DNA from: Spizellomyces punctatus DAOM BR117
Taxonomy: Eukaryota > Chytridiomycota > Chytridiomycetes > Spizellomycetales > Spizellomycetaceae
Direction: 5' to 3'
Assembly: GCF_000182565.1 (NCBI RefSeq)
Contig: NW_015971548.1
Span: forward strand, 302,047 to 366,046
DNA length: 64,000 nucleotides
Numbering within the stretch: the first letter of the stretch is position 1; each line of letters begins with the position of its first letter. Under the pieces are notes generated by a model. It was given only the letters and a program-made list of their open reading frames with translations, did no database searches and was not told where the DNA came from. Below are positions 1-64,000 of the stretch, piece after piece. Position numbers and translations under genes: made by a program.

Positions 1-336
1 AGAACGTCCAAGCCTTCAATGACATCCAGTCGTTGAATTCCTCCACACTTTCATCATCGTCTGTACATTAGTCTCTTCCTGCTGTTCCGAAATTTCTTGG
101 TCGCCTGACGTGCTGTGCTGAGCGACATCCTCGGCAGAAGGCGATATGACCTGGATTGCTTGTGGGGACGGAGGCGAAGGTTCAAGGTACTCGACATCGG
201 TAAGTTGGACGGTATTTTCTGCCTGCAATACAGTTTTCAAGGCAGTTCTGTTCGTCTCTGTCACCGTCTCCTCCAGAGCTGGGCCTTGGTCATTGAGACG
301 TAAGGCAGCCTCGTCGTCGTCTTCTGCTCGGATCAT
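1..336 (-). CDS. Acidic protein, 5' part, runs off left edge
   Basis: Reading leftward from an ATG at 336, the minus strand stays open for about 100 codons. The protein is acidic and rich in Glu, Thr, Ser and Pro, as in a disordered region. Near position 75 the frame probably changes. Another minus-strand frame then reads DDESVEEFNDWMSLKAWTF up to the window edge, which looks more protein-like than the first frame's own ending (stop near 16). A short intron somewhere between about 60 and 145 would reconcile the two, but I could not fix a phase-consistent splice pair. No family is recognised. The gene is truncated by the window, so its length and C-terminus are unknown. Nothing suggests a link with the plus-strand gene that starts 680 bp away. 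Confidence 0.4.
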
Positions 337-1017
337 GTTTGAAACCTCTGACAGCTTGCACTTTGCAGCAATACAAGAGTATTAGAGAAGGTAGTTGAAC
401 GTAATGATGTGACCAGCTGGAAGCTGAACTCTACAGTTTCATTCTCCACCACAAAGGAAAACGCGAGGGAAAAGGCCTCGCGCGGGGGCTTCGGACATGC
501 ACGTGATGTGCTTTATAAGCCGGCATTCGGACAGATCTTCACCTATTGACCATCGTTAGCGTTGTCTACGGCTTTGCGATAATGGTCTAGTTTTTGGAGT
601 ATGCCAATGTACTTTATTGAATCAACATTGGTAAGTCTCTTTCCATCCTCTTGGTAGGTACTGAAATTCTCTCTTCCCGAATCAGCCGACTACAGATTTG
701 CCATATCGGCATTACTTTGCTGCATGTGATGTACCAATCTTCAAGAGGGCCATTCGTCAACTCCCGAAGGTGGACGGTTGCATGCCCGGCCATTGGTGTC
801 AACCCGTCGTTGGCCAGCGAGCGAGCGACCGTTGCCTGTGGGTCTGGTTGGCTGTGCCACTATTGTAATCTAACCATATTTGAATCTTGCTGTCAACGCG
901 TGGATTTTGTCCTGCTGCTTGCCGTCGTCACAACGGCGGCGACCGCGCACCCATAAGCTCTGATTCATCCAAGCAATTACCACCCATATTCTCCTTCCAC
1001 ATAAACCGTAGACCACC
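337..1017. other. Intergenic, divergent promoter region
   Basis: This stretch lies between the starts of two divergent genes. An E-box core CACGTG near 499-504 and a TTTATAAG near 511 are visible in it. Short open frames on both strands have no splice or motif support. I see no RNA gene or repeat. Confidence 0.4.
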
Positions 1018-1785
1018 ATGTCTAGAAACCCATTCGCAGACGATGCACCGTTGTTTGATGCACCGCCGGGTGAAGAGCCATTGTTTTTGCAGCCCACGAG
1101 CAGAGTGCGTTCTTCCTTGAGATTTGCATCGGCCAACGGTTGACAAAGTTTGCTTATATGTTAGTGCCTTTGTACAGGACAGGATGATTGAAAACGTTAT
1201 TGGTGCTGGGGTTCTCGCGTTTGTTGTGGTGAGTATTTGTTGGAATATATCATATCAGTCCTTTTAGATGTGCATGTTCACACTCAGCAAATGAATCCTG
1301 ATTATTGTCCATGACTAGTTGACGTTCATATTCTCGTTGATCAATGGATTCGGAAGATCCGCGAACCATCTCTTCCTCGGACTTGTTCTGTTGTCGTTTA
1401 CATTTGTAGCAATCCAACTGGTGAGAAGGCCTTTAATTACCAAAAGTCCACATTGTGCTTGCATCCATTCTAAACACGATCGTCTTCCCGATCACAGATT
1501 CGATGGTACCGACTAGGCGATTTGGATCCGAAATTCAAATTCCTTATCCTAACTATGGGTGTATCAGTGGTTATACTTGGCATCGTCGCCAACGTGTATT
1601 TTTGGTCGACTACGGTGGATCCAGGATTGGCAAGCTGCAATGGCACGCCCGTACCAGAATATCATGCAAAGAGGGCTCTCTTTGAGGCTGCCACTGGTCA
1701 GTGTTGGTATATTTGTGACAAGGGATTCGCTTTGGATGCGAGTGGCGGTGCACCAGGAGTATGTAAAACCTTACCGGCAAACTAG
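1018..1785 (+). CDS. TMEM243-like multipass membrane protein
   Basis: Four exons (1018-1104, 1178-1228, 1319-1420, 1498-1785) give 175 aa. After a polar N-terminus containing NPFADDAPLF comes DRMIENVIGAG, then hydrophobic segments, and the signature IRWYRLGDLDPKF followed by a last membrane segment ending in NVYF. This order matches vertebrate TMEM243 (DR-I-N-V-G, then YWYRQGDLEPKF, then a final TM), a small membrane protein of unclear function. The introns are 73-90 nt with GT-AG ends and phase 0. It differs from animal homologues in a C-terminal extension of roughly 50 residues with four cysteines (about 139-170), likely outside the membrane. The ATG is in good context (ccaccATG). The family assignment rests on motif memory, so the fold is firm and the function is not. 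Confidence 0.8.
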
Positions 1786-2239
1786 TGAATGGCAATATAC
1801 ATTGTTGAATGAGTCTGCTCCTGCATGGAAGTCGTATATATGTGTATCCTTTTGCAACGGCTAGCCAAAGCCCTCACTGGGCGACTAAGATGTTTGAGCT
1901 TGATCTCTCGTCCACTCACCAAATAGCCAGCAGTTTGGCGGCAAATATACCCCTCCTTCTTCTGACATGTCTTTGATGTGGACTGAAGTTCGTGAGTTCA
2001 GTCCCATCCCATCCATGGAATGATTTTGGGCTTTCTGAGTTCTATGAAACGGGGGGGATTCATAGAAAGATCGGCAGCAGCGAGGTAAGCCAACCATCGC
2101 GGCCATGGCAAGAGTGATAAATGGACGATACGAGTTCTCGTTGTGCTTCTTTTACCATAAATCTGCTCTTTGATCTCAATTCTCCAATTCAACTTTCTGT
2201 GCAAACGAGCTATTGTCTTGCAGGTAACCCAAGGCCCAC
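1786..2239. other. Convergent 3' intergenic region
   Basis: This lies between the 3' ends of the TMEM243-like gene and the minus-strand gene at 2240-2713. A minus-strand open stretch (1885-2106) ends in GGVYLPPNCWLFGEW. It might be an extra 3' exon of the minus-strand gene, but I could not find a splice pair that keeps the frame. Confidence 0.3.
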
Positions 2240-2713
2240 CTATACGACGTCTCCTCGCTCCATATGCTCCGCCAAGGTCTCTTCATACTTTAAAGCTGCA
2301 CTAAGAGTCTTTGCCGCCGCTGATTTCGGTCTAACATATCCGATTTCTTCCTGTTCGGATTTAATCCGCTCCTCAGCCTCCTTTCTGAGCCGGCGAGCAA
2401 GGTCCGCTGGCGAATAAGACCCTTTTTTGGAGGGCAATGCTGCTTTTTGGATATCAAGGGATTTATCGCCAGGGAGCTCGAGCTCTGTTGCCATTGCTGA
2501 AGCGTATTTACCGAATGCCGCTATAAGCCATCGATTGAATTTTGTGATATTACTCAAGTAGTTGCCAGATTTGATATTACCACATGCGTTGGCACCCTCA
2601 TCGTGTGGGTCAATGTGACCTTTTTGGTGTCCAACTTCTTGGCTATGGAGACTCGCTTCTGCTTTGAGGTCGGAGAGTTTCCTATATGCGTCAGGTGCCA
2701 AGTTTTCCGCCAT
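2240..2713 (-). CDS. Unknown 157-aa soluble protein
   Basis: A single open frame from ATG at 2713 to TAG at 2240 on the minus strand gives 157 aa. I do not recognise the family. The middle part (NYLSNITKFNRWLIAAFGKYASAM) looks like an amphipathic helical segment. It is followed by a Lys/Arg/Glu-rich helix (about 107-125) that could form a short coiled coil. There is no signal peptide or membrane span. Further minus-strand open sequence lies downstream at 1885-2106 and 1998-2204, so the true C-terminus could extend through an intron. Composition is ordinary for a nuclear gene, and the start codon is followed by an uninterrupted, non-repetitive sequence. I rate it a probable gene of unknown role. 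Confidence 0.55.
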   Translation of the reverse strand: MAENLAPDAYRKLSDLKAEASLHSQEVGHQKGHIDPHDEGANACGNIKSGNYLSNITKFNRWLIAAFGKYASAMATELELPGDKSLDIQKAALPSKKGSYSPADLARRLRKEAEERIKSEQEEIGYVRPKSAAAKTLSAALKYEETLAEHMERGDVV

Positions 2714-3801
2714 GATGTCTAGGGGTGTGGAAAATGGAATGCTGATGGCGAGCAGTTCATTTCACGATAACTTGATTTTCTTTACGTGATTCGCCTTACG
2801 GGAGTACTGGTACTCTTCATGACGTGATTGGCAATCCAACTAATGCACCGACAATTGAGCGAACGCCAATTCTCCAGTGACAGTTGAAACGTTGGAGGCT
2901 CATCATTTATGACATAGTGAAGGTTGTGAAAGCGCGCAAAAGATCTTTATCTTGTTCAGTAGCAAGGTCTCTTGATGATAAGATATCAGGCATGCAAGCA
3001 CCTTCACAACCAGCTAGTCTACTTTATCTATCTTTCATGACAAGGCCAAGCTCATTACAAGGTAGGCAACCAAAAACCTCCAGCAACACATGTTTGTGAC
3101 GTCCATAACGGCGCGCATCGAAACCCGGTACCCGGTATACGGAAGGTCGGAAAATTCTATCCACAATTTAAATACCAGCAAAAACTTTTATGTTCCAAAT
3201 TCCTGAAACCATAAGATCTCGTGGAGCGCGGTCACATGCTAACTGCAAATCTTTCTGAACCAAGGCTACGATCGATTTCGGAAATTTTCGGATAACGGGA
3301 ATGTGGGGGTTCTGGCGGCACAGTCCACAAACTCGGACCAGAACGGCTTCCTGTTGCTAACACGTCGGAGACGCCAACAGCACCTGCCAAGGACATGATG
3401 GCAAACCCTTATTGAACAAACACGTCGTCACTTCAAGCCTTCTGTGAAATCCGCATGTTCCCAGCGTAGGTCAATCGAATCCATCTCGCTTACCAAAAGG
3501 TGTATGGATGCTTGTCGATTATCGGAGGAAGATAAGAATAAATGTCTCCAACGAGTATGTGCCACCCACTCAATGTGACAGTGCCTCTCATTATGCATGA
3601 CTGTGCCATAGCCTGAAATGCACATGTTGCGTGTCTGAAGATCAGCTAAAGGGGGAGACAGTTGTGTTTCGAGATCCCCTTGAATTTAACGTTGCATTGC
3701 CACCGTGTAGACCAGTGGCACAGCGACTGTTCCATGCACTGGATTGAAATCGATCTCATCTTGTGTGACCAGAGTAAAAAACGGATATGGGCCTTGGGGA
3801 G
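2714..3801. other. Intergenic, upstream of glutamate synthase
   Basis: About 1.1 kb holds no supported gene. Open frames of 65-100 codons on both strands lack motifs or splice continuity. A small palindromic cluster around 3122-3140 (repeated CCGGTA) is the only local structure I see. Confidence 0.4.
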
Positions 3802-3810
3802 TATATAAAG
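3802..3810 (+). promoter_or_regulatory. TATA box of glutamate synthase gene
   Basis: TATATAAAG matches the TATA consensus and is followed by a pyrimidine-rich stretch (about 3820-4060) of the kind found around fungal transcription starts. The coding start lies 496 bp downstream, so the leader is long. Confidence 0.55.
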
Positions 3811-4076
3811 GGCGTGGGACTCTGGATTTTTCTTCTTCCCCTTCTGCCCTCCTTCCTTGCCGACACTCGCAGCTGGGTGTTTCTTGCAAAAGTCCGGTTC
3901 TCGCCCAAACCAGCGCTTTTCGCCAAAATCCTTGTCTGTGTGCTTCATCGTCGTCGTTAGGAAGGGAGTCTGTCTTCATTATTAGTATTATATTGGATAT
4001 CCGACTACTCTACTACACACTTTTTGCACATACACTATTGTTTTTTTCGTTTTTCTGTCTCCTCGGGACCTTGCTG

Positions 4077-4235
4077 GTGAGTGCACAGTGCTTTTTAGGC
4101 AGAATTCCGAACCATTGTATAGCTTGTTTTGGCTGACTCTGGAGATTTCCCCATCTTTTACAGAACTGTTTATCTGCAAGGATTCCATTTGTAACCTAGA
4201 TTTTTCACACATACACTTTTCATCTTTATCCACAG
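4077..4235 (+). other. Possible 5'-UTR intron of glutamate synthase
   Basis: A consensus donor GTGAGT at 4077 and an acceptor TTTATCCACAG ending at 4235 would remove 159 nt of leader between the TATA box (3802) and the start codon (4306). This is inferred from splice signals only. Confidence 0.35.
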
Positions 4236-4305
4236 GTGGGCTCGCTCGTTTGCTGTCTGTGAAAAAAGGATCAGATTTACTTACCAGCGCAGTTGGGTTT
4301 AAAAG

Positions 4306-7300
4306 ATGGCTCCGCAGGACGAACACTTTGAGTCTTGGGCGGATGTTATCCCGCAAGCTCAGGGTCTATACGACCCCGAATTTGAGAAGGATGCTTGTGG
4401 TGTTGGGTTTGTTTGTCACATTAAGGGGCAGCCTAGCCACGAGATTGTTGCGGATGCACGCAACTTACTCTGCAACATGACCCACCGTGGTGCCGTAGGG
4501 GCAGACACTCGGGATGGTGATGGCGCTGGCGTCATGTGTTCGATCCCTCACGAACTCTTTGGTCGCGAGATTAAGAGAAACTTTGGCATTGTATTGCCTC
4601 CGCCCGGGCAATATGCTGTTGGTAACATTTATCTCAAACCCGACGAGGTCGTGATGAAAGACAGCCAAGAGAAATTTGAGGAAATCGCTCAAAGCCTCGG
4701 TCTCAATGTGCTCTGCTGGCGTCCAGTACCGCGCAACAACACTATTCTCGGCCCATCCTCCAAAAGCAAAGAACCCGAAATTTTCCAGCCCTTCGTCACC
4801 CTAGTCCGCGCTCACAATGCCGAATTTGACTACAAACACTTTGAGCGTCAGCTCTATCTTCTCCGCAAACAAACTACTCACGCTATCACATTAAAGAAAT
4901 GGTTCTACATCTGTTCTCTTTCGAGCAAACACATGGTATACAAGGGTCTGCTCGCCCCGGTGCAAGTATATGACTACTTTGCTGATCTGACCAACCCTGG
5001 TTTCAAATCATACTTTTGTTTGGTTCACTCTCGTTTCTCCACCAACACGTTTCCTTCATGGGACCGTGCACAGCCGATGCGATGGTGCGCTCACAATGGT
5101 GAAATCAACACGCTTCGTGGTAACAAAAACTGGATGAGAGCCAGAGAAGGTGTCATTAAGAGCGAAGCATTCAAGGAACATCTGGAAACCCTTTTGCCTA
5201 TCATTGAAGAAGGCGGTTCCGATTCTGCCGCTTTTGATAACGTGCTCGAGCTTCTGATTATGAATGGTGTCGTATCGCTTCCCGAGGCCGTCATGATGAT
5301 GATTCCAGAAGCCTGGGAGAACCAGCCCAACATGGAACCTGAGAAGCGCGCTTTCTACGAATGGGCCGCATGTCTTATGGAGCCATGGGACGGTCCTGCG
5401 CTGTTCACGTTCTCGGACGGTCGATACGTTGGTGCTTCATTGGATCGTAACGGTCTTCGCCCCTGTCGATTCTATGTCACGGACGCCGACATTATGATTT
5501 GCGCCTCTGAAGTGGGCACTATCTTCGTCAAACCGGAGACTATCGTTTCCAAGGGACGTCTCCAACCCGGAAAGATGTTGCTTGTTGATACTGAAGAAGG
5601 ACGTGTTGTCGATGACCGCGAGCTCAAAATGAGGATCTGCACGGAGCGCCCCTTCGGAACCTGGATCAAAGATAATATGCTCAGCATGGAGGATGTTCGC
5701 AAATTCGCTCAGCGGTCGGGAGCTTTCCATAAACCCGCTCTTGACGAGCACTCGGTGGCAGAGGATAAGCGCATGTTGGCGTTTGGTTTCACCATTGAGC
5801 AGCTTAACATGCTCATCATGCCGATGGTCGCGGACGGTAAAGAAGCCCTCGGATCTATGGGTTACGATACGCCGCTTGCCTGCATGTCTCGACAGCCAAA
5901 GGTGGTCTATGAATACTTCCGTCAGCTGTTCGCTCAAGTCACCAATCCACCCATTGATCCCATCCGTGAGGAAATTGTCATGTCCTTGTCCTGCTATGTC
6001 GGACCTCAAGGCAATATTCTCGAGATGACTCCCACTCAAGCACATCGGCTTCACCTCCCCTCTCCCATCATCTCCATCGAGGAATTGGAAGCACTCAAGA
6101 CATTGCCACGCTTCAGGGCTGATTGGAGTGTTGCTGAGATTGACATTACTTTCCCTAAGAACGAGGGCGTGGCTGGCTACCTCGCTGCTCTCGACCGCGT
6201 GTGCTCCGAAGTGTCTCAAGCCATTCACGATGGGTTGAAGATTGCTATCCTCAGCGACCGCCACGTGTCCTCCGACCGCGTTCCTCTCTCCGCTCTCGTT
6301 GCCTTGGGAGGTGTGCACCACCATCTGGTCCGTAACAAGCTTCGGTCCAAAATTGCATTGGTGGCAGAGACTGGTGAAGCGCGCGAAGTCCATCACTTCT
6401 GTGTACTCTTGGGATATGGTGCCGACGCTATCTGCCCGTACTTGGCGTACGAGGCGATGCTCAAGCTGAAGAGGGAGAATATCCTCAGGAGGGATCTTGC
6501 CGAAGACAAAATCATTTACAATTACATTAAGGCGAGCAATGACGGTATCCGCAAGGTGATGTCCAAGATGGGTATCTCCACTTTGCAGAGTTACAAGGCT
6601 GCTCAGATTTTCGAGGCTCTTGGTTTGGACTCTTCGGTTGTTTCCAAGTGCTTCTCTGGTACAGCTTCACGTATCAAGGGTGTCGGATTTGATATTTTGG
6701 CGTTGGACGCCATCACCTTCCATGAAGCCGCTTGGCCATCGCGTGACACTGTCACCATTGAGACGCTCCCGGAGTCTGGTGACTACCACTGGCGTGATGG
6801 TGGAGAGGCACACATCAACGACCCGGCCAGTATCGCGAATTTGCAAGATGCTGTCCGCCGCAAAAACACCAATGCCTACGAAGCATACTCACGTCAATCA
6901 TACGAGCAGATCAAGAATTGCACACTTCGTGGTCTTCTCGACTTCAAATTTGACAATTCAAGACCCATTCCAATCGAGGACGTTGAGCCATGGACAAACA
7001 TTGTCAAGCGTTTCTGTACAGGCGCCATGTCGTACGGGTCTATCTCCTTCGAGGCGCACTCAACACTTGCTTTGGCCATGAACCGTTTGGGCGGAAAAAG
7101 TAACACTGGAGAAGGTGGCGAAGACCCAGAGCGATCGAAACCTTTGACCAACGGAGATTCCATGCGTTCTGCCATCAAGCAAGTCGCCTCAGGTCGTTTC
7201 GGTGTCACGAGCTACTACCTCTCAGATGCTGAGGAACTCCAAATCAAGATGGCGCAAGGTGCCAAACCCGGTGAAGGTGGTGAGCTCCCTGGACACAAGG

Positions 7301-10300
7301 TGTCCGAAGGCATCGCTGCTACGCGTAAATCTACCCCCGGCGTTGGACTTATCAGTCCCCCTCCCCATCACGACATCTACTCCATTGAAGATCTTAAGCA
7401 GTTGATTTACGATTTGAAATGTGCCAACCCCGCATCTCGCGTGTCTGTCAAACTCGTATCCGAAGTCGGTGTCGGTGTTATTGCTTCCGGTGTGGCCAAG
7501 GCAAGGGCGGACCACATTTTGATCTCTGGTCATGATGGAGGCACGGGAGCCAGTCGATGGACTGGTATCAAATACGCCGGTCTTCCTTGGGAGCTTGGTC
7601 TTGCCGAAACGCACCAAACTCTGGTCCTTAACGACCTTCGTGGCCGTGTAGTTCTTCAGACCGATGGTCAAATAAAGACAGGTCGTGATGTTGCCATTGC
7701 ATGTCTGCTCGGCGCTGAAGAATGGGGTTTCGCAACTGCTCCTCTCATTGCCATGGGCTGTACTATGATGCGGAAGTGTCACCTGGTGAGTGGACGTTAC
7801 TTTAATGCATCATTTACATGAGGAACTAACTCGCTTTCCTACATTAGAACACCTGCCCAGTTGGTGTGGCTACTCAGGACCCTGAACTGCGGAAGAAGTT
7901 TGAGGGTACTCCTGAAGACGTTGTGAATTTCTTCTATTACGTCGCCGAAGAATGCCGTACGATAATGGCCAAGCTTGGTTTCCACACGATCGATGAGATG
8001 GTTGGTCGTACCGACTTCTTAACGGTCAACGAGGCCGTCAAGAATCCCAAAACCCGCAACCTCGATCTCACACCGATCCTAACTCCCGCTTTCACCCTTC
8101 GTCCTGGTGCAGCTACTCATAACGTGAAGAAGCAAGATCACATGTTGTACAAACGTTTGGACAACAAGCTGATCGAGCAGGCCAAGCGGGCTCTTGAGAC
8201 GCGTCGTCCTGTTCAGATCGCGGCCGAAGTTGTGAACACTGACCGTGCCCTCGGGGCCACACTCAGTTACGAAGTGTCAAGGGCCCACGGTGAAGCAGGT
8301 CTACCGGACGGTACAATTCACGTGCAGCTCACAGGGTCCGCCGGTCAATCTCTGGGAGCTTTCTTGGCTCCTGGTGTGTTCATTGAGTTGGAGGGTGACG
8401 CCAACGACTATGTAGGCAAAGGTCTTTCGGGAGGACAAATTGTCGTATACCCTCCAAAGGTCTCCAAGTTCAAGGCTGAAGAGAACATCATTGTTGGAAA
8501 CGTTTGTTTGTACGGTGCTACCAGCGGTAAAGCCTTCTTCTCTGGAGTTGCCGCCGAGCGTTTCGCGGTCCGTAACTCGGGTGCGATTGCTGTTGTCGAG
8601 GGAGTCGGTGACCACGGTTGTGAATACATGACTGGTGGTCGTGTGGTTATTCTCGGTCCTGCTGGACGCAACTTTGCTGCTGGTATGAGCGGAGGTATCG
8701 CCTACGTCCTCGACCAGGAGGATCGCTTCCACGGAATCTGCAACACGGAGATGGTAGACTTGGATCGCGTGAACGAGGTTGACGATGTCAAGTGGCTCAA
8801 GGATTTGATTACCGAACATTACACGCTGACCGGCTCTGGCGTCGCACAACGTGTCCTCCAGAACTGGCACAAGGCTCTGCCCAAGTTCGTCAAGGTCTTC
8901 CCTCGTGATTACAAAGCAGTGTTGGCAAAGAAGATGCAGGAGAAGGAAGGCTCCCTCAACGCGCCAAAGGCTGAGCCCGCTCCTGCACCCGCACCCCGTA
9001 AAGAGCCGCTCCTTCTTGACCTTGAAGACAGTGTTACGGACGAAGCTATGGCGAAGAAGCGTGTCGCCGTCGTTGACAAGGTTCGCGGATTCATGAAGTA
9101 CAACCGTCAAGGCGACCAATACCGGAACCCACGCAAGCGTACAAAGGACTGGAAAGAGATCAACGCGCGTTTGAACCCTGAAGATCTCAAAGTTCAGGCT
9201 GCTCGTTGCATGGACTGTGGTGTACCCTTCTGTCAGTCGGACAATGGATGTCCCATTGGTAACATCATCCCCAAGTGGAACGACCTTGTCTTCAAGAACC
9301 AATGGCAAGAGGCTTTGGATCGCTTGCTGATGACCAACAACTTCCCCGAGTTCACTGGTCGCGTGTGTCCAGCTCCTTGCGAAGGTGCTTGTGTCTTGGG
9401 CATCAACGAGTTGCCCGTGTCGATCAAGAGCATTGAGTGTGCCATCATTGACCGGGGTTTCGCAGAGGGATGGATTGTTCCCACCCCACCAAAGCACCGT
9501 ACTGGAAAACGCATTGCAGTCATTGGTTCTGGACCCGCTGGGCTTGCGGCTGCCGATCAACTCAACAAGGCTGGTCACACTGTGACGGTATACGACCGTA
9601 ACGACCGTATTGGAGGTCTGCTTATGTACGGTATCCCCAACATGAAGCTTGACAAGGCTATTGTGCAGCGCCGTGTTGATTTGATGGCGGCTGAAGGTGT
9701 TGAGTTTGTCACCAATGCGCATGTCGGCAAGAACGTGGATGTCCGCAAGTTGAAGGAGGACAATGATGTCGTGGTGCTCGCTATGGGTGCGACATGGCCT
9801 CGTGACTTACCTGTGCCGAACAGGAACTTGGATGGTGTGCACTTTGCCATGGAATTCCTCCAACGTAATACCAAGAGTTTGTTGGACTCTGACCTTCGCA
9901 ATGGCGATTACCTCAGTGCTAAGGGCAAGCACGTTGTGGTTATTGGCGGAGGTGATACTGGTACTGATTGCTTGGCTACATCTTTGCGTCACGGTATGTA
10001 TGGCTGTTTGTCAGTTTGCATAATTCTCTCAATTGCTCATTTTCGCTTTATCCACCTCTAGGCGCTGCAAGCATTGTCAATTTTGAACTTCTTCCCCAAC
10101 CCCCAGCAACGCGTGCCAAGGACAACCCATGGCCCACGTTCCCCCGTGTCTTCAAGGTTGACTATGGTCACGCTGAGGTCGCTGTTCACCACGGCAAGGA
10201 TCCCCGTGAGTATTGCATCTTGACCAAAGAATTTGTGTCAGACGGCAAAGGTCACGTCAAGGGTATCAACACGGTTCGCGTTGAATGGACCAAGGACGAG

Positions 10301-10699
10301 AAGGGCGCATGGACGATGCGTGAAGTTCCAGGCACGGAGAAGTTCTTCCAAGCCGACATGGTTCTTCTCGCCATGGGATTCTTGGGGCCGGAGAAGGATG
10401 TCATGCAGCAGTTGGGTGTTACCCAGGACGCTAGGACCAACATTATCACCCCCAAGAACAGCTACGCGACCAACGTTCCAGGCGTATACGCTGCCGGTGA
10501 TTGCCGACGAGGGCAGAGTTTAATTGTATGGGGTATCAATGAAGGACGACAAGCTGCGAGGGAAATCGATCTTTATCTAATGGGCAACACACGATTGCCG
10601 GTGCCGGGCGGTATCGAGCAACGTCCAGTGGAACTATTGGAGCGGGTTGCATTGGCTTGGGCATCTGATGGTCGGGGCGGCACGGCAGGTGTTGCGTAA
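4306..10699 (+). CDS. GLT1: Glutamate synthase [NADH] (GOGAT)
   Basis: Three exons (4306-7785, 7848-9993, 10062-10699) give 2087 aa, close to yeast Glt1 (2145). The enzyme makes two glutamates from glutamine and 2-oxoglutarate using NADH, in cytosolic nitrogen assimilation. The order is a type-2 glutamine amidotransferase domain exposed after removal of a short propeptide (nucleophile Cys31 in KDACGVGF), then a central and an FMN-binding synthase domain ([28 protein letters not shown]). The 3Fe-4S cysteines are Cys1152, Cys1158 and Cys1163 in [14 protein letters not shown]. After them come the glutamate synthase C-terminal beta-helix and a fused small-subunit part with two 4Fe-4S Cys clusters (CMDCGVPFC) and Rossmann motifs ([24 protein letters not shown]). 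Intron 1 sits inside the FMN/Fe-S region and is 62 nt; intron 2 is 68 nt. The large and small bacterial subunits are fused, as expected for eukaryotes. Antisense open frames inside this gene are shadows. Confidence 0.98.
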
Positions 10700-11212
10700 A
10701 CAAAAAGTATGGGAGAATTGGTTGCTTTTTAGTTAATCGGGTGGGGCGGTGGCAGGGGAATGTGCTCACAAGCTACCGCTTATGGTCTACCAGAGTCTCA
10801 CAATCAAAACCCTTGAGGTCTCGTTGGGCGACGAGCCTAGGAGGGCGGAATGGAAGGTGACGGTGGACAGAGTGTGGTGGGTGGAGAGTGTGAGGTTTGA
10901 GCACGAGCAGGCACATGGATGAACATTCAAGCAGTATTGTGTTCGACATGTCAGCTACTACTTTTTTTTATTCTTATTCTCATTGTCTTTGACATGTTTT
11001 TTTTTGTTGCGTGCGTGTAAATTGCCCTTTGCTGAAGGGAGCATTTGTGAATACATTTTTAGTGTACATGATATCCTTTTCTTCTTTCATGGCTGGGATC
11101 TGCAAGATTGATACCACGTGCTTGATAAGTGTGCTGAGTGTGCGTGACATCAGCCGACGGTTCCTTCCTTCATCTCTGCCGCCAGTGTCCGCAAACGCTC
11201 TCAATAAACAAA
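10700..11212. other. Intergenic between GLT1 and pirin
   Basis: This is the GLT1 3' region, with a T-rich stretch near 10960-11005, and the short promoter of the pirin gene. No gene or RNA is supported here. Confidence 0.4.
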
Positions 11213-12094
11213 ATGCCCACATTTCAGATACGAAAGAGTGCAGAGAGGGGACATGCCAACCACGGGTGGTTGGATACCTATCATGTAGGTTTACTGTTTG
11301 CATCCAAACGATGCGCTATTTGACAGATACGAGTTAACGGAAGGGAAAACAGACATTTTCGTTCGCAAACTACCATGATACTAAATTTATGGGATTTGGT
11401 GCCTTGAGGGTGTTGAACGAAGATCGAGTTGCATCTGGCAAGTTACTTTTAATCCGATAGCCCATCAATGAATTTCCGTAAAATAACGGTGGACACCACA
11501 GAAAACGGCTTTGGTACACACCCCCACAAGGAATACGAAATCTTTTCCTACATTGTGTCTGGAGTACTTACTCACACGGATTCCCTCGGGCACATTGAAC
11601 GTCTGACACGAGGGATGATACAGCATACATCTGCCGGAACCGGCGTAGCACATTCAGAAACCAACAATGACTCTGAGACTGTGCATTTTCTTCAAATTTG
11701 GTTGAAACCCGCTGTGCATGGTTTAAATCCCAGCTATGTCACTCGAACTTTTACGGATTCCGAAAAGCGGAATCGCCTATGTCCGGTTTTAAAACCAGAT
11801 CCTTCATTAGGACTATCTGTGCCTGTTGAGCTGCAACTGGATAGCCTTGTACCAACTCATGCTGATGTGTACATGTTTGCTGGTATCCTTGATAAAGGTC
11901 ACAAGGTTGTTTATCGGCCGGTTGGGAATAGTAGGAGGATGTATGTTCATGTTGTTATGGGGGGAGGGAGTTTGCGTGTGGGTGAGGTGGTACTTTTCGG
12001 AGGTGATGGGGTTTTTATTGAGGGTGTTGATGGTGGTGTGGAAGTGGAGGGGGTGAATGGAAGTGTTGAGTTTGTGGTTTTGGATTTGGATTGA
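11213..12094 (+). CDS. Pirin family protein (cupin; quercetinase-like)
   Basis: Three exons (11213-11284, 11353-11437, 11502-12094) give 249 aa. The N-terminus reads [27 protein letters not shown], then [13 protein letters not shown], then [11 protein letters not shown], the canonical pirin start. The metal ligands of the pirin cupin are present: His59, His61, His103 and Glu105 (THPH and AHSE). Pirins bind Fe(II); bacterial YhaK/YhhW types show quercetin 2,3-dioxygenase activity, and human pirin is a nuclear co-regulator, so the role here cannot be read from sequence. Intron 1 is GT-AG (68 nt). Intron 2 begins G|GCAAGT and ends CACAG, so it is a GC-AG intron; it restores [13 protein letters not shown] in frame. 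The C-terminal third is unusually Gly/Val-rich. Family call is firm, substrate unknown. Confidence 0.93.
11438..11501 (+). other. GC-AG intron in pirin gene
   Basis: Exon 2 ends GCATCTG and the intron starts GCAAGT, the usual donor form of minor GC-AG introns. The acceptor is ACACCACAG. The 64-nt length and phase 1 fit, and the joined frame gives the conserved pirin sequence. No GT donor nearby keeps the frame. Confidence 0.75.
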
Positions 12095-12996
12095 TGTGGG
12101 TGGGATTGTTGATGAGTTGGGGTTGGTTTTTGTATATGATGATATACAGTGTTGAGAACGTATTCTGTCACACTAGTTTGTTTCTTGTGGAGTTTTTTGA
12201 AATTTCACACTGATGGGTGGATGAAATGAGGTTCTTGCAAGTCATTAAACCTAGAGCAAATGACAAGTTTGCTTGCAACAACGGTATGTTTTTCTTCCAT
12301 TCGTGACCGGCCAAATCAAGTGGAGGTAGCTTTGTACGATCTCCATACTATCAGGTTTTGCCAATCATAGCAACTACGGCCCCACGTACGCCAGATGTCC
12401 TCCTACACTGTCGGATAATCAATAGGCAAAGTACGAGATGTAGCGCACGAATACGAAACCGGATAAAAAGAACTTTTCTTGAAAAATGCAATGGAACGTT
12501 TTTGCATTCTAAAGAGATCCAATCATTGTATCGTCTGGCCAATGAATTCATTCTTTGTTCCTGTTTTTTACGATATCTTTTTCAGTTTTGCAAGTTTCTG
12601 AGACTAGCTAGACGCTGCAACTTCCAACCGCCCAGTCAGGGTCCCAAAGACAGCACCAACTTTTGATCAAAAAAAAAAACAAGTCGGGTCATCAAAACAA
12701 TAATGCAGGGCAAGGTGCGTAAATCCACTCATTCCTACGATTGATCCATTGGTGGGAGCTATATGCTATCGACAATTGAGCAAGTTCCCGATTCACATTT
12801 CAATCTGCACAACCGGATTATCGCCGAAACTTTCATAGGTGTTGAAACCTGGAACAATGCCATTCCTCCAAGTAACTAACCACTTTTCCGGCATGATTTC
12901 CGCAGTAAATTTGACTGTGATTCGTATCTCTTGCGAGAGATTTAAATACAAAAATTGGTTGCCCGAGAGGCAAAAGCGAACGTCCGATCCCTGAAA
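12095..12996. other. Intergenic, no gene seen
   Basis: Between the pirin gene and the tRNA there are only short open frames without motifs, and an A-run near 12668-12680. No promoter or repeat is evident. Confidence 0.4.
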
Positions 12997-13070
12997 TGGT
13001 CTCGTCCAGGTTCGAACTGGAGACCTTCAGTGTGTTAGACTGATGTGATAACCAACTACACCACGAGACC
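12997..13070 (-). tRNA. tRNA-Val (anticodon AAC)
   Basis: On the minus strand the 74-nt sequence folds as a cloverleaf. A 7-bp acceptor stem pairs GGTCTCG (from 13070) with CGAGACC (to 12998), with discriminator A at 12997. There is a D arm with AGTTGG, an anticodon loop CTAACAC with anticodon AAC at 13036-13034, and a T arm with the box-B motif GGTTCGAACC-type core. No intron is present. AAC reads valine codons (as IAC after deamination). The internal A and B boxes serve as the Pol III promoter. Confidence 0.95.
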
Positions 13071-14796
13071 ATATAGAGGTTAGCGGCCATTTGATATCTG
13101 TACCTATTTTATTACCCCAATCGTTGGATTGCGTTGTAAGGCCTCTTAGCACATGCACTCGCCATAGGGCCATGTTCAACGCGATATGATTGAAGCCCAT
13201 CGATGTGACCATTGCAGCCAATGATATTTGTAGTCTTGAGAGATGTTTCTTCTCTGACGAAGGCAGTTTGCGTGTATTGACGATAAAACGTGTTGGAGGG
13301 CGAGTGGACATTTCAAACTGGTCAAGTAGACGAGGCCACCTCACGCATAATTTTGAATCCAAGTTGACCAGTCGATGGTTCAAAGGGGACATCGGCACAA
13401 CTAGAATGGTTAACAACCCACCGCATGAGGGCCTTTAGGATCCAGATGTGTCCCTGGCCAAGATACAATGTGGATACAAAACAGGTTAGGTGCTCAAGTA
13501 CACCTTATTCCAGACCATCCGAATCATCTCAAGTGGAGGGTTTGGTTTTTATCTGAGGGCCAACAACGCTGACGACTCGACGAGAACCAAAGCGCCTATG
13601 GCCAGAGCAAGAGACCTGGTTTCAAACACGCTTCGGAAAGTGCAAAGCCATATCTCAAGTGTTGACTCCAAACATGTTTTATTGACTCTCATGTCAATAC
13701 CCGCATTGCAAGGTGCGCTTGATATACACAAAAATTCAAGTGCCCTTACATCTAGGCAAAAACAAAGCAAGATTTATAAAGACTGAGAGGGTTCATCATA
13801 TGTCTCGTTCTTCATTATCTTTCTACGGTTATTCGATCATCAATGCTGTGGACAGCTTGTTGTTCGTTGGTTGCTTTTAGACGAGCGTCATCACCTATAC
13901 AGCATGCATGGACATGACCGGTTTCGGAACCATGTTTACTCATCTCTCTGTGTATTCGCTCTGCTGCACACGGCCTATGCAAGTGATTGTCGCCTTGTCA
14001 GTTGGAACTGAAAACTGGCTCCTCCACAGTTACCACATGGACGAAGCGAACCCAAAGGATCAAATGTCGTATTTTCGTCGTGCCCCAAATTCCTGTTTGG
14101 CGATGTCCCATACTCTGCAAGTCACCCTATAACCCTAACCAAGTCCGACCATAGCAATCCCAATCCCTCCCTCCTGTGACGTTGTTTGCCCAAAGCGGCA
14201 CGGGGGGTTTTCGACTCGCTCTGCGCGCAAATGGCAATAAAAAAAGAAACAATTTTGTTTTTTGCTTCCAGAGCTTTCTAAAAACTACAACAGAAAGCCA
14301 CGAATTACTTTGACCCAAAGCAGGCAAAAAATAAGAAAAAATGTTCCGTCCAAATGACAATTTGCTTGACTGTGCCGCATAAAATTAGCTTGACTCCTGT
14401 GTCTTGTTGTCATTGTTTCCCCTCTTCCCCTGGCTGTCCCTTTCTGTTTCTTTTACATCGTCCGCCGTTCGCCGCATCCGCACAGCAACCCGCCGCCGCC
14501 GCCGCCCCCGCCGCTTTGCGTTTGGCAACAGGAAAGAGCGTTTACGCCCGTAGACAAGGGCTTACGACAGCCAGAAGGAACAGGAGGAAGTAGGAATAAG
14601 CTTGTCCATCTAAGCCACCGCCGCGTCATTTGGGCAAGCGTTCTTCCCACGCTATAGGGGTTTTGACTTTCCTCATCGTCGTCGGTCCTTTGTCCCCGTT
14701 TCCCCCTTGGTAGGGGGAACACCTCGCGATAGAGACGGGCATACTTGCAGAAATACCTCGAGCAAAAAACACTCATTGCAAAAGCACACATTGCCA
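13071..14796. other. Intergenic, 5' region of zinc-finger gene
   Basis: About 1.7 kb with no supported gene. The last 400 bp are GC-rich with a short GCC/CCG repeat (near 14488-14515) and pyrimidine tracts, consistent with a long leader of the downstream zinc-finger gene. The ATG at 14797 has an in-frame upstream alternative at 14707. Confidence 0.4.
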
Positions 14797-16893
14797 ATGT
14801 CCGTGTACGGTCCGCTCCTCTCCCCAACCGGGACAGGGAGCAATATGCTGCCGTCCAACATGCTACTTCCCTCGCCGTCATCAAACTTGTTTGAACGGAG
14901 TATGAATGCTCTTGTGTCAAATTTCAAGGGCAGTGTTGGAGATTATGGCGATTTTGAGTCGTATGTGGGAACTACTGATGATGACCTTTTGGGTAAGTTG
15001 CAAGACGTTTGGTAACAGATGTGGTAACAGACGGCAACAGATTTAACATGACAATTGTGTTCAGGATTGATGAATCCTATGGGGAATGCGAATACCCGAC
15101 AAGGCGGCTTGGGAATGGGGAATAGCACAGGCGGTCTTCCGCCATTGTCCCCCACAACCGAGTCTCTCTTTACCCTCGATCAGAACGCTTCCCTCCTCAC
15201 CCCTGGCGGAACACTCCGCAATGACCTTCTCTACTCACAATCAGAGTTTGGAAACAGCTATCAACAGCAAGACTCATCCTACGGAGATCCGTCACTCATC
15301 TCCGAGGATGCCACCCAGTTCAAGAATCCCGCATTCGATTATATTGTCGGTTCTTTTCTAGACACAATCGAGTCCATGACTCCGTCAAGTTCGTTCAATC
15401 TGAATGGATTTGCCGACATCAAGCCATCAGAAAACATCGCGGCCGATGGCAAGCCAATTGATTATCATGACGATATGTTAATGTTGAATTTCGACGACGT
15501 AGCATCAAATCTTGCAATCAAGAATGAAGCTGGGTTGGCACAAGTTGTTGAAAATGGGTATCCGGGCCACGTGCAAGCCGGCTTACAGACTGACGTGATG
15601 GATGGAAATATTGGGGTGGGGCCGTTGGTACAACAAGTTGGGCAGCACAATTCATATGCAGAGAACATACCGGGAGGAAAGATGCACGAACCACCGCAGC
15701 AGCAATTCCACCCCTCGGGCAAACTGAACGCTAGCGGACACTCTACTGCATCGCCTAGAGTAAAACCTAGCCCATCAACGCTGCGCTCTTCCCCACACCG
15801 CCCGGCTCCGGGTTTCTCATCACATCTTTCTCCATCACGACAACCACCAGCTGCACGATCTCAATCGCCCTCACTTTCCGGTCGACCACCAGCCAACGCC
15901 CATTCATCTCCGTCTCGCGAAGCATCCCTACGGAATTTCACGCACCCATCACCTTACCAGCACCTTCCAACGCCAAGTGGCAGTCCTCATTATGTTCTTC
16001 CGAACGGACTGTCCCATCATCAGATGCCGTCTATGGTCCATCAACAGCAGCCTATGCCAACCATAAGACACGCATCACCAGCACCGTATCCACATCATCA
16101 ACGGAGCCCATCTCACCACCCTGGATCACCACAGCCGTATCCGCAACACAGTTCGCTTTCGTCCTCGCACACCAACGCAAATCTTCAGCAGTCATCAGCC
16201 CAAAAACATGATCCACAGCAACCAATGCTCGCGAACCCACCCATCCTCCGTTCCCATGGCCCACCGCCCATGATGCAGATGGGCATGCCCGTCATGCAAA
16301 TGGGAATGCCGATGCAAATGGGCATGGCAGTTCCCATGGTTCCGAGCATGGCAGTGTCTATGGTCCCCGGTATGCAAATGGCGGGCATGAACATGGTCCC
16401 CAATCAAATGGTGGGATACAATGCGTATCCTGGCATGCCTCAAATGTTCACTTGCACTGTCCCCGGGTGCGGCAAGGTCTTTAACAAGTACATTGCCCTA
16501 ACTCAACACTTGGCCACCATTCACGGCGGTCACCCTGGCACCGCAAACCCGACAAAGGCCAAACCTTTCCGCTGCGAAATGTGTCCTCAAACCTTTAGCC
16601 GCTCTCACGACCTTAAACGACACTATTATATCCACACACAAGAAAAGCCATATCGATGTAAACGATGCGGTAAGGGCTTTAGTCGACGGGATGCCCTTCG
16701 ACGACACGAGCGCAGTGTTGCAGAGGGCAAAAAGGTGCACTGCGCTACTGGTGGTGACGATGATGATGACGAAGAGGAGGAAGAGGGATGGGATGGAGAA
16801 CACAAGAATGCAGCAGTACCGTCCGAGGTGAAGGCAGAGAAGCATTTGACGGATACTGGTAATTCGGCACCTGTGGGTGTTGGCGCGCATTGA
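14797..16893 (+). CDS. C2H2 zinc-finger transcription factor
   Basis: Two exons (14797-14992, 15065-16893; 72-nt intron) give 674 aa. Three C2H2 fingers lie at about 527-553 (CTVPGCGKVF), 567-589 (CEMCPQTFSRSHDLKRH) and 595-615 (CKRCGKGFSRRDALRRH). The second and third fingers, joined by a TQEKPY-type linker, resemble the Ace2/Swi5/Crz1 group of fungal regulators; which one cannot be decided. N-terminal 520 residues are low complexity, rich in Ser, Pro and His, with a Met/Gly/Gln-rich run (about 468-520) just before the fingers. An acidic run of Asp and Glu follows them (about 628-640). Such regions usually carry activation or phosphorylation sites. An AATAAA signal lies at 17011. An upstream in-frame ATG at 14707 would add 30 residues; I prefer 14797 because the added residues are basic and unconserved-looking. 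Confidence 0.9.
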
Positions 16894-17881
16894 ATCCGCC
16901 GTCTGTCATTTTGCAAAAGAGATTAATTTTTGTTGAAATGGGCTGGATATACCACGTATTGCTAGATAATCTTTTTTTTATGACCGATAAGAGATTCGCA
17001 TCTCACTTACAATAAATGATTTATTTTTTTTTGTCTATTTTGTATGTTGATGTCCGTCACTTATCGCTTGCAGCCATGTTGCAAGGATATCGAGCTGCAG
17101 GTTTGATGTTTTCTCCCATTGCATGTACATTTTTAAGCGACACGTGCGATGACAGATGCATGAACAGTAGGCCGTACAAGTGACTGTACGTATGATGGAG
17201 TATTCCTCTCATTTGCACGCATTGTTACAATGCAAATAAGGGCATTCAACAGCTCGCTATTTTCTCCGCACTCGGTTTACCACACACCAAGCCAAAAAGA
17301 TGCATGACTATCGTTAATGGTCGTCACGGCTTCCAGATTAAAATGAACCAGCACAATTGGGATGGCAAAAAGACATGACAAAAAAACTGGAACCGATCAA
17401 AATGCACAGTTTACGATAAGATGACTGATCTTTGCGGCCAGGTGTAGGTGCTTACAAATTGTTTTTCTTTAAAGTAAACAACCTGTATGTGTATCGCTCA
17501 TGAAGTTTACTAGATTGTCTATTTACATCCGGCGGGAGGTATTGCAAAGCATTGGGTCTGTATCTGTTTTTATTTCTTGTAGTTATTCCGCCCCGCTTCC
17601 TAGCTCCGAAAGTTACCGCCGGACTGGGAATTAATTTAAATTTACCATGGGTTCCAAAAGGGCGCGATATTATGGGGATTTGTGTGGCTGTGCGCGGTAA
17701 GCGGATTTATACGTTTCTTGACTTGATGACACATTGATTAAATAATACCCGCTGCCGCTCCGCCCTTCCAGCAACTGATTTTCCAATGCAAACATTATAA
17801 AAAGAGATGCTTCATTCCGCACATTCAACATTCCAACACAATCACATCTCCAACACATACAACACTCAACAATCACGAAAC
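16894..17881. other. Intergenic with downstream promoter
   Basis: This holds the 3' region of the zinc-finger gene (AATAAA at 17011-17016), then AT-rich sequence leading to the TATA box of the next gene. No coding potential is supported. Confidence 0.4.
17796..17804 (+). promoter_or_regulatory. TATA box of Rossmann oxidoreductase gene
   Basis: TATAAAAAG lies 86 bp before the ATG at 17882. The leader between them is rich in C and A (repeated CAACAC), typical of highly expressed fungal genes. Confidence 0.6.
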
Positions 17882-18744
17882 ATGAAGTGCCTTCTTTTCG
17901 GTGCATCCCGAGGCTGCGGACTGGAAGCCGCTTTCGAACTCCTATCATCTGGGCACGACGTCACCCTCTTCCTCAGAAATGTTAACGTAATCGAATCTCA
18001 CCCTCGCGTTCAATCTCTTCCCGTGGACCAACACTCACGATTGCACACAGTAAAGGGGGATGCCTTTGTAAAGGAGGACGTTGAGAGGGCTTTTGACAGT
18101 ATTGGAAGCGATTTGGGGACTGTGTTATTCAGTATTGGCGGAAGGCCATCTTTTAAAAATCCTCTGGCTCTGAAATTGGAACCCCCTGAAGTATGCGAAC
18201 GCGGGATTGGCGTGATGCTGCCTGTTCTAAAGGCATATGGGGAAAAGCATGGAGTGGAGCCACGGTTGATTGTGGTATCCTCTAGCGGTCTGGGAACCGT
18301 GGGTCATGCGGAGTTGCCCTTGATTATGAAGGTGTGTTACCAGACTTTTCACAAAAGGCATTGTCCAAAACATGGCTCTAATCTTGGTTCCATATTGTTT
18401 AGCCAATGTATTCCTGGCTGTTAAAGGAACCCCATGCCGATAAGGAGAAACTGGAAGCACACATTTACCATTCAGCGGGCCTCAGACATCCGGACGCAAC
18501 CATCGATCAGAGTACTCAGACCTCTCTTCACACTCGGTCCCTTCCAGAAAACGGATGGCTCAAGGAATTTGTTATTGTTCGACCGGCTTTCTTGACGGAT
18601 GGACCTTGTACCGGAACCTATCGTGCAGATGAGCATTTGAAGACCTATACCATTAGTAGGGCGGACATTGGGCATTTTATCGGCAATGAGTGCGTGGGTG
18701 AGGTCTGTAAATGGGTGAATAAAGCTGTGACAGTTGGGTATTGA
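17882..18744 (+). CDS. NAD(P)-binding Rossmann protein (NmrA/atypical SDR)
   Basis: Two exons (17882-18331, 18403-18744; 71-nt intron) give 263 aa. The protein opens with a beta-strand and dinucleotide loop, KCLLFGASRGCGLEAA (glycine motif at residues 7-13), then alternating beta/alpha elements. LIVVSSSGLG (about 129-138) marks the central strand carrying the active-site serine of short-chain dehydrogenases. FVIVRPAFLTDGP (about 205-217) is the RP-x-L-T-D/N-G motif seen in NmrA-like and SDR-a5 members that act as oxidoreductases or redox sensors. A classical YxxxK pair is not obvious. The promoter has a clear TATA box. The substrate cannot be inferred. The joined sequence LIMKPMYSWLLK across the splice is in frame and sensible. 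Confidence 0.85.
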
Positions 18745-19056
18745 ATGGTTATCAGTTTTTACGATTCATTCTGTTCCGATTTACCACATTCATTTGTTCA
18801 ATATCACATATAACATGATAGCCTGTTCCTTATCATACAACATTATAACATTCATGCTTCCTTCCGATCCAACTTTCAACGGATGCACCAAACCCTAAGA
18901 ATAGCCGTACCCCAGTAACTTGGTTTGTTCCATAAACCACGGCATTGAGTTTTATTTATGTAAGCACAATGGGTGAGTCAATGTTTGGGTGTGTCTTTCG
19001 ACCATTTAAACGGCCAGAAAGCCGAGTTCTTCCTCCAAAAGACCAATGGTTAAGAA
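18745..19056. other. Short intergenic region
   Basis: Between the oxidoreductase stop and the start of the peroxidase fusion gene I see AT-rich sequence and no defined TATA box or other feature. Confidence 0.4.
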
Positions 19057-22000
19057 ATGCTCTTCATTATTATCTTTTGGTGGTTTGGATGGACGGCGGC
19101 TGCGAGCGCCGAAACGGCTTGCCGAACCTTCAATGGAAGCTTTGTAAGCACAGTTTTGTAATCTCATTTATGGATCCGTATTAAATGTCTGCCAAACTCT
19201 TTTAGAACAACCAGAGGTTCCCAGACTGGGGCTCGAAAAGTTCCTCATTTGCCCGGATACAAGCACCCCTGCAGTACTCTGATGGACTTGCTGCACCCTA
19301 CGGGATGTCTCTCCCAAGCCCACGCAAAATCTCAAACATTATGGGATCCAAGACGAAGGCTAATGAGGATAAAGTTCCAGATATGTTAGCCTATTTCGGG
19401 CAGTTCCTCGCTCATGATAGCTTACGTGGACATGGTAACAACACTGATCGATATGATATACCGGTGAGTTGCTTTGGCTAGTTCCTGACGATAAATGACA
19501 TCCAAGGTTGTCATCAAGGACTCATTCCCACGTCGCATTGCTTGACTGTAGGTGCCTTGCAATGATCCACACTTTGATCCCTACAATACCTGCAACGCAT
19601 CCATACCCTTTGGACGTCTACAGCACATTGTAAATTCAACAACTGGTCAACGCATCGTGCAGAACTGGCAAACAGCCTGGATAGATGCTTCCCAAGTTTA
19701 TGGGCCAGATGAAGAGCGTTGTAGGTTGTTGCGCAAGTTTACAAGGGGAATGCTACGAACTTCGTTGGATGGGTTGTTCTTGCCTACTGTTCCTGTATCA
19801 CCGCCGGATCTGATGTTGGGGATATCGCCTCTGGTCTATCTGGCAGGGTACGTGAGCCATCACATCCATATGCAGGTCTATTAAATCATAAGCTTAATCA
19901 TAAAGCAGTGATTACAGAGCCAACGACGTATGTATTATAATAAATCTGGACCAATCCGACCTATTGTACCAACTTTTTACGATCTGCTAGAACCCTGGCC
20001 TTCTTTCTCTCCATACCCTCTTCGTGCGCGAACATAACCGACGGGCAGCGTACTATGCAAAAAAGAATCCAGATGCCAATGACGAGACACTTTTTCAAAT
20101 GACACGAAGGTGGGTTATTGCTTGTCTTCAAAAGATTGCTTACAAAGAGGTTCGTTGAACTCCAATCGTACTTTTTTCGTCTTTGTTTGCGACCCAAAAT
20201 CTGATGGCCCAAGGTGGATTCTTTAGTATCTTCCGCGCTTACTTGGCGAACCGCTGCCAAAATACCGCGGATATGATGATAGTGTTGACCCAGGTATTTT
20301 TTATGATTCATGCAGACAGTTTTGCATATGTAAAGATTGGTTATTGATGGGCTTTTAGGCATTGACGCGTTCTTCTTCGCCGCGTCCTTTCGATATGGGC
20401 ATAGGTACCTACGCGAATGTTTTTGTTCATCACATCACCGTCGCTGACAACACGGCATCTTTCTAGCGCTATAAACTCCCTTATTCTCCGGCTCGACAAC
20501 AACTGGGAGGAGATCCCCTCCGGTCACATCCTTCTACGAGAAGCCATCACCAACCCTAATCCAGTCTTGGAGGATGGCATTGAGCCCATTTTGCGTGGAC
20601 TGGTCGCGCAGGTACATTGTAATGCCGTTTTCATTGATTTGAGATTGTGATAACCTGAAGTCTTGAGTTAGCTGGAGCAAAAAACAGATGTCTGCGTGGT
20701 TAGCGACCTTCGAAATTACATGCCTTTACAGCCTTTCATGCCTGATCAGAGGAAATTCTTCGATCTCGGGGCAGTTAATATACAACGTGGGCGGTAAGTC
20801 TTATGAATACTAGGTTCGAAGCGTTTGACCTGCCAGTCGGGCTGATAGTTGTGCTCAGGGAAATTGGATTGCCTAGCTACAATCAAGTGCGAAAAGCATT
20901 GGGTTTAACAGAAGCCTACACGTCTGTATCCGGTTTTGTCTAGTTGTACGCTACCAGAGATGTCATAACTAAAATCATTCCCTGGCAGAATAGGTTCCGG
21001 GATATTACTTCAAATCCAGTAGTCCAAGAGCAACTGGTTACAGCTTACGACAATGACGTGAATTTGGTGGATCCATATGTCGGCGGCCTAGCCGAAGATA
21101 GTCACGACTCCTCTGTTCTCGGTGAACTCTTTCAGAAGAGCGTGATAGAACAATATATCAGACTACGAGGTACAGACTATGTTTGACCATTCCCGGGGCG
21201 GCTGACATACTGAGCATTTATTTATAAAAGACGGTGATGCATTTTGGTACGAGCGCGATGGAATTCTTAGCGCGGACGACATTGCGGACCTCGAGTCCGT
21301 CACTTTATCGAATTTAATTTTGTGGAATACCGATATAAAGAGTTTTCCCGTTAATGCCTTCTCCATCGTGACGACCAATATGATCAGTTCGTTTCTTGCC
21401 AAGAATACAAGTACCCAAACAGAAGCTCGGGGAACGATCACGGGTTCTATTCCACAGACAGTTCAGTTGACGGATGGACTGGCATTAACGTATTTGATAC
21501 ACATCGACGCGCAAACGGTGGATTTTGTTTTGGAATCGAATCATAGTGGCTGGTATGATTTCGTTGTTAGATCTATCTCGCATCATCATTGTTGAAATTG
21601 AGTATCTCCAGGTTTGCAATCGGATTGGGAACGTCCATGATGGATGCGGATATAATGGCAGTATTTGATCGAGGCGACGGGACCTGGGTTGTCGAGGATT
21701 TACGGAGTACCATTCACGATCAGGTTTGTCTCAAAAGTCTTCTCTGTCCTGTTGGGTAAGATACAAGTTGCATGACCCCGTGAAATAGCCCTCATTAGAT
21801 ACGTCTCGTGGCTGTACCAACGACTTGACGCAAGTAGCCGACGTATCATCCACACGCTTTTCTACCCGTGCTTTCTCGTGGACACGTAAACTTGTTACTG
21901 GAGATTCCTGTGATTACCCTATTTCAGATAGTTTCATGAATATCATCTACGCATATTCGACGTCCCCGACGTTAACATACCATGGTGGAACAAAATGGAG

Positions 22001-24921
22001 TGGAACGTTGAACTTTTTCTCCGGAGTTGGGACGGGACGAACAGGAGGTTTGATCAACACGACAAGCACGGCGTCGACTTTTGCTGTTTTGTGAGTGATG
22101 ACTCTATTCTGTTTCGTTCGAAGAATCTAGTCTGATGAGCCTCTGCTATAGGTTTCATGCCTGTGACATGTTATTCATGACGATGGTAGCCATCCCGTTG
22201 GGCATATATATTGCGCGATATGGAACCCGGATTGATTTATGGCTTCCGCTTCACCAGTATCTGATGGTAAGTCAAATTGGACGTTGAAAGGAAAGGTTAT
22301 TCTAATTTTTGGTTCCTAGGCGGCCGTTCTTAGTGAATTTGCATTCACACTTCGGGCAGCTTTCTCCCAAGTCGGAGGATTCAATGTAAGCAACTTACTT
22401 CCCACCAACGACCACGCATTCCACCCAAACTGACAACGATTTTCGCACCCGACAGTGGCAACATGCACCGTTTCTGCACGTCGAAGTCGGGCAATGCGTT
22501 GCGGGTGTCGGACTGACGATCGGTGTAGCCGGATGGTTGGTCGCGCAAGACTTTAAGATCATGTCAAGGTGGTCGTTGTGGATTCGACGATATCATCGTT
22601 ACTGTGGGTTAGCACTATACCTTTGTGGTAAGCTCTTGAAACAAACTGCGATTTTTCCTTGGAATCTTACTGGATATAGTGATTTTCAAGCTATCTTCAA
22701 CGGATGGTTGGGTATTGCCGATCTAGGTCCGTTTCTTGAATTTTTTTCACTCAGGCGATGCGGAACTTGCCACTAACTGTCTACCACACAGCTGCCCGTT
22801 ACAATTCTACAAGTAATCTGTGGCCCATGCTTTACATTGGATACTTTGGCCTCCTTTTCCTGATCTTCTTCGGGGTCCGACAAGTCGATCACATCTGGCA
22901 TCGGATCCTTCGAGGTATTGACACGCTGAGCGGCAAAGTGCTTGAAAGAAATGTCCCCCATGGTGGAGCAGGGGCAACAGTCCGATTCATGGATGATGCC
23001 CTCATAAAACAACCAGAGCAAGAGATGACATTAGAGAGTTTTATTAAGAATTGTCAGGAAGGGCAGTCCTGGACAATCATTTCAGGGTATGCAATTCTTC
23101 CCCGTGAATGTTGAGGACGGGTCTAACCTGCACTTTAGGATGGTCATCGATGTCAGTCGCTACATGGACCAACACCCTGGAGGCGTAGCAGCGTTAAGAT
23201 CTGTCATTGGCAAGGATGCAACGAATGTCTTCCAGGGCAAAGAAAAATTCAAATTGAGTGACGGAGTGCACTATAGCATGTACACGCATAGTCGTTTCGT
23301 ATGTAACCTTTTTCTCTTTGCCATCCGTACGTTTTCGCACCGTACTGTATTCTCACTTGTTTGATAGGCAATGAACAAAGTAAGCCACTACGTGATTGCC
23401 AAAATATACGACCCAAATTTCCCGCAATCCAGAGCGTCTGGCGTACCATCCGGAAAAAGCTCACATTCGATAACTATCAGTAGTGCCTCTCGTCGCCGGG
23501 GATCGCTGCGGCCAAGGGATGTAGAGTTCGGACTTCACTCAATAACCTCTACTGGTTCACATTCTGCATCTACCTCTGGCTTGCGCGCCGCATCTACCTC
23601 GTTCTCTGTGTCTGCTGCTGGTACTGGCCCATACCCTTCACCTTTGCCGCTGAACGTGGGCTGGAGACCCCTTACCCAAGTCTTCAACCAAGACGAGAAA
23701 ACAAGCCAAGCAGAAACAACGACTCACATCATGAAGACTGCGCTTCTGGAGGCCGAAAATAATACACAATTGGAAGGTATACTGTCTCAAGGTAATTTTT
23801 GACCTATACGTCCGCCATTTTTCAAAGATTTGATTCTGACAAGCTCTCAATGCTAACACCCCCAGAGGACGAACCAGTTGGGAAACAAAGACTTGCTATC
23901 TTGGTCGAGAAAGAAACAGTGACAGGATTAAGAGCAAGAAATCCGATTCGAAAATTCAGATTTAGTCTTAATGCTGGAGACAGGATGGACATTTTACCCG
24001 GGGATGCAATATCCGTGAGGTCAGTAAGATGTCAAAGGCTTTACGCCCATGTTCCGAAGCCAACCGTACATCCTTAGTCTGCCGACTCCGGCGGGTGGGA
24101 CTGTTGAGCGGAACTATACACCGGTGCGATGTGCCTTACCGGGTCACTTTGACGCTTATATCAAGGCAAGCACTATATTGTGTGAAAGGAACGTTCGATC
24201 AGGTGTTTGACTACCTTCTCCATTCTACCAGATATATACCAATGGTGCTATGACGCCGCTATTGGATGAGTTGAAAGTTGGTATGTATCAAAATTCTTTG
24301 GTTGCAACTGCACCGTCATTCATGTTGCTCTGTAGCCGCACCTATCAAGATTCGCGGCCCGATACAGCATTACGTCGACCCGCTGCTTAAAAACTCCGCG
24401 AGCGGATGTTACGGGTCTCTGGTTATGCTTGCAGCTGGCACTGGTACAGTAACACTGGTAGTCATTGTACTTCTCATTGTTCCTTACATGCACCACTTTA
24501 AGGAATTGTACCTATGGTCCAGCTCATCGATTATTACCTTCGCCATTGCCCACGAGAAAACAGCCAGCCCGGTAGCCCACTCGCATCCGCTTTGAGGTTA
24601 ATATGGTGTAACAACTGCGAGGATGATCTCTTTCTCACCTCCGAACTCAAGTCTATGGAATCGGCAAGCGGGGGATCGCTAAAAGTCATCCGCGTCCTAT
24701 CTGCCCCAGCACCAGATTGGGAAGGTCATACTGGACGGATTACCGCTGAGATGATAAGAGAAGCCCTTCCCAAGACGTTGCCAACGCTGGAATCATTGTT
24801 CGACCAGGATGAAGAGTCGGACTTGTTGGTCACTGTATGTGGGCCGCCTCCTTTTACAGACTTTGCTATCCAAACACTGGAATCTTTGGGGGTGTTGGCG
24901 GTGAATGTTCGGTTGCTATAA
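19057..24921 (+). CDS. Heme peroxidase-DOMON-cyt b561-cyt b5-FAD/NAD(P)H reductase fusion
   Basis: Twenty-six exons join without a frame break into 1422 aa. Exon starts: 19057, 19206, 19552, 19909, 19991, 20227, 20359, 20467, 20672, 20859, 20989, 21231, 21612, 21789, 22152, 22320, 22456, 22691, 22792, 23139, 23368, 23866, 24078, 24232, 24336, 24503. A signal peptide (1-18, ending ASA) precedes an animal-type heme peroxidase (about 20-500): distal His99 in FGQFLAHD, catalytic Arg217 in GDYRAND, REHNR, proximal His310 in FRYGHS. Next come DOMON (about 515-690, GWFAIGLG), b561 membrane helices (about 715-890; His730, 762, 796, 835), cytochrome b5 (about 930-1025; His968 in HPGG, His1006), a Ser-rich linker, and an FNR-type reductase (RNYTPV 1213-1218, LAAGTG, CGPPP 1396-1400). 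Expected topology: peroxidase and DOMON outside, b5 and flavin cytosolic. It is not a Ppo oxygenase (no P450) nor a DUOX (no NOX). Function is inferred. Confidence 0.88.
19909..19927 (+). other. 19-nt microexon with peroxidase catalytic Arg
   Basis: This exon lies between CAG| and |GTATGT. With two bases from the previous exon it encodes G-D-Y-R-A-N-D. It joins LAG to NPGLLSLHTLFVREHNR exactly as in peroxidasin-type enzymes (GDxRANE). Skipping it would both remove the catalytic Arg and shift the frame. Confidence 0.8.
24166..24231 (+). other. GC-AG intron in peroxidase fusion gene
   Basis: Exon 23 ends ATCAAG and the intron starts GCAAGC. The acceptor is TCTACCAG and the length 66 nt. The join YIK|IYTNGAMTP restores the usual FNR-family sequence in phase 0. 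Confidence 0.75.
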
Positions 24922-25139
24922 ATAAGGAACCAAGACTTGTGCTATGTTATCTCCTAGAATATAGAAGAGTTCCGGCTTTGGTAGAACAAGTCGTTCAGTG
25001 TGACAAGCGATTAGAACTATTGCCTCCTTTAATGATATATAGAGTTTGATTTGTAAAATGTGGAATCAAAGAGGCATCTAGAAAACATCTAGCTCATCTG
25101 TCCCGATCTAATCCGCGAACAAGTTTACAACTGACATCA

Positions 25140-26051
25140 TCATGCGGGTCTAAAGCGACTGGCCACTGCCAGTAGCGCCTGTTTGGGACTCACAAACAAG
25201 GCGGTTGCCTCGACAAAAGTCGTTTGACCATCTAACGACTCTATCTTTGCTTCCCCATATGCCTTTCTTCCGTCTAATTTGTTGAGTTTCGACCGCAGAA
25301 CAATGAATTGATTCACTTCGACTGGCTTTCGATAATTCAAAGTGAGGTTTGCAGTGAAGCCCGTTTGATAAGGTAGAGATGGAATAGTCTATGGATAAAA
25401 AGATGGATAATGATATTAATGAGCGCACTCCCAAACCAGCAACCACCATGACGAAACATACCGATCTTGCAATCATTTCATCCATGAGGGTTGCCAGCAC
25501 ACCCCCGTGCACTATCTTATCATGTCCTGAAAGTCTTTCGCCAACGTGCAACACAGCAACACATTCAGTCATGTCCTTGTTGTGAAACAATGCTGGCCGG
25601 AGAGCAAACTGTCAAATACCATGAGATCACGCGTCAAACACCACCCATCGCACTATTCCAAAATGAGACCCACCTTGCCCTTGCCTCTCAGAGTTCCGGC
25701 GGTAAAATTCCTATGCAACCGTCCCCCACTTAAATAACTGTACGGATCCACCTCCTTCCACTGAGGATCTTGCCTCATTTCTTTGACAAGATCATGCCCA
25801 TCTCGTTCCGCCTGCAACAAAGCCGCGTAAGCAAGCTCATCGTCATCGGATGCTGTGCTGAGTGGGTCCGTAGAAGGTGTGAAGAGCTGGTAGGTTACGA
25901 AAGAACTTGCTGCTGCAGCGCCAAGTGTCGAGGAGAGGAAGAGCAGGGAAGAGCGACGAGGAGGTGTTGTAGAATAGAGACGTCGGGAGGGAACCCGATA
26001 AATTGGCGGTCTGCGAACTGTACACGCGAGGAAGAATGGTTTTGAAGCCAT
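25140..26051 (-). CDS. Hotdog-fold thioesterase, mitochondrial-type N-terminus
   Basis: Three exons on the minus strand (25674-26051, 25462-25608, 25140-25388) give 257 aa. Residues 1-35 are basic, hydroxylated and nearly free of acid (RRPPIYRVPSRRLYSTTPPRRSS), like a mitochondrial presequence, and are followed by a hydrophobic span (about 36-58). The hotdog domain shows HDKIVHGGVLATLMDEMIAR (HGG at 160-162, Asp169), the acyl-CoA thioesterase helix signature of the 4HBT/THEM4 group, then TGFTANLTLNYRKPV, its usual second strand. It likely hydrolyses acyl-CoA at or in the mitochondrial inner membrane; the chain length is unknown. The chosen start at 26051 begins the presequence; an in-frame ATG at 26129 would add 26 residues. 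Introns are 65 and 73 nt. Confidence 0.88.
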
Positions 26052-26301
26052 GATGAGGAGATGAAGCCTGCGAAGGAGACAAAGATGGGGGAACTTGTGC
26101 AGATGCTCGGCAATTGTTGATCCCGCCACGATCGATGTGGGGTCACATGATTAATCATGTCATCAACAATTGTAAAGGTGGCCTTTGACAAAGCGGTCTA
26201 GTTATCAAGGCTTTAGCGATAGCCGCCTGTTTATGCCCAATACACCACCCAATATCTGCTATTTACAAATATATATAAGTACAAAATATATGATCAGATA
26301 T

Positions 26302-27099
26302 TCATACAGTTCCCTCTCCAACAGGTGGTCCAGGAGCGTTGCTGGGCGACGTTGAGCGGAGCTGATCCGACTTTGGCTGTCCAGCCACAAGATCAGATGC
26401 GGATTGAAGATTCTCCAAAGTCGTGTCCGACGAGGCTTCATCAATTTCAGATCCGAGATCTCCAGCTTGTGCCATGCCCACAATGGAACTTAACGGTGTG
26501 GTAAAAGCACCTAGAACAAATGCATACACCGCTTTGAAAATCTGTGGACCCGGCCAGCCGCTAACTTGGTCGCCGGATGCCAGGCCCGTCCACGTCGCAC
26601 ATGCAAGCCCAATGCCGATCCCCCAAAAAATCGGCAGTACACAAATGGAGACAACAAAGCCTCGCACTGCTGCGTTTCCTAATCGACGCATCCTCTCTGT
26701 AAAGGGCAGACCCGCGGCAAATATGTCAAGAGAGCTGGCACACAGCCATCCTAGAAAACCTCTTCGCGGCAACGTCCATTTTGATGACGTGTCCTCGTTG
26801 TGACTTGTTATGATAGGTTGGGTTACTCCCTTCCGTACGTCATTGTGAACCAGACCACCGTCAATGATCCATGTAAGAGTTACTTGTATGAGTACTGTCA
26901 CCGCGGCGTCACCCGCAATCGTATTTGGCAGTTTCCACAGGTAGGTTGGCTGGTCCCGATACATGAAGTATGCGATAACAAAGTTGATACCAGCGTCTAG
27001 AATACCGGCACCAAGAGAGTGCATTAGCAGGAGGTACAGTACTTGGCGAGTAGTGAGCGGCGGTAAAAGCGCTCGCATTTCGAACTTTTTGATTGCCAT
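26302..27099 (-). CDS. Multipass membrane protein, fungal DUF2456-like
   Basis: A single exon of 265 aa. Four or five hydrophobic segments are visible (about 18-45, 58-80, 108-125, 140-170, 180-205), with charged loops and a hydrophilic Ser/Pro tail (210-265). The overall pattern, with an N-terminal MAIKKFEMRALLPPLTTRQ amphipathic stretch, resembles a fungal-specific family of small uncharacterised membrane proteins (DUF2456). I give that name from memory at low confidence. No catalytic or transport motif is seen. It is divergently arranged with the BEACH gene, whose ATG lies 267 bp away, so the two may share a promoter. Confidence 0.75.
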   Translation of the reverse strand: MAIKKFEMRALLPPLTTRQVLYLLLMHSLGAGILDAGINFVIAYFMYRDQPTYLWKLPNTIAGDAAVTVLIQVTLTWIIDGGLVHNDVRKGVTQPIITSHNEDTSSKWTLPRRGFLGWLCASSLDIFAAGLPFTERMRRLGNAAVRGFVVSICVLPIFWGIGIGLACATWTGLASGDQVSGWPGPQIFKAVYAFVLGAFTTPLSSIVGMAQAGDLGSEIDEASSDTTLENLQSASDLVAGQPKSDQLRSTSPSNAPGPPVGEGTV

Positions 27100-27366
27100 T
27101 TCTGACTGCCAGCATGACGAACGTTAACGCTTTGCCTCATCGGCAAAAGGGAGCGATGCGTAAGCAATCCCGTGACTGATGGCTTAGCTGACTGTGTTGG
27201 TCATCCACTGTTCCATTCGTTGCTCGCCGCCCATCTCTCGCGGACTAGAGGGACTTATACCGACATTGGTCAGGAAGAAAGTGATAGAAATAGCGTGAAA
27301 CCTGTTGAAAACGTACAGAGCTGGCATATAACAAGGCCAATGGTGGAATTTGGTTGAGTCTATGTA

Positions 27367-30300
27367 ATGGACTGGCTGAAAAAGACGGCGGGTCGAATTA
27401 AGCACCCCCAGCCACATCAAGATCGTCCCACGCTCAGTATACCCTCGACAGTAGAAGTAGGACGATTCGAAGTATCACAGACTGCAGTTGGCTGCTGTGC
27501 TTTGGGTGGACGGCACGATGGCACTTTTGGAGATGATGATGAGGGGTGGAGGATGCGGAGATTGTGGAAGTCGTATGACAAGCATAGAAAGCGAAAGGAC
27601 ATACACGGAGATCCCGAGTCACCTGAGAAATGTGCAGAGCTTGGTGGATTGGATGCTGCTGCCTCCGAGGCTACTCCTGAAAATGATCTCCTAACAAGCT
27701 ACTTGCGAGCCTTTGGCGCGCGCTTTGGGCCGCTGACAGAAATAGATGAGATACGGAATATGAGAAAGATGTTTTCAGAGAGCCACATGAAGCACGGTTT
27801 GGACCCCAAGCAGTCTACTGGATTCCCTTTCAGCCGACATTCTGCGACAGCGTCTGGCCCTCCTTCCCAGGTCACATCTCCACTGGCCCCACCAGCGCTT
27901 GGACATCCTCACGTAGCTGTCTTGGGTATGATTGAAGTCTTGGAGCATCTCGCAGCTGAACACCATGCAAAATTGGTTGCTCGTCCTGCGAATTATGAAA
28001 ACCTCTTGTCGCGAACGTTGCATATTTTTCAACACATGGAGCTCTTATCGCGTTTTGATGGTAACCGGGATGCCATGGTGCAACATGGGGCGATCAACAG
28101 CATCGCACTTATTTTAACGCTTAGCGTCCATGTAAATAATGCAAATCAAGATAGACACGATCGTATCCACGAGGCTACTGAGTCGACGACGACTATTCAT
28201 TACTTATCACTGGCCCTGATGATTATACAAAGATGCTCCGACCCAGAAGCCGCATGGGAGCGGTTTATTCGCAATGGCGGTAGGGAGCGAGCGAACGAGG
28301 ACACTAGTCATCCACCACGAAGGGGACGGGCAAGCGCGGCTTTCTCCGAGCCCACCACACGGCATATATTGGACGCGTTATTTGTCCTTTTGACTGAGGG
28401 AAGCCATAAGTTAAATATCAATCGTCTGATCTTGATAGTCCATGCCATAAATGCTTTGGGCTGCCTGTTGGTAACTCAAGGTTCCACGGTGTTGGCTATT
28501 TTGACTGAAGCATCGCACAAACTGGAGGTCCTTTGCAACATAGTGGGCGATCTGGCCTACGATAATAGAACTTTTAGCGTTCAAAGTAGCTCCGATACAT
28601 ATGATGAGAACGTTAATGCGTTGCGCTACCGTTTCATTGGTCGGATACTCGCATGGTACTTGGTGGAGCTCCTCTCAGCGAACGATCCCCGTTGCCGGGA
28701 ACACATGAAAGCGCTAAACTGGCCCCAGAAAGTAGCGAGTTTCCTTGTGTGGACGGCAGCCGTTACTCCTCGTTGTCCGCAGCTGAATGACAGCGTCGAT
28801 GGGAACACAGAGAGGTATTATAGCTTTTTTCCGGAAACTCGTCACCGTACAGCAGATACAGGAGTTGAAGGGATCGGGGGAATGCCATGTCCATTATGGC
28901 CTGTACCGGCCTTGGAACGTTCACCGGACGATTGGGATACAATGTGGCCAAGTGGATCGGCGTCGATGAATTTGGATTTTATCATGTCGCAACCACTTGG
29001 CACTGAGGAGGTGGAACTCGTCTTCCTTCTGGAAGAGATGTTTTGTCTTCATGACTGTCATAACAGCTGGAGTACAGAATATGTTCCGCGGGCATCAGCG
29101 GCAAGATCTAGCGGTTTTGGTGATAGATCTGCTTCAAGCATTTACCAGCAAGTCGACGAAGAAAGCATTTCGGCGGCCCTTAACGGCGCGTTGAAAATGA
29201 TGTACGATGTTTTCGCCGACGATGGAATCGCCCACCAGGAAGATAATTGTTCCCGGCGAATTGCTCTTGGGTACGCTGAGGATCACTTCCCGCGTTTGCA
29301 ACTGGGCTTTATCAAGCTTCTTGCTGGCTTGATCATATACGACAAAGACGCAGCCGTCACGAAGGCTCGGATAAGTTGGTTGTTGAAATGGATGGATGAC
29401 CTAAATGTATGGGAATTGCTTCTAGGTCCTCGATTCTACATGTGGGGAACCGCCTATGCCGGCGAGCGAGCCATCCGTGCTCGGCAGGCGATGAGAACGA
29501 GTATCTTGACTCTCATTGTCTACTGTGGCACGTTGGCTGAAGACAGCAACGATCGACCATGTCGTGCCTTGCTGTCCTTGTTGAGTAAGCACCAAGTGGA
29601 GTACCCTGAGATAATCCGTGACACATGCGGTGCACTTTGCTTGATTATACGAGCAAGGCCGGTCACCCAAGAGACGTTTCGCCGTTTGAATGCTTTTGAA
29701 ACGCTCCTTCCCGTTCTTACATTTTGCACATCAGAGAGCGTTACCGATGTGTCTTACCGTTTTCCCATATTTGCCTTATTCAAGTCCGTATTGGCCAACA
29801 ACAAAGAGATGTCAATATATGCATTTCTGAACCGTCCGATTCTCAATTGTTTCTTCACCCTTCTGGGGTCATCCCACATTCCCACGTCTTGCTTTGCTCA
29901 ACGCCGCATTTTTGACATTGTAACTGTCTTGGCGACGGATTATCCCACCTATGGTCGATGGGGCATTATCGTTCAACCCTCACTGACACCTACGACTCCA
30001 ATGACACCAGCCACCCCGGACCAAGAGACGACTCCAGAAGTCATGCGAAGATATCTTGAATGCTTTCCTGGTTTGATAGATCAGCAGGACAAGCTGGATT
30101 TGCAACTTCGATTATTGAGAGGCATACGAGATTTTGTGGGGGAAACTGCTGAAGATATCAGTATGGCGCTCAAACATGCACTCATCAAAGCAAAAGTCTT
30201 TCAGTTTCTCATGAGTGTCCTGAGTGTCAAAGTTCATCTTGAGAGTAGCCATGATAATGGCGGGACATCTTTGAACCGTGAATATCACGAATTAGTCGAA

Positions 30301-33300
30301 ATGGTCATTTTCACCGTTGCAACGTTGATTCGCGACGATGAAATGGCGAAGAAGTCGTTCCGGGAACTGCATGGATACGACGAGATTCGAACCCGGATTT
30401 GCCTGAAAGGCGGATGGCAATGTTGGCCAGGGCTGTTAAATTCCCTTTTCTTTCTCCTCGCCGATGGTAGAGACGCTCCTTACCGTGTGCGAAACCTTGA
30501 TGTGGTCGACGCCTTGTTCCAGTTCTACGAGCATTGCAATCAACAACTTCGTGGGCAAATGATCTGCGACCTTGATCGAATTGCCGCTGCACATGAACCT
30601 AGTAAGGCGGCTTTACATTGTGCAGGCATTGTAAACAAGATTTTGAGAACCGTCTTACCTCTGGCCACCGATGAAGAGCATCTGCAACAAGTAATGCAGC
30701 TGCTCAAGACAGTTGCAACCTACTCATTGACAGTAGCTGAAGTGAAGCTTCTGCTCAAATGTTTGCGTCGGCGAGATCTTTCCAGCGACCGTTTAGTGAG
30801 CTCAATCACGTCCTATCCCTGGTCATCACTGGCATGGTCCGAACAAAGACATTCTAGTGTGTTGGACTTACGTGATACCGAAACAGAGCTTCCTTTTTGG
30901 TATGATGCGTTGGTGCGGACCGTAGTCGAAATTGCTCGACGGCAAGCTGGAGACCTGGATCTCTTTTGCTTCGACGGTACAGGGGGCATGATCGCGAAGG
31001 GACTTGACAAATGGCCAGTATCCGCGGGAGGCTGGAGTTTTATGACATGGATTTGGATTGATGCAGAAGAAGGTGGAGGCGATCCCACGAAAGAAGAATC
31101 CACCGTATTTGCATTACGAACTTCCACTGGCGACAACGGACTGGATATTTCACTCCTCCGGGACGTCTTGACAGTCAGAGTGACGAAGGCCCATCGACCC
31201 CATGTTGCGTCGGTCACCAACTACCCCGTTGCTCCCAATCAGTGGCACTCTGTTGTCATTTCACATGGAAGCCCTAAACTACCATGGGCCACCTCTTCCG
31301 AAGCATTAGTGTACATCGATGGGGTGATCAGATGGAGGGGAAAACTTGAATATCCTGATGTCGCGACGTACAGCATTGCGCGCGTTGGTGCATCAGCTCC
31401 AGTGACGGGACTCACCCAAAGCAATACTTCGTTAACTTTTTATGCAAACTCATTTACGGGACAGATGACCTCCATATACCTCTTGGATGACATCCTTAGC
31501 CACCATCAGGCAACATCGGTTCATCAGCTGGGGCCATCTCAAGCTTCTCGCCTTGGAAAAGGAAGCAATGCACGCTCTTCCGGCGCCGAACTTGAAACCG
31601 TAGACGCTGATAGAGTCGTCATGCAGTTTCATCCGATGGCTACCAGAATATTGAATGTGAAAGACAAGCATTTTTATTCATCTAAAAAGCGAAGAAAGCA
31701 CTCCGAAATTCCGCAAGGCAAGGAGAAAATGGCTGGCATAGTCACGTCAGCTACAAAGTGTTTTTGCACCGCTGTACATGCCCTTGGTGGGATCGGAATT
31801 CTGATTCCAATCCTTGCCCAAGTTGATTTGAAAGCGGGATATTCTGGTACCGCACAGAGCGGCACTCAAGTATCGTACAACGTCAAGGACGAGAATGCTA
31901 TCAAAATAAGCCGGACCAAGCTCTTCTTCGATCTATTAGCGACGGTGATATCCGGCGACCCCGTCCATCAGGATAGGCTTGCGGCTATGTCCGGTCCAAA
32001 AGTGATGTCGAGCTTACTACAGCAAAACAATCCTGCAGGATTAGGGCTGGAAGTTTTAGACGCTCTTGTTAACGTAACACAGGTGAGTTATCTTCGAATA
32101 TCTCCAAGATATCATCAAGGCCACGATCAATAAATGATTAGCGTGAATCCGTATAGGAGTCGTGTTTCCATCTCGCGCTTTTCAGTGATATGGAGAAGTA
32201 CCTAATATTCGACTCGCGTATATGGACGCATGCTGCAGAAGAAGTTCAAATAGAATATTACCAATCTGTTCATCAACTTCTCGCGAGGGATATTGAAAGA
32301 TACCGGGATCGCTATGGCGCAGGATTCTGGGTCGACGTTTTGGAAAAGTTCTATCGGTACACGGGCCCTAACATGTCAGAACTAACACAGCCACTGCAGT
32401 CTCATCGGGGCTCCCGCGAATCAACTGCACTACTGCGACGCTTTATTTTTGGGATTATAAAGGAGTTCCTGTTAAAGTCACCGTCTGCAGATGACGTCGG
32501 ACGAATCGTTCAGGTACTTTCGTGCTCAGATGATAATGTACATATCGCGGAACTGTTATCTGTAGTGGTCGAGATCAGCGTCCATCACCCGGAAAGCAGG
32601 CTTGCAGAACGATTTTTGAGTCACGGTGGCGGCGAATCCTTGTTCTTACTGTCGCTCAATAATACCCTGGAGCGCACGAGAGTTTTGGCTTTGCAGATGA
32701 TGTTGATAATCCTCAAGTCCCACAGCACCAGCGACAAATGGAAGAAGCGAATAAAATTGGAGGAAGTTGGATGGCTGGGTAGCACTGTGGCAGTGGGGAA
32801 CACGGGTGGGTCAGGTCCAGGTGTCCTCGCCAGGATTCTTGTCTACCATTCCTTTACCGCACCCATCTATTATGCATTCCTGCAGTTGGCGCTTGAAGAG
32901 CAAGTTTTAGATTGGGAAACGCAAGAGGTTCTTGTGGCCCCTGTCGAGCTACGCAATGCTAAAATCAAGAACGTAGGATATATCCAAACTCTATTGGAGC
33001 TCGCTGCTGGCTCAGGCACGACAATCAAGTTGAGAATCGAAGTGCTACGAGACATCTTAGTTCTCGGATGCCGCAATGGAAATGGAGAAAGTATACGAAA
33101 GATAGCGAGGTGGCAGTCACTCTTGATGGCTATATTCGATGGGCGTAGTATGAGAAAAGAAAGCCGGGTGACCCAGGTGCAAGAGCAAGGAGGTCGACAC
33201 ATTCACTTGGAGAATCCGAGCCACCGGAAATATCAAACCCATCCGCGCAAGCTGATGAAACACGATTATCCAACTTGGGTTTCGAGACTCTGACCACATT

Positions 33301-36300
33301 TACCCTAGATACATTTGACTTGGAGCGTAAATCATGGCGGTGTGTGGAGGAGATTGCGATATCTGCGTGGCTGACAAAACGCGAAGACGAAGCATATACC
33401 TTCTTGAGGACATTTTTGTTACGGTTACTTTCGGCGGTCAAAGGTGAGATCGGCGGAGGCGATTGGAGAAATTTCTCAGGTGCTAAAATGGTATGAGATA
33501 ACTTGTTTGACCAAGGGTCCTTACAGTATGCTGATGTGAACGTTCCTGTTGCAGGAGAATATTGCACACTTACTCCTATTTGTCGAGGAGTTTATGTTTA
33601 ATCACCATGATCTGCGTGATGCTTTGATGCGGGATCTGCATACCGAAGGTGCGTTCTAAGGCACATACTTGCAAAGTGATGCCAAGGTGAAGAGACTTCC
33701 CTAAATTTTCCTATCGATTCATGACGTTTAGACCCAAAACGACTGTTCTTTATACCTAACCTGCAAGAACTCCTGTCAGCCGGCCCACCTAGTGCCGCAA
33801 CGGGTGACTTGACTGTCCGAATGTCTTTCCCATTAGGCGAATGTCGCGACCTCGTCGAAGAGTATCTGGAAGTGCTTTCCTCTTTGATCGACTTTGGCAT
33901 CACCCACGTCCATTTGACAGATGGAGCCGAAAAGGTGTCAAAGAGTGCGTTGCGCTTTGCTGGCTCTTCTTAGACTGATAGCCCATACTACCTTTTTTGC
34001 AGAGCCACCTTCGGTCGGGGGGTTTAGTACGACTAGCCATCAGAATATTGCTGAGTGCTTTCACGGTCCCTGACGAAAGCATATGGCATATGGCATTGCG
34101 ACATCTCATTCCGTTATTGGACAAACATGCAATGACCTTCTCAGAGGGGAAGGTCAAAGAAAGAGGCTTTTATGTTTTGGGACATGTGCATGAGATATTT
34201 GTAGTGTAAGTAGCACGCATATCGACGTGTATGTCTCACGCCTAATGCTTTCCCATGAGCAGTGCACAGCGGTCCCGCGATCTCGATGGTGAAGTCGCGA
34301 AGGTCGATCATCGAATTGTCCTGCCGCTTTATATGCTGGTTATGACACGATGGCGAGAAGCTGTGGCTAGCCTTGTAGAGGCCAGTGAGGCCGCCGGTGA
34401 TGCGGCGCTTATATCGGAGACGCTGCTCAATGAGGCCTTGGCAGATCAACAGATTTTCAACCACCTGGTGACATCCCCAGTTTGGGATAGCGTATATGAC
34501 ACCAGTCTGTTCCCGGCCATGAAAATGGTCGAGGAAGACGAATTCGCCATGGTTCCTCTTGTGACTAGGCGGTTTTCACGGATGTCTAGGTCCACGTGTA
34601 CTCGGTGGGCCAAAGAAGAGGCAGCCTTAGAGCGCGCAAAGGAGTTCATATGCGGCATTCTGGAACGGGTGGCTAGAAAAAGACGGGGGGATGAGAACCA
34701 GAGAAGCGTCGACTGTGAAAAGGAAGAAGAACTAGAGAAAAGGATGGTGGGTAGACAACTCTGTCTATTGTGGCGAACCTTGACGCAAGAAAGGGGAATG
34801 TGGGCGCCAGTGGAGGATGGAAATAATGGGAGCAAGAGTAGCGTAAAGTGGAAGCTGGACAGGGCGGAGAACTATCTGAGGATGCGCCGGCGGTTGACTC
34901 CAAACTGGGAATTCGATGATCATGTGAATGCATCAGCCAAAAGGGACAAGACATTCAAGCCAGACGATAGTGTTCCTCGTGGGGAGAGCCCAAGGCTGTC
35001 ACGAGCTAGCACGTTCAGCAGTATTTCAGCGGTCGACAGGAAGAGGAGTCAGATGGACAAGCTCAGGTCTCAGATAGAGAATGGTCTCGGGATTCCGCCT
35101 GACCTGTTAAAAGAGGTTAGTATAACAAGCTTGGGAAGCTTGGCAGCGGACGACGACAATGACCTCGGCGAGGAAGAATGGAGCGTTTTGAATGAGGATG
35201 ATTTGCTTGGATCTAATGCTACCAGCGGCGCCACGGGTAGCGCAAGTAAAGGCGATCGACTTCTCTATAGCGCTGATTGCGAGATGATCCTCCTCATGAC
35301 TCCTGTGAAGGGTCGTATTGAAGTGACTGCGTCCCACCTCACTTTCACCGCAGACATCAAAGCCACGACTTTGGGGCTATGCGAGTCGGAACGTGAAGCT
35401 GTGATGATACTCCTCGTCGACAACGATGCGCTGCTAAAGGAGCGACGGTGGTCGCTCGACGACTTATGCGACTGCTATCTCCGCCGTTACATGCTACGCA
35501 AAAGTGCTGTCGAACTGTTCTTTTCAGATAAGACGAATTATCTTTTCAACTTCCCGGGGGCAGGCAAAACGGCAGGTAAGGACCGATTGAAATTTCTGAA
35601 GTGTCTGGTGAGCTGTCGACCCGTCCAATTGGCAAACGTTGATGTGCGGAGTAGCCCGTGTGATGTGGTAAAAAAGAGCCCTGTGACTGAGCGGTGGGTC
35701 AGAAGAGAAATTAGTAATTTTGAGTACCTGATGTGGTTAAATACTGTTAGCGGTGAGTGCGTTATCAATACTCTGATATCGCTGCAGATATCTAATAATT
35801 GTAATCTTGGCTGTAGGGCGGACTTACAATGATCTCACTCAATATCCCGTCTTTCCTTGGTACTCCCATCGTTCTATTTCAGGCCTAATGACACGACTTG
35901 TATTAAGAATATTTGAACAGGATTATTCGCGATTATGAGAGCGAAACGTTAGATATTACCGACCCTTCCATTTACCGCGATTTATCAAAACCTGTTGGAG
36001 CGCTGGATGAGACACGGCTGGCCCAATACCTTGAGCGGTACAAGGCCTTCGAAGACCCCACAGGCCGAATCAAGAAGTTCCATTATGGGACACACTACTC
36101 CTCTGCAGCAGCTGTCGTGTTCTACTTGCTAAGACTGGAACCTTTCACAACTCTGCACATCACATTACAAGGTGGAAAATTCGATCATCCGGATCGGTAC
36201 GTGCGACACACAGCTTGCTCTCTTTTTTTCTGAGGATATCTTATGTCGATGTTTAAATAGGCAGTTTCATTCACTGCAAAGCTGTTGGAAATCCGTTCTT

Positions 36301-38292
36301 GCTGGAAGTGGTGATGTTAAAGAGCTAATACCGGAGTTCTTTTACATGCCGGAATTTCTAACCAACGATGTAAGAATAATGTATCCGGCATCCCGTCTAC
36401 GTGCTCTTTCGATAATTAACTTTATGTCCCTCTCTCAAATTGCAGAACAGATTTGATCTTGGGGTAAAGCAAACCGGCGAGGTTTTGAACGATGTACTTC
36501 TCCCACCATGGGCAAAAACCCCAGAGGACTTTGTGCGGATCCACCGTGAAGCTTTGGAAAGTGATTTTGTTTCCGAGCACCTGAACGAATGGATAGATCT
36601 CATTTGGGGCTACAAGCAAACTGGAGAAGAAGCAGTGAAAGCGCACAATGTCTTCTATTATTTAACCTACGAAGGGGCTATCAACATTGATGCCATAAAG
36701 GACCCCATGGAACGTCGATCAATTGAAGATCAAATCAATAACTTCGGACAAACACCGTCCCAATTATTCAAGAAACCACATCCTAAGCGGGCTCCAAATG
36801 ACGAATGTGAGGTTAGCACCTTATTTGATGCCCCGGAAGATCACAGAAGCTACTTGATCGAGTCAAAAGGAGCAGAAATACACTTCATTGCTGCTTGTGT
36901 GGATGAATCAATGGCGCCAGGAGGTGGTGGGACTGAGGGGCATCAAGGCTTACATCAGTGGTCTCGACAGTCACACACTCCTGCCCTTCCGACATGGGCT
37001 GGATCCGACGGCAGCAAGGTGATAACCGTGGATGGCGACATGTGCTTTCGTGCCCATAAATGGAGCGGTGGTATAGATGCTCCATTTGCCTTCGAAGCTG
37101 ATAACACAGCGCTACGGAAACGGTTAGTATATCGTATGAAGGGTTTGTTATATTCGAGCGATCGGGGCTCACAGTCTTGCATTTGTTCAGCAAAATTCCA
37201 ACCCAGCTTGCATCAACTACTCATCCACACTCACAGCTCTTTGCTGTCACCCACAATGGCCGGTATCTTATCTCTGGTGGTAGCTGGGACGCATCTTTTC
37301 AGGTCATACAGCTTGACCTACATCACGGCCATGGTTCACCACGAATTGTGGATGCTGTTCATGGGCATCGTGACATTGTAACATGCATTGCCATTGGGGA
37401 GGATGATCGGACAATCGCAAGTGGATCGGCAGATACCACGGTGATGACTTGGGAAATTGATGGTATGAGTGGCTGTGTCGAAAAGGCAAGACCACGAGTG
37501 TTCTGCGGGCACGATGATCAGGTATAATGTGGGGATTGGCATTGAATATGATGCAATTGCTAACTTATCACCGGCTACATTCAGGTGACTGCTGTCGCAG
37601 TTAATGTCGAGCATGGTATTGTGGTCAGCGGCTCCAAGGTTCGTCTATCCGTGGTTCTGCTCGCTCAATCGGATACCAACCCTTTTCATCATTGCATTGT
37701 CTAGGATGGCTCTGTGATAATACATACGCTCCATGACACCCGATATCTACGCACACTTCGTCCACTTCCATCCAAATCCAGTGAGATTCTGTGCATCCAT
37801 CGCGTCCTTATTACCTCCCTTGCCTGCATTGTGGTTTACACTGAAGCGGCATGTCGCGAAACGCCTACTCCCTCTGGCCCCTTACACGGTGCCACTATCC
37901 CTGCAAATGTTGCTCCAAGCAACGTGTGTTATCTACACACATATACCATCAACGGGAAATCAATGCACACACGAATGTTTATAACACGACTAAATGATAT
38001 AAAGGCATCCAGAGATGGAGGCTTCTTGGTTGGTGCGGATGAGAAAGGCGGGATTGTAGTCATGAAGACACCTAGGTGGGTTGCATTCCTAAAATTCTGG
38101 TTACCTGTTGATTCAACCCCTAACCATGCGGCCGCCCACTCTTGCAGCCTTCATATCACACACCGCTTTGATGTATCAATGAGTGTACTGAGCGTTTCGA
38201 TCTCTCAGGACCAGCGATATCTGTTCTTGGGGCGAATGGATGGGACGCTGTTAGTCATTGGCCATGAACGGGTCAGGAAGCTGCTGAGATGA
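27367..38292 (+). CDS. BPH1: BEACH/WD40 protein (Bph1/LYST-NBEA family)
   Basis: Fifteen exons give about 3326 aa: 27367-32082, 32157-33147, 33213-33490, 33555-33648, 33732-33934, 34003-34205, 34263-35752, 35817-35859, 35921-36196, 36261-36369, 36446-37122, 37191-37521, 37585-37638, 37705-38075, 38148-38292. The long N-terminal half is helical repeat. A concanavalin-like domain follows (about 1215-1330, [21 protein letters not shown]). A PH-BEACH domain (about 2490-2640) precedes the BEACH domain (about 2650-2930: [37 protein letters not shown]), then WD40 repeats to the end. Such proteins are large scaffolds in vesicle and lysosome/vacuole traffic. The 33148-33212 intron is the least certain (chosen by length and phase), and the last intron is in frame (72 nt, no stop), so retention would be silent. 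Confidence 0.93.
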
Positions 38293-38452
38293 CCATAATT
38301 TGTAAATGTAGATGTAAATAAGAGATCCTCGCCACGAAAGTATATAGTGGAGCGAATTTATTAGGCATTGGTGCAGACACAGGTTTCGCTCACTAGCATG
38401 TCCTACACTTTGAAATTTACTAATGTACAGAGGGTATACAACGTATCCATAA

Positions 38453-39274
38453 TCATCTCCCACCAACTTTCACAGTTCCCCTTGAAGTTCTGAACTCGTT
38501 ATATGTCCTGCATTTTGTTGCAGAGACAGGTTTTTCCCTTCTTTTCGTGAGGTTCTGATCCGCATAATCCGGTTTGCCGGTCAAGAGGTCGCACATTTCT
38601 TTTGTCAACTTGTATGCCACCTCGACGATGTTAAAAGCAGTCTTTGGTCTTCTATTTTGGATTACCCGATATCGGGTTTCAGTGCCTGCAACGATGCGCA
38701 ACGTTGAACTGAACAGATTGATGTTGGGGGATAGAGTGCAGTCGGATCCAAAGTTCTCAGCGGGGGTTGAAGGGTTGTCAACAACGAGTTTGGTGTCGAT
38801 CACGAGGGCATCACAGTTCACAATAGACAGGATTCGTTGGGCGAGTTCTAAAGTATCTTCTGCTACACTGGATTCTACGCCCCTTGAAAATGGAATCCCA
38901 TTCACGTTGCTGGCTCGATCAAGAGTCTCCTCGCATGCCGCTTGCAGTCGGCCCTCAATGCACACTCTCGGTAACTCCGATTTGGTCGACGGCAGCAGGA
39001 AGTATGCCAAAGATCCTACTCTACCGCCATGTACCTTAGAGGTTGAAGGCGCTAGCTTTCGCGGTGATTTGATGGACTGATCAGAAACGCTCCTTCGACA
39101 TCTCAGGCCGTCTTCCACAATGGCTTCGAGCATCTCGACCCAGTAATGGTACGTTGCTTCGCTGGGTGATGGTAACTGAAAAGATACTACTCGTTGATAT
39201 GACATCGTGGCGTATGTTACTGGTATTACAGTCGCAGCTTCAGAAGGCAGAGTAGAGGATAGACTGATATCCAT
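38453..39274 (-). CDS. Unknown 273-aa protein
   Basis: One uninterrupted minus-strand frame of 273 aa converges on the BEACH gene, with 160 bp between the stops. I do not recognise the family. The N-terminal MSYQRVVSFQLPSPSEATYHYWVEMLEAIVEDGL (start at Met24, position 39205, is an alternative) could be a globular domain. It is followed by a Ser/Lys-rich linker (about 60-80), then a mixed alpha/beta stretch with LELAQRILSIVNCDALVIDTKLVV and a basic C-terminus. There is no signal peptide or membrane span. An intronless gene is unusual among its neighbours, but the frame is long and non-repetitive, so I think it is real. Confidence 0.7.
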   Translation of the reverse strand: MDISLSSTLPSEAATVIPVTYATMSYQRVVSFQLPSPSEATYHYWVEMLEAIVEDGLRCRRSVSDQSIKSPRKLAPSTSKVHGGRVGSLAYFLLPSTKSELPRVCIEGRLQAACEETLDRASNVNGIPFSRGVESSVAEDTLELAQRILSIVNCDALVIDTKLVVDNPSTPAENFGSDCTLSPNINLFSSTLRIVAGTETRYRVIQNRRPKTAFNIVEVAYKLTKEMCDLLTGKPDYADQNLTKRREKPVSATKCRTYNEFRTSRGTVKVGGR

Positions 39275-39665
39275 CCTGCTTTCTCTGGCTTTTATATTTC
39301 TTCACGCTCTGGTCTTGGCTGTTTCTTGGCCCGTCCTTGGCCTACTTGCCAAGACATACCAAGGAGTAAAGCAAGGTATGCAAACGCATTGACCGTAAAC
39401 AAACTAAGGGTCGACGCTAAAAAAAGTACATGTTATTATGAATGTTCTAATTAGACTATTCCTTTGGGGCTCATCTTGGCAGCGGACAAACCGGCAACAA
39501 TTAACGGATCACATTGATACAGGATCCCCAAATCACAAAAGTTAGGGTCGACACTATAAAAGTATCCTGTTACTATGAAGTCTTTAATTGTACCCTTATT
39601 GTAAAGCAGGCAATCAAGTTCCGCGGTTAGCCGGAATGGTAAAAGCATAGCTGACGTTGGTTATA
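39275..39665. repeat. Diverged tandem duplication downstream of metallopeptidase gene
   Basis: Two diverged copies of a segment with the core GGGTCGAC lie here. One starts at about 39404 and the other at about 39536, roughly 130 bp apart. They share AGGGTCGACnCTAnAAAAGTA-like sequence followed by TGTTA(C/T)TATGAA. A minus-strand frame over the second copy ends in DLGILYQCD, close to the RLGIIYQCD that ends the metallopeptidase at 39666, so the 3' end of that gene appears to have been partly duplicated and decayed. Confidence 0.5.
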
Positions 39666-42028
39666 CTAATCGCATTGATATATGATACCCAGTCTATCGA
39701 TATGGTGCCCAGTATTGCCAAAGATTCCGACTATTCGACATCGAGCTGGTGGCTCCAAACGAAATGGGCCATTGCCGCCACTGCCACCCTGCCATCCCGA
39801 GCACATCTCTTCTCCATCGGCACCTAGAAATACCATCTCGCACCCGTCGACCCACCAGCCTGCTCTAACGATCAAATGTTTCAATATGGCTCTTTTGTTG
39901 AAGAGCATCTCTGACCTGTTCCTATCATGTCGCCCTATCCTTTCCCGTGAACCATCCGAGAACATGCAATCCAAGCCAGACAAATAGTGCTCACCACTGT
40001 AAAATACTATGGACGACAAATCATGGCCTTTGTTGAACCAAATTGTAAAATCATGATTCGTGCCGCCAGAATTACCATGTCCAACAGTTTGACTTTTGAA
40101 AACGGTCCCGAAGCCTTCAATATGAAGGGACGCATTTTGGCGGAAAGATTCCACATCGTCAATGCGAGCTGATTGCTGATTGGTGCTGGTAACTGAGAGT
40201 GAGATCTTCCTTTGGCTACTGCCGTTGAAGCTTTTCAATACGGCCTCGTCGCACGAAATGGCGTATTCAAAAGGCTCCACAAGGTCGCCATGAGTAAAAT
40301 CGCGCCAAGAAACTACACCCAGTCCCTCTACTTCCCACTCCACTAGAATGATACCAGTGGGCGATCGAGCAATAATGTGGTTATTAATCGGGTAGAAGCA
40401 TGGACCACCCAATTCTCTTTGAACCGAGGTATCGTCGTTCAGATGCCGAAAACATGGATGGTAGCGAAGTCGAACGGTATCGATTCGATGCCAATGAGAA
40501 CCATCTTCAAGATCAACTGTTATCGGACGCACCTGTCCTCTCGCTGTGTTTTCCACTGGCATAAACGTCCTAGGCACATGGGTCAATTCCAACGCATAGA
40601 TACAGGGAGTGCTAGTATGTTACCTATTGAAATGATTGAATCCTCTCCGCATCAATCCTGGTGGCAAAGCCAATGAGCGCTTATAATCACGACTGTCCAG
40701 CGCAGGGGTTCATGCATGACCTACCACTGGGGGAGTGAATGAGCCCAAAAGCGTGGCCAACCTCGTGCAAGAAAGCGCCGGATCCGATGCAGAAAGATTT
40801 ATAAGCGACGTCCGTCTCTCCATTGTCATTCGCAGTACGTCTAATGTCATTGGGAGTTACGTCTAACAAGCACCGATCGATATCTTCCAGAGATGATGGC
40901 CATGCGTGAATGAGATGCGACCTATCAAATCCGGTTAAATACTTCAGTTTCGGGTGCCATCTGAGCTAAATCAAGTTGTGGGGTTCTCACCCAAATATAC
41001 CAAGCCGCATATGTCCTTGCCCTCCACCTAGGGCCGCGTGTCCCAAAATTGCACGGCGATCAGGATCCCAAGTGGAGTCTAAAATTAATCCAGCAACATA
41101 GCACTGTTGGTCGAACGGTGGCCCTGTCAGAGCATCAACAAAGATAGAAAACAAATTTCTACGGGTCGACGCTGAGGTATCTTCATGAGGTTGGGTTTGG
41201 GGTGCTTCACCAGGAGCCTGAGTAGGTGTCGGCACTACGTTGTCTGCAGTTTGAGTTGCTTTTTGTTGTGCGAGCTCAATATCTCGAAGCTCCGCAACGC
41301 TAAGATCGGTTCGGACGACATGTACCCTGTTGCACCTGTCAGAGAATATTCCTGACCCATATGGTTAGAAATATCTGACCTGGCTGTCGTGCGTAATGTC
41401 TCGTTGTCCTTGTTGGACAGCGTATCTGATGATCAAGTTAACAACTGACAGCCTGCTTCAATGACATGCTCTCACATCACACACCAGGCAGCCAGGTCTC
41501 ATCCAATCGGAAGGTGCGCCGTCCAAAGCCGTGTCGCCACATCTGCTCCGCAGTGAAGGCTTGCCACATGTCTTGTGTGCCAGCTTAGAATATTATAGGC
41601 AAGCATAAATAGCAACTAGATGGTCACTCACATGCAGCCAATCTGAATTTCCTGATCACGTCATATTCAAAGGGTAACCTTTCTCCTCCATCTGGGATGT
41701 CGAAAACCATAGGACTATCTTTGGCAACCAGAACCGCGAGCACGAGGGGTGGATTTTGAAGCAGAGGTATATATACTACATCGATTTCTGTTTTTCCACC
41801 TAAGGAATGCTCAAGAACCAATCTGTTCTTGCCAGGATCCAACGGCACTAAAGCTTTCCAGTGAGAGTCGGTGCATCGAAAGCTTTGCGCAGGATATGTG
41901 GTAGAAATATTTCGCACATTTAAAGATGAGTCGCCCAGGCCAACTCCGGCAGTGCCGTAGATTAAGAGTAATCGCTGATGAACCGTTTCATTGGGAAGAA
42001 GGTTCGTAATGGAGGGTGCTGGCATCAC
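39666..42028 (-). CDS. Zinc metallopeptidase with jacalin-like C-terminus (YIL108W family)
   Basis: Seven exons on the minus strand (41632-42028, 41485-41583, 41380-41425, 40991-41335, 40725-40960, 40625-40658, 39666-40569) give 686 aa; yeast YIL108W has 696. The N-terminal part (YGTAGVGLGD, WKALVPLDPGKN, YIPLLQNPPLVLAVLVAKDS) matches the start of this putative peptidase family (Pfam Metallopep, PF12044). The zinc motif HEVGHAFGLIH is at 361-371 (His361, Glu362, His365, His371), and the following HSPSGLMRRGF supplies a metzincin-type Met turn across an intron. The C-terminus (about 550-686) has the beta-strand pattern of a jacalin-like lectin domain (IVRAGWWVDG, IVGIFGNTGHHIDRLGIIYQ). There is no signal peptide, so it is probably cytosolic, as in yeast. 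Substrates are unknown in the family. Confidence 0.92.
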
Positions 42029-43151
42029 GAGCAGGTTTTGACATCTATATATCGAATGGTATCTGGCGCGTTGCGTGTGCGTAGACTTGCTATTACCTAA
42101 TACAAGTCATGTGATCGTCTGGATTAGAACCAGAGGTGTTAATACGCCTTTATCATGACCTCTAGCTTGTCAGAATGTGAAGGAAGCTCCAGGACGTGTT
42201 GGGTTTACTCTTGGTTGTTTGTGACCACGCTTATTCTTGTTATCGGCCGGATCTTGCATTCCTGGGGAGGTGCAAAAGTGGACCCACATTGGTGCTGCAC
42301 GGGAGATATCTAAGGTCATTTGTTCATCAGCATCATAACCAAACACCCAGCTGAACAATTCCCACATGTTACAGCGGTTCTATCACAGCACGTCCCCTAT
42401 TCATTTAGCATTTGCACGAACCATAATGAAAGGGCAGCACTTCTAGCCGCTTTTTCTGATTTCATTTCAGAGTTTCTATGGAAGGATAGCATATTACACT
42501 GTAGAATCCATGCAATCTTTGATGGCATGACGATTTGTATTTGCGTCCTTGCACGTGGGAAGCAGCGAACTGAGTTTCGCTTAGCTACAAAAACTGCCAA
42601 TAAACAGAAAGCTGGTCCGGGCAAGCGGCGCTTCACAAGGCCTCCAATGCATAGGAATCTTCCGCGGTCACCCGAAGGTGGAGAGCGGTAAACTCGTGGT
42701 TACATCTGAGCTGAACCATGGCTACAGACGCAACGTTGTCTCAAAAGATGATTACAGAGCTTGCAGCTATCTGGGTTATTGCAAGCCTATTTTTAATATA
42801 TACGTCACTTTCTGTATTTGGTCACAAAGATATTACTGTTCGCATTGGCCTAGGCGGCTAGTTGGATGGAAAGATCTCGTCAAGTGCTCAGCGCACTAGT
42901 TGTGCCAACATTTATCTCAAGCGCTTGCGAATAGCTGTTGCGCACCACTATCTCCGGCAGATTGACTTTTGCATATTTTGTGCACTACTTGTGAATGCCA
43001 CATATCGTTGCCTGGTCGAGCCTTTGAGTGATCGCCGCTTTTGTAACATATCCACGTGAGTCGGAACTTGCTGAATAAGCCAAATCGCCATCTCGCGGTC
43101 CTTTCCTGAAGAGTTGACTCCAAGTCGTTCACGACCACTGTTGCGTTAATC
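42029..43151. other. Intergenic with two weak short frames
   Basis: About 1.1 kb. A minus-strand frame of 65 aa (42170-42367) and a plus-strand frame of 47 aa (42718-42861) are the only candidates. They are divergent, and neither has family support for the first. The rest shows no repeat or RNA gene. Confidence 0.35.
42718..42861 (+). CDS. Possible 47-aa single-span membrane microprotein
   Basis: An ATG in good context (aaccATGG) opens 47 codons. The product has a polar start (MATDATLSQKMITE), one hydrophobic segment (about 15-33, LAAIWVIASLFLIYTSLSV) and a charged tail ending IGLGG. The shape resembles small subunits of ER or mitochondrial membrane complexes, but I do not recognise one. It could also be a first exon or chance. 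Confidence 0.25.
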   Translation: MATDATLSQKMITELAAIWVIASLFLIYTSLSVFGHKDITVRIGLGG

Positions 43152-44218
43152 ATGCTCTCGCGCACCCCAACTGGACGCTTGGATAAATCATCCCTAGATC
43201 TTAAAATCGGATCGGAGACAGCGAGACCATCTAATGTAAGCGCTTAAAATGACGTACTTATAACGTTACCATGTATCAATAATACCACATTGTACACCAG
43301 TCCAAATCGTCGTCAACACGATCATCTACCACCTCTCTCGCTGGAAAGACTAAAGAATCAGTTTCACCCGTGAAACAGAAACCATCGTATAGGCTCAACC
43401 CTGCGGTGGTTAAGCCGCTAGGAAACAAGAAACATGTGACGTGAGTAGAATGATACGAGCGGGCAATTGTGACCATTGAGAGCTAATACTATCTAGTTTT
43501 CCTGGTTGTTTGACAGATCATTCAGTGCATTATATGCTAAAGGAGAGATTCCATGGTTAGCATTACTTCCATATCTTGAAAAAATGCTCCAAATTCACAA
43601 GTATTTCTTCTGCTTGTCTAGTCGATTAAATCACGGCTCAGTAAAGCACAAAGTACACTTGTATATTGAGTTTCAAAGTAAAAATCCGGCCCACTCATGT
43701 ATTTTGGAAAGATAACTTGGTCTAGGTCCCCTGAAAATCTAGACTACAATCCTGTCTTCATCACCTTCTGCGATGGTCTGCGGGAGACACAGCATCCGTA
43801 CGTGTTTCTGGTGCGAACCGGACTGCGAGAAATGCTTGAGGCTCCTGGAGCTGCAGAGAAGGTGTGTCCCATTGTTTCGGCCATTGTTGCACCCCTACGG
43901 GCCGCGCTTGGCGTTCGCGAAAAGGTAAGACATAGCCAACCTCATCCCAAGTACCGGGTTACGGAGATTACAAACAACGTCATCTAGGATACATTTCTGG
44001 CGGCATTGGACACGCTGACCCGAATAGCGAACGTGGCCGGACCTGTACTTGTTCCATATCTTCCAAGCCTTGTTCCCCCCGTGGCTGCGAGGGTCCTTTC
44101 TGCAGATATGCGAGAAGCGGTCTACGACACTCTAAGGGCGTGTGAGGTAGCTGGCGGTGAGCAGGCGCTAAAAACAATCAAGAATCTTTGCCCTACATAC
44201 AGGTCAATATTCGTATGA
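43152..44218 (+). CDS. PACRGL: PACRG-like protein (PACRGL), axonemal
   Basis: Six exons (43152-43235, 43301-43440, 43517-43555, 43622-43652, 43712-43924, 43988-44218) give 245 aa. A polar Ser/Lys/Thr-rich N-terminus leads to SFSALYAKGEIPCRLNHGSV, then KHKITWSRSPENLDYNPVFI, TFCDGLRETQHPYVFLVRTGL, and a helical-repeat body ending in IKNLCPTYRSI. This tracks animal PACRGL almost motif by motif (YSKGGIPCRLVHGSVKH, LRETKHPY, IPTYCSI). PACRG proteins sit at the inner junction of ciliary doublet microtubules; PACRGL is a conserved paralogue found in flagellates. Its presence implies a motile stage. Exons 3 and 4 are only 39 and 31 nt. It converges on the METTL25 gene, with 106 bp between the stops. 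Confidence 0.92.
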
Positions 44219-44324
44219 CCTCTCGTCACAGAGAAAAGTACAGTGCTTTATGACAATATAGTATGATTCAAATAGTCTATGGACGCATCTATAAGTCTAG
44301 TAGGCAATCAACCGGGTGCTCTTT

Positions 44325-46090
44325 TTATACACATGTTGCTTTTTCAGCGACAACAACCATATTTCTAGGAGATTCTGCATAGTCAAACAGGTTATTCAAC
44401 CATACCCTCCCTTTGCCTTCGTGTTTGTCCTGGTCCAAAGGAATACCCAAGCCTTCTTTGAGGTACATCATTCGATCTAATAGCACCAGGCTTTCCACGC
44501 ATGGGCCAAAGAAGCTCCTCATGACACACATGAAAGCGATTCTCCGCATCATTTTTTCTCTATCCACTTCGACTTTTCCAATTGCATCTATCAAGGATCC
44601 TCTTCGTTCGTCGGAAGTGCATAATCCCAGTTTTGTACATGCAGCAACACAATAAGACCGGAAATCCGTGGACGCGGCTTTTGGAAGTCCACCAACACGG
44701 TGTTGGCCTGGGGGTAATGTGTGCGCCGGCTCCCATGAGCGAAGAAGAAGCTCAAAAAGACTCCGGTGGTAGTGTCCTCGAAGCGCGGAGAGGATAGTCG
44801 AAGGATTGTCAAAGGAAGCGAAGGTGAGGCAGGCAGTGGTGAGGGAGCGATATGTCAGGGAAAATGAAGGGTGGTGGACTTGGATAAGGCTACGGACGTT
44901 ATTACTTAACGGAAATCCGACTAAAGGAACATGTGGTCAGTATTTCAAACCGGCGCATTCCTATACTCGCCAATGCCCGACATACGTTGACTCTCATCAT
45001 CCTCACGGTCTACACATATTCGATGATAACAGCATCCAACAACAACGATACCCTTCACGCCTTCGCACTCCAAGAATGTCCTCAGCATGGTTAACCCGGA
45101 TAGATCTCCACAACTATGCAAACCAACCAGCACATATCGATGTGCTTCTAGAATTTCGGGCAAGGTTTGTGGGTCTAATCGTGCAGTCACGTAAATCACT
45201 GGATTTTCTTTCTGGTGTTCTGCTATTATACGGGTGGGATGGCGGTGGTGGTTGGATAGTACGATGCGTGTACCCCGATCCTTAGATCCACATGTGCGAG
45301 CATCATCGCAATCTATTGCATAGATTCGTCGAGATGGATTTTGGTGTGCCAAAAGATGAGTGAGATAGCCCTAATGCAATATTATGGGTTGATTTATCAA
45401 CTGGGCATAGAGACGTGAACAGGCGGCAAAATCCTACATGGCCCGCTCCTACATCGATGATGGACTGCAATGGCGATCAGAGATTTACTTTGTTTCGAGA
45501 TTGCGAAAAAACACTCGCCGTACATCAGCATTTTGTCTTTCTGCTACCCGAAAAATAACTCTTGACAGTCGATCTACTTCATGGAGCTTTTTGCGAGACA
45601 TGGCAGCCAATCTACATGCTTCGTCCTGATGTAAATGTGCAGATACAGAATTCAACGGCCGCTATATCCCCATTGAAATGTGCAAACAAACAAACTCACG
45701 TCGTACACCACATCTTCCTCTGGTAATATTCCTATCTCCTCGTCCCGCTCCACTCGTCGTCCTAAAGCCAACGTCCGTGCAATGCACATAACTGCCTTTA
45801 ATGATTCGGGCCACATCTCCTACTTGTAAGCAACTAAGCCAAGGTTCCGAGAATGGTGACTTGTAGCTTTCAAGCAGTTGAACTGGTACCGGAATTTGCC
45901 CCCCTGTCGCAACATGCAAAAGATGTTCCATAAAGTCACCACTTGCCGCATCGACGAATTCACGCCATTCGGGGTCGACTTGCTCCCATAAGTTGTCACA
46001 AAAAAAGTCAAACAGATGGAAGCCATCAATCCACCACCGGTGCTGCGAGAGAAAGGAGACAAGTGTGTGGAGATCTGTGCTCGTCCCCAT
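44325..46090 (-). CDS. METTL25/RRNAD1-type methyltransferase
   Basis: Six exons on the minus strand (45890-46090, 45700-45819, 45524-45625, 45438-45464, 44986-45370, 44325-44920) give 476 aa. The N-terminus (FLSQHRWWIDGFHLFDFFCDNLWEQVDPEWREFV) is the typical METTL25 start. MSRKKLHEVDRLSRV (about 117-131) is the family's MSxKKxHEV motif, followed by the SAM-binding loop SIIDVGAGHGYLTHLLA. HSCGDLS and VGCCYH follow as further family motifs, then GFPLSNNV after the last intron. The methyl-acceptor is not established for most members. The glycine loop is split by introns, and nine residues of it come from a 27-nt exon. Introns are 59-74 nt. Confidence 0.9.
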
Positions 46091-47029
46091 TGTTCACTCG
46101 TTGACAACCCAATCCAGCTGTCGTAAAGGGATTTTTCGCTCTCTCTCCTGACTGGCTGAAACCGGATGTAATGCCCTGCTGGCAACACTCTTGGACGAGG
46201 AACAGGTCAGAAAAACGCTTTGTACAGCGACGCGACAGGCTGTTAACCAGAACCCAGCATTAAAAATGCAGGCCTTCTGGTCTGAAAAACAAACTTGACG
46301 ATGAAATGAGATGGTACATCAAAGAGTGAGGATGGTGAGGATTGTGCAAGATTATGAAGAGATGAGGATGATTGAATTTTATTGTCGTATCGTGACCCAC
46401 ACAACTTGCTCTCCAAGAGAGCCTGAGTAGACCTTGCAAGAGTTGAGTCGTCTTGCAAAAAAAAAGGCCAGTGATTTACACTATCTGACTTGCAAGTTTC
46501 ATGCCGCAGAAACTTTTGCAGAGACTAAATGCCTGACAAACAGAGTGCTTGGCTTGTTATCGCCGGCAGCGTCTCTTCAACATGTTTTATCTGCAGATAT
46601 TTCAGATTCCATCACAGTCTATTCATGCCGGTGAAGCGTTGCTGTGCTGTCGAGGTGGAAATAAGTCATACAGCTTCGTCGCCGTTTGCAAAGCACGAAA
46701 AGTATCGAGTGAGGCAGTTCGTACAGGCGACCAGCCCATGAGCCCCATAAGGGGAGAAGGAGCTTTCACCTAGATGTTCTACCCTTGCGCAAATGACAGC
46801 CACAACAAGGGCAGATGGTCTTTCTGAACAACTCCTTCCCCCTTCCTCTGTACCATCCATCACCCCCCTTCAAGGAGATCCATGCCAGTCCTTCCAAGCA
46901 GAACGAACCTCAAGCTGCCCCTTCTATTACACGTGCCAACCGCGGAACGCGCTCCGTCAGCAAGCGCCATGGAAAACGCGCAGTAAACGCGCAGCATCCT
47001 CGGTCTATAGAAGGGCTCTCTTTCCCCAT

Positions 47030-47048
47030 CCCCCCCCCCCCCCCCCCC
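47030..47048 (+). repeat. Poly-C tract, 19 bases
   Basis: Nineteen consecutive C residues. Tracts like this are prone to length error in assembly and can form i-motif/G-quadruplex structures. Confidence 0.85.
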
Positions 47049-47260
47049 AATATCTAGTGTTATGGCTGATGGGCACTACGCTACGAATTCTTCCATCAAC
47101 ATGAACCCATCGTTTCATCCGGGAGATTGAGAAGACATGGCGGACGCGTGTGCCATTTCCACCTTCCCCAATTGCAAGCGGCACACCATTTCGAACCTGA
47201 CAGTCTGAAAACTTGAGCCCCGCGCCTATGTCTACTGCCGTCGGTTTCGCTCTCTCCCCT

Positions 47261-47405
47261 CAATCGCTGGAAGGGCGTTACGCTTCATCGTAGAAGCCCA
47301 CTGTCAGCCGCTCACTCAACAAGAATGCTAAGGACTTTACTCCCGCTTCTTAATCGCTAGACGGGCCCTACGTTTCATCGTGGCAGGCCACTGCCAGCCG
47401 CTCAA
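47261..47405 (+). repeat. Diverged direct repeat, 90-bp period
   Basis: Copies begin at 47261 (CAATCGCTGGAAGGGCG) and 47351 (TAATCGCTAGACGGGCC). They share TACG(C/T)TTCATCGT, GCCCACTG/GGCCACTG and CAGCCGCTCA over about 55 bp. Confidence 0.6.
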
Positions 47406-48229
47406 ACGTGCGCGGAAAAGTGAGCAACCCACCCCAGGAAGAGCCCTTCAAGACTATCCTCCCTCGCTCCGTCATAGCGTCCCGCTTTACTAATCGTTGA
47501 GGACGTTATAACACTCAAGGACATCTTCACCGAAACGGCCGCCAACAGCAACCTATTGCGCAAACATCCAGCTACTTACTCCGCCCTTCACTGGGGCTGT
47601 GGTTCAGGTCTCGCACGATCTCGGAATCGACAGCCGATCATATGTCACTGGATAGGCCCTTATGAAGAAACGACAAGCCTTTCGCTACGACTTTCTTGGG
47701 ATCTCAGCGCACAACTCTCAAGCGGCGTCTCAAAGTATCTGTAAAGTCGATAACAAGGCGTGCCACCTAAACTCCGCGATTGGCCCAACGAAGATCTTGG
47801 CAAGCGCGCATCCCGCTGTCCACGCTTCAAAGCTCTTTCTTAACGTTATCATTGTGGAAGTCCATTTCCATTGATGAGTGAATGGACAGCATGAGGCTTC
47901 AAGCTGATACGCAGTCGAACTCGTCGATTCAAGAGCTGGAACAGACTTTCACTGAATGCCCTCGCCGGATTTATCGAAGCACTCGTATTCTCGTGTTCTC
48001 ATACGGGAACTGCTGGGCTGTCGCGGATGCTCACAAGCGGTTGGATTTCAAGGCAACTGGATAAACAACTGATTCTGGTTAGCTCCGACATCCCTATATT
48101 CCGTATACACCTTCATAACGATTGCAAGAGTCGTCGGTCAATCTCTGGAGCACTGGACGCGAGAGTCTTCAATGATCGGTGAAGCCACCACTAGTGGAGT
48201 TAGCCAGACCTTGCGATAAGTCAGCAGAG

Positions 48230-49080
48230 ATGGTCATTTGGACAAACAAAGGATGTCGGGAACTACGCACTGGCACCAAAGCGGAGATGAAATACGTGAG
48301 AAGCAGGTAAGTTCCTAAGTCGAGAAACAGTCGTAGAAAGCGTCGCTGTTTCCTATTGGAGCATGTCAACGCTTAACGAGCACCAAAGCGGACATTACAT
48401 AAGAGGAGAAGTAGGTAAATCCCTTCATCAAAGAACAGTCGTAGACTCCGCTGTCTCCTGTTGGATTCAATCAACGCGTAACAAAAAGCGGACACAAAGA
48501 TGCGGAATGACGAGGAGAAGTAGGTGAGTTGCTTGATCAAGAAACAGTCGTAAATGGCTTGTAGGAATCGACCAACGCCCAACGAGCACCAAAGCGAGAG
48601 AAGTATGGGAATGACAAAGAGAAGCAGACAAGTCCCCTACTTCAAGGAACAGTCGTAGACTCCGCTGTCTCCTGTTGGAATACTTCAACGCGTGATGAGA
48701 CCCAAAGTGGACAGAAATATACGCGAAATGACGAGGAGACGTTGGTGAGTTGCTTGATCAGGAACAGTCATAGACGGCTCCGCTGTCTCCTGTTGGAATA
48801 CATCAACGCCCAACGAGCACCAAGACGACATTACTAGGACATTACGAATGACGAGGAGATGTAGGCAAGTCCCCTTCACCATAAGACAGACGTAGAAGGC
48901 TCCGCCGTCTCTGGAATAACTCAACGGCTAGCGAGCACCAAAGTGGACATTAAATATGCGAATACGAGGAGAAGCAGGCAAGTTTCCTTGATCGAAAAAC
49001 AGTCGTAGACCGCAGTCTCCTGTTGGAATCAATCAATCGACGAGTCACATTCGACGATGGGATGATTTCATGCATCCCGG
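48230..49080 (+). repeat. Minisatellite array, about 105-122 bp units
   Basis: The core ACAGTCGTAGA recurs at 48327, 48435, 48544, 48649, 48764, 48886 and 48999 with one- or two-base variants, giving periods of 108, 109, 105, 115, 122 and 113. Each unit carries CTCCGCTGTCTCCTGTTGGAAT, CAACG-AACGAGCACCAAAG, a GGACATTA-like stretch and GACGAGGAGAAGTAGG(T/C)(A/G)AGT. Unit lengths are not multiples of three, so a repeated protein domain is unlikely. Confidence 0.85.
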
Positions 49081-49209
49081 AGTGAACCAGTAAGTTCCTA
49101 CATCGGAAAATACTCGCAGAAGGTTCTGAGGCGTTTTGGCGCATGGAAGATTGCGCTTCTGCCTTCCTGAATGCCATAATGACTCAAGATCCCGTCGAAA
49201 TGGTTCAGG

Positions 49210-49381
49210 TAGTGATGCAAATGGCTTTGGCGTAGTCGCGAGCCCGTCGGCGGACCCGAGCCATTTCCCTCGGGCTTAGCTCCAGATCCGACGGCATCGG
49301 ACTTCAGCTTGGCTGGAATCCCTGGAGCCGTGAGCCGAACTGAAGCCGATGGTCATGTGAGCCGAGCCATTTGCATCACTA
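49210..49381. mobile_element. MITE-like element 1 (172 bp)
   Basis: A 17-bp perfect inverted repeat (TAGTGATGCAAATGGCT at 49210-49226, its complement at 49365-49381) bounds a GC-rich 172-bp segment. Both ends begin with TA, consistent with a TA target duplication of Tc1/mariner-like elements. There is no open frame inside, so this would be a non-autonomous element. Confidence 0.65.
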
Positions 49382-49777
49382 GGTCAGAACACTCTTTTTG
49401 ATTGCTTGTCACGGCCATCGCTTTGGAGTCCTGCCGATTCATACACATGGCAGGACCGTTGGTTCTGATGGCGATAACCTTATAACAAAGAAGTACGCAT
49501 TTAACTGGATGACAGACCTTCTGTTTGGAATGGGCCACATTTCTGTGTGCTTGTACGATTTCCACGACGCATCCGTGCACAGCAAGCTGTTAAGTTGCTA
49601 CACAGTGGAAGGCGTTTTTTGGGTCGTGCGACATATCCTGGCTCGTTCCTAAATCCAGGAACATGTGCATGCAAATCTTTCGCAGACTATTTAGAACGTT
49701 ATCAAGGCCTCATTACCAACGTTTGCCATTTGAATGAATGGCGAAGAGACCCTGTGTCAGTCAGACCCAGCGCGTGA

Positions 49778-49950
49778 TACCACACCTACACCGTTAACCA
49801 ATGGTCACCCTTTTATGGCACACTGCAACTGAGAGGGAACCACGGGCTTAGCGTGACTGGAAAGATGTGTGCAGTGACTGCCCTTAATTGAGGGAATGCA
49901 ATGTAACCGACATACAAGGGTGACCATTGGTTAACGGTGTAGGTGTGGTA
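49778..49950. mobile_element. MITE-like element 2 (173 bp)
   Basis: Perfect 35-bp terminal inverted repeats (49778-49812 and 49916-49950, beginning TACCACACC) enclose about 100 bp. The termini are TA on both sides, again suggesting TA-target insertion. No coding capacity is seen. The identical arms point to a fairly recent insertion or a structural constraint. Confidence 0.75.
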
Positions 49951-51219
49951 GTGCGGATCATACAAGCTCCGTCTAGCCACCAGAAAGTGGAACCGCCGTA
50001 AACCTCATACCTTGCATTCAATAGGAAATGGCATGCCCTTGATAGAAAACTATGGCAGGTTAATGGTATGGGTAAAAGGGAGAGGTCGCTACTTACCAAA
50101 GCCTCTGCAAAGATAAAATGCACAACGTCGTATCCAATGATTTCCCCGGACATTTGGCCAGCCCAGCAGTAGCGGCAAAGGTATTCCTGCTGTTTACTAT
50201 CGTGAAAAGCCGCTGATGACGCACCTTTATCATACGTTGGCACCTTGCGCAGCTCCAGCCAGACCCAACCGAGAGGTGCGATGCCCTAAATACAGCGTAG
50301 CATGATACCTGTGCGTACGTTATAGAGTAGATTAACCTTTCGCCGAGTACCTGCGGAAAACATTTTCGCAATCATTTTCACGATTCATCTCTTCTCGCTG
50401 GTCAATTCACGCAATTGTGCAATCTCTGTTATCGCTTGTTATCGCTCATGACCGAGGATGCTAGAGAGCCGTCCAATATTGGTATGGGATCTCCAAAGGA
50501 GGCAGGGAGTTGAGCGAGAACACTGGGGAATCGCCCAAATCCCCCTTCTTTTAAAGACATGGACGAGCGCGTGTGCTGCAGAGAGGTGCGGCAAGCGCGC
50601 CGAATGGAATTCTACGCGTCACGACGTGTTCGAACGTGCGCGGTCTGATGACAGAATGCCAACCCCTGCCATTCATTAACATTGCACTTGCCTACCATTA
50701 ACCCCCCTTGCTGCCCCTACCAGCGTTGTGCTTCCTGCGGCCCATCCTCCTACTTGTGGCTGACACTGGAAGGAGTAGCAGGGGCTTACTGGAGGAATCT
50801 CCGATGAATGGATTCCTTCAATTGGTCGCCAAATCAGTTGGTTTATAAGGGCTATAGTGCTGCTTTAAGACATTTTTAATGGGCAGGTTTGGGCTGTATA
50901 GATGAGAAAAGTCTGATACTTGGCTGCTGATGGCTGCCGTGCATGTGCCATGCTATGCTTTCCAACACTGAGAGTGTCATTCAGCTCAGTAGCGCAAGTA
51001 CCGAGCTGCCTTTGCAGCAGGCACGGAAATCACATATCATGGGGGGCACATTTCTTAATGTAAAAGATCTAAGATGTCAGAGTCATTTTCTGAATACGGT
51101 CTGCTAAAGGAGAGTGCGAGTAGTGATGAGGGCGACCCGCTACTGCCCACTTGGCATAAAGCAATGTTATGTGTCATAATGTGGAATATTTAAAAGTCAT
51201 CAAAAGTCCAGTCGCTCCT

Positions 51220-52385
51220 TTAGCTGTTCCTTTTCCCGAAATCGCTCAGCTCGTTCAAGCGATTCGTCTTCAACCACTGCTTCAACGCAGAGGGTCTATC
51301 CGAACAGATACCATTTGCCCCAAACTTTTTCACAGCCTCCCATCCTTCAACTGTATTCACTCCCCCACCTGGCATCCCAAACACAATGATTGGCACGTTA
51401 CGGCGATTGAGGGCTCTAGCAAACCCAGGCCACATTACCCATTTGAAATTGGGCATGATCATAGCGCTTTCGTTGATCTGCATAAAAGGCAGGAGGCCAA
51501 AGCACCAGAGCACAAAGGATTTTGCCATCCGGCGTGCAGTGAAGAAATAAGGAATATCTGGGAAACGCGTTCGGCACCATCCGTTTTGCGGTTCGTGGAA
51601 ACTTCCCCATACTGTTTGCTTTTCCCGATTATACGCTCTCACCATTGCCCCGACTTTATCAATGAGTTCGCTTGGACCTTGCTTTACGTCAATTTGCATA
51701 GGGTAGGTTGGAAATTCAGCAAGGAGCTCCTTGAGGAGCGGAATTCGTTTTGAATCGGGGTCGTCAGTTACAGCGGGGTTGTTTTGCAAGTTGGCGGGAA
51801 TCAACAACGGAGGAAGATCTGCGTAATTACTTCGAAACATCTTAATGAAATTCCAGCATCAGATGGTGAGATTGATACTCACTAATCTCCAATACTCCCT
51901 GGCAGTCCGCAGAGCCGTGTCATGTCTCTATCATGGAAAACCACAACTATCAAGCCATAAGGACAAGGCCAAATTTAGTTGAACAATGTGCAGGTTCGAC
52001 TACCATACCTTGCCCATCCTTTGTCAAATAGCAGTCTAATTCTAGCAAGTCCACCTTCAGCTCTTTGGCAGAGTATCTAAAACCTGATTTGCGAGCATAC
52101 GTCAAATTCTGCGACATGTCCACCATCTTTTACGATGAGAAAAACACTTACCCACTCACCGGGTAGCGTATTTTCGACCCTTTCCAAGCTGCCGCCCCTG
52201 TGGGACATGAGGGCATACCGAAATGCGAGACCAGGCATGGCTCTAGCGATAGTGCGAGTTTGGAAATGTTGGAGGGAAGACATGCAACTTCCGTCAAAAA
52301 GAGATGCACGGACCGTGGTCAGCAAAGCATTAGTCACACCGATTAGGTAATATATAACCCCCTTGCACCCCAAGATTCCCCTCAA
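51220..52385 (-). CDS. Glycerophosphodiester phosphodiesterase (GDPD1/3-like)
   Basis: Four exons on the minus strand (52160-52385, 52009-52083, 51883-51946, 51220-51829) give 324 aa; human GDPD1 has 314. A probable N-terminal membrane span (about 10-30) precedes the GDPD barrel: SHRGGSLERVENTL (His62, Arg63, Glu71), LLELDCYLTKDG (metal-binding Glu and Asp), VVFHDRDMTRLCG (catalytic His) and, near the end, GANGICSDRPSALKQWL, the usual closing motif. Members with an N-terminal anchor act as lysophospholipase D or cleave glycerophosphodiesters at membranes. If translation instead starts at Met35 (52283), the anchor would be lost. The acceptor for exon 4 is TTTCGAAG|TAATTAC, which keeps the frame; the nearer AG gives a stop. 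Confidence 0.9.
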
Positions 52386-52570
52386 CTGAGGATTATTATC
52401 GCTTTCCGTGGTAATTCACGTTGGGCAACTTCACGCGCGCAAGTTAGCGCCGCATCGCACCCATCTTGGACGTAGCATACAAAAACATTGTTCATACAGG
52501 GTCGACAAGCGACATTGCCTTGAATTTTACAAACCCCAGCCCATCTAACAAAAGGTATGATGTCAAATGT

Positions 52571-54585
52571 TCATTCCGCTCCTGCACCGCCTTCCTCCTG
52601 CTTCTTGACTTTCCCTTCCACCTTCAAATCGTTACCAGTCACCCGCTTGTATACATCCTTGACGTCTTGGCACGTTGTCTCAAAGTGACTGGTGGCATCA
52701 TACGATTTTGTGATGTAAACGCCGTCTGCGCGGCCGTCTGCGACAGGTTCGTACAAATCCGAGACGCTAATGAACCTGATTACCAAAGAAAGAGATGATT
52801 AGCGCTATTCAGAGTCAGGCCCATAATAACCTTGCTACTCACTTTTCTGCGATAGGTCCCAATAGGGCCATTGCAGGTTGAAGTTCCTTTTCAGGATCCG
52901 AGGTTTCAACAATCGTGGAAACGATCGCGGTCCAGTAGTCCTTAGCGGCAACATTGTGAGCATAGGAGACGGCGGCAATGTAAATGTCTATCGCCAGGGG
53001 TATGCGTCAACTTTTAATGAGCAGAGAGCAATGGAAAGACTTGTAATGATACGCACCATGACCACGGTTGACCTGCTTCTGAGGAATCACGATCTGGATC
53101 GAGTCGGCATCGGCCGTGTTGGGTATTGGGTGGTTCAAAATGCAAATTGCGCGGACGACTTGGCCAGTCTTCTTGACTTTGTCAGGGAAGTAACTAGGGT
53201 CACCAATAACAGCCTTCGTTTTGGCCACCTGAATGTTTCCGGTAAGTGAGACTTGCTTTCACGTATGCGCAAGCGCAATCTGCAAACTCATACTTCTCCC
53301 TCGCTCTTTACGCCAACAATTTTGCCGTCTTCGTATACAAGCTCATCAACCTTTTTGTTCAACATATAAGTTCCACCATAAATTGCACTCAATCTGAAAA
53401 CGGCCATGTGTAAGCATGCATCAACAGACATGCAGGTTGATTCCAAAAGCACGTACCGTGCAAACCCTTGAGGCAACTCGCCCAATCCGTATAGTGGATA
53501 AATGTAGGGACTCTTTCCATAACGCGCCATAGAGTTCATGTACAAGCAAATTCGTTCGTAGGTTTCCTTAGCAGGTTGAGTCATGTAGCTGTCGTCCAAG
53601 TGCAACGCCAAGGCATGTCCGACAAAGTCTTGGGTGCCAGGCTCTAAACCAAACTTCTTATAAACCTCGGTCATCGGCACAGTGTTGAGATCCAAGCCTG
53701 ATGAATACAAATGCGCATATCAGCGTGTCTGCCCTGATCAGATAAAATGCTAATAATTCACACTGAACCTTGATGAGTGGCTGGATTGTTGAAATCATAT
53801 CCTTGGACAAACTCAAAGAACTTCTTGGCTCTTCGCTTTTCAAAGATACCCATCAAAGGACTCGAGACAGCCTCAGTTTGGTTTGAAGGCACTTTGGAGA
53901 TGCGACCATCGCGGTAGACGTAGCTTCCCGCAATTTGACGGAACTCAAGATAACGAGTCACATCGGTGTGGTAGAGAATGTTGGTGAACTCGCCAGAGGC
54001 CATGGCGAACTTTGGAATAAGATCGACATTCCAGTCACGATCACGTCCAAACTGGGACGGTGGCTGCTGATCAGGGCGGAACTTGCGGTACAGCTACCAA
54101 AATAGTAGAAAACAAAAATCAACAAAAAGATGCTTCAACACGGTACATTGCCATTAACCCTTGAGTGTTTCCGGATGTCCTCTCATACCTGAGTCAAGTT
54201 CAAACTTGCGCTCTCCCCACCATAGTAATCGTTGCGATCCATGTGAAGGACCTTTTTGCCTTCCACAGACAGTAATCCAGACAGGATACATTCAGTCAAA
54301 CCGGTGCCGAGCACGATAACGTCGTAGCTTTCATCCTATTGAAAATTGAAGTCAACATCAGTACAGGTTACATACACGTCGGTTGCCCGCAATATTGTGA
54401 CATGATTCAACTCAAAGCTCCAGCAGGGCAGGAGGCAGATAATTTCAGGCGAATCGCAGCAATCTATTTGTGTCCTTGTCGTCATCATCCCCCTTCCCAC
54501 CGACTAACCCAACACATCTTTCGCGACTATGCAGTTTCCACGTATTCAACCCTCTCCCGCCGCTAACGTTGACAAGACTCACCAT
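52571..54585 (-). CDS. GDI1: Rab GDP-dissociation inhibitor
   Basis: Eight exons on the minus strand (54583-54585, 54189-54335, 53769-54093, 53457-53697, 53294-53393, 53057-53228, 52843-52987, 52571-52775) give 445 aa; yeast Gdi1 has 451. It extracts GDP-bound, prenylated Rab GTPases from membranes and recycles them. Diagnostic sequence is throughout: [16 protein letters not shown] (FAD-like fold), [94 protein letters not shown]. Exon 1 codes only for the initiator Met: the ATG is followed directly by GTGAGT, and its 247-nt intron is the longest in the gene. A C-terminal Glu/Gly-rich tail ends the protein. Confidence 0.97.
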
Positions 54586-55072
54586 GATGACTGTCTAAAT
54601 TCGTCAAAAAGAATAGCAAACACGAAGGCGATGAGTTCAACAAAACGAGGAACCGCGCGCTGACGACTGTTTCGAGCAATGCGGCAAGGGAATGTGACAA
54701 GGGAAGGTGCCACGGCCACGTGAACTCATTAGATTATGTCAGATAGATTACGTAATATGGTTAACAGTTTATTTACGATCGGGGCTTTCCATTGCTGGGG
54801 ACGCTCCAATATCTTTTTGCCTTTATGTGCAGGTTACTTCCTTGTTGTCTTTGATGACCATCATATTACTCTTGCTGCAGCATCTTCTGTATACGCATGC
54901 ATTGGGTCTGCTTCCAACGCCCGCTAAAGAGATCAATCGCGGAGAACAGTGATACAATATATTCAAATGGCTTGTGCAAAAACTCGCCAGCAAGAATTCC
55001 AACTAGAGCTAGCATTTCACCTGCAATTTATCGATAACACCAATGAAAGAACCTCAGTCACACCCAAACACT

Positions 55073-55835
55073 CTACGGGGCACGCTTCAAAGCCAGCACA
55101 AAAATTCCAATCAAAAGGGCAAGGCTCAGCAAGGTGAACGCAGCGTGGACGCTTGGTGATTCCGTAGCGAGAGCTCCAAGCTGCCAGAAGATTGCAAGCA
55201 GGAAAAAGACCCTGTGTAGAAATTTTGAATTATACGGCTATTGTTACATGACATTCTGAGGGAAGCAACAGACTCACCAGGTGAGAACAGTCAGCGTATA
55301 GTCGCCACCCACTACAGATATTAGAAATTAGGTAAACTGAATGGAACAGTGTACGTATTTTCTCTTGTGTACCTGCCGTAATAAGCACGGCGGCAGGGAA
55401 AAGCATCAAAAATGTATCACGAGCAGCCTTCCGTGCTGCCTCCACCTTGCCGAGCTACGAACAAGTCATCACGAGTTGAATCAATCTCCTCGGCATTCTC
55501 TGGACAAAGGACTCTAGAATATCTCACCCATTCTGTATCTCTAGCCGGCCGTTCAATTTCTTCTAGAATAGGAAGCTGTACTGAAGGCTCGCTACGAGCT
55601 CTTACGGCGCGCATGCCGTACAGAACAAGCTGCAGGAGCCACCTGTCAATTGCCAAATAATCAGCAGATGAATTGCCTCGTCATCACATTTAACACTTTC
55701 AATGCAGCCTATGTTGCTTTCCGTCAAAGGCGCTTACCAGGTAAGAAACAAGACAAAGACAGCCAACCAGACGCTATACGCATTATCATCGAGAGCGAGA
55801 CGACTCCGGTTGGCCAAGGTGCCGATAGTCGCCAT
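55073..55835 (-). CDS. Unknown 4-TM membrane protein (155 aa)
   Basis: Five exons on the minus strand (55738-55835, 55528-55642, 55373-55454, 55278-55311, 55073-55211) give 155 aa in a continuous frame. Hydrophobic segments lie at about 22-47 (VWLAVFVLFLTWWLLQLVLYGM), 81-97 (FLMLFPAAVLITA), 98-117 and 129-150. Between the first and second is an acidic/basic loop (RARSEPSVQLPILEEIERPARDTEWLGKVEAARKAARDT). I do not recognise the family; size and topology would fit an ER or Golgi membrane factor. All splice sites are GT-AG, with introns of 61-95 nt, and frame closure across four introns supports a real gene. It lies 488 bp upstream of the GDI gene on the same strand. Confidence 0.75.
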
Positions 55836-57267
55836 TCTTTTGAAAGAGACTTGATTTGAATTCGTTAAAGCTTTGAAGGAGAAGGTTTAAAGGCTGCTTA
55901 ATCTTTGGTGCAAATGCGAAACAACCGCCCTTTGACTGGTGCTAAACTGCTAGCCTTCATGCGTGAGACGGAAACTTTTCAGCACGTCACGATGTGGAAG
56001 TGAGTAGCGCATGAGTCTTGTCACGTCAGATCGGCAGTCAAGCCTCCAAGGGCTTGCCATGCGCGGGGCAGCAACAGTTCCCACAGGTGCATCGCTTCGC
56101 TGCTATCCAAGTTCAATTTGCAATATGATTCAGTCGCCAACAAATTAGGAAAAACCCTTATGTAGATGTATATTTGCGCATCACCTCCACCATGCAGTAG
56201 AGACCATGTACTCTCGTGCTATTCAATTCAATGGTCCGATATGGATAATTCCTCTGCCTGGCCAAACAGCCGGGTGTTGGCTCAGACAGCCAAGGATTGA
56301 TATCTCCGGGACGGGGACCGAGCGACCATCATCCAACCTATCAACCTGAGACTCACTTCTAACAGTTACTCCCGTCGTTCCCGCCTTCACTGACATCATT
56401 TCAGAAAAGGACTTCAAATGCGAGGCTCAGAAAAGAATTGAACCGGTTCAGTAGATCGGTTGGCCACATTATATTCACCCATTGGCACACCGGTCTTGCA
56501 AGGTCGGGTACAATCTCCTCCTCAAACAGGCCCTTCTTACTCTCTATTACTTCCCGTGCGCCCCAACCACAATATTTTTTGAACAGCGATGGATTTCAGG
56601 AGGAACATATCGTGCGGAACTGGACAATGTCACCGCCATCTCAAAGCCCATCAACGCCAGGGTCGAAGTGAGTAGCATGTGGGAAGGTAGGCAGATATGC
56701 GCAGAATAAGGGCTCTTTATAACAATAATCCGCGCGCCAGATGATCACCTCACTCCCCATCTACTCCCATTTTCCACATTCGATTACTCCATAGCCGAAA
56801 ACTGCTCGTTCTCCAGAATTGTCGTTTGCCCCGTTGCATGCGGTGACCAACAACAGGTTCACGACTGACCGAGGGCTAACCGATGAGATATTTTTAAAAT
56901 ATCTTGGTGAAATCAAGCTGTGCACCTGGTCATACACCCGATTTTCGGTGGAAAGAGTGAGAGCCACACTGCCCCGCGAATGGAAGCGTTATTTAGCTTT
57001 GAGATATGTAATAAGGGTGGGCAAACTCGCGATAACCTCGAAATATTATAGAGATCTTGTGGAGGTCAAGATATGTACACGCAACGGGCATTCTATTCCG
57101 AGCAGTCCCCTACAGCCGCCTGTAGATATTTTATGCATCCATCCGCTTACAAAGTATACCCATTTCTACATCAATTAAGATTCGTTATTTACAATAAGCT
57201 ATATACAAGTATCACGCTGCAGAAAGCGAACACTTCGTCGTAGTTTGCCAATTCAACTCGCTGCTAC
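55836..57267. other. Intergenic, no gene seen
   Basis: About 1.4 kb. Frames up to about 120 codons (such as plus-strand 56819-57178) have no motif, splice partner or composition bias that would support them. Confidence 0.4.
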
Positions 57268-60017
57268 TTAATCTTCCTCACTCTCCCCATTTTCAGCTTC
57301 GCTGACTTCCAATTCACTCCTAACATCTTTAAAAAGATCGACATCATTTTCCAAAAATTTCTCAATCTCGAGCATGTTGGCGTCCACATCGAAATTCTGC
57401 GTCAAGCTTTCAACTTGATTTGTCTGCAATGGTGAACCATCTGCGGACTACCAGTGACAATCAGTGGGAGTTGACACAAGGGGGATACTCCGTGCACTAG
57501 AACATACCACAGTGAAACCTCTGATAGGAGAATCAAATAAATAGATTAAGGAGTCTTGTCGTCGCAAATCACGATCCTTGCTCCCTGCCTCGGGAGTGAC
57601 GTCTATGAAAGAGGTTGACGTCGCCGTCAATGCCGGCTGCAGTGGAGAGTTTGGTTGTCTTCGGCCTTTGGATGGGGGTGTCTTTACGTTACAATGGTAA
57701 CCGGAGGGTGTTGCCGCACTGGTTACATGTGATACTGGTACGGTCCGCTTCAACAGTCGAGAATTCCCAATCAATAAACGCGCTGCTACACATACACACG
57801 GATTCTTACCTTTGGAGAACGGTACGTCTTGAAAACACGTGGCGAGGGCTTCTTCTCTGTGAAATCCTTGTCCCCTTCGCTTTCCAATGTGAATACTCTG
57901 TCTTCATCATCTTCCTGACTGCCTGGAAAGTCAAATACATCTCTCTGACGTCTTATCGGTCGAGGTTTCGATACCGTCGATGAAGAAGCCGTCAGGGGAG
58001 AATTTGTTCTGGAACACCGTGCTGGTTTTATGTTGCCAGGAGTAGTGCGCTGGCGAACTTGGACTGTAGACGCGGATTGGGATACTGGTAATGATGCGAG
58101 CAGGTCGTGAGTTCCCTGCTTTGGAGTAGTATCTATTAGGCTGGCTTCTTCACCGCTATACCGTGATATAGCGGTATTGCGACTTTTGGGTAATACGTTG
58201 TTGTTCCCACACCGTATCGCGCGAGCCTTGCTAGATATTATTAGCTCTCCAGCCACCTCAGCAGTTACCCCGACCTCAGCGGCTTCCACCGCCAGTATTG
58301 GCTCAGGATAAGCGCCAAAAGGACCCTTAGCGTATTGTGGTGCATTTTCAGGAAGGTTTTCTATGACGCCCAAGCTTGCTACGGCGTCCTCATCAGCGCC
58401 TCGCAACCCAACAGTATCATTGTGCGTGTGATACTGACCGAAAGCCATGCTTGCAGCTCCCTCGATGCGAATGTCATTAACGTCGGGTCTCGGCTGTGCT
58501 TCATGAAGCGGACTCTCGCTTCGAGTAGCTGGTGCCAATTTTGGCAGGACTGCTTTTTGAGTACCCTCTCTGACTTTCTCTTCTGCGGCATCTTTTTCAC
58601 GGGCGGCAGACACCAACGTGCTGAGCTCTTCGCCGGTGGTAGTGCTTTCTGCCGCCACAACAGGAGCTGCGGAGATCGTGCTGCTTGACACCACTGCTTT
58701 GCTTCCCGCGGTCGCAGGTGTGGATGTTTGATTTCGAACTGGGAACTCAGCCCCAGACATATTTCCGGCGCTAGATGTAACGTCTGTGACAGGTGCTTGT
58801 AGTGGCCCTTTCGCCTCGGCCTTCCGCTTTTTTGCCGCGATCAGACGCATTTTGTTTTGAAGAGCCTCCTTTTGCTGTTCTAACTCTTCCATCCTCTTCC
58901 GTACCGCTTCCATCTCAGTCGCAGTTTTCATTTTTAGAGCTCTGTGGTTAGGTTCCCTCGCAGGCTCATTGACGTCCTCTTCTTCCGATTCACTAAGGTC
59001 GATGACGTAGTTTATGAATCTCTCACGAATGAACGGCCGCAACTGTGCATATCCGGCGGTATAGGGAGACACGTTGTTCAATTCCGCATGGGAGTCTTCG
59101 ACTGCCACCGTCATATCCATTGGGTCATCATTCGATACGAGCTGTGGTGAATCTTCTCCCTCAAATAAAGCTTGAGTATCTCCGTGCGTCAGCGGAATTG
59201 AAGGACGAGCTTGCATGTCAGGAATCGTGAGATGCCACGTCCGACTCCCTCTGTTGGCATCTTCCGTATCACCGCTAAAGTCCAAGCCCCTGTCCTCAGC
59301 ATCTTCATCCAATATAAAGGCACCCGAGTTCGTTGGAGCAAAAAACTTTGCTATTCTCTTGATATTTCTCCGTCGTGGGACAATCACTGGTCTCTGCAAT
59401 GGCGGCGTAGGCGACCGGGTATTGTTTCTCTTCCCCAACGGGGTTCGTGAAGACGGGTTTCGCGGGCTGGTGTTTACACGGTCAGATGTTTCCTGGAGTA
59501 CAGGGGTTTTATCTCGTTGCAGTTGACACGAAATGTCCACTCTATCGGACTGAGTCCGTCGCCTCTTCTGACCCTGTCTCTGCTCCACTCCTCCCACAGA
59601 CTGCGCTCTTCTCACACTCTTCTTTGCACGGTTTGGCTTTATTTCTTCGGGTTTTGGTTTTCCATAATGCAGCCTGTAGCATAGCCAATGGCTCGCCTTG
59701 CAACAGTGCATGTTTGTAGACTCTGGTGGCCCGTCGCGTGACCGACGTCTTTTCCCTTCCCGACGAACATGTTTCTCACCAAGTGTGGTTGTCACCATCA
59801 CATCACGTTCTCCTGAACTGCTTCCACCTCCAGGGTCACCCTTTTGCGTTTCCTGCTGCTGATGCCTTTGTTTATCTCCGACAAGATCGGCGGGTGACGG
59901 TGGACTGATGTTCCAACAAAAGAGGTTTCCTGGATAATTCGACCGCAAGTCGGATTGAGAAGCTGGTTCAGTAGGCGTGTCGTTGCTCAAGACGGATGTT
60001 TCGACAATCACTTTCAT
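57268..60017 (-). CDS. Unknown 875-aa disordered protein with coiled coil
   Basis: Three exons on the minus strand (57810-60017, 57508-57747, 57268-57447) give 875 aa. I do not recognise the family. It is largely low complexity with basic patches (RRNIKRIAKFFAPT, KKSVRRAQSV), a Lys/Glu/Gln-rich coiled coil at about 360-400 (AVRKRMEELEQQKEALQNKMR) and an acidic C-terminus (ENDVDLFKDVRSELEVSEAENGESEED). Many Ser-Pro and Thr-Pro sites and basic clusters suggest a nuclear, phosphorylated chromatin- or DNA-associated protein; that is inference from composition only. Introns are 62 and 60 nt. The start is the first Met of a long open frame, with the next gene's end 255 bp upstream. Confidence 0.8.
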
Positions 60018-60272
60018 GCGATTCCCCCTCCGTGGGTCGACCTGGGAGTATATCCGCGCTGAGCTGTCAGACGGACATGTCTAGGTCACGTGCTTAATTG
60101 TCCGATCCAAAGAGTTGCTCAAAGTTTATAGTGTAGATCTTCATTATTATTTAGTCTACCAAACGTCAACTCCACGACGGTGACATGGGTTGAGAAACTA
60201 TACGGAACGTTCAACATGCCATGGGCCATTTGATCGCAACAGGAAATCGCAGATCCCACCACAACCTCCTTC

Positions 60273-61089
60273 TTATTCCTTCCTCCCCACAGCCAACAGG
60301 CAAGCAACGTCATTCAACATTCCCGCGTGCTGACCATCTTCCACCTTCTTTTTCACGCTATAGGCGTCCTTGTGAATCTCAACCGTCGACAGGTCTGCTT
60401 TCATCCACGCCCCCAGTGTCTCAGGGTCAAATCCGTGATGAAATACCGTATCAGCCTGCTTTTTGCTATGAAATTCCTCGGCTGTTGGTGTTTTCTGCAA
60501 GTCCGAAATCACCAGGTATCCGCCAGGTTTAAGGTGACTGGCTAGCAGATTGATCATCCCCGGAACATTCTCAATGTGGTGGAATGCTACATGAGATACG
60601 ATCAAATCGTATTGGGTTGATAATTGTTTGGGATACGGCTCACTGAGGTTGAGGGCTTCGCACGAGAGACGGGTCTGTGCGCCTTGTTGAATCTTTTTCT
60701 GAAATTGTTCAATCATGCCTTCGGCGCTGTCGACGCCGTGGACATGCTGCACAAAGGGAAGGAGTAGAAAAGAGAGGTTCCCTGTAAGAGGAAATCTGTG
60801 AGGTGCGTATGATATGATGGCGTTTGAATTAGGAGAGAGAAGAAACCATACCAGTTCCACAGCCAAAGTCCAAGACATTCATGTCATCTCTCAGTGGTAC
60901 ATGAGTTTTAATGCTTTCCAATGCCTTATTAGCCAGCTCGTGCACTAAGGGATTCTCATCCCACTTGGCAGCCTTGTCATTAAAGTCGTGTTGAACAAGG
61001 TTTGCGCCCTTGCACCCTTGTGGGTGGTGTCCGTGATGATGGTGTCCCATATGTGTAGGCGAATGATGGTGTCCTGTGTGTTCCGACAT
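60273..61089 (-). CDS. Class I SAM methyltransferase, His-rich N-terminus
   Basis: Two exons on the minus strand (60852-61089, 60273-60781; 70-nt intron) give 248 aa. The first 30 residues are a His-rich tail (SEHTGHHHSPTHMGHHHHGH) followed by a Cys. The SAM fold starts with NVLDFGCGTGNLSFLLLP (glycine loop, split by the intron after GT), HVHGVDSAEGMIEQF (acidic residue binding the SAM ribose), DLIVSHVAFHHIENV (motif IV region) and LKPGGYLVISDLQ (post-motif strand). This is a ubiE/COQ5-like or methyltransf_11-type domain; substrate unknown. The His tail could bind Zn, Ni or Cu. Start at 61089 gives the His tail. Confidence 0.88.
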
Positions 61090-62002
61090 GCTGTCCGGTG
61101 CTCGCTGAAATATGCAAGAAAAGTTGGGCGGGAGAGCTTGTATTTAAATTCTTTGACCCTCCGATCAAACCCTCCGATGAACATTACTAATGGCACAACT
61201 GACTCACCACTTGGGAGGCGTTTTGTGATTGGGTGTGATGAATTCAGATGTCTTTTGTCATAAACGAATGCAATGATCCTGCACAAGTTTATGGATAAAG
61301 GCATTGGAAAGAAAAAACATGGCATAAATGATGGAGTAGCCCACACGAGAATAACCAAGATATATCAAGGGAAGGAAATCAACTTTAAAGATTGGATGAC
61401 TGTGCCAGACTGAATTCAAGTGTGGGGTAAGCGACTGGGAGGCAAAATATGCCAAGATTCCTGATATCCCTAGAATTCAATGACATTGAACAAGGCTACA
61501 GTATGCAAAAATATCATTCATACTCATTAGATAACTAATACTTAATCGTTGGCAATGAGAGAAACAGGTAGATGCTCGTTTCGATATAGTAAACTCAGAG
61601 TAGCAGCTGGAAAGTTGATCTTGCGATGCCAGTAAACGAATTCTGCCACAGCATCGAATTGCAAGAGTTTCGGCCATGTTCAAAAGTTCATTGTGGAAGA
61701 CCTTTGGGCCAGCTGCAGGAAGCATCCCAGGCTTTGAAAATGAAATGCACAGCCGCCTAGCAAGCCACGCCAATTACCTAAGCCAGTGAGGCGCACGGTG
61801 ATCTGGAGAGCACACTTCCTCCTGCCAGCTGGATAGATCTGGGGCATGTGGCAAGTAGTGAGCGGCTGTGAGTTATTGTGTCAGTGCATGTGATCATGTA
61901 TAGAATGGTGTATAAAGGTTTCTCTCTGTTTTAGTTCGACAACCTTGATGGTCATGTCTGGAATGTGCCAAGGGTGATCTCTCCATAGAATAGACCACTG
62001 AC
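61090..62002. other. Divergent intergenic region
   Basis: About 0.9 kb between the methyltransferase (minus) and the DNA polymerase (plus). Frames here are short and unsupported. I see no clear promoter motif or repeat. Confidence 0.4.
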
Positions 62003-64000
62003 ATGACAGATTCGGATAAGCACCAATGTTCTATCCTGGAACGAGCGCGGAAACGAATGAGGGATGAAGAAGACAAACCATTTGATGTGCAGAAGAAACC
62101 CTTGGCGCTGTCGCTAGACGAAGAACCCTGCCCGGATAATAAATCACATTACAAGAGACTCAAGACAGATAGTGGAGCTTCACTTGATCCCAACGGAGAA
62201 GAACGTAAATTCTGCCTTGAATCTAGAGCAATCCTAGAACGCTCGTCGACTGAATTCATAGATTTGACGCAAGAGGACGGCAGCCACGCAGGGATCACTG
62301 ACAGTCCGCCAAAGAGCTTCGCTCGAAGTCGATCACATATCATCGGTGGATACCAAGAGTTCCCAAGAAGAGGATCCACCCGAAAATCTCCATTCTCCAA
62401 TGCAAGTACGACCTCTCCGATCAAGCAGAGGGAATCTCAATCGTCATATAGATTACACAAGAAAAGAACCTCAGGGAATTCCTCTGAAGACAAGACAGCG
62501 ACGAATGATTTGTTTACTGGTCGCACCGCCGTTTTTCTCGAATGCAACATCTGCCCACTGCGATTGAAGGCACTCAAGGCGCGATGGGAAGAGAAGGGTA
62601 AATGCTGATTGTTGTGCTCCATGCTGGAAGCCAGCGGTACTTAACGGTTACTCTGAGTTTCAGGAGGATTCTGTTCGGATGTGTTGACAGACAAGGTCAC
62701 CGTATTAATTGCAGAAATTCCATTGCAACATGTGGTCAGTGCTTTGGGTATCTCCGTATTGCCGCAATCAGCGGTAGTCGTTCGACCCGATTGGATATCC
62801 CAGTCTATTATCGTACGTTATGTACATTATATCGAGCGTCCCGCAAGAAGTGCTAAGACCTACCATTGAACAGGCCAATAGGCTCCTAGATACGTCTCCA
62901 TTCATTGTCCCTGAGGCGGAAGTTGAGAAGTCACACGACAGCGACCATACGAGTGATGCGACTGAAATTGTTGAGACCGATGAAGAAGAACAGCCAAATT
63001 CTTTGCAGAGCAACACCTCACCGGCGTTACTGCTGGACAGAATAATGCAGAATATGAAGGACGGTCTCGATGACCAAGAGGAGGATGAGACCGAGACATG
63101 GGAGGTGGAATCGTGCCCAAAAGATGAAGAAGTCTGGGTAAGAGTGCTATCGTCGGACTCTTTACTGCCACAGACTCTCATGGACGATAATCAGGAAATT
63201 GCCTCCGCGGGCAGCTCCGATGATGAATCTAAAATAGATGTTAAAGCAAAATCACCTGTGGATTTTCCTAGAAAGAAGGTATTGCTTAACTATGTTGCAA
63301 GCGTCAAGTCATCTACGGAAAATGACATAGTGATCCGGTAATTAGATCCGAAACCAGGATCGCTTTCTTTGCATGCAAAAAAATGGGCGTGCGCTGCTCG
63401 ATGCGAACAACCAGAATTCACATCTAACGGATCTGCTTGAGGTTGTCATGCGTCGGCATGAAGCAGAAGGCGAGCATTTCCGTGTTCTTTCTTATCGGAA
63501 GGTACGGGATTCTCCTTGATCTCTGTCATATCTACACATAACACGACATTGTTGATCATGTCTGTGATGATAGGCTATCCAGACTTTGAAACGCCATCCC
63601 AGTCGAATTGAAAGCGGCGCAGAAGCTAAAAGAATATTTGGCATAGGCGGAAAGATTGCCGACAAGATTGATGAGATCCTCAAGACTGGCCGACTGCGGA
63701 AGGCAGAAGTTGTCCCAGAGATGCTGCCTGTGCTAGCGTTGTTCCAAGGGGTTCATGGTTTGTATCTACCGGGTGATAGTACATGAATCTGATTGAACCT
63801 AAATGTTATGCAGGTTGTGGGATCCAAGTCGCGCGACGATGGTACGCCCAAGGATGCCGGACGCTCGACGATGTGCGTAAAAAGGTCCAATTGACGCATG
63901 ATCAGAAGTTAGGATTAGAGTATTACCACGTAAGTCATATTCGACGTTGAGTGAACCGACTTTCCAGCTCATACACCTCTTGATCGTTAGGATCTGCAAG
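62003..64000 (+). CDS. Family X DNA polymerase (Pol lambda/mu type), 3' end beyond window
   Basis: Exons 62003-62597, 62664-62812, 62874-63278, about 63358-63501, 63574-63757, 63814-63929 and 63991 onward. A basic, Ser-rich N-terminus precedes a BRCT domain (about 170-250: AVFLECNICPL, VTVLIAEIPLQHV, VVRPDWISQSI). An acidic linker follows, then the helix-hairpin-helix/8-kDa region of family X polymerases: NSHLTDLLEVV, YRKAIQTLKRHPSRI, GIGGKIADKIDEIL, VHGCGIQVARRWYAQGCRTLDDV, HDQKLGLEYYH. This order is that of Pol lambda, Pol mu and TdT, used in end joining and base-excision repair. The catalytic palm (the GGFRRGK-type and DVD motifs) lies past 64000, so activity cannot be judged here. The third intron's acceptor (63291 donor side to 63345 or 63357) is uncertain; both choices keep the frame. 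Which of lambda or mu is unresolved. Confidence 0.88.

Follow-up and report, generated by a model that had tools for sequence, protein, structure and literature searches.

A predicted peroxidase-DOMON-b561-b5-flavin protein of Spizellomyces punctatus: a possible transmembrane NADH peroxidase

Does a chytrid gene encode, in one chain, a heme peroxidase outside the cell and an electron chain that could serve it from inside? The question is raised by a locus in the window, by which we mean the whole stretch of 64,000 nucleotides of Spizellomyces punctatus DAOM BR117 DNA that was analysed (contig NW_015971548.1, positions 302,047 to 366,046). A preliminary description of this DNA, made from the sequence alone, had read one frame as a secreted peroxidase joined to DOMON, cytochrome b561, cytochrome b5 and FAD/NAD(P)H reductase modules. 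Is this one gene, do other organisms share it, and where would its electrons go?

Gene model, module order and predicted topology

The coding region (19057-24921, forward strand) was modelled as 26 exons and 25 introns of 52-88 nt, specifying 1422 residues with a single terminal stop. This frame has no internal stop in the predicted model, and the length and exon number given in the preliminary description were thereby reproduced. The model rests on splicing guided by motifs and homology because a homology-free automatic splice path (codon usage plus splice scores) gave a poorer result, with 1258 residues in 28 exons and without blocks that are conserved in relatives. Intron boundaries are GT-AG in 24 of 25 cases and GC-AG in one (24166-24231); three introns end in AAG (21170-21230, 22628-22690 and 24444-24502). 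A working model had 1419 residues, and placing intron 10 at 20926-20988, a position consistent with the relative P0001, gave 1422. Residues before 422 are numbered alike in both versions, and the Pfam domain search was run on the shorter one.

Could a gene-model or assembly error have made one gene out of two neighbors? The GC-AG intron, the three AAG-ending introns and the different model given by the automatic path are what such an error might leave behind. Against it, the peroxidase/DOMON junction lies within the single uninterrupted exon 12 (Table 1), which speaks against two separate transcripts, and all five modules are found together in 22 of 126 proteins examined (see below). Moreover, P0001 from Spizellomyces sp. 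'palustris' matches at 84% identity over 100% of the length, and proteins from two other chytrids, Borealophlyctis (P0002) and Powellomyces (P0003), at 46% and 45% over 98%; because of these matches we do not regard the fusion as a gene-model accident, and an artefact seems exceedingly unlikely. Two relatives, P0025 and P0026, have names in the style of transcript assemblies, are marked as complete ORFs, and carry precomputed Pfam matches for peroxidase, DOMON, b5, FAD and NAD domains. A search of exon 12 against plasmids gave no match, as expected.

Table 1. Exons and predicted modules of the fusion gene (window coordinates; residues of the 1422-residue model)
Feature	Position in window	Strand	Basis
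Exons 1-7	19057-19143, 19206-19463, 19552-19847, 19909-19927, 19991-20149, 20227-20293, 20359-20404	+	
Exons 8-14	20467-20611, 20672-20793, 20859-20925, 20989-21169, 21231-21552, 21612-21723, 21789-22090	+	
Exons 15-20	22152-22266, 22320-22385, 22456-22627, 22691-22726, 22792-23086, 23139-23298	+	
Exons 21-26	23368-23791, 23866-24019, 24078-24165, 24232-24280, 24336-24443, 24503-24921	+	
Signal peptide-like start, residues 1-19	19057..19113	+	Hydropathy peak, residues 1-19
Animal-type heme peroxidase, residues 23-526	19123..21361	+	PF03098, E 2.5e-128
DOMON, proposed heme ligands Met599 and His692	21488..22000	+	PF03351
Cytochrome b561-like core, five predicted helices, about residues 726-888	22083..22883	+	Hydropathy, His counts, PF03188 in relatives, spacing
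Cytochrome b5, His968 (HPGG) and His1006	23031..23370	+	PF00173; b5 structures among PDB matches
Long Ser-rich stretch linking b5 to the flavin domain, about residues 1011-1177	23371..23945	+	
FAD-binding domain, RxYTP motif at Arg1213-Tyr1215	23946..24370	+	PF00970
NAD-binding domain with AAGTGI, Asp1325 and CGPP	24425..24867	+	PF00175; alignments to 2eix and 1cnf

The chain begins with a signal-like start, followed by an animal-type heme peroxidase, a DOMON, helices like those of b561, a cytochrome b5 and, last, the FAD and NAD domains. The order first proposed is therefore borne out by the Pfam calls, together with a reading of histidines and helices for b561. In the 1419-residue version Pfam places An_peroxidase at residues 23-523 (429 bits, profile positions 2-530 of 530), DOMON at 566-680 (E 1.7e-11), Cyt-b5 at 935-986 (E 7.2e-12), FAD_binding_6 at 1175-1256 (E 2.4e-11) and NAD_binding_1 at 1275-1402 (E 7.8e-17).

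The hydrophobic start and the distribution of N-glycosylation sequons point to a topology with the N-terminus outside and the C-terminus inside. Seven of the nine sequons precede helix 1 and one falls in the outer loop predicted to follow helix 4; the ninth (residue 1140) is on the side assigned as cytosolic and goes against the proposed topology. Secretion of the peroxidase head and the membrane arrangement, both part of the preliminary description, are likely on these signals. Two further hydropathy-flagged stretches, 1274-1292 and 1404-1422, belong to the NAD domain and were not taken as membrane helices. That the gene specifies a single-chain protein, with a predicted five hemes and one FAD, we regard as virtually certain.

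The surroundings are as follows. Upstream lie frames of an ordinary glutamate synthase (4303-10058, forward strand; GATase_2, Glu_synthase, GXGXG and Fer4_20) and, just before the fusion gene, an NAD(P)H-binding NAD_binding_10 frame (17801-18421, forward strand) that has no evident link to it. Downstream are frames of a large BEACH/neurobeachin-type protein, probably one gene (27358-35829, forward strand), and a 764-residue frame on the reverse strand (57789-60080) with no Pfam match at E 0.001.

Peroxidase residues, heme ligands and electron donor

Is the peroxidase head likely to be active? It keeps distal His99, distal Arg217, Arg307, proximal His310 and Asn408, and the other aligned residues are Gln95, Ala98, Asp100, Asp220 and Asn221, all of which we take to correspond to positions of myeloperoxidase (MPO). 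The MPO residues that form covalent heme esters, Asp94 and Glu242, are presumably represented by Ala98 and Asp220. The classical ester pair is incomplete, and Asp220 might still form an ester. To our knowledge the pair is not universal in the peroxidase superfamily, so its loss is no bar to membership. As judged from these residues the predicted peroxidase machinery is intact, though it could not form both of the classical heme ester bonds. The closest solved structures to the head, 8s6c (named Lactoperoxidase; 528 residues) and Peroxinectin A (6erc; 511 residues), are peroxidase-only chains.

Among the 30 fusion rows of the alignment, with each count restricted to rows that are ungapped there, the distal His is kept in 22/25, the distal Arg in 26/30 and the proximal His in 30/30. 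Distal residues are lost in four chytrid relatives (both His and Arg in P0006, P0016 and P0022; Arg only in P0121), and these four are the starred group in our peroxidase-domain tree. This clade keeps the DOMON ligands and nearly all the b561 and b5 ligands; the fourth b561 His is missing from P0016 in an alignment that did not include P0121.

The ligands of the putative chain are conserved to a striking degree. Counted in the same way, the DOMON Met is present in 29/29 rows and the DOMON His in 28/28, and the four b561 histidines in 29/29, 28/29, 28/29 and 26/29. We propose His730/His796 as ligands of the outer b561 heme and His762/His835 of the inner one, pairing first with third and second with fourth because the pairing is the same in HYP1, a plant DOMON-b561 protein. 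The DOMON His is 38 residues from the first b561 His in the window protein, and the median of 27 rows is also 38 (range 28-377); in HYP1 this distance is 37 residues.

The b561 assignment is nevertheless the weakest of the module calls, and it depends on the four spaced histidines, the hydrophobic helices, the PF03188 matches of relatives and the DOMON-b561 spacing. The PF03188 (b561) profile gives no score on the window protein and reaches E <= 0.01 in 13 of 27 aligned relatives; searched against the organism's own genome (24.0 Mb assembly, 29 contigs), it finds three places, none of them within the window. A hydropathy scan flags four of the five b561 helices, and the second helix was read by eye. 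Neither structure search has a solved b561 or DOMON chain among the 60 PDB matches listed. PF16010, the profile of the cytochrome domain of cellobiose dehydrogenase (CDH-cyt), matches 5 of 27 relatives at E <= 0.01.

In fusion rows with a residue, the two b5 histidines are kept in 25/26 and 22/26, the FAD Arg in 20/25 and the NAD Gly in 24/25, and the best PDB matches of the b5, FAD and NAD parts are structures of b5, b5 reductase and nitrate reductase. With its RxYTP, GTG and CGPP motifs and an Asp, the flavin tail is of the b5 reductase type, and its best alignments are to 2eix, an NADH-cytochrome b5 reductase, and 1cnf, an NADH nitrate reductase. Since these nearest solved relatives use NADH, NADH is more likely to be the nucleotide than NADPH. 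We also take Asp1325 as a marker of NADH preference; this position holds Asp in 17 of the 24 rows that have a residue there, some of those rows being without the flavin tail. The preliminary description had named cytosolic NAD(P)H as the source of electrons: a chain able to carry reducing power outward stands, and NADPH is the less likely half of that pair.

As a rule, b561 proteins are assumed to draw their electrons from ascorbate. The residues that dock ascorbate in HYP1, 7 and 3 positions before the fourth His, are not kept in this family (Arg in 2/26 rows, Asn in 0/26), which would fit a donor other than ascorbate. This is weak evidence for NADH, because the Asn at -3 is absent alike from rows with and without the b5/flavin tail.

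Distribution of the family and relatives in the same genome

The preliminary description had suggested a search of other proteomes for the same domain order, and the order was found in several phyla. The full-length protein search scored 7999 candidates, and the best 120 of 962 matches were used, so that all counts are lower bounds. Of the 126 proteins examined (the window protein and 125 from databases), at least 22 have all five modules, a count that is partly circular in that the module profiles were built from 18 of the 22 five-module rows. Precomputed Pfam annotation, which is independent of those profiles, has peroxidase, DOMON, b5, FAD and NAD domains together in 15 of the 21 database proteins. 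Holders of the five modules include Spizellomyces, Borealophlyctis, Powellomyces, Blyttiomyces, Cladochytrium, Quaeritorhiza, Lobulomyces, Geranomyces and Thoreauomyces and, beyond the chytrids, Sorochytrium (Blastocladiomycota) and the green alga Cymbomonas; others are EukProt or metagenome records. Some rows, P0015, P0019 and P0079 among them, are incomplete at one end. The architecture, as read from these proteins, is not a one-off; its occurrence in fungi, a green alga and other organisms may reflect age or transfer. One member, P0018, also has an Spt4 domain, probably from a merged neighboring gene.

Do head and tail belong together? A tree of peroxidase domains was built from 73 rows, namely all 30 fusions and every second plain row (43 of 85), without DUOX and cyclooxygenases and with its root at the drawing midpoint. 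A branch with SH-aLRT 98 separates the 30 fusion domains from the rest; P0025 and P0027 have long branches, and 20 of the 70 inner branches are open. The distances of head and tail are correlated at r 0.63, a value reached in 0 of 2000 permutations, for 19 of the 22 five-module rows (P0015, P0019 and P0079 being dropped) and with a tail tree that has weak deep forks and long branches. The grouping of the heads and this correlation suggest a functional tie, with the proviso that shared descent is also expected to produce the correlation.

Partial versions exist as well. P0033, P0034, P0094 and P0078 (EukProt and metagenome records) have a peroxidase, one or more DOMONs and b561 without the b5/flavin tail. 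With about 8000 candidates, chosen by shared words, scored in each case, a tail-only sequence search gave at least five proteins at E <= 0.001 and a tail profile at least six; we do not read these low numbers as rarity. P0122 and P0123 were not accepted as tail-only proteins since they may be truncated gene models (P0122 begins at DOMON). The metagenomic protein P0063 has a peroxidase-DOMON arrangement and is named a class 3 adenylate cyclase by its source, though it has no Pfam cyclase domain at E 0.01.

The S. punctatus genome itself was searched with PF03098, PF03351 and PF01794, and five regions were scanned with gene models left unspliced. One locus (L024) has peroxidase (E 1.3e-20, on one segment), b5 and FAD matches, a b561-like segment below the cut-off and a weak SH3-like stretch (E 0.15); another residue occupies its distal Arg position in the alignment, and the one segment scanned for DOMON gave no match. 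L026, a 1018-residue frame (29-3085, reverse strand), has DOMON, b5, FAD and SH3 (E 2.9e-9) matches, with b561 and NAD below the cut-off, and no peroxidase match in the scanned region. In L027, which likewise has no peroxidase match, b561 and FAD are above the cut-off and DOMON below it, and a signal-peptide-like start and an SH3-like stretch were recognized by eye. L026 appears to be the chain without a peroxidase, and L027 is probably another such. In L026 the SH3 domain (residues 843-884) separates the FAD part of the flavin module from the NAD part, which suggests that electron flow may be regulated by a partner.

A further locus, L023 (G000:C5:1361500-1369500, at about 702-4564), combines a peroxidase-like domain, DOMON (E 1.5e-11) and 7tm_3 (E 7.1e-16), and would be a receptor-like fusion with a peroxidase-DOMON head on a class C GPCR 7TM domain. 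Its distal Arg is replaced in the alignment, and a reading of the frames by eye shows its distal Gln and His replaced as well. No place in the genome joins a peroxidase to a NOX/ferric reductase domain (PF03098 against PF01794, with one locus, L025, seen in part).

Proposed electron route, alternatives and known systems

We propose that cytosolic NADH would reduce the FAD, which would pass electrons to cytochrome b5 and from there to the inner b561 heme, the outer b561 heme and finally the DOMON heme outside the cell. Electrons that ordinary b561 proteins take from cytosolic ascorbate would here come through the built-in b5/flavin tail. The DOMON heme would mainly feed strong oxidants at the surface, foremost compound I/II of the peroxidase or radicals made by it, and the protein would act as a transmembrane NADH peroxidase at the plasma membrane, with metals and quinones as alternative acceptors. 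This reading, a plasma-membrane enzyme whose NADH-driven chain serves the outside peroxidase, is in our view the best explanation overall, with a probability of roughly 45%. Outward electron transfer as such is highly probable. The step from the DOMON heme to an outside acceptor is the least certain, and the peroxidase as direct acceptor is put forward tentatively.

What else might the chain do? The close rival resembles plant CYBDOM proteins: an NADH-driven surface reductase of metals or quinones, beside which the peroxidase would be a neighboring activity in its own right that, for instance, protects against or uses peroxide near reduced iron or copper. Chain-only L026, and probably L027, are present in the same genome, and the clade that lacks distal peroxidase residues retains almost every chain ligand; judging from L026 and this clade, the chain would seem to have a use without peroxidase turnover. 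HYP1, moreover, was measured to reduce ferric and cupric substrates across the membrane (PMC10784544, excerpts). Electron delivery to the peroxidase is nonetheless favored because the catalytic residues are kept in most rows and because head and tail stay together, as seen in the grouping of the 30 fusion heads and the correlated distances; we accordingly hold the metal or quinone reductase to be somewhat unlikely, close rival though it is. A sensor or ligand-binding role of the peroxidase-DOMON head, with the electron chain serving signaling, might draw on L023, where a head with replaced distal residues precedes a class C GPCR 7TM domain, and on the name of P0063. It seems very improbable for the window protein, which retains the residues expected of an active enzyme, namely distal His and Arg, proximal His and Asn.

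The preliminary description had compared the protein to DUOX, with b561 in place of NOX and H2O2 among its outputs. On that account the chain would hand electrons to O2, either directly or through quinone cycling, and the resulting H2O2 would serve the peroxidase in oxidizing outside substrates, cross-linking included. The logic is indeed that of DUOX (cytosolic nucleotide, membrane hemes, outside peroxidase), the searched genome gave no peroxidase-NOX fusion, and fPoxDB, in the part of its description available to us, has 0 Duox genes in fungi. However, b561 and DOMON hemes have higher potentials than NOX hemes, which is unfavorable for superoxide formation. What survives of the comparison is an outward chain without a NOX core; H2O2 is one of several possible outputs and not the best supported, because HYP1, the DOMON-b561 relative with measured activity, reduces metals and because the genome has a chain without peroxidase. 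We consider O2 reduction improbable.

How does the protein differ from known systems? The family of DUOX enzymes, to judge from the excerpts available, likewise combines a secreted animal-type peroxidase, membrane hemes and a cytosolic flavin/nucleotide domain, whereas the window protein lacks the PF01794 ferric-reductase/NOX domain and EF hands (Pfam, E 0.01) and instead has a b561-like membrane core and a flavin tail of b5-reductase type. CYBDOM proteins (plant HYP1 and CRR) share the DOMON Met/His ligands directly before a b561 with four histidines; to these the window protein adds the peroxidase head and the b5-flavin tail, and it lacks the ascorbate-docking residues of HYP1. Animal SDR2-type proteins are CYBDOM members as well. 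NADH-cytochrome b5 reductase and NADH nitrate reductase have similar flavin domains, but the proposed acceptor here is a membrane b561 in the same chain. The cytochrome domain of cellobiose dehydrogenase is a related heme DOMON; the window protein has no sugar dehydrogenase, and its electrons would come from inside the cell. Linoleate diol synthase/Ppo proteins pair a peroxidase with a P450, which the window protein lacks (Pfam, E 0.01). In Naegleria and oomycetes a DOMON also lies outside a transmembrane reductase, but there the membrane part is a ferric reductase domain and the accessible excerpts name no peroxidase on these proteins (PMC3591440).

We found no description of this domain order in the open-licence literature of PubMed Central, in keeping with the preliminary description, which knew of no described protein with this order; the 2007 DOMON survey of Iyer and colleagues could mention it. 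The portions of the Ostreococcus, diatom and insect b561 literature that were available contain no peroxidase-DOMON-b561 fusion, and fungal five-module proteins, where they carry a name, are called 'hypothetical protein' or 'heme peroxidase'. The modules, the DOMON-b561 pairs and the b5-flavin pairs are already known. We tentatively suggest that together they make up an undescribed, old class of eukaryotic enzyme, a transmembrane NADH peroxidase working through a b5-b561-DOMON heme wire, a counterpart of DUOX that is independent of NOX and whose head has also been put to use on a class C receptor.

Should the chain function in the manner that its ligands suggest, it would be a second, unrelated way of coupling cytosolic NADH to a peroxidase outside the cell, and one present in fungi, where fPoxDB, as far as its available description goes, has no DUOX. 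In addition, a b561 protein would carry a nucleotide-driven donor within its own chain, whereas ascorbate is the donor usually assumed, and the way in which early fungi, algae and protists regulate redox chemistry at the cell surface would become open to test.
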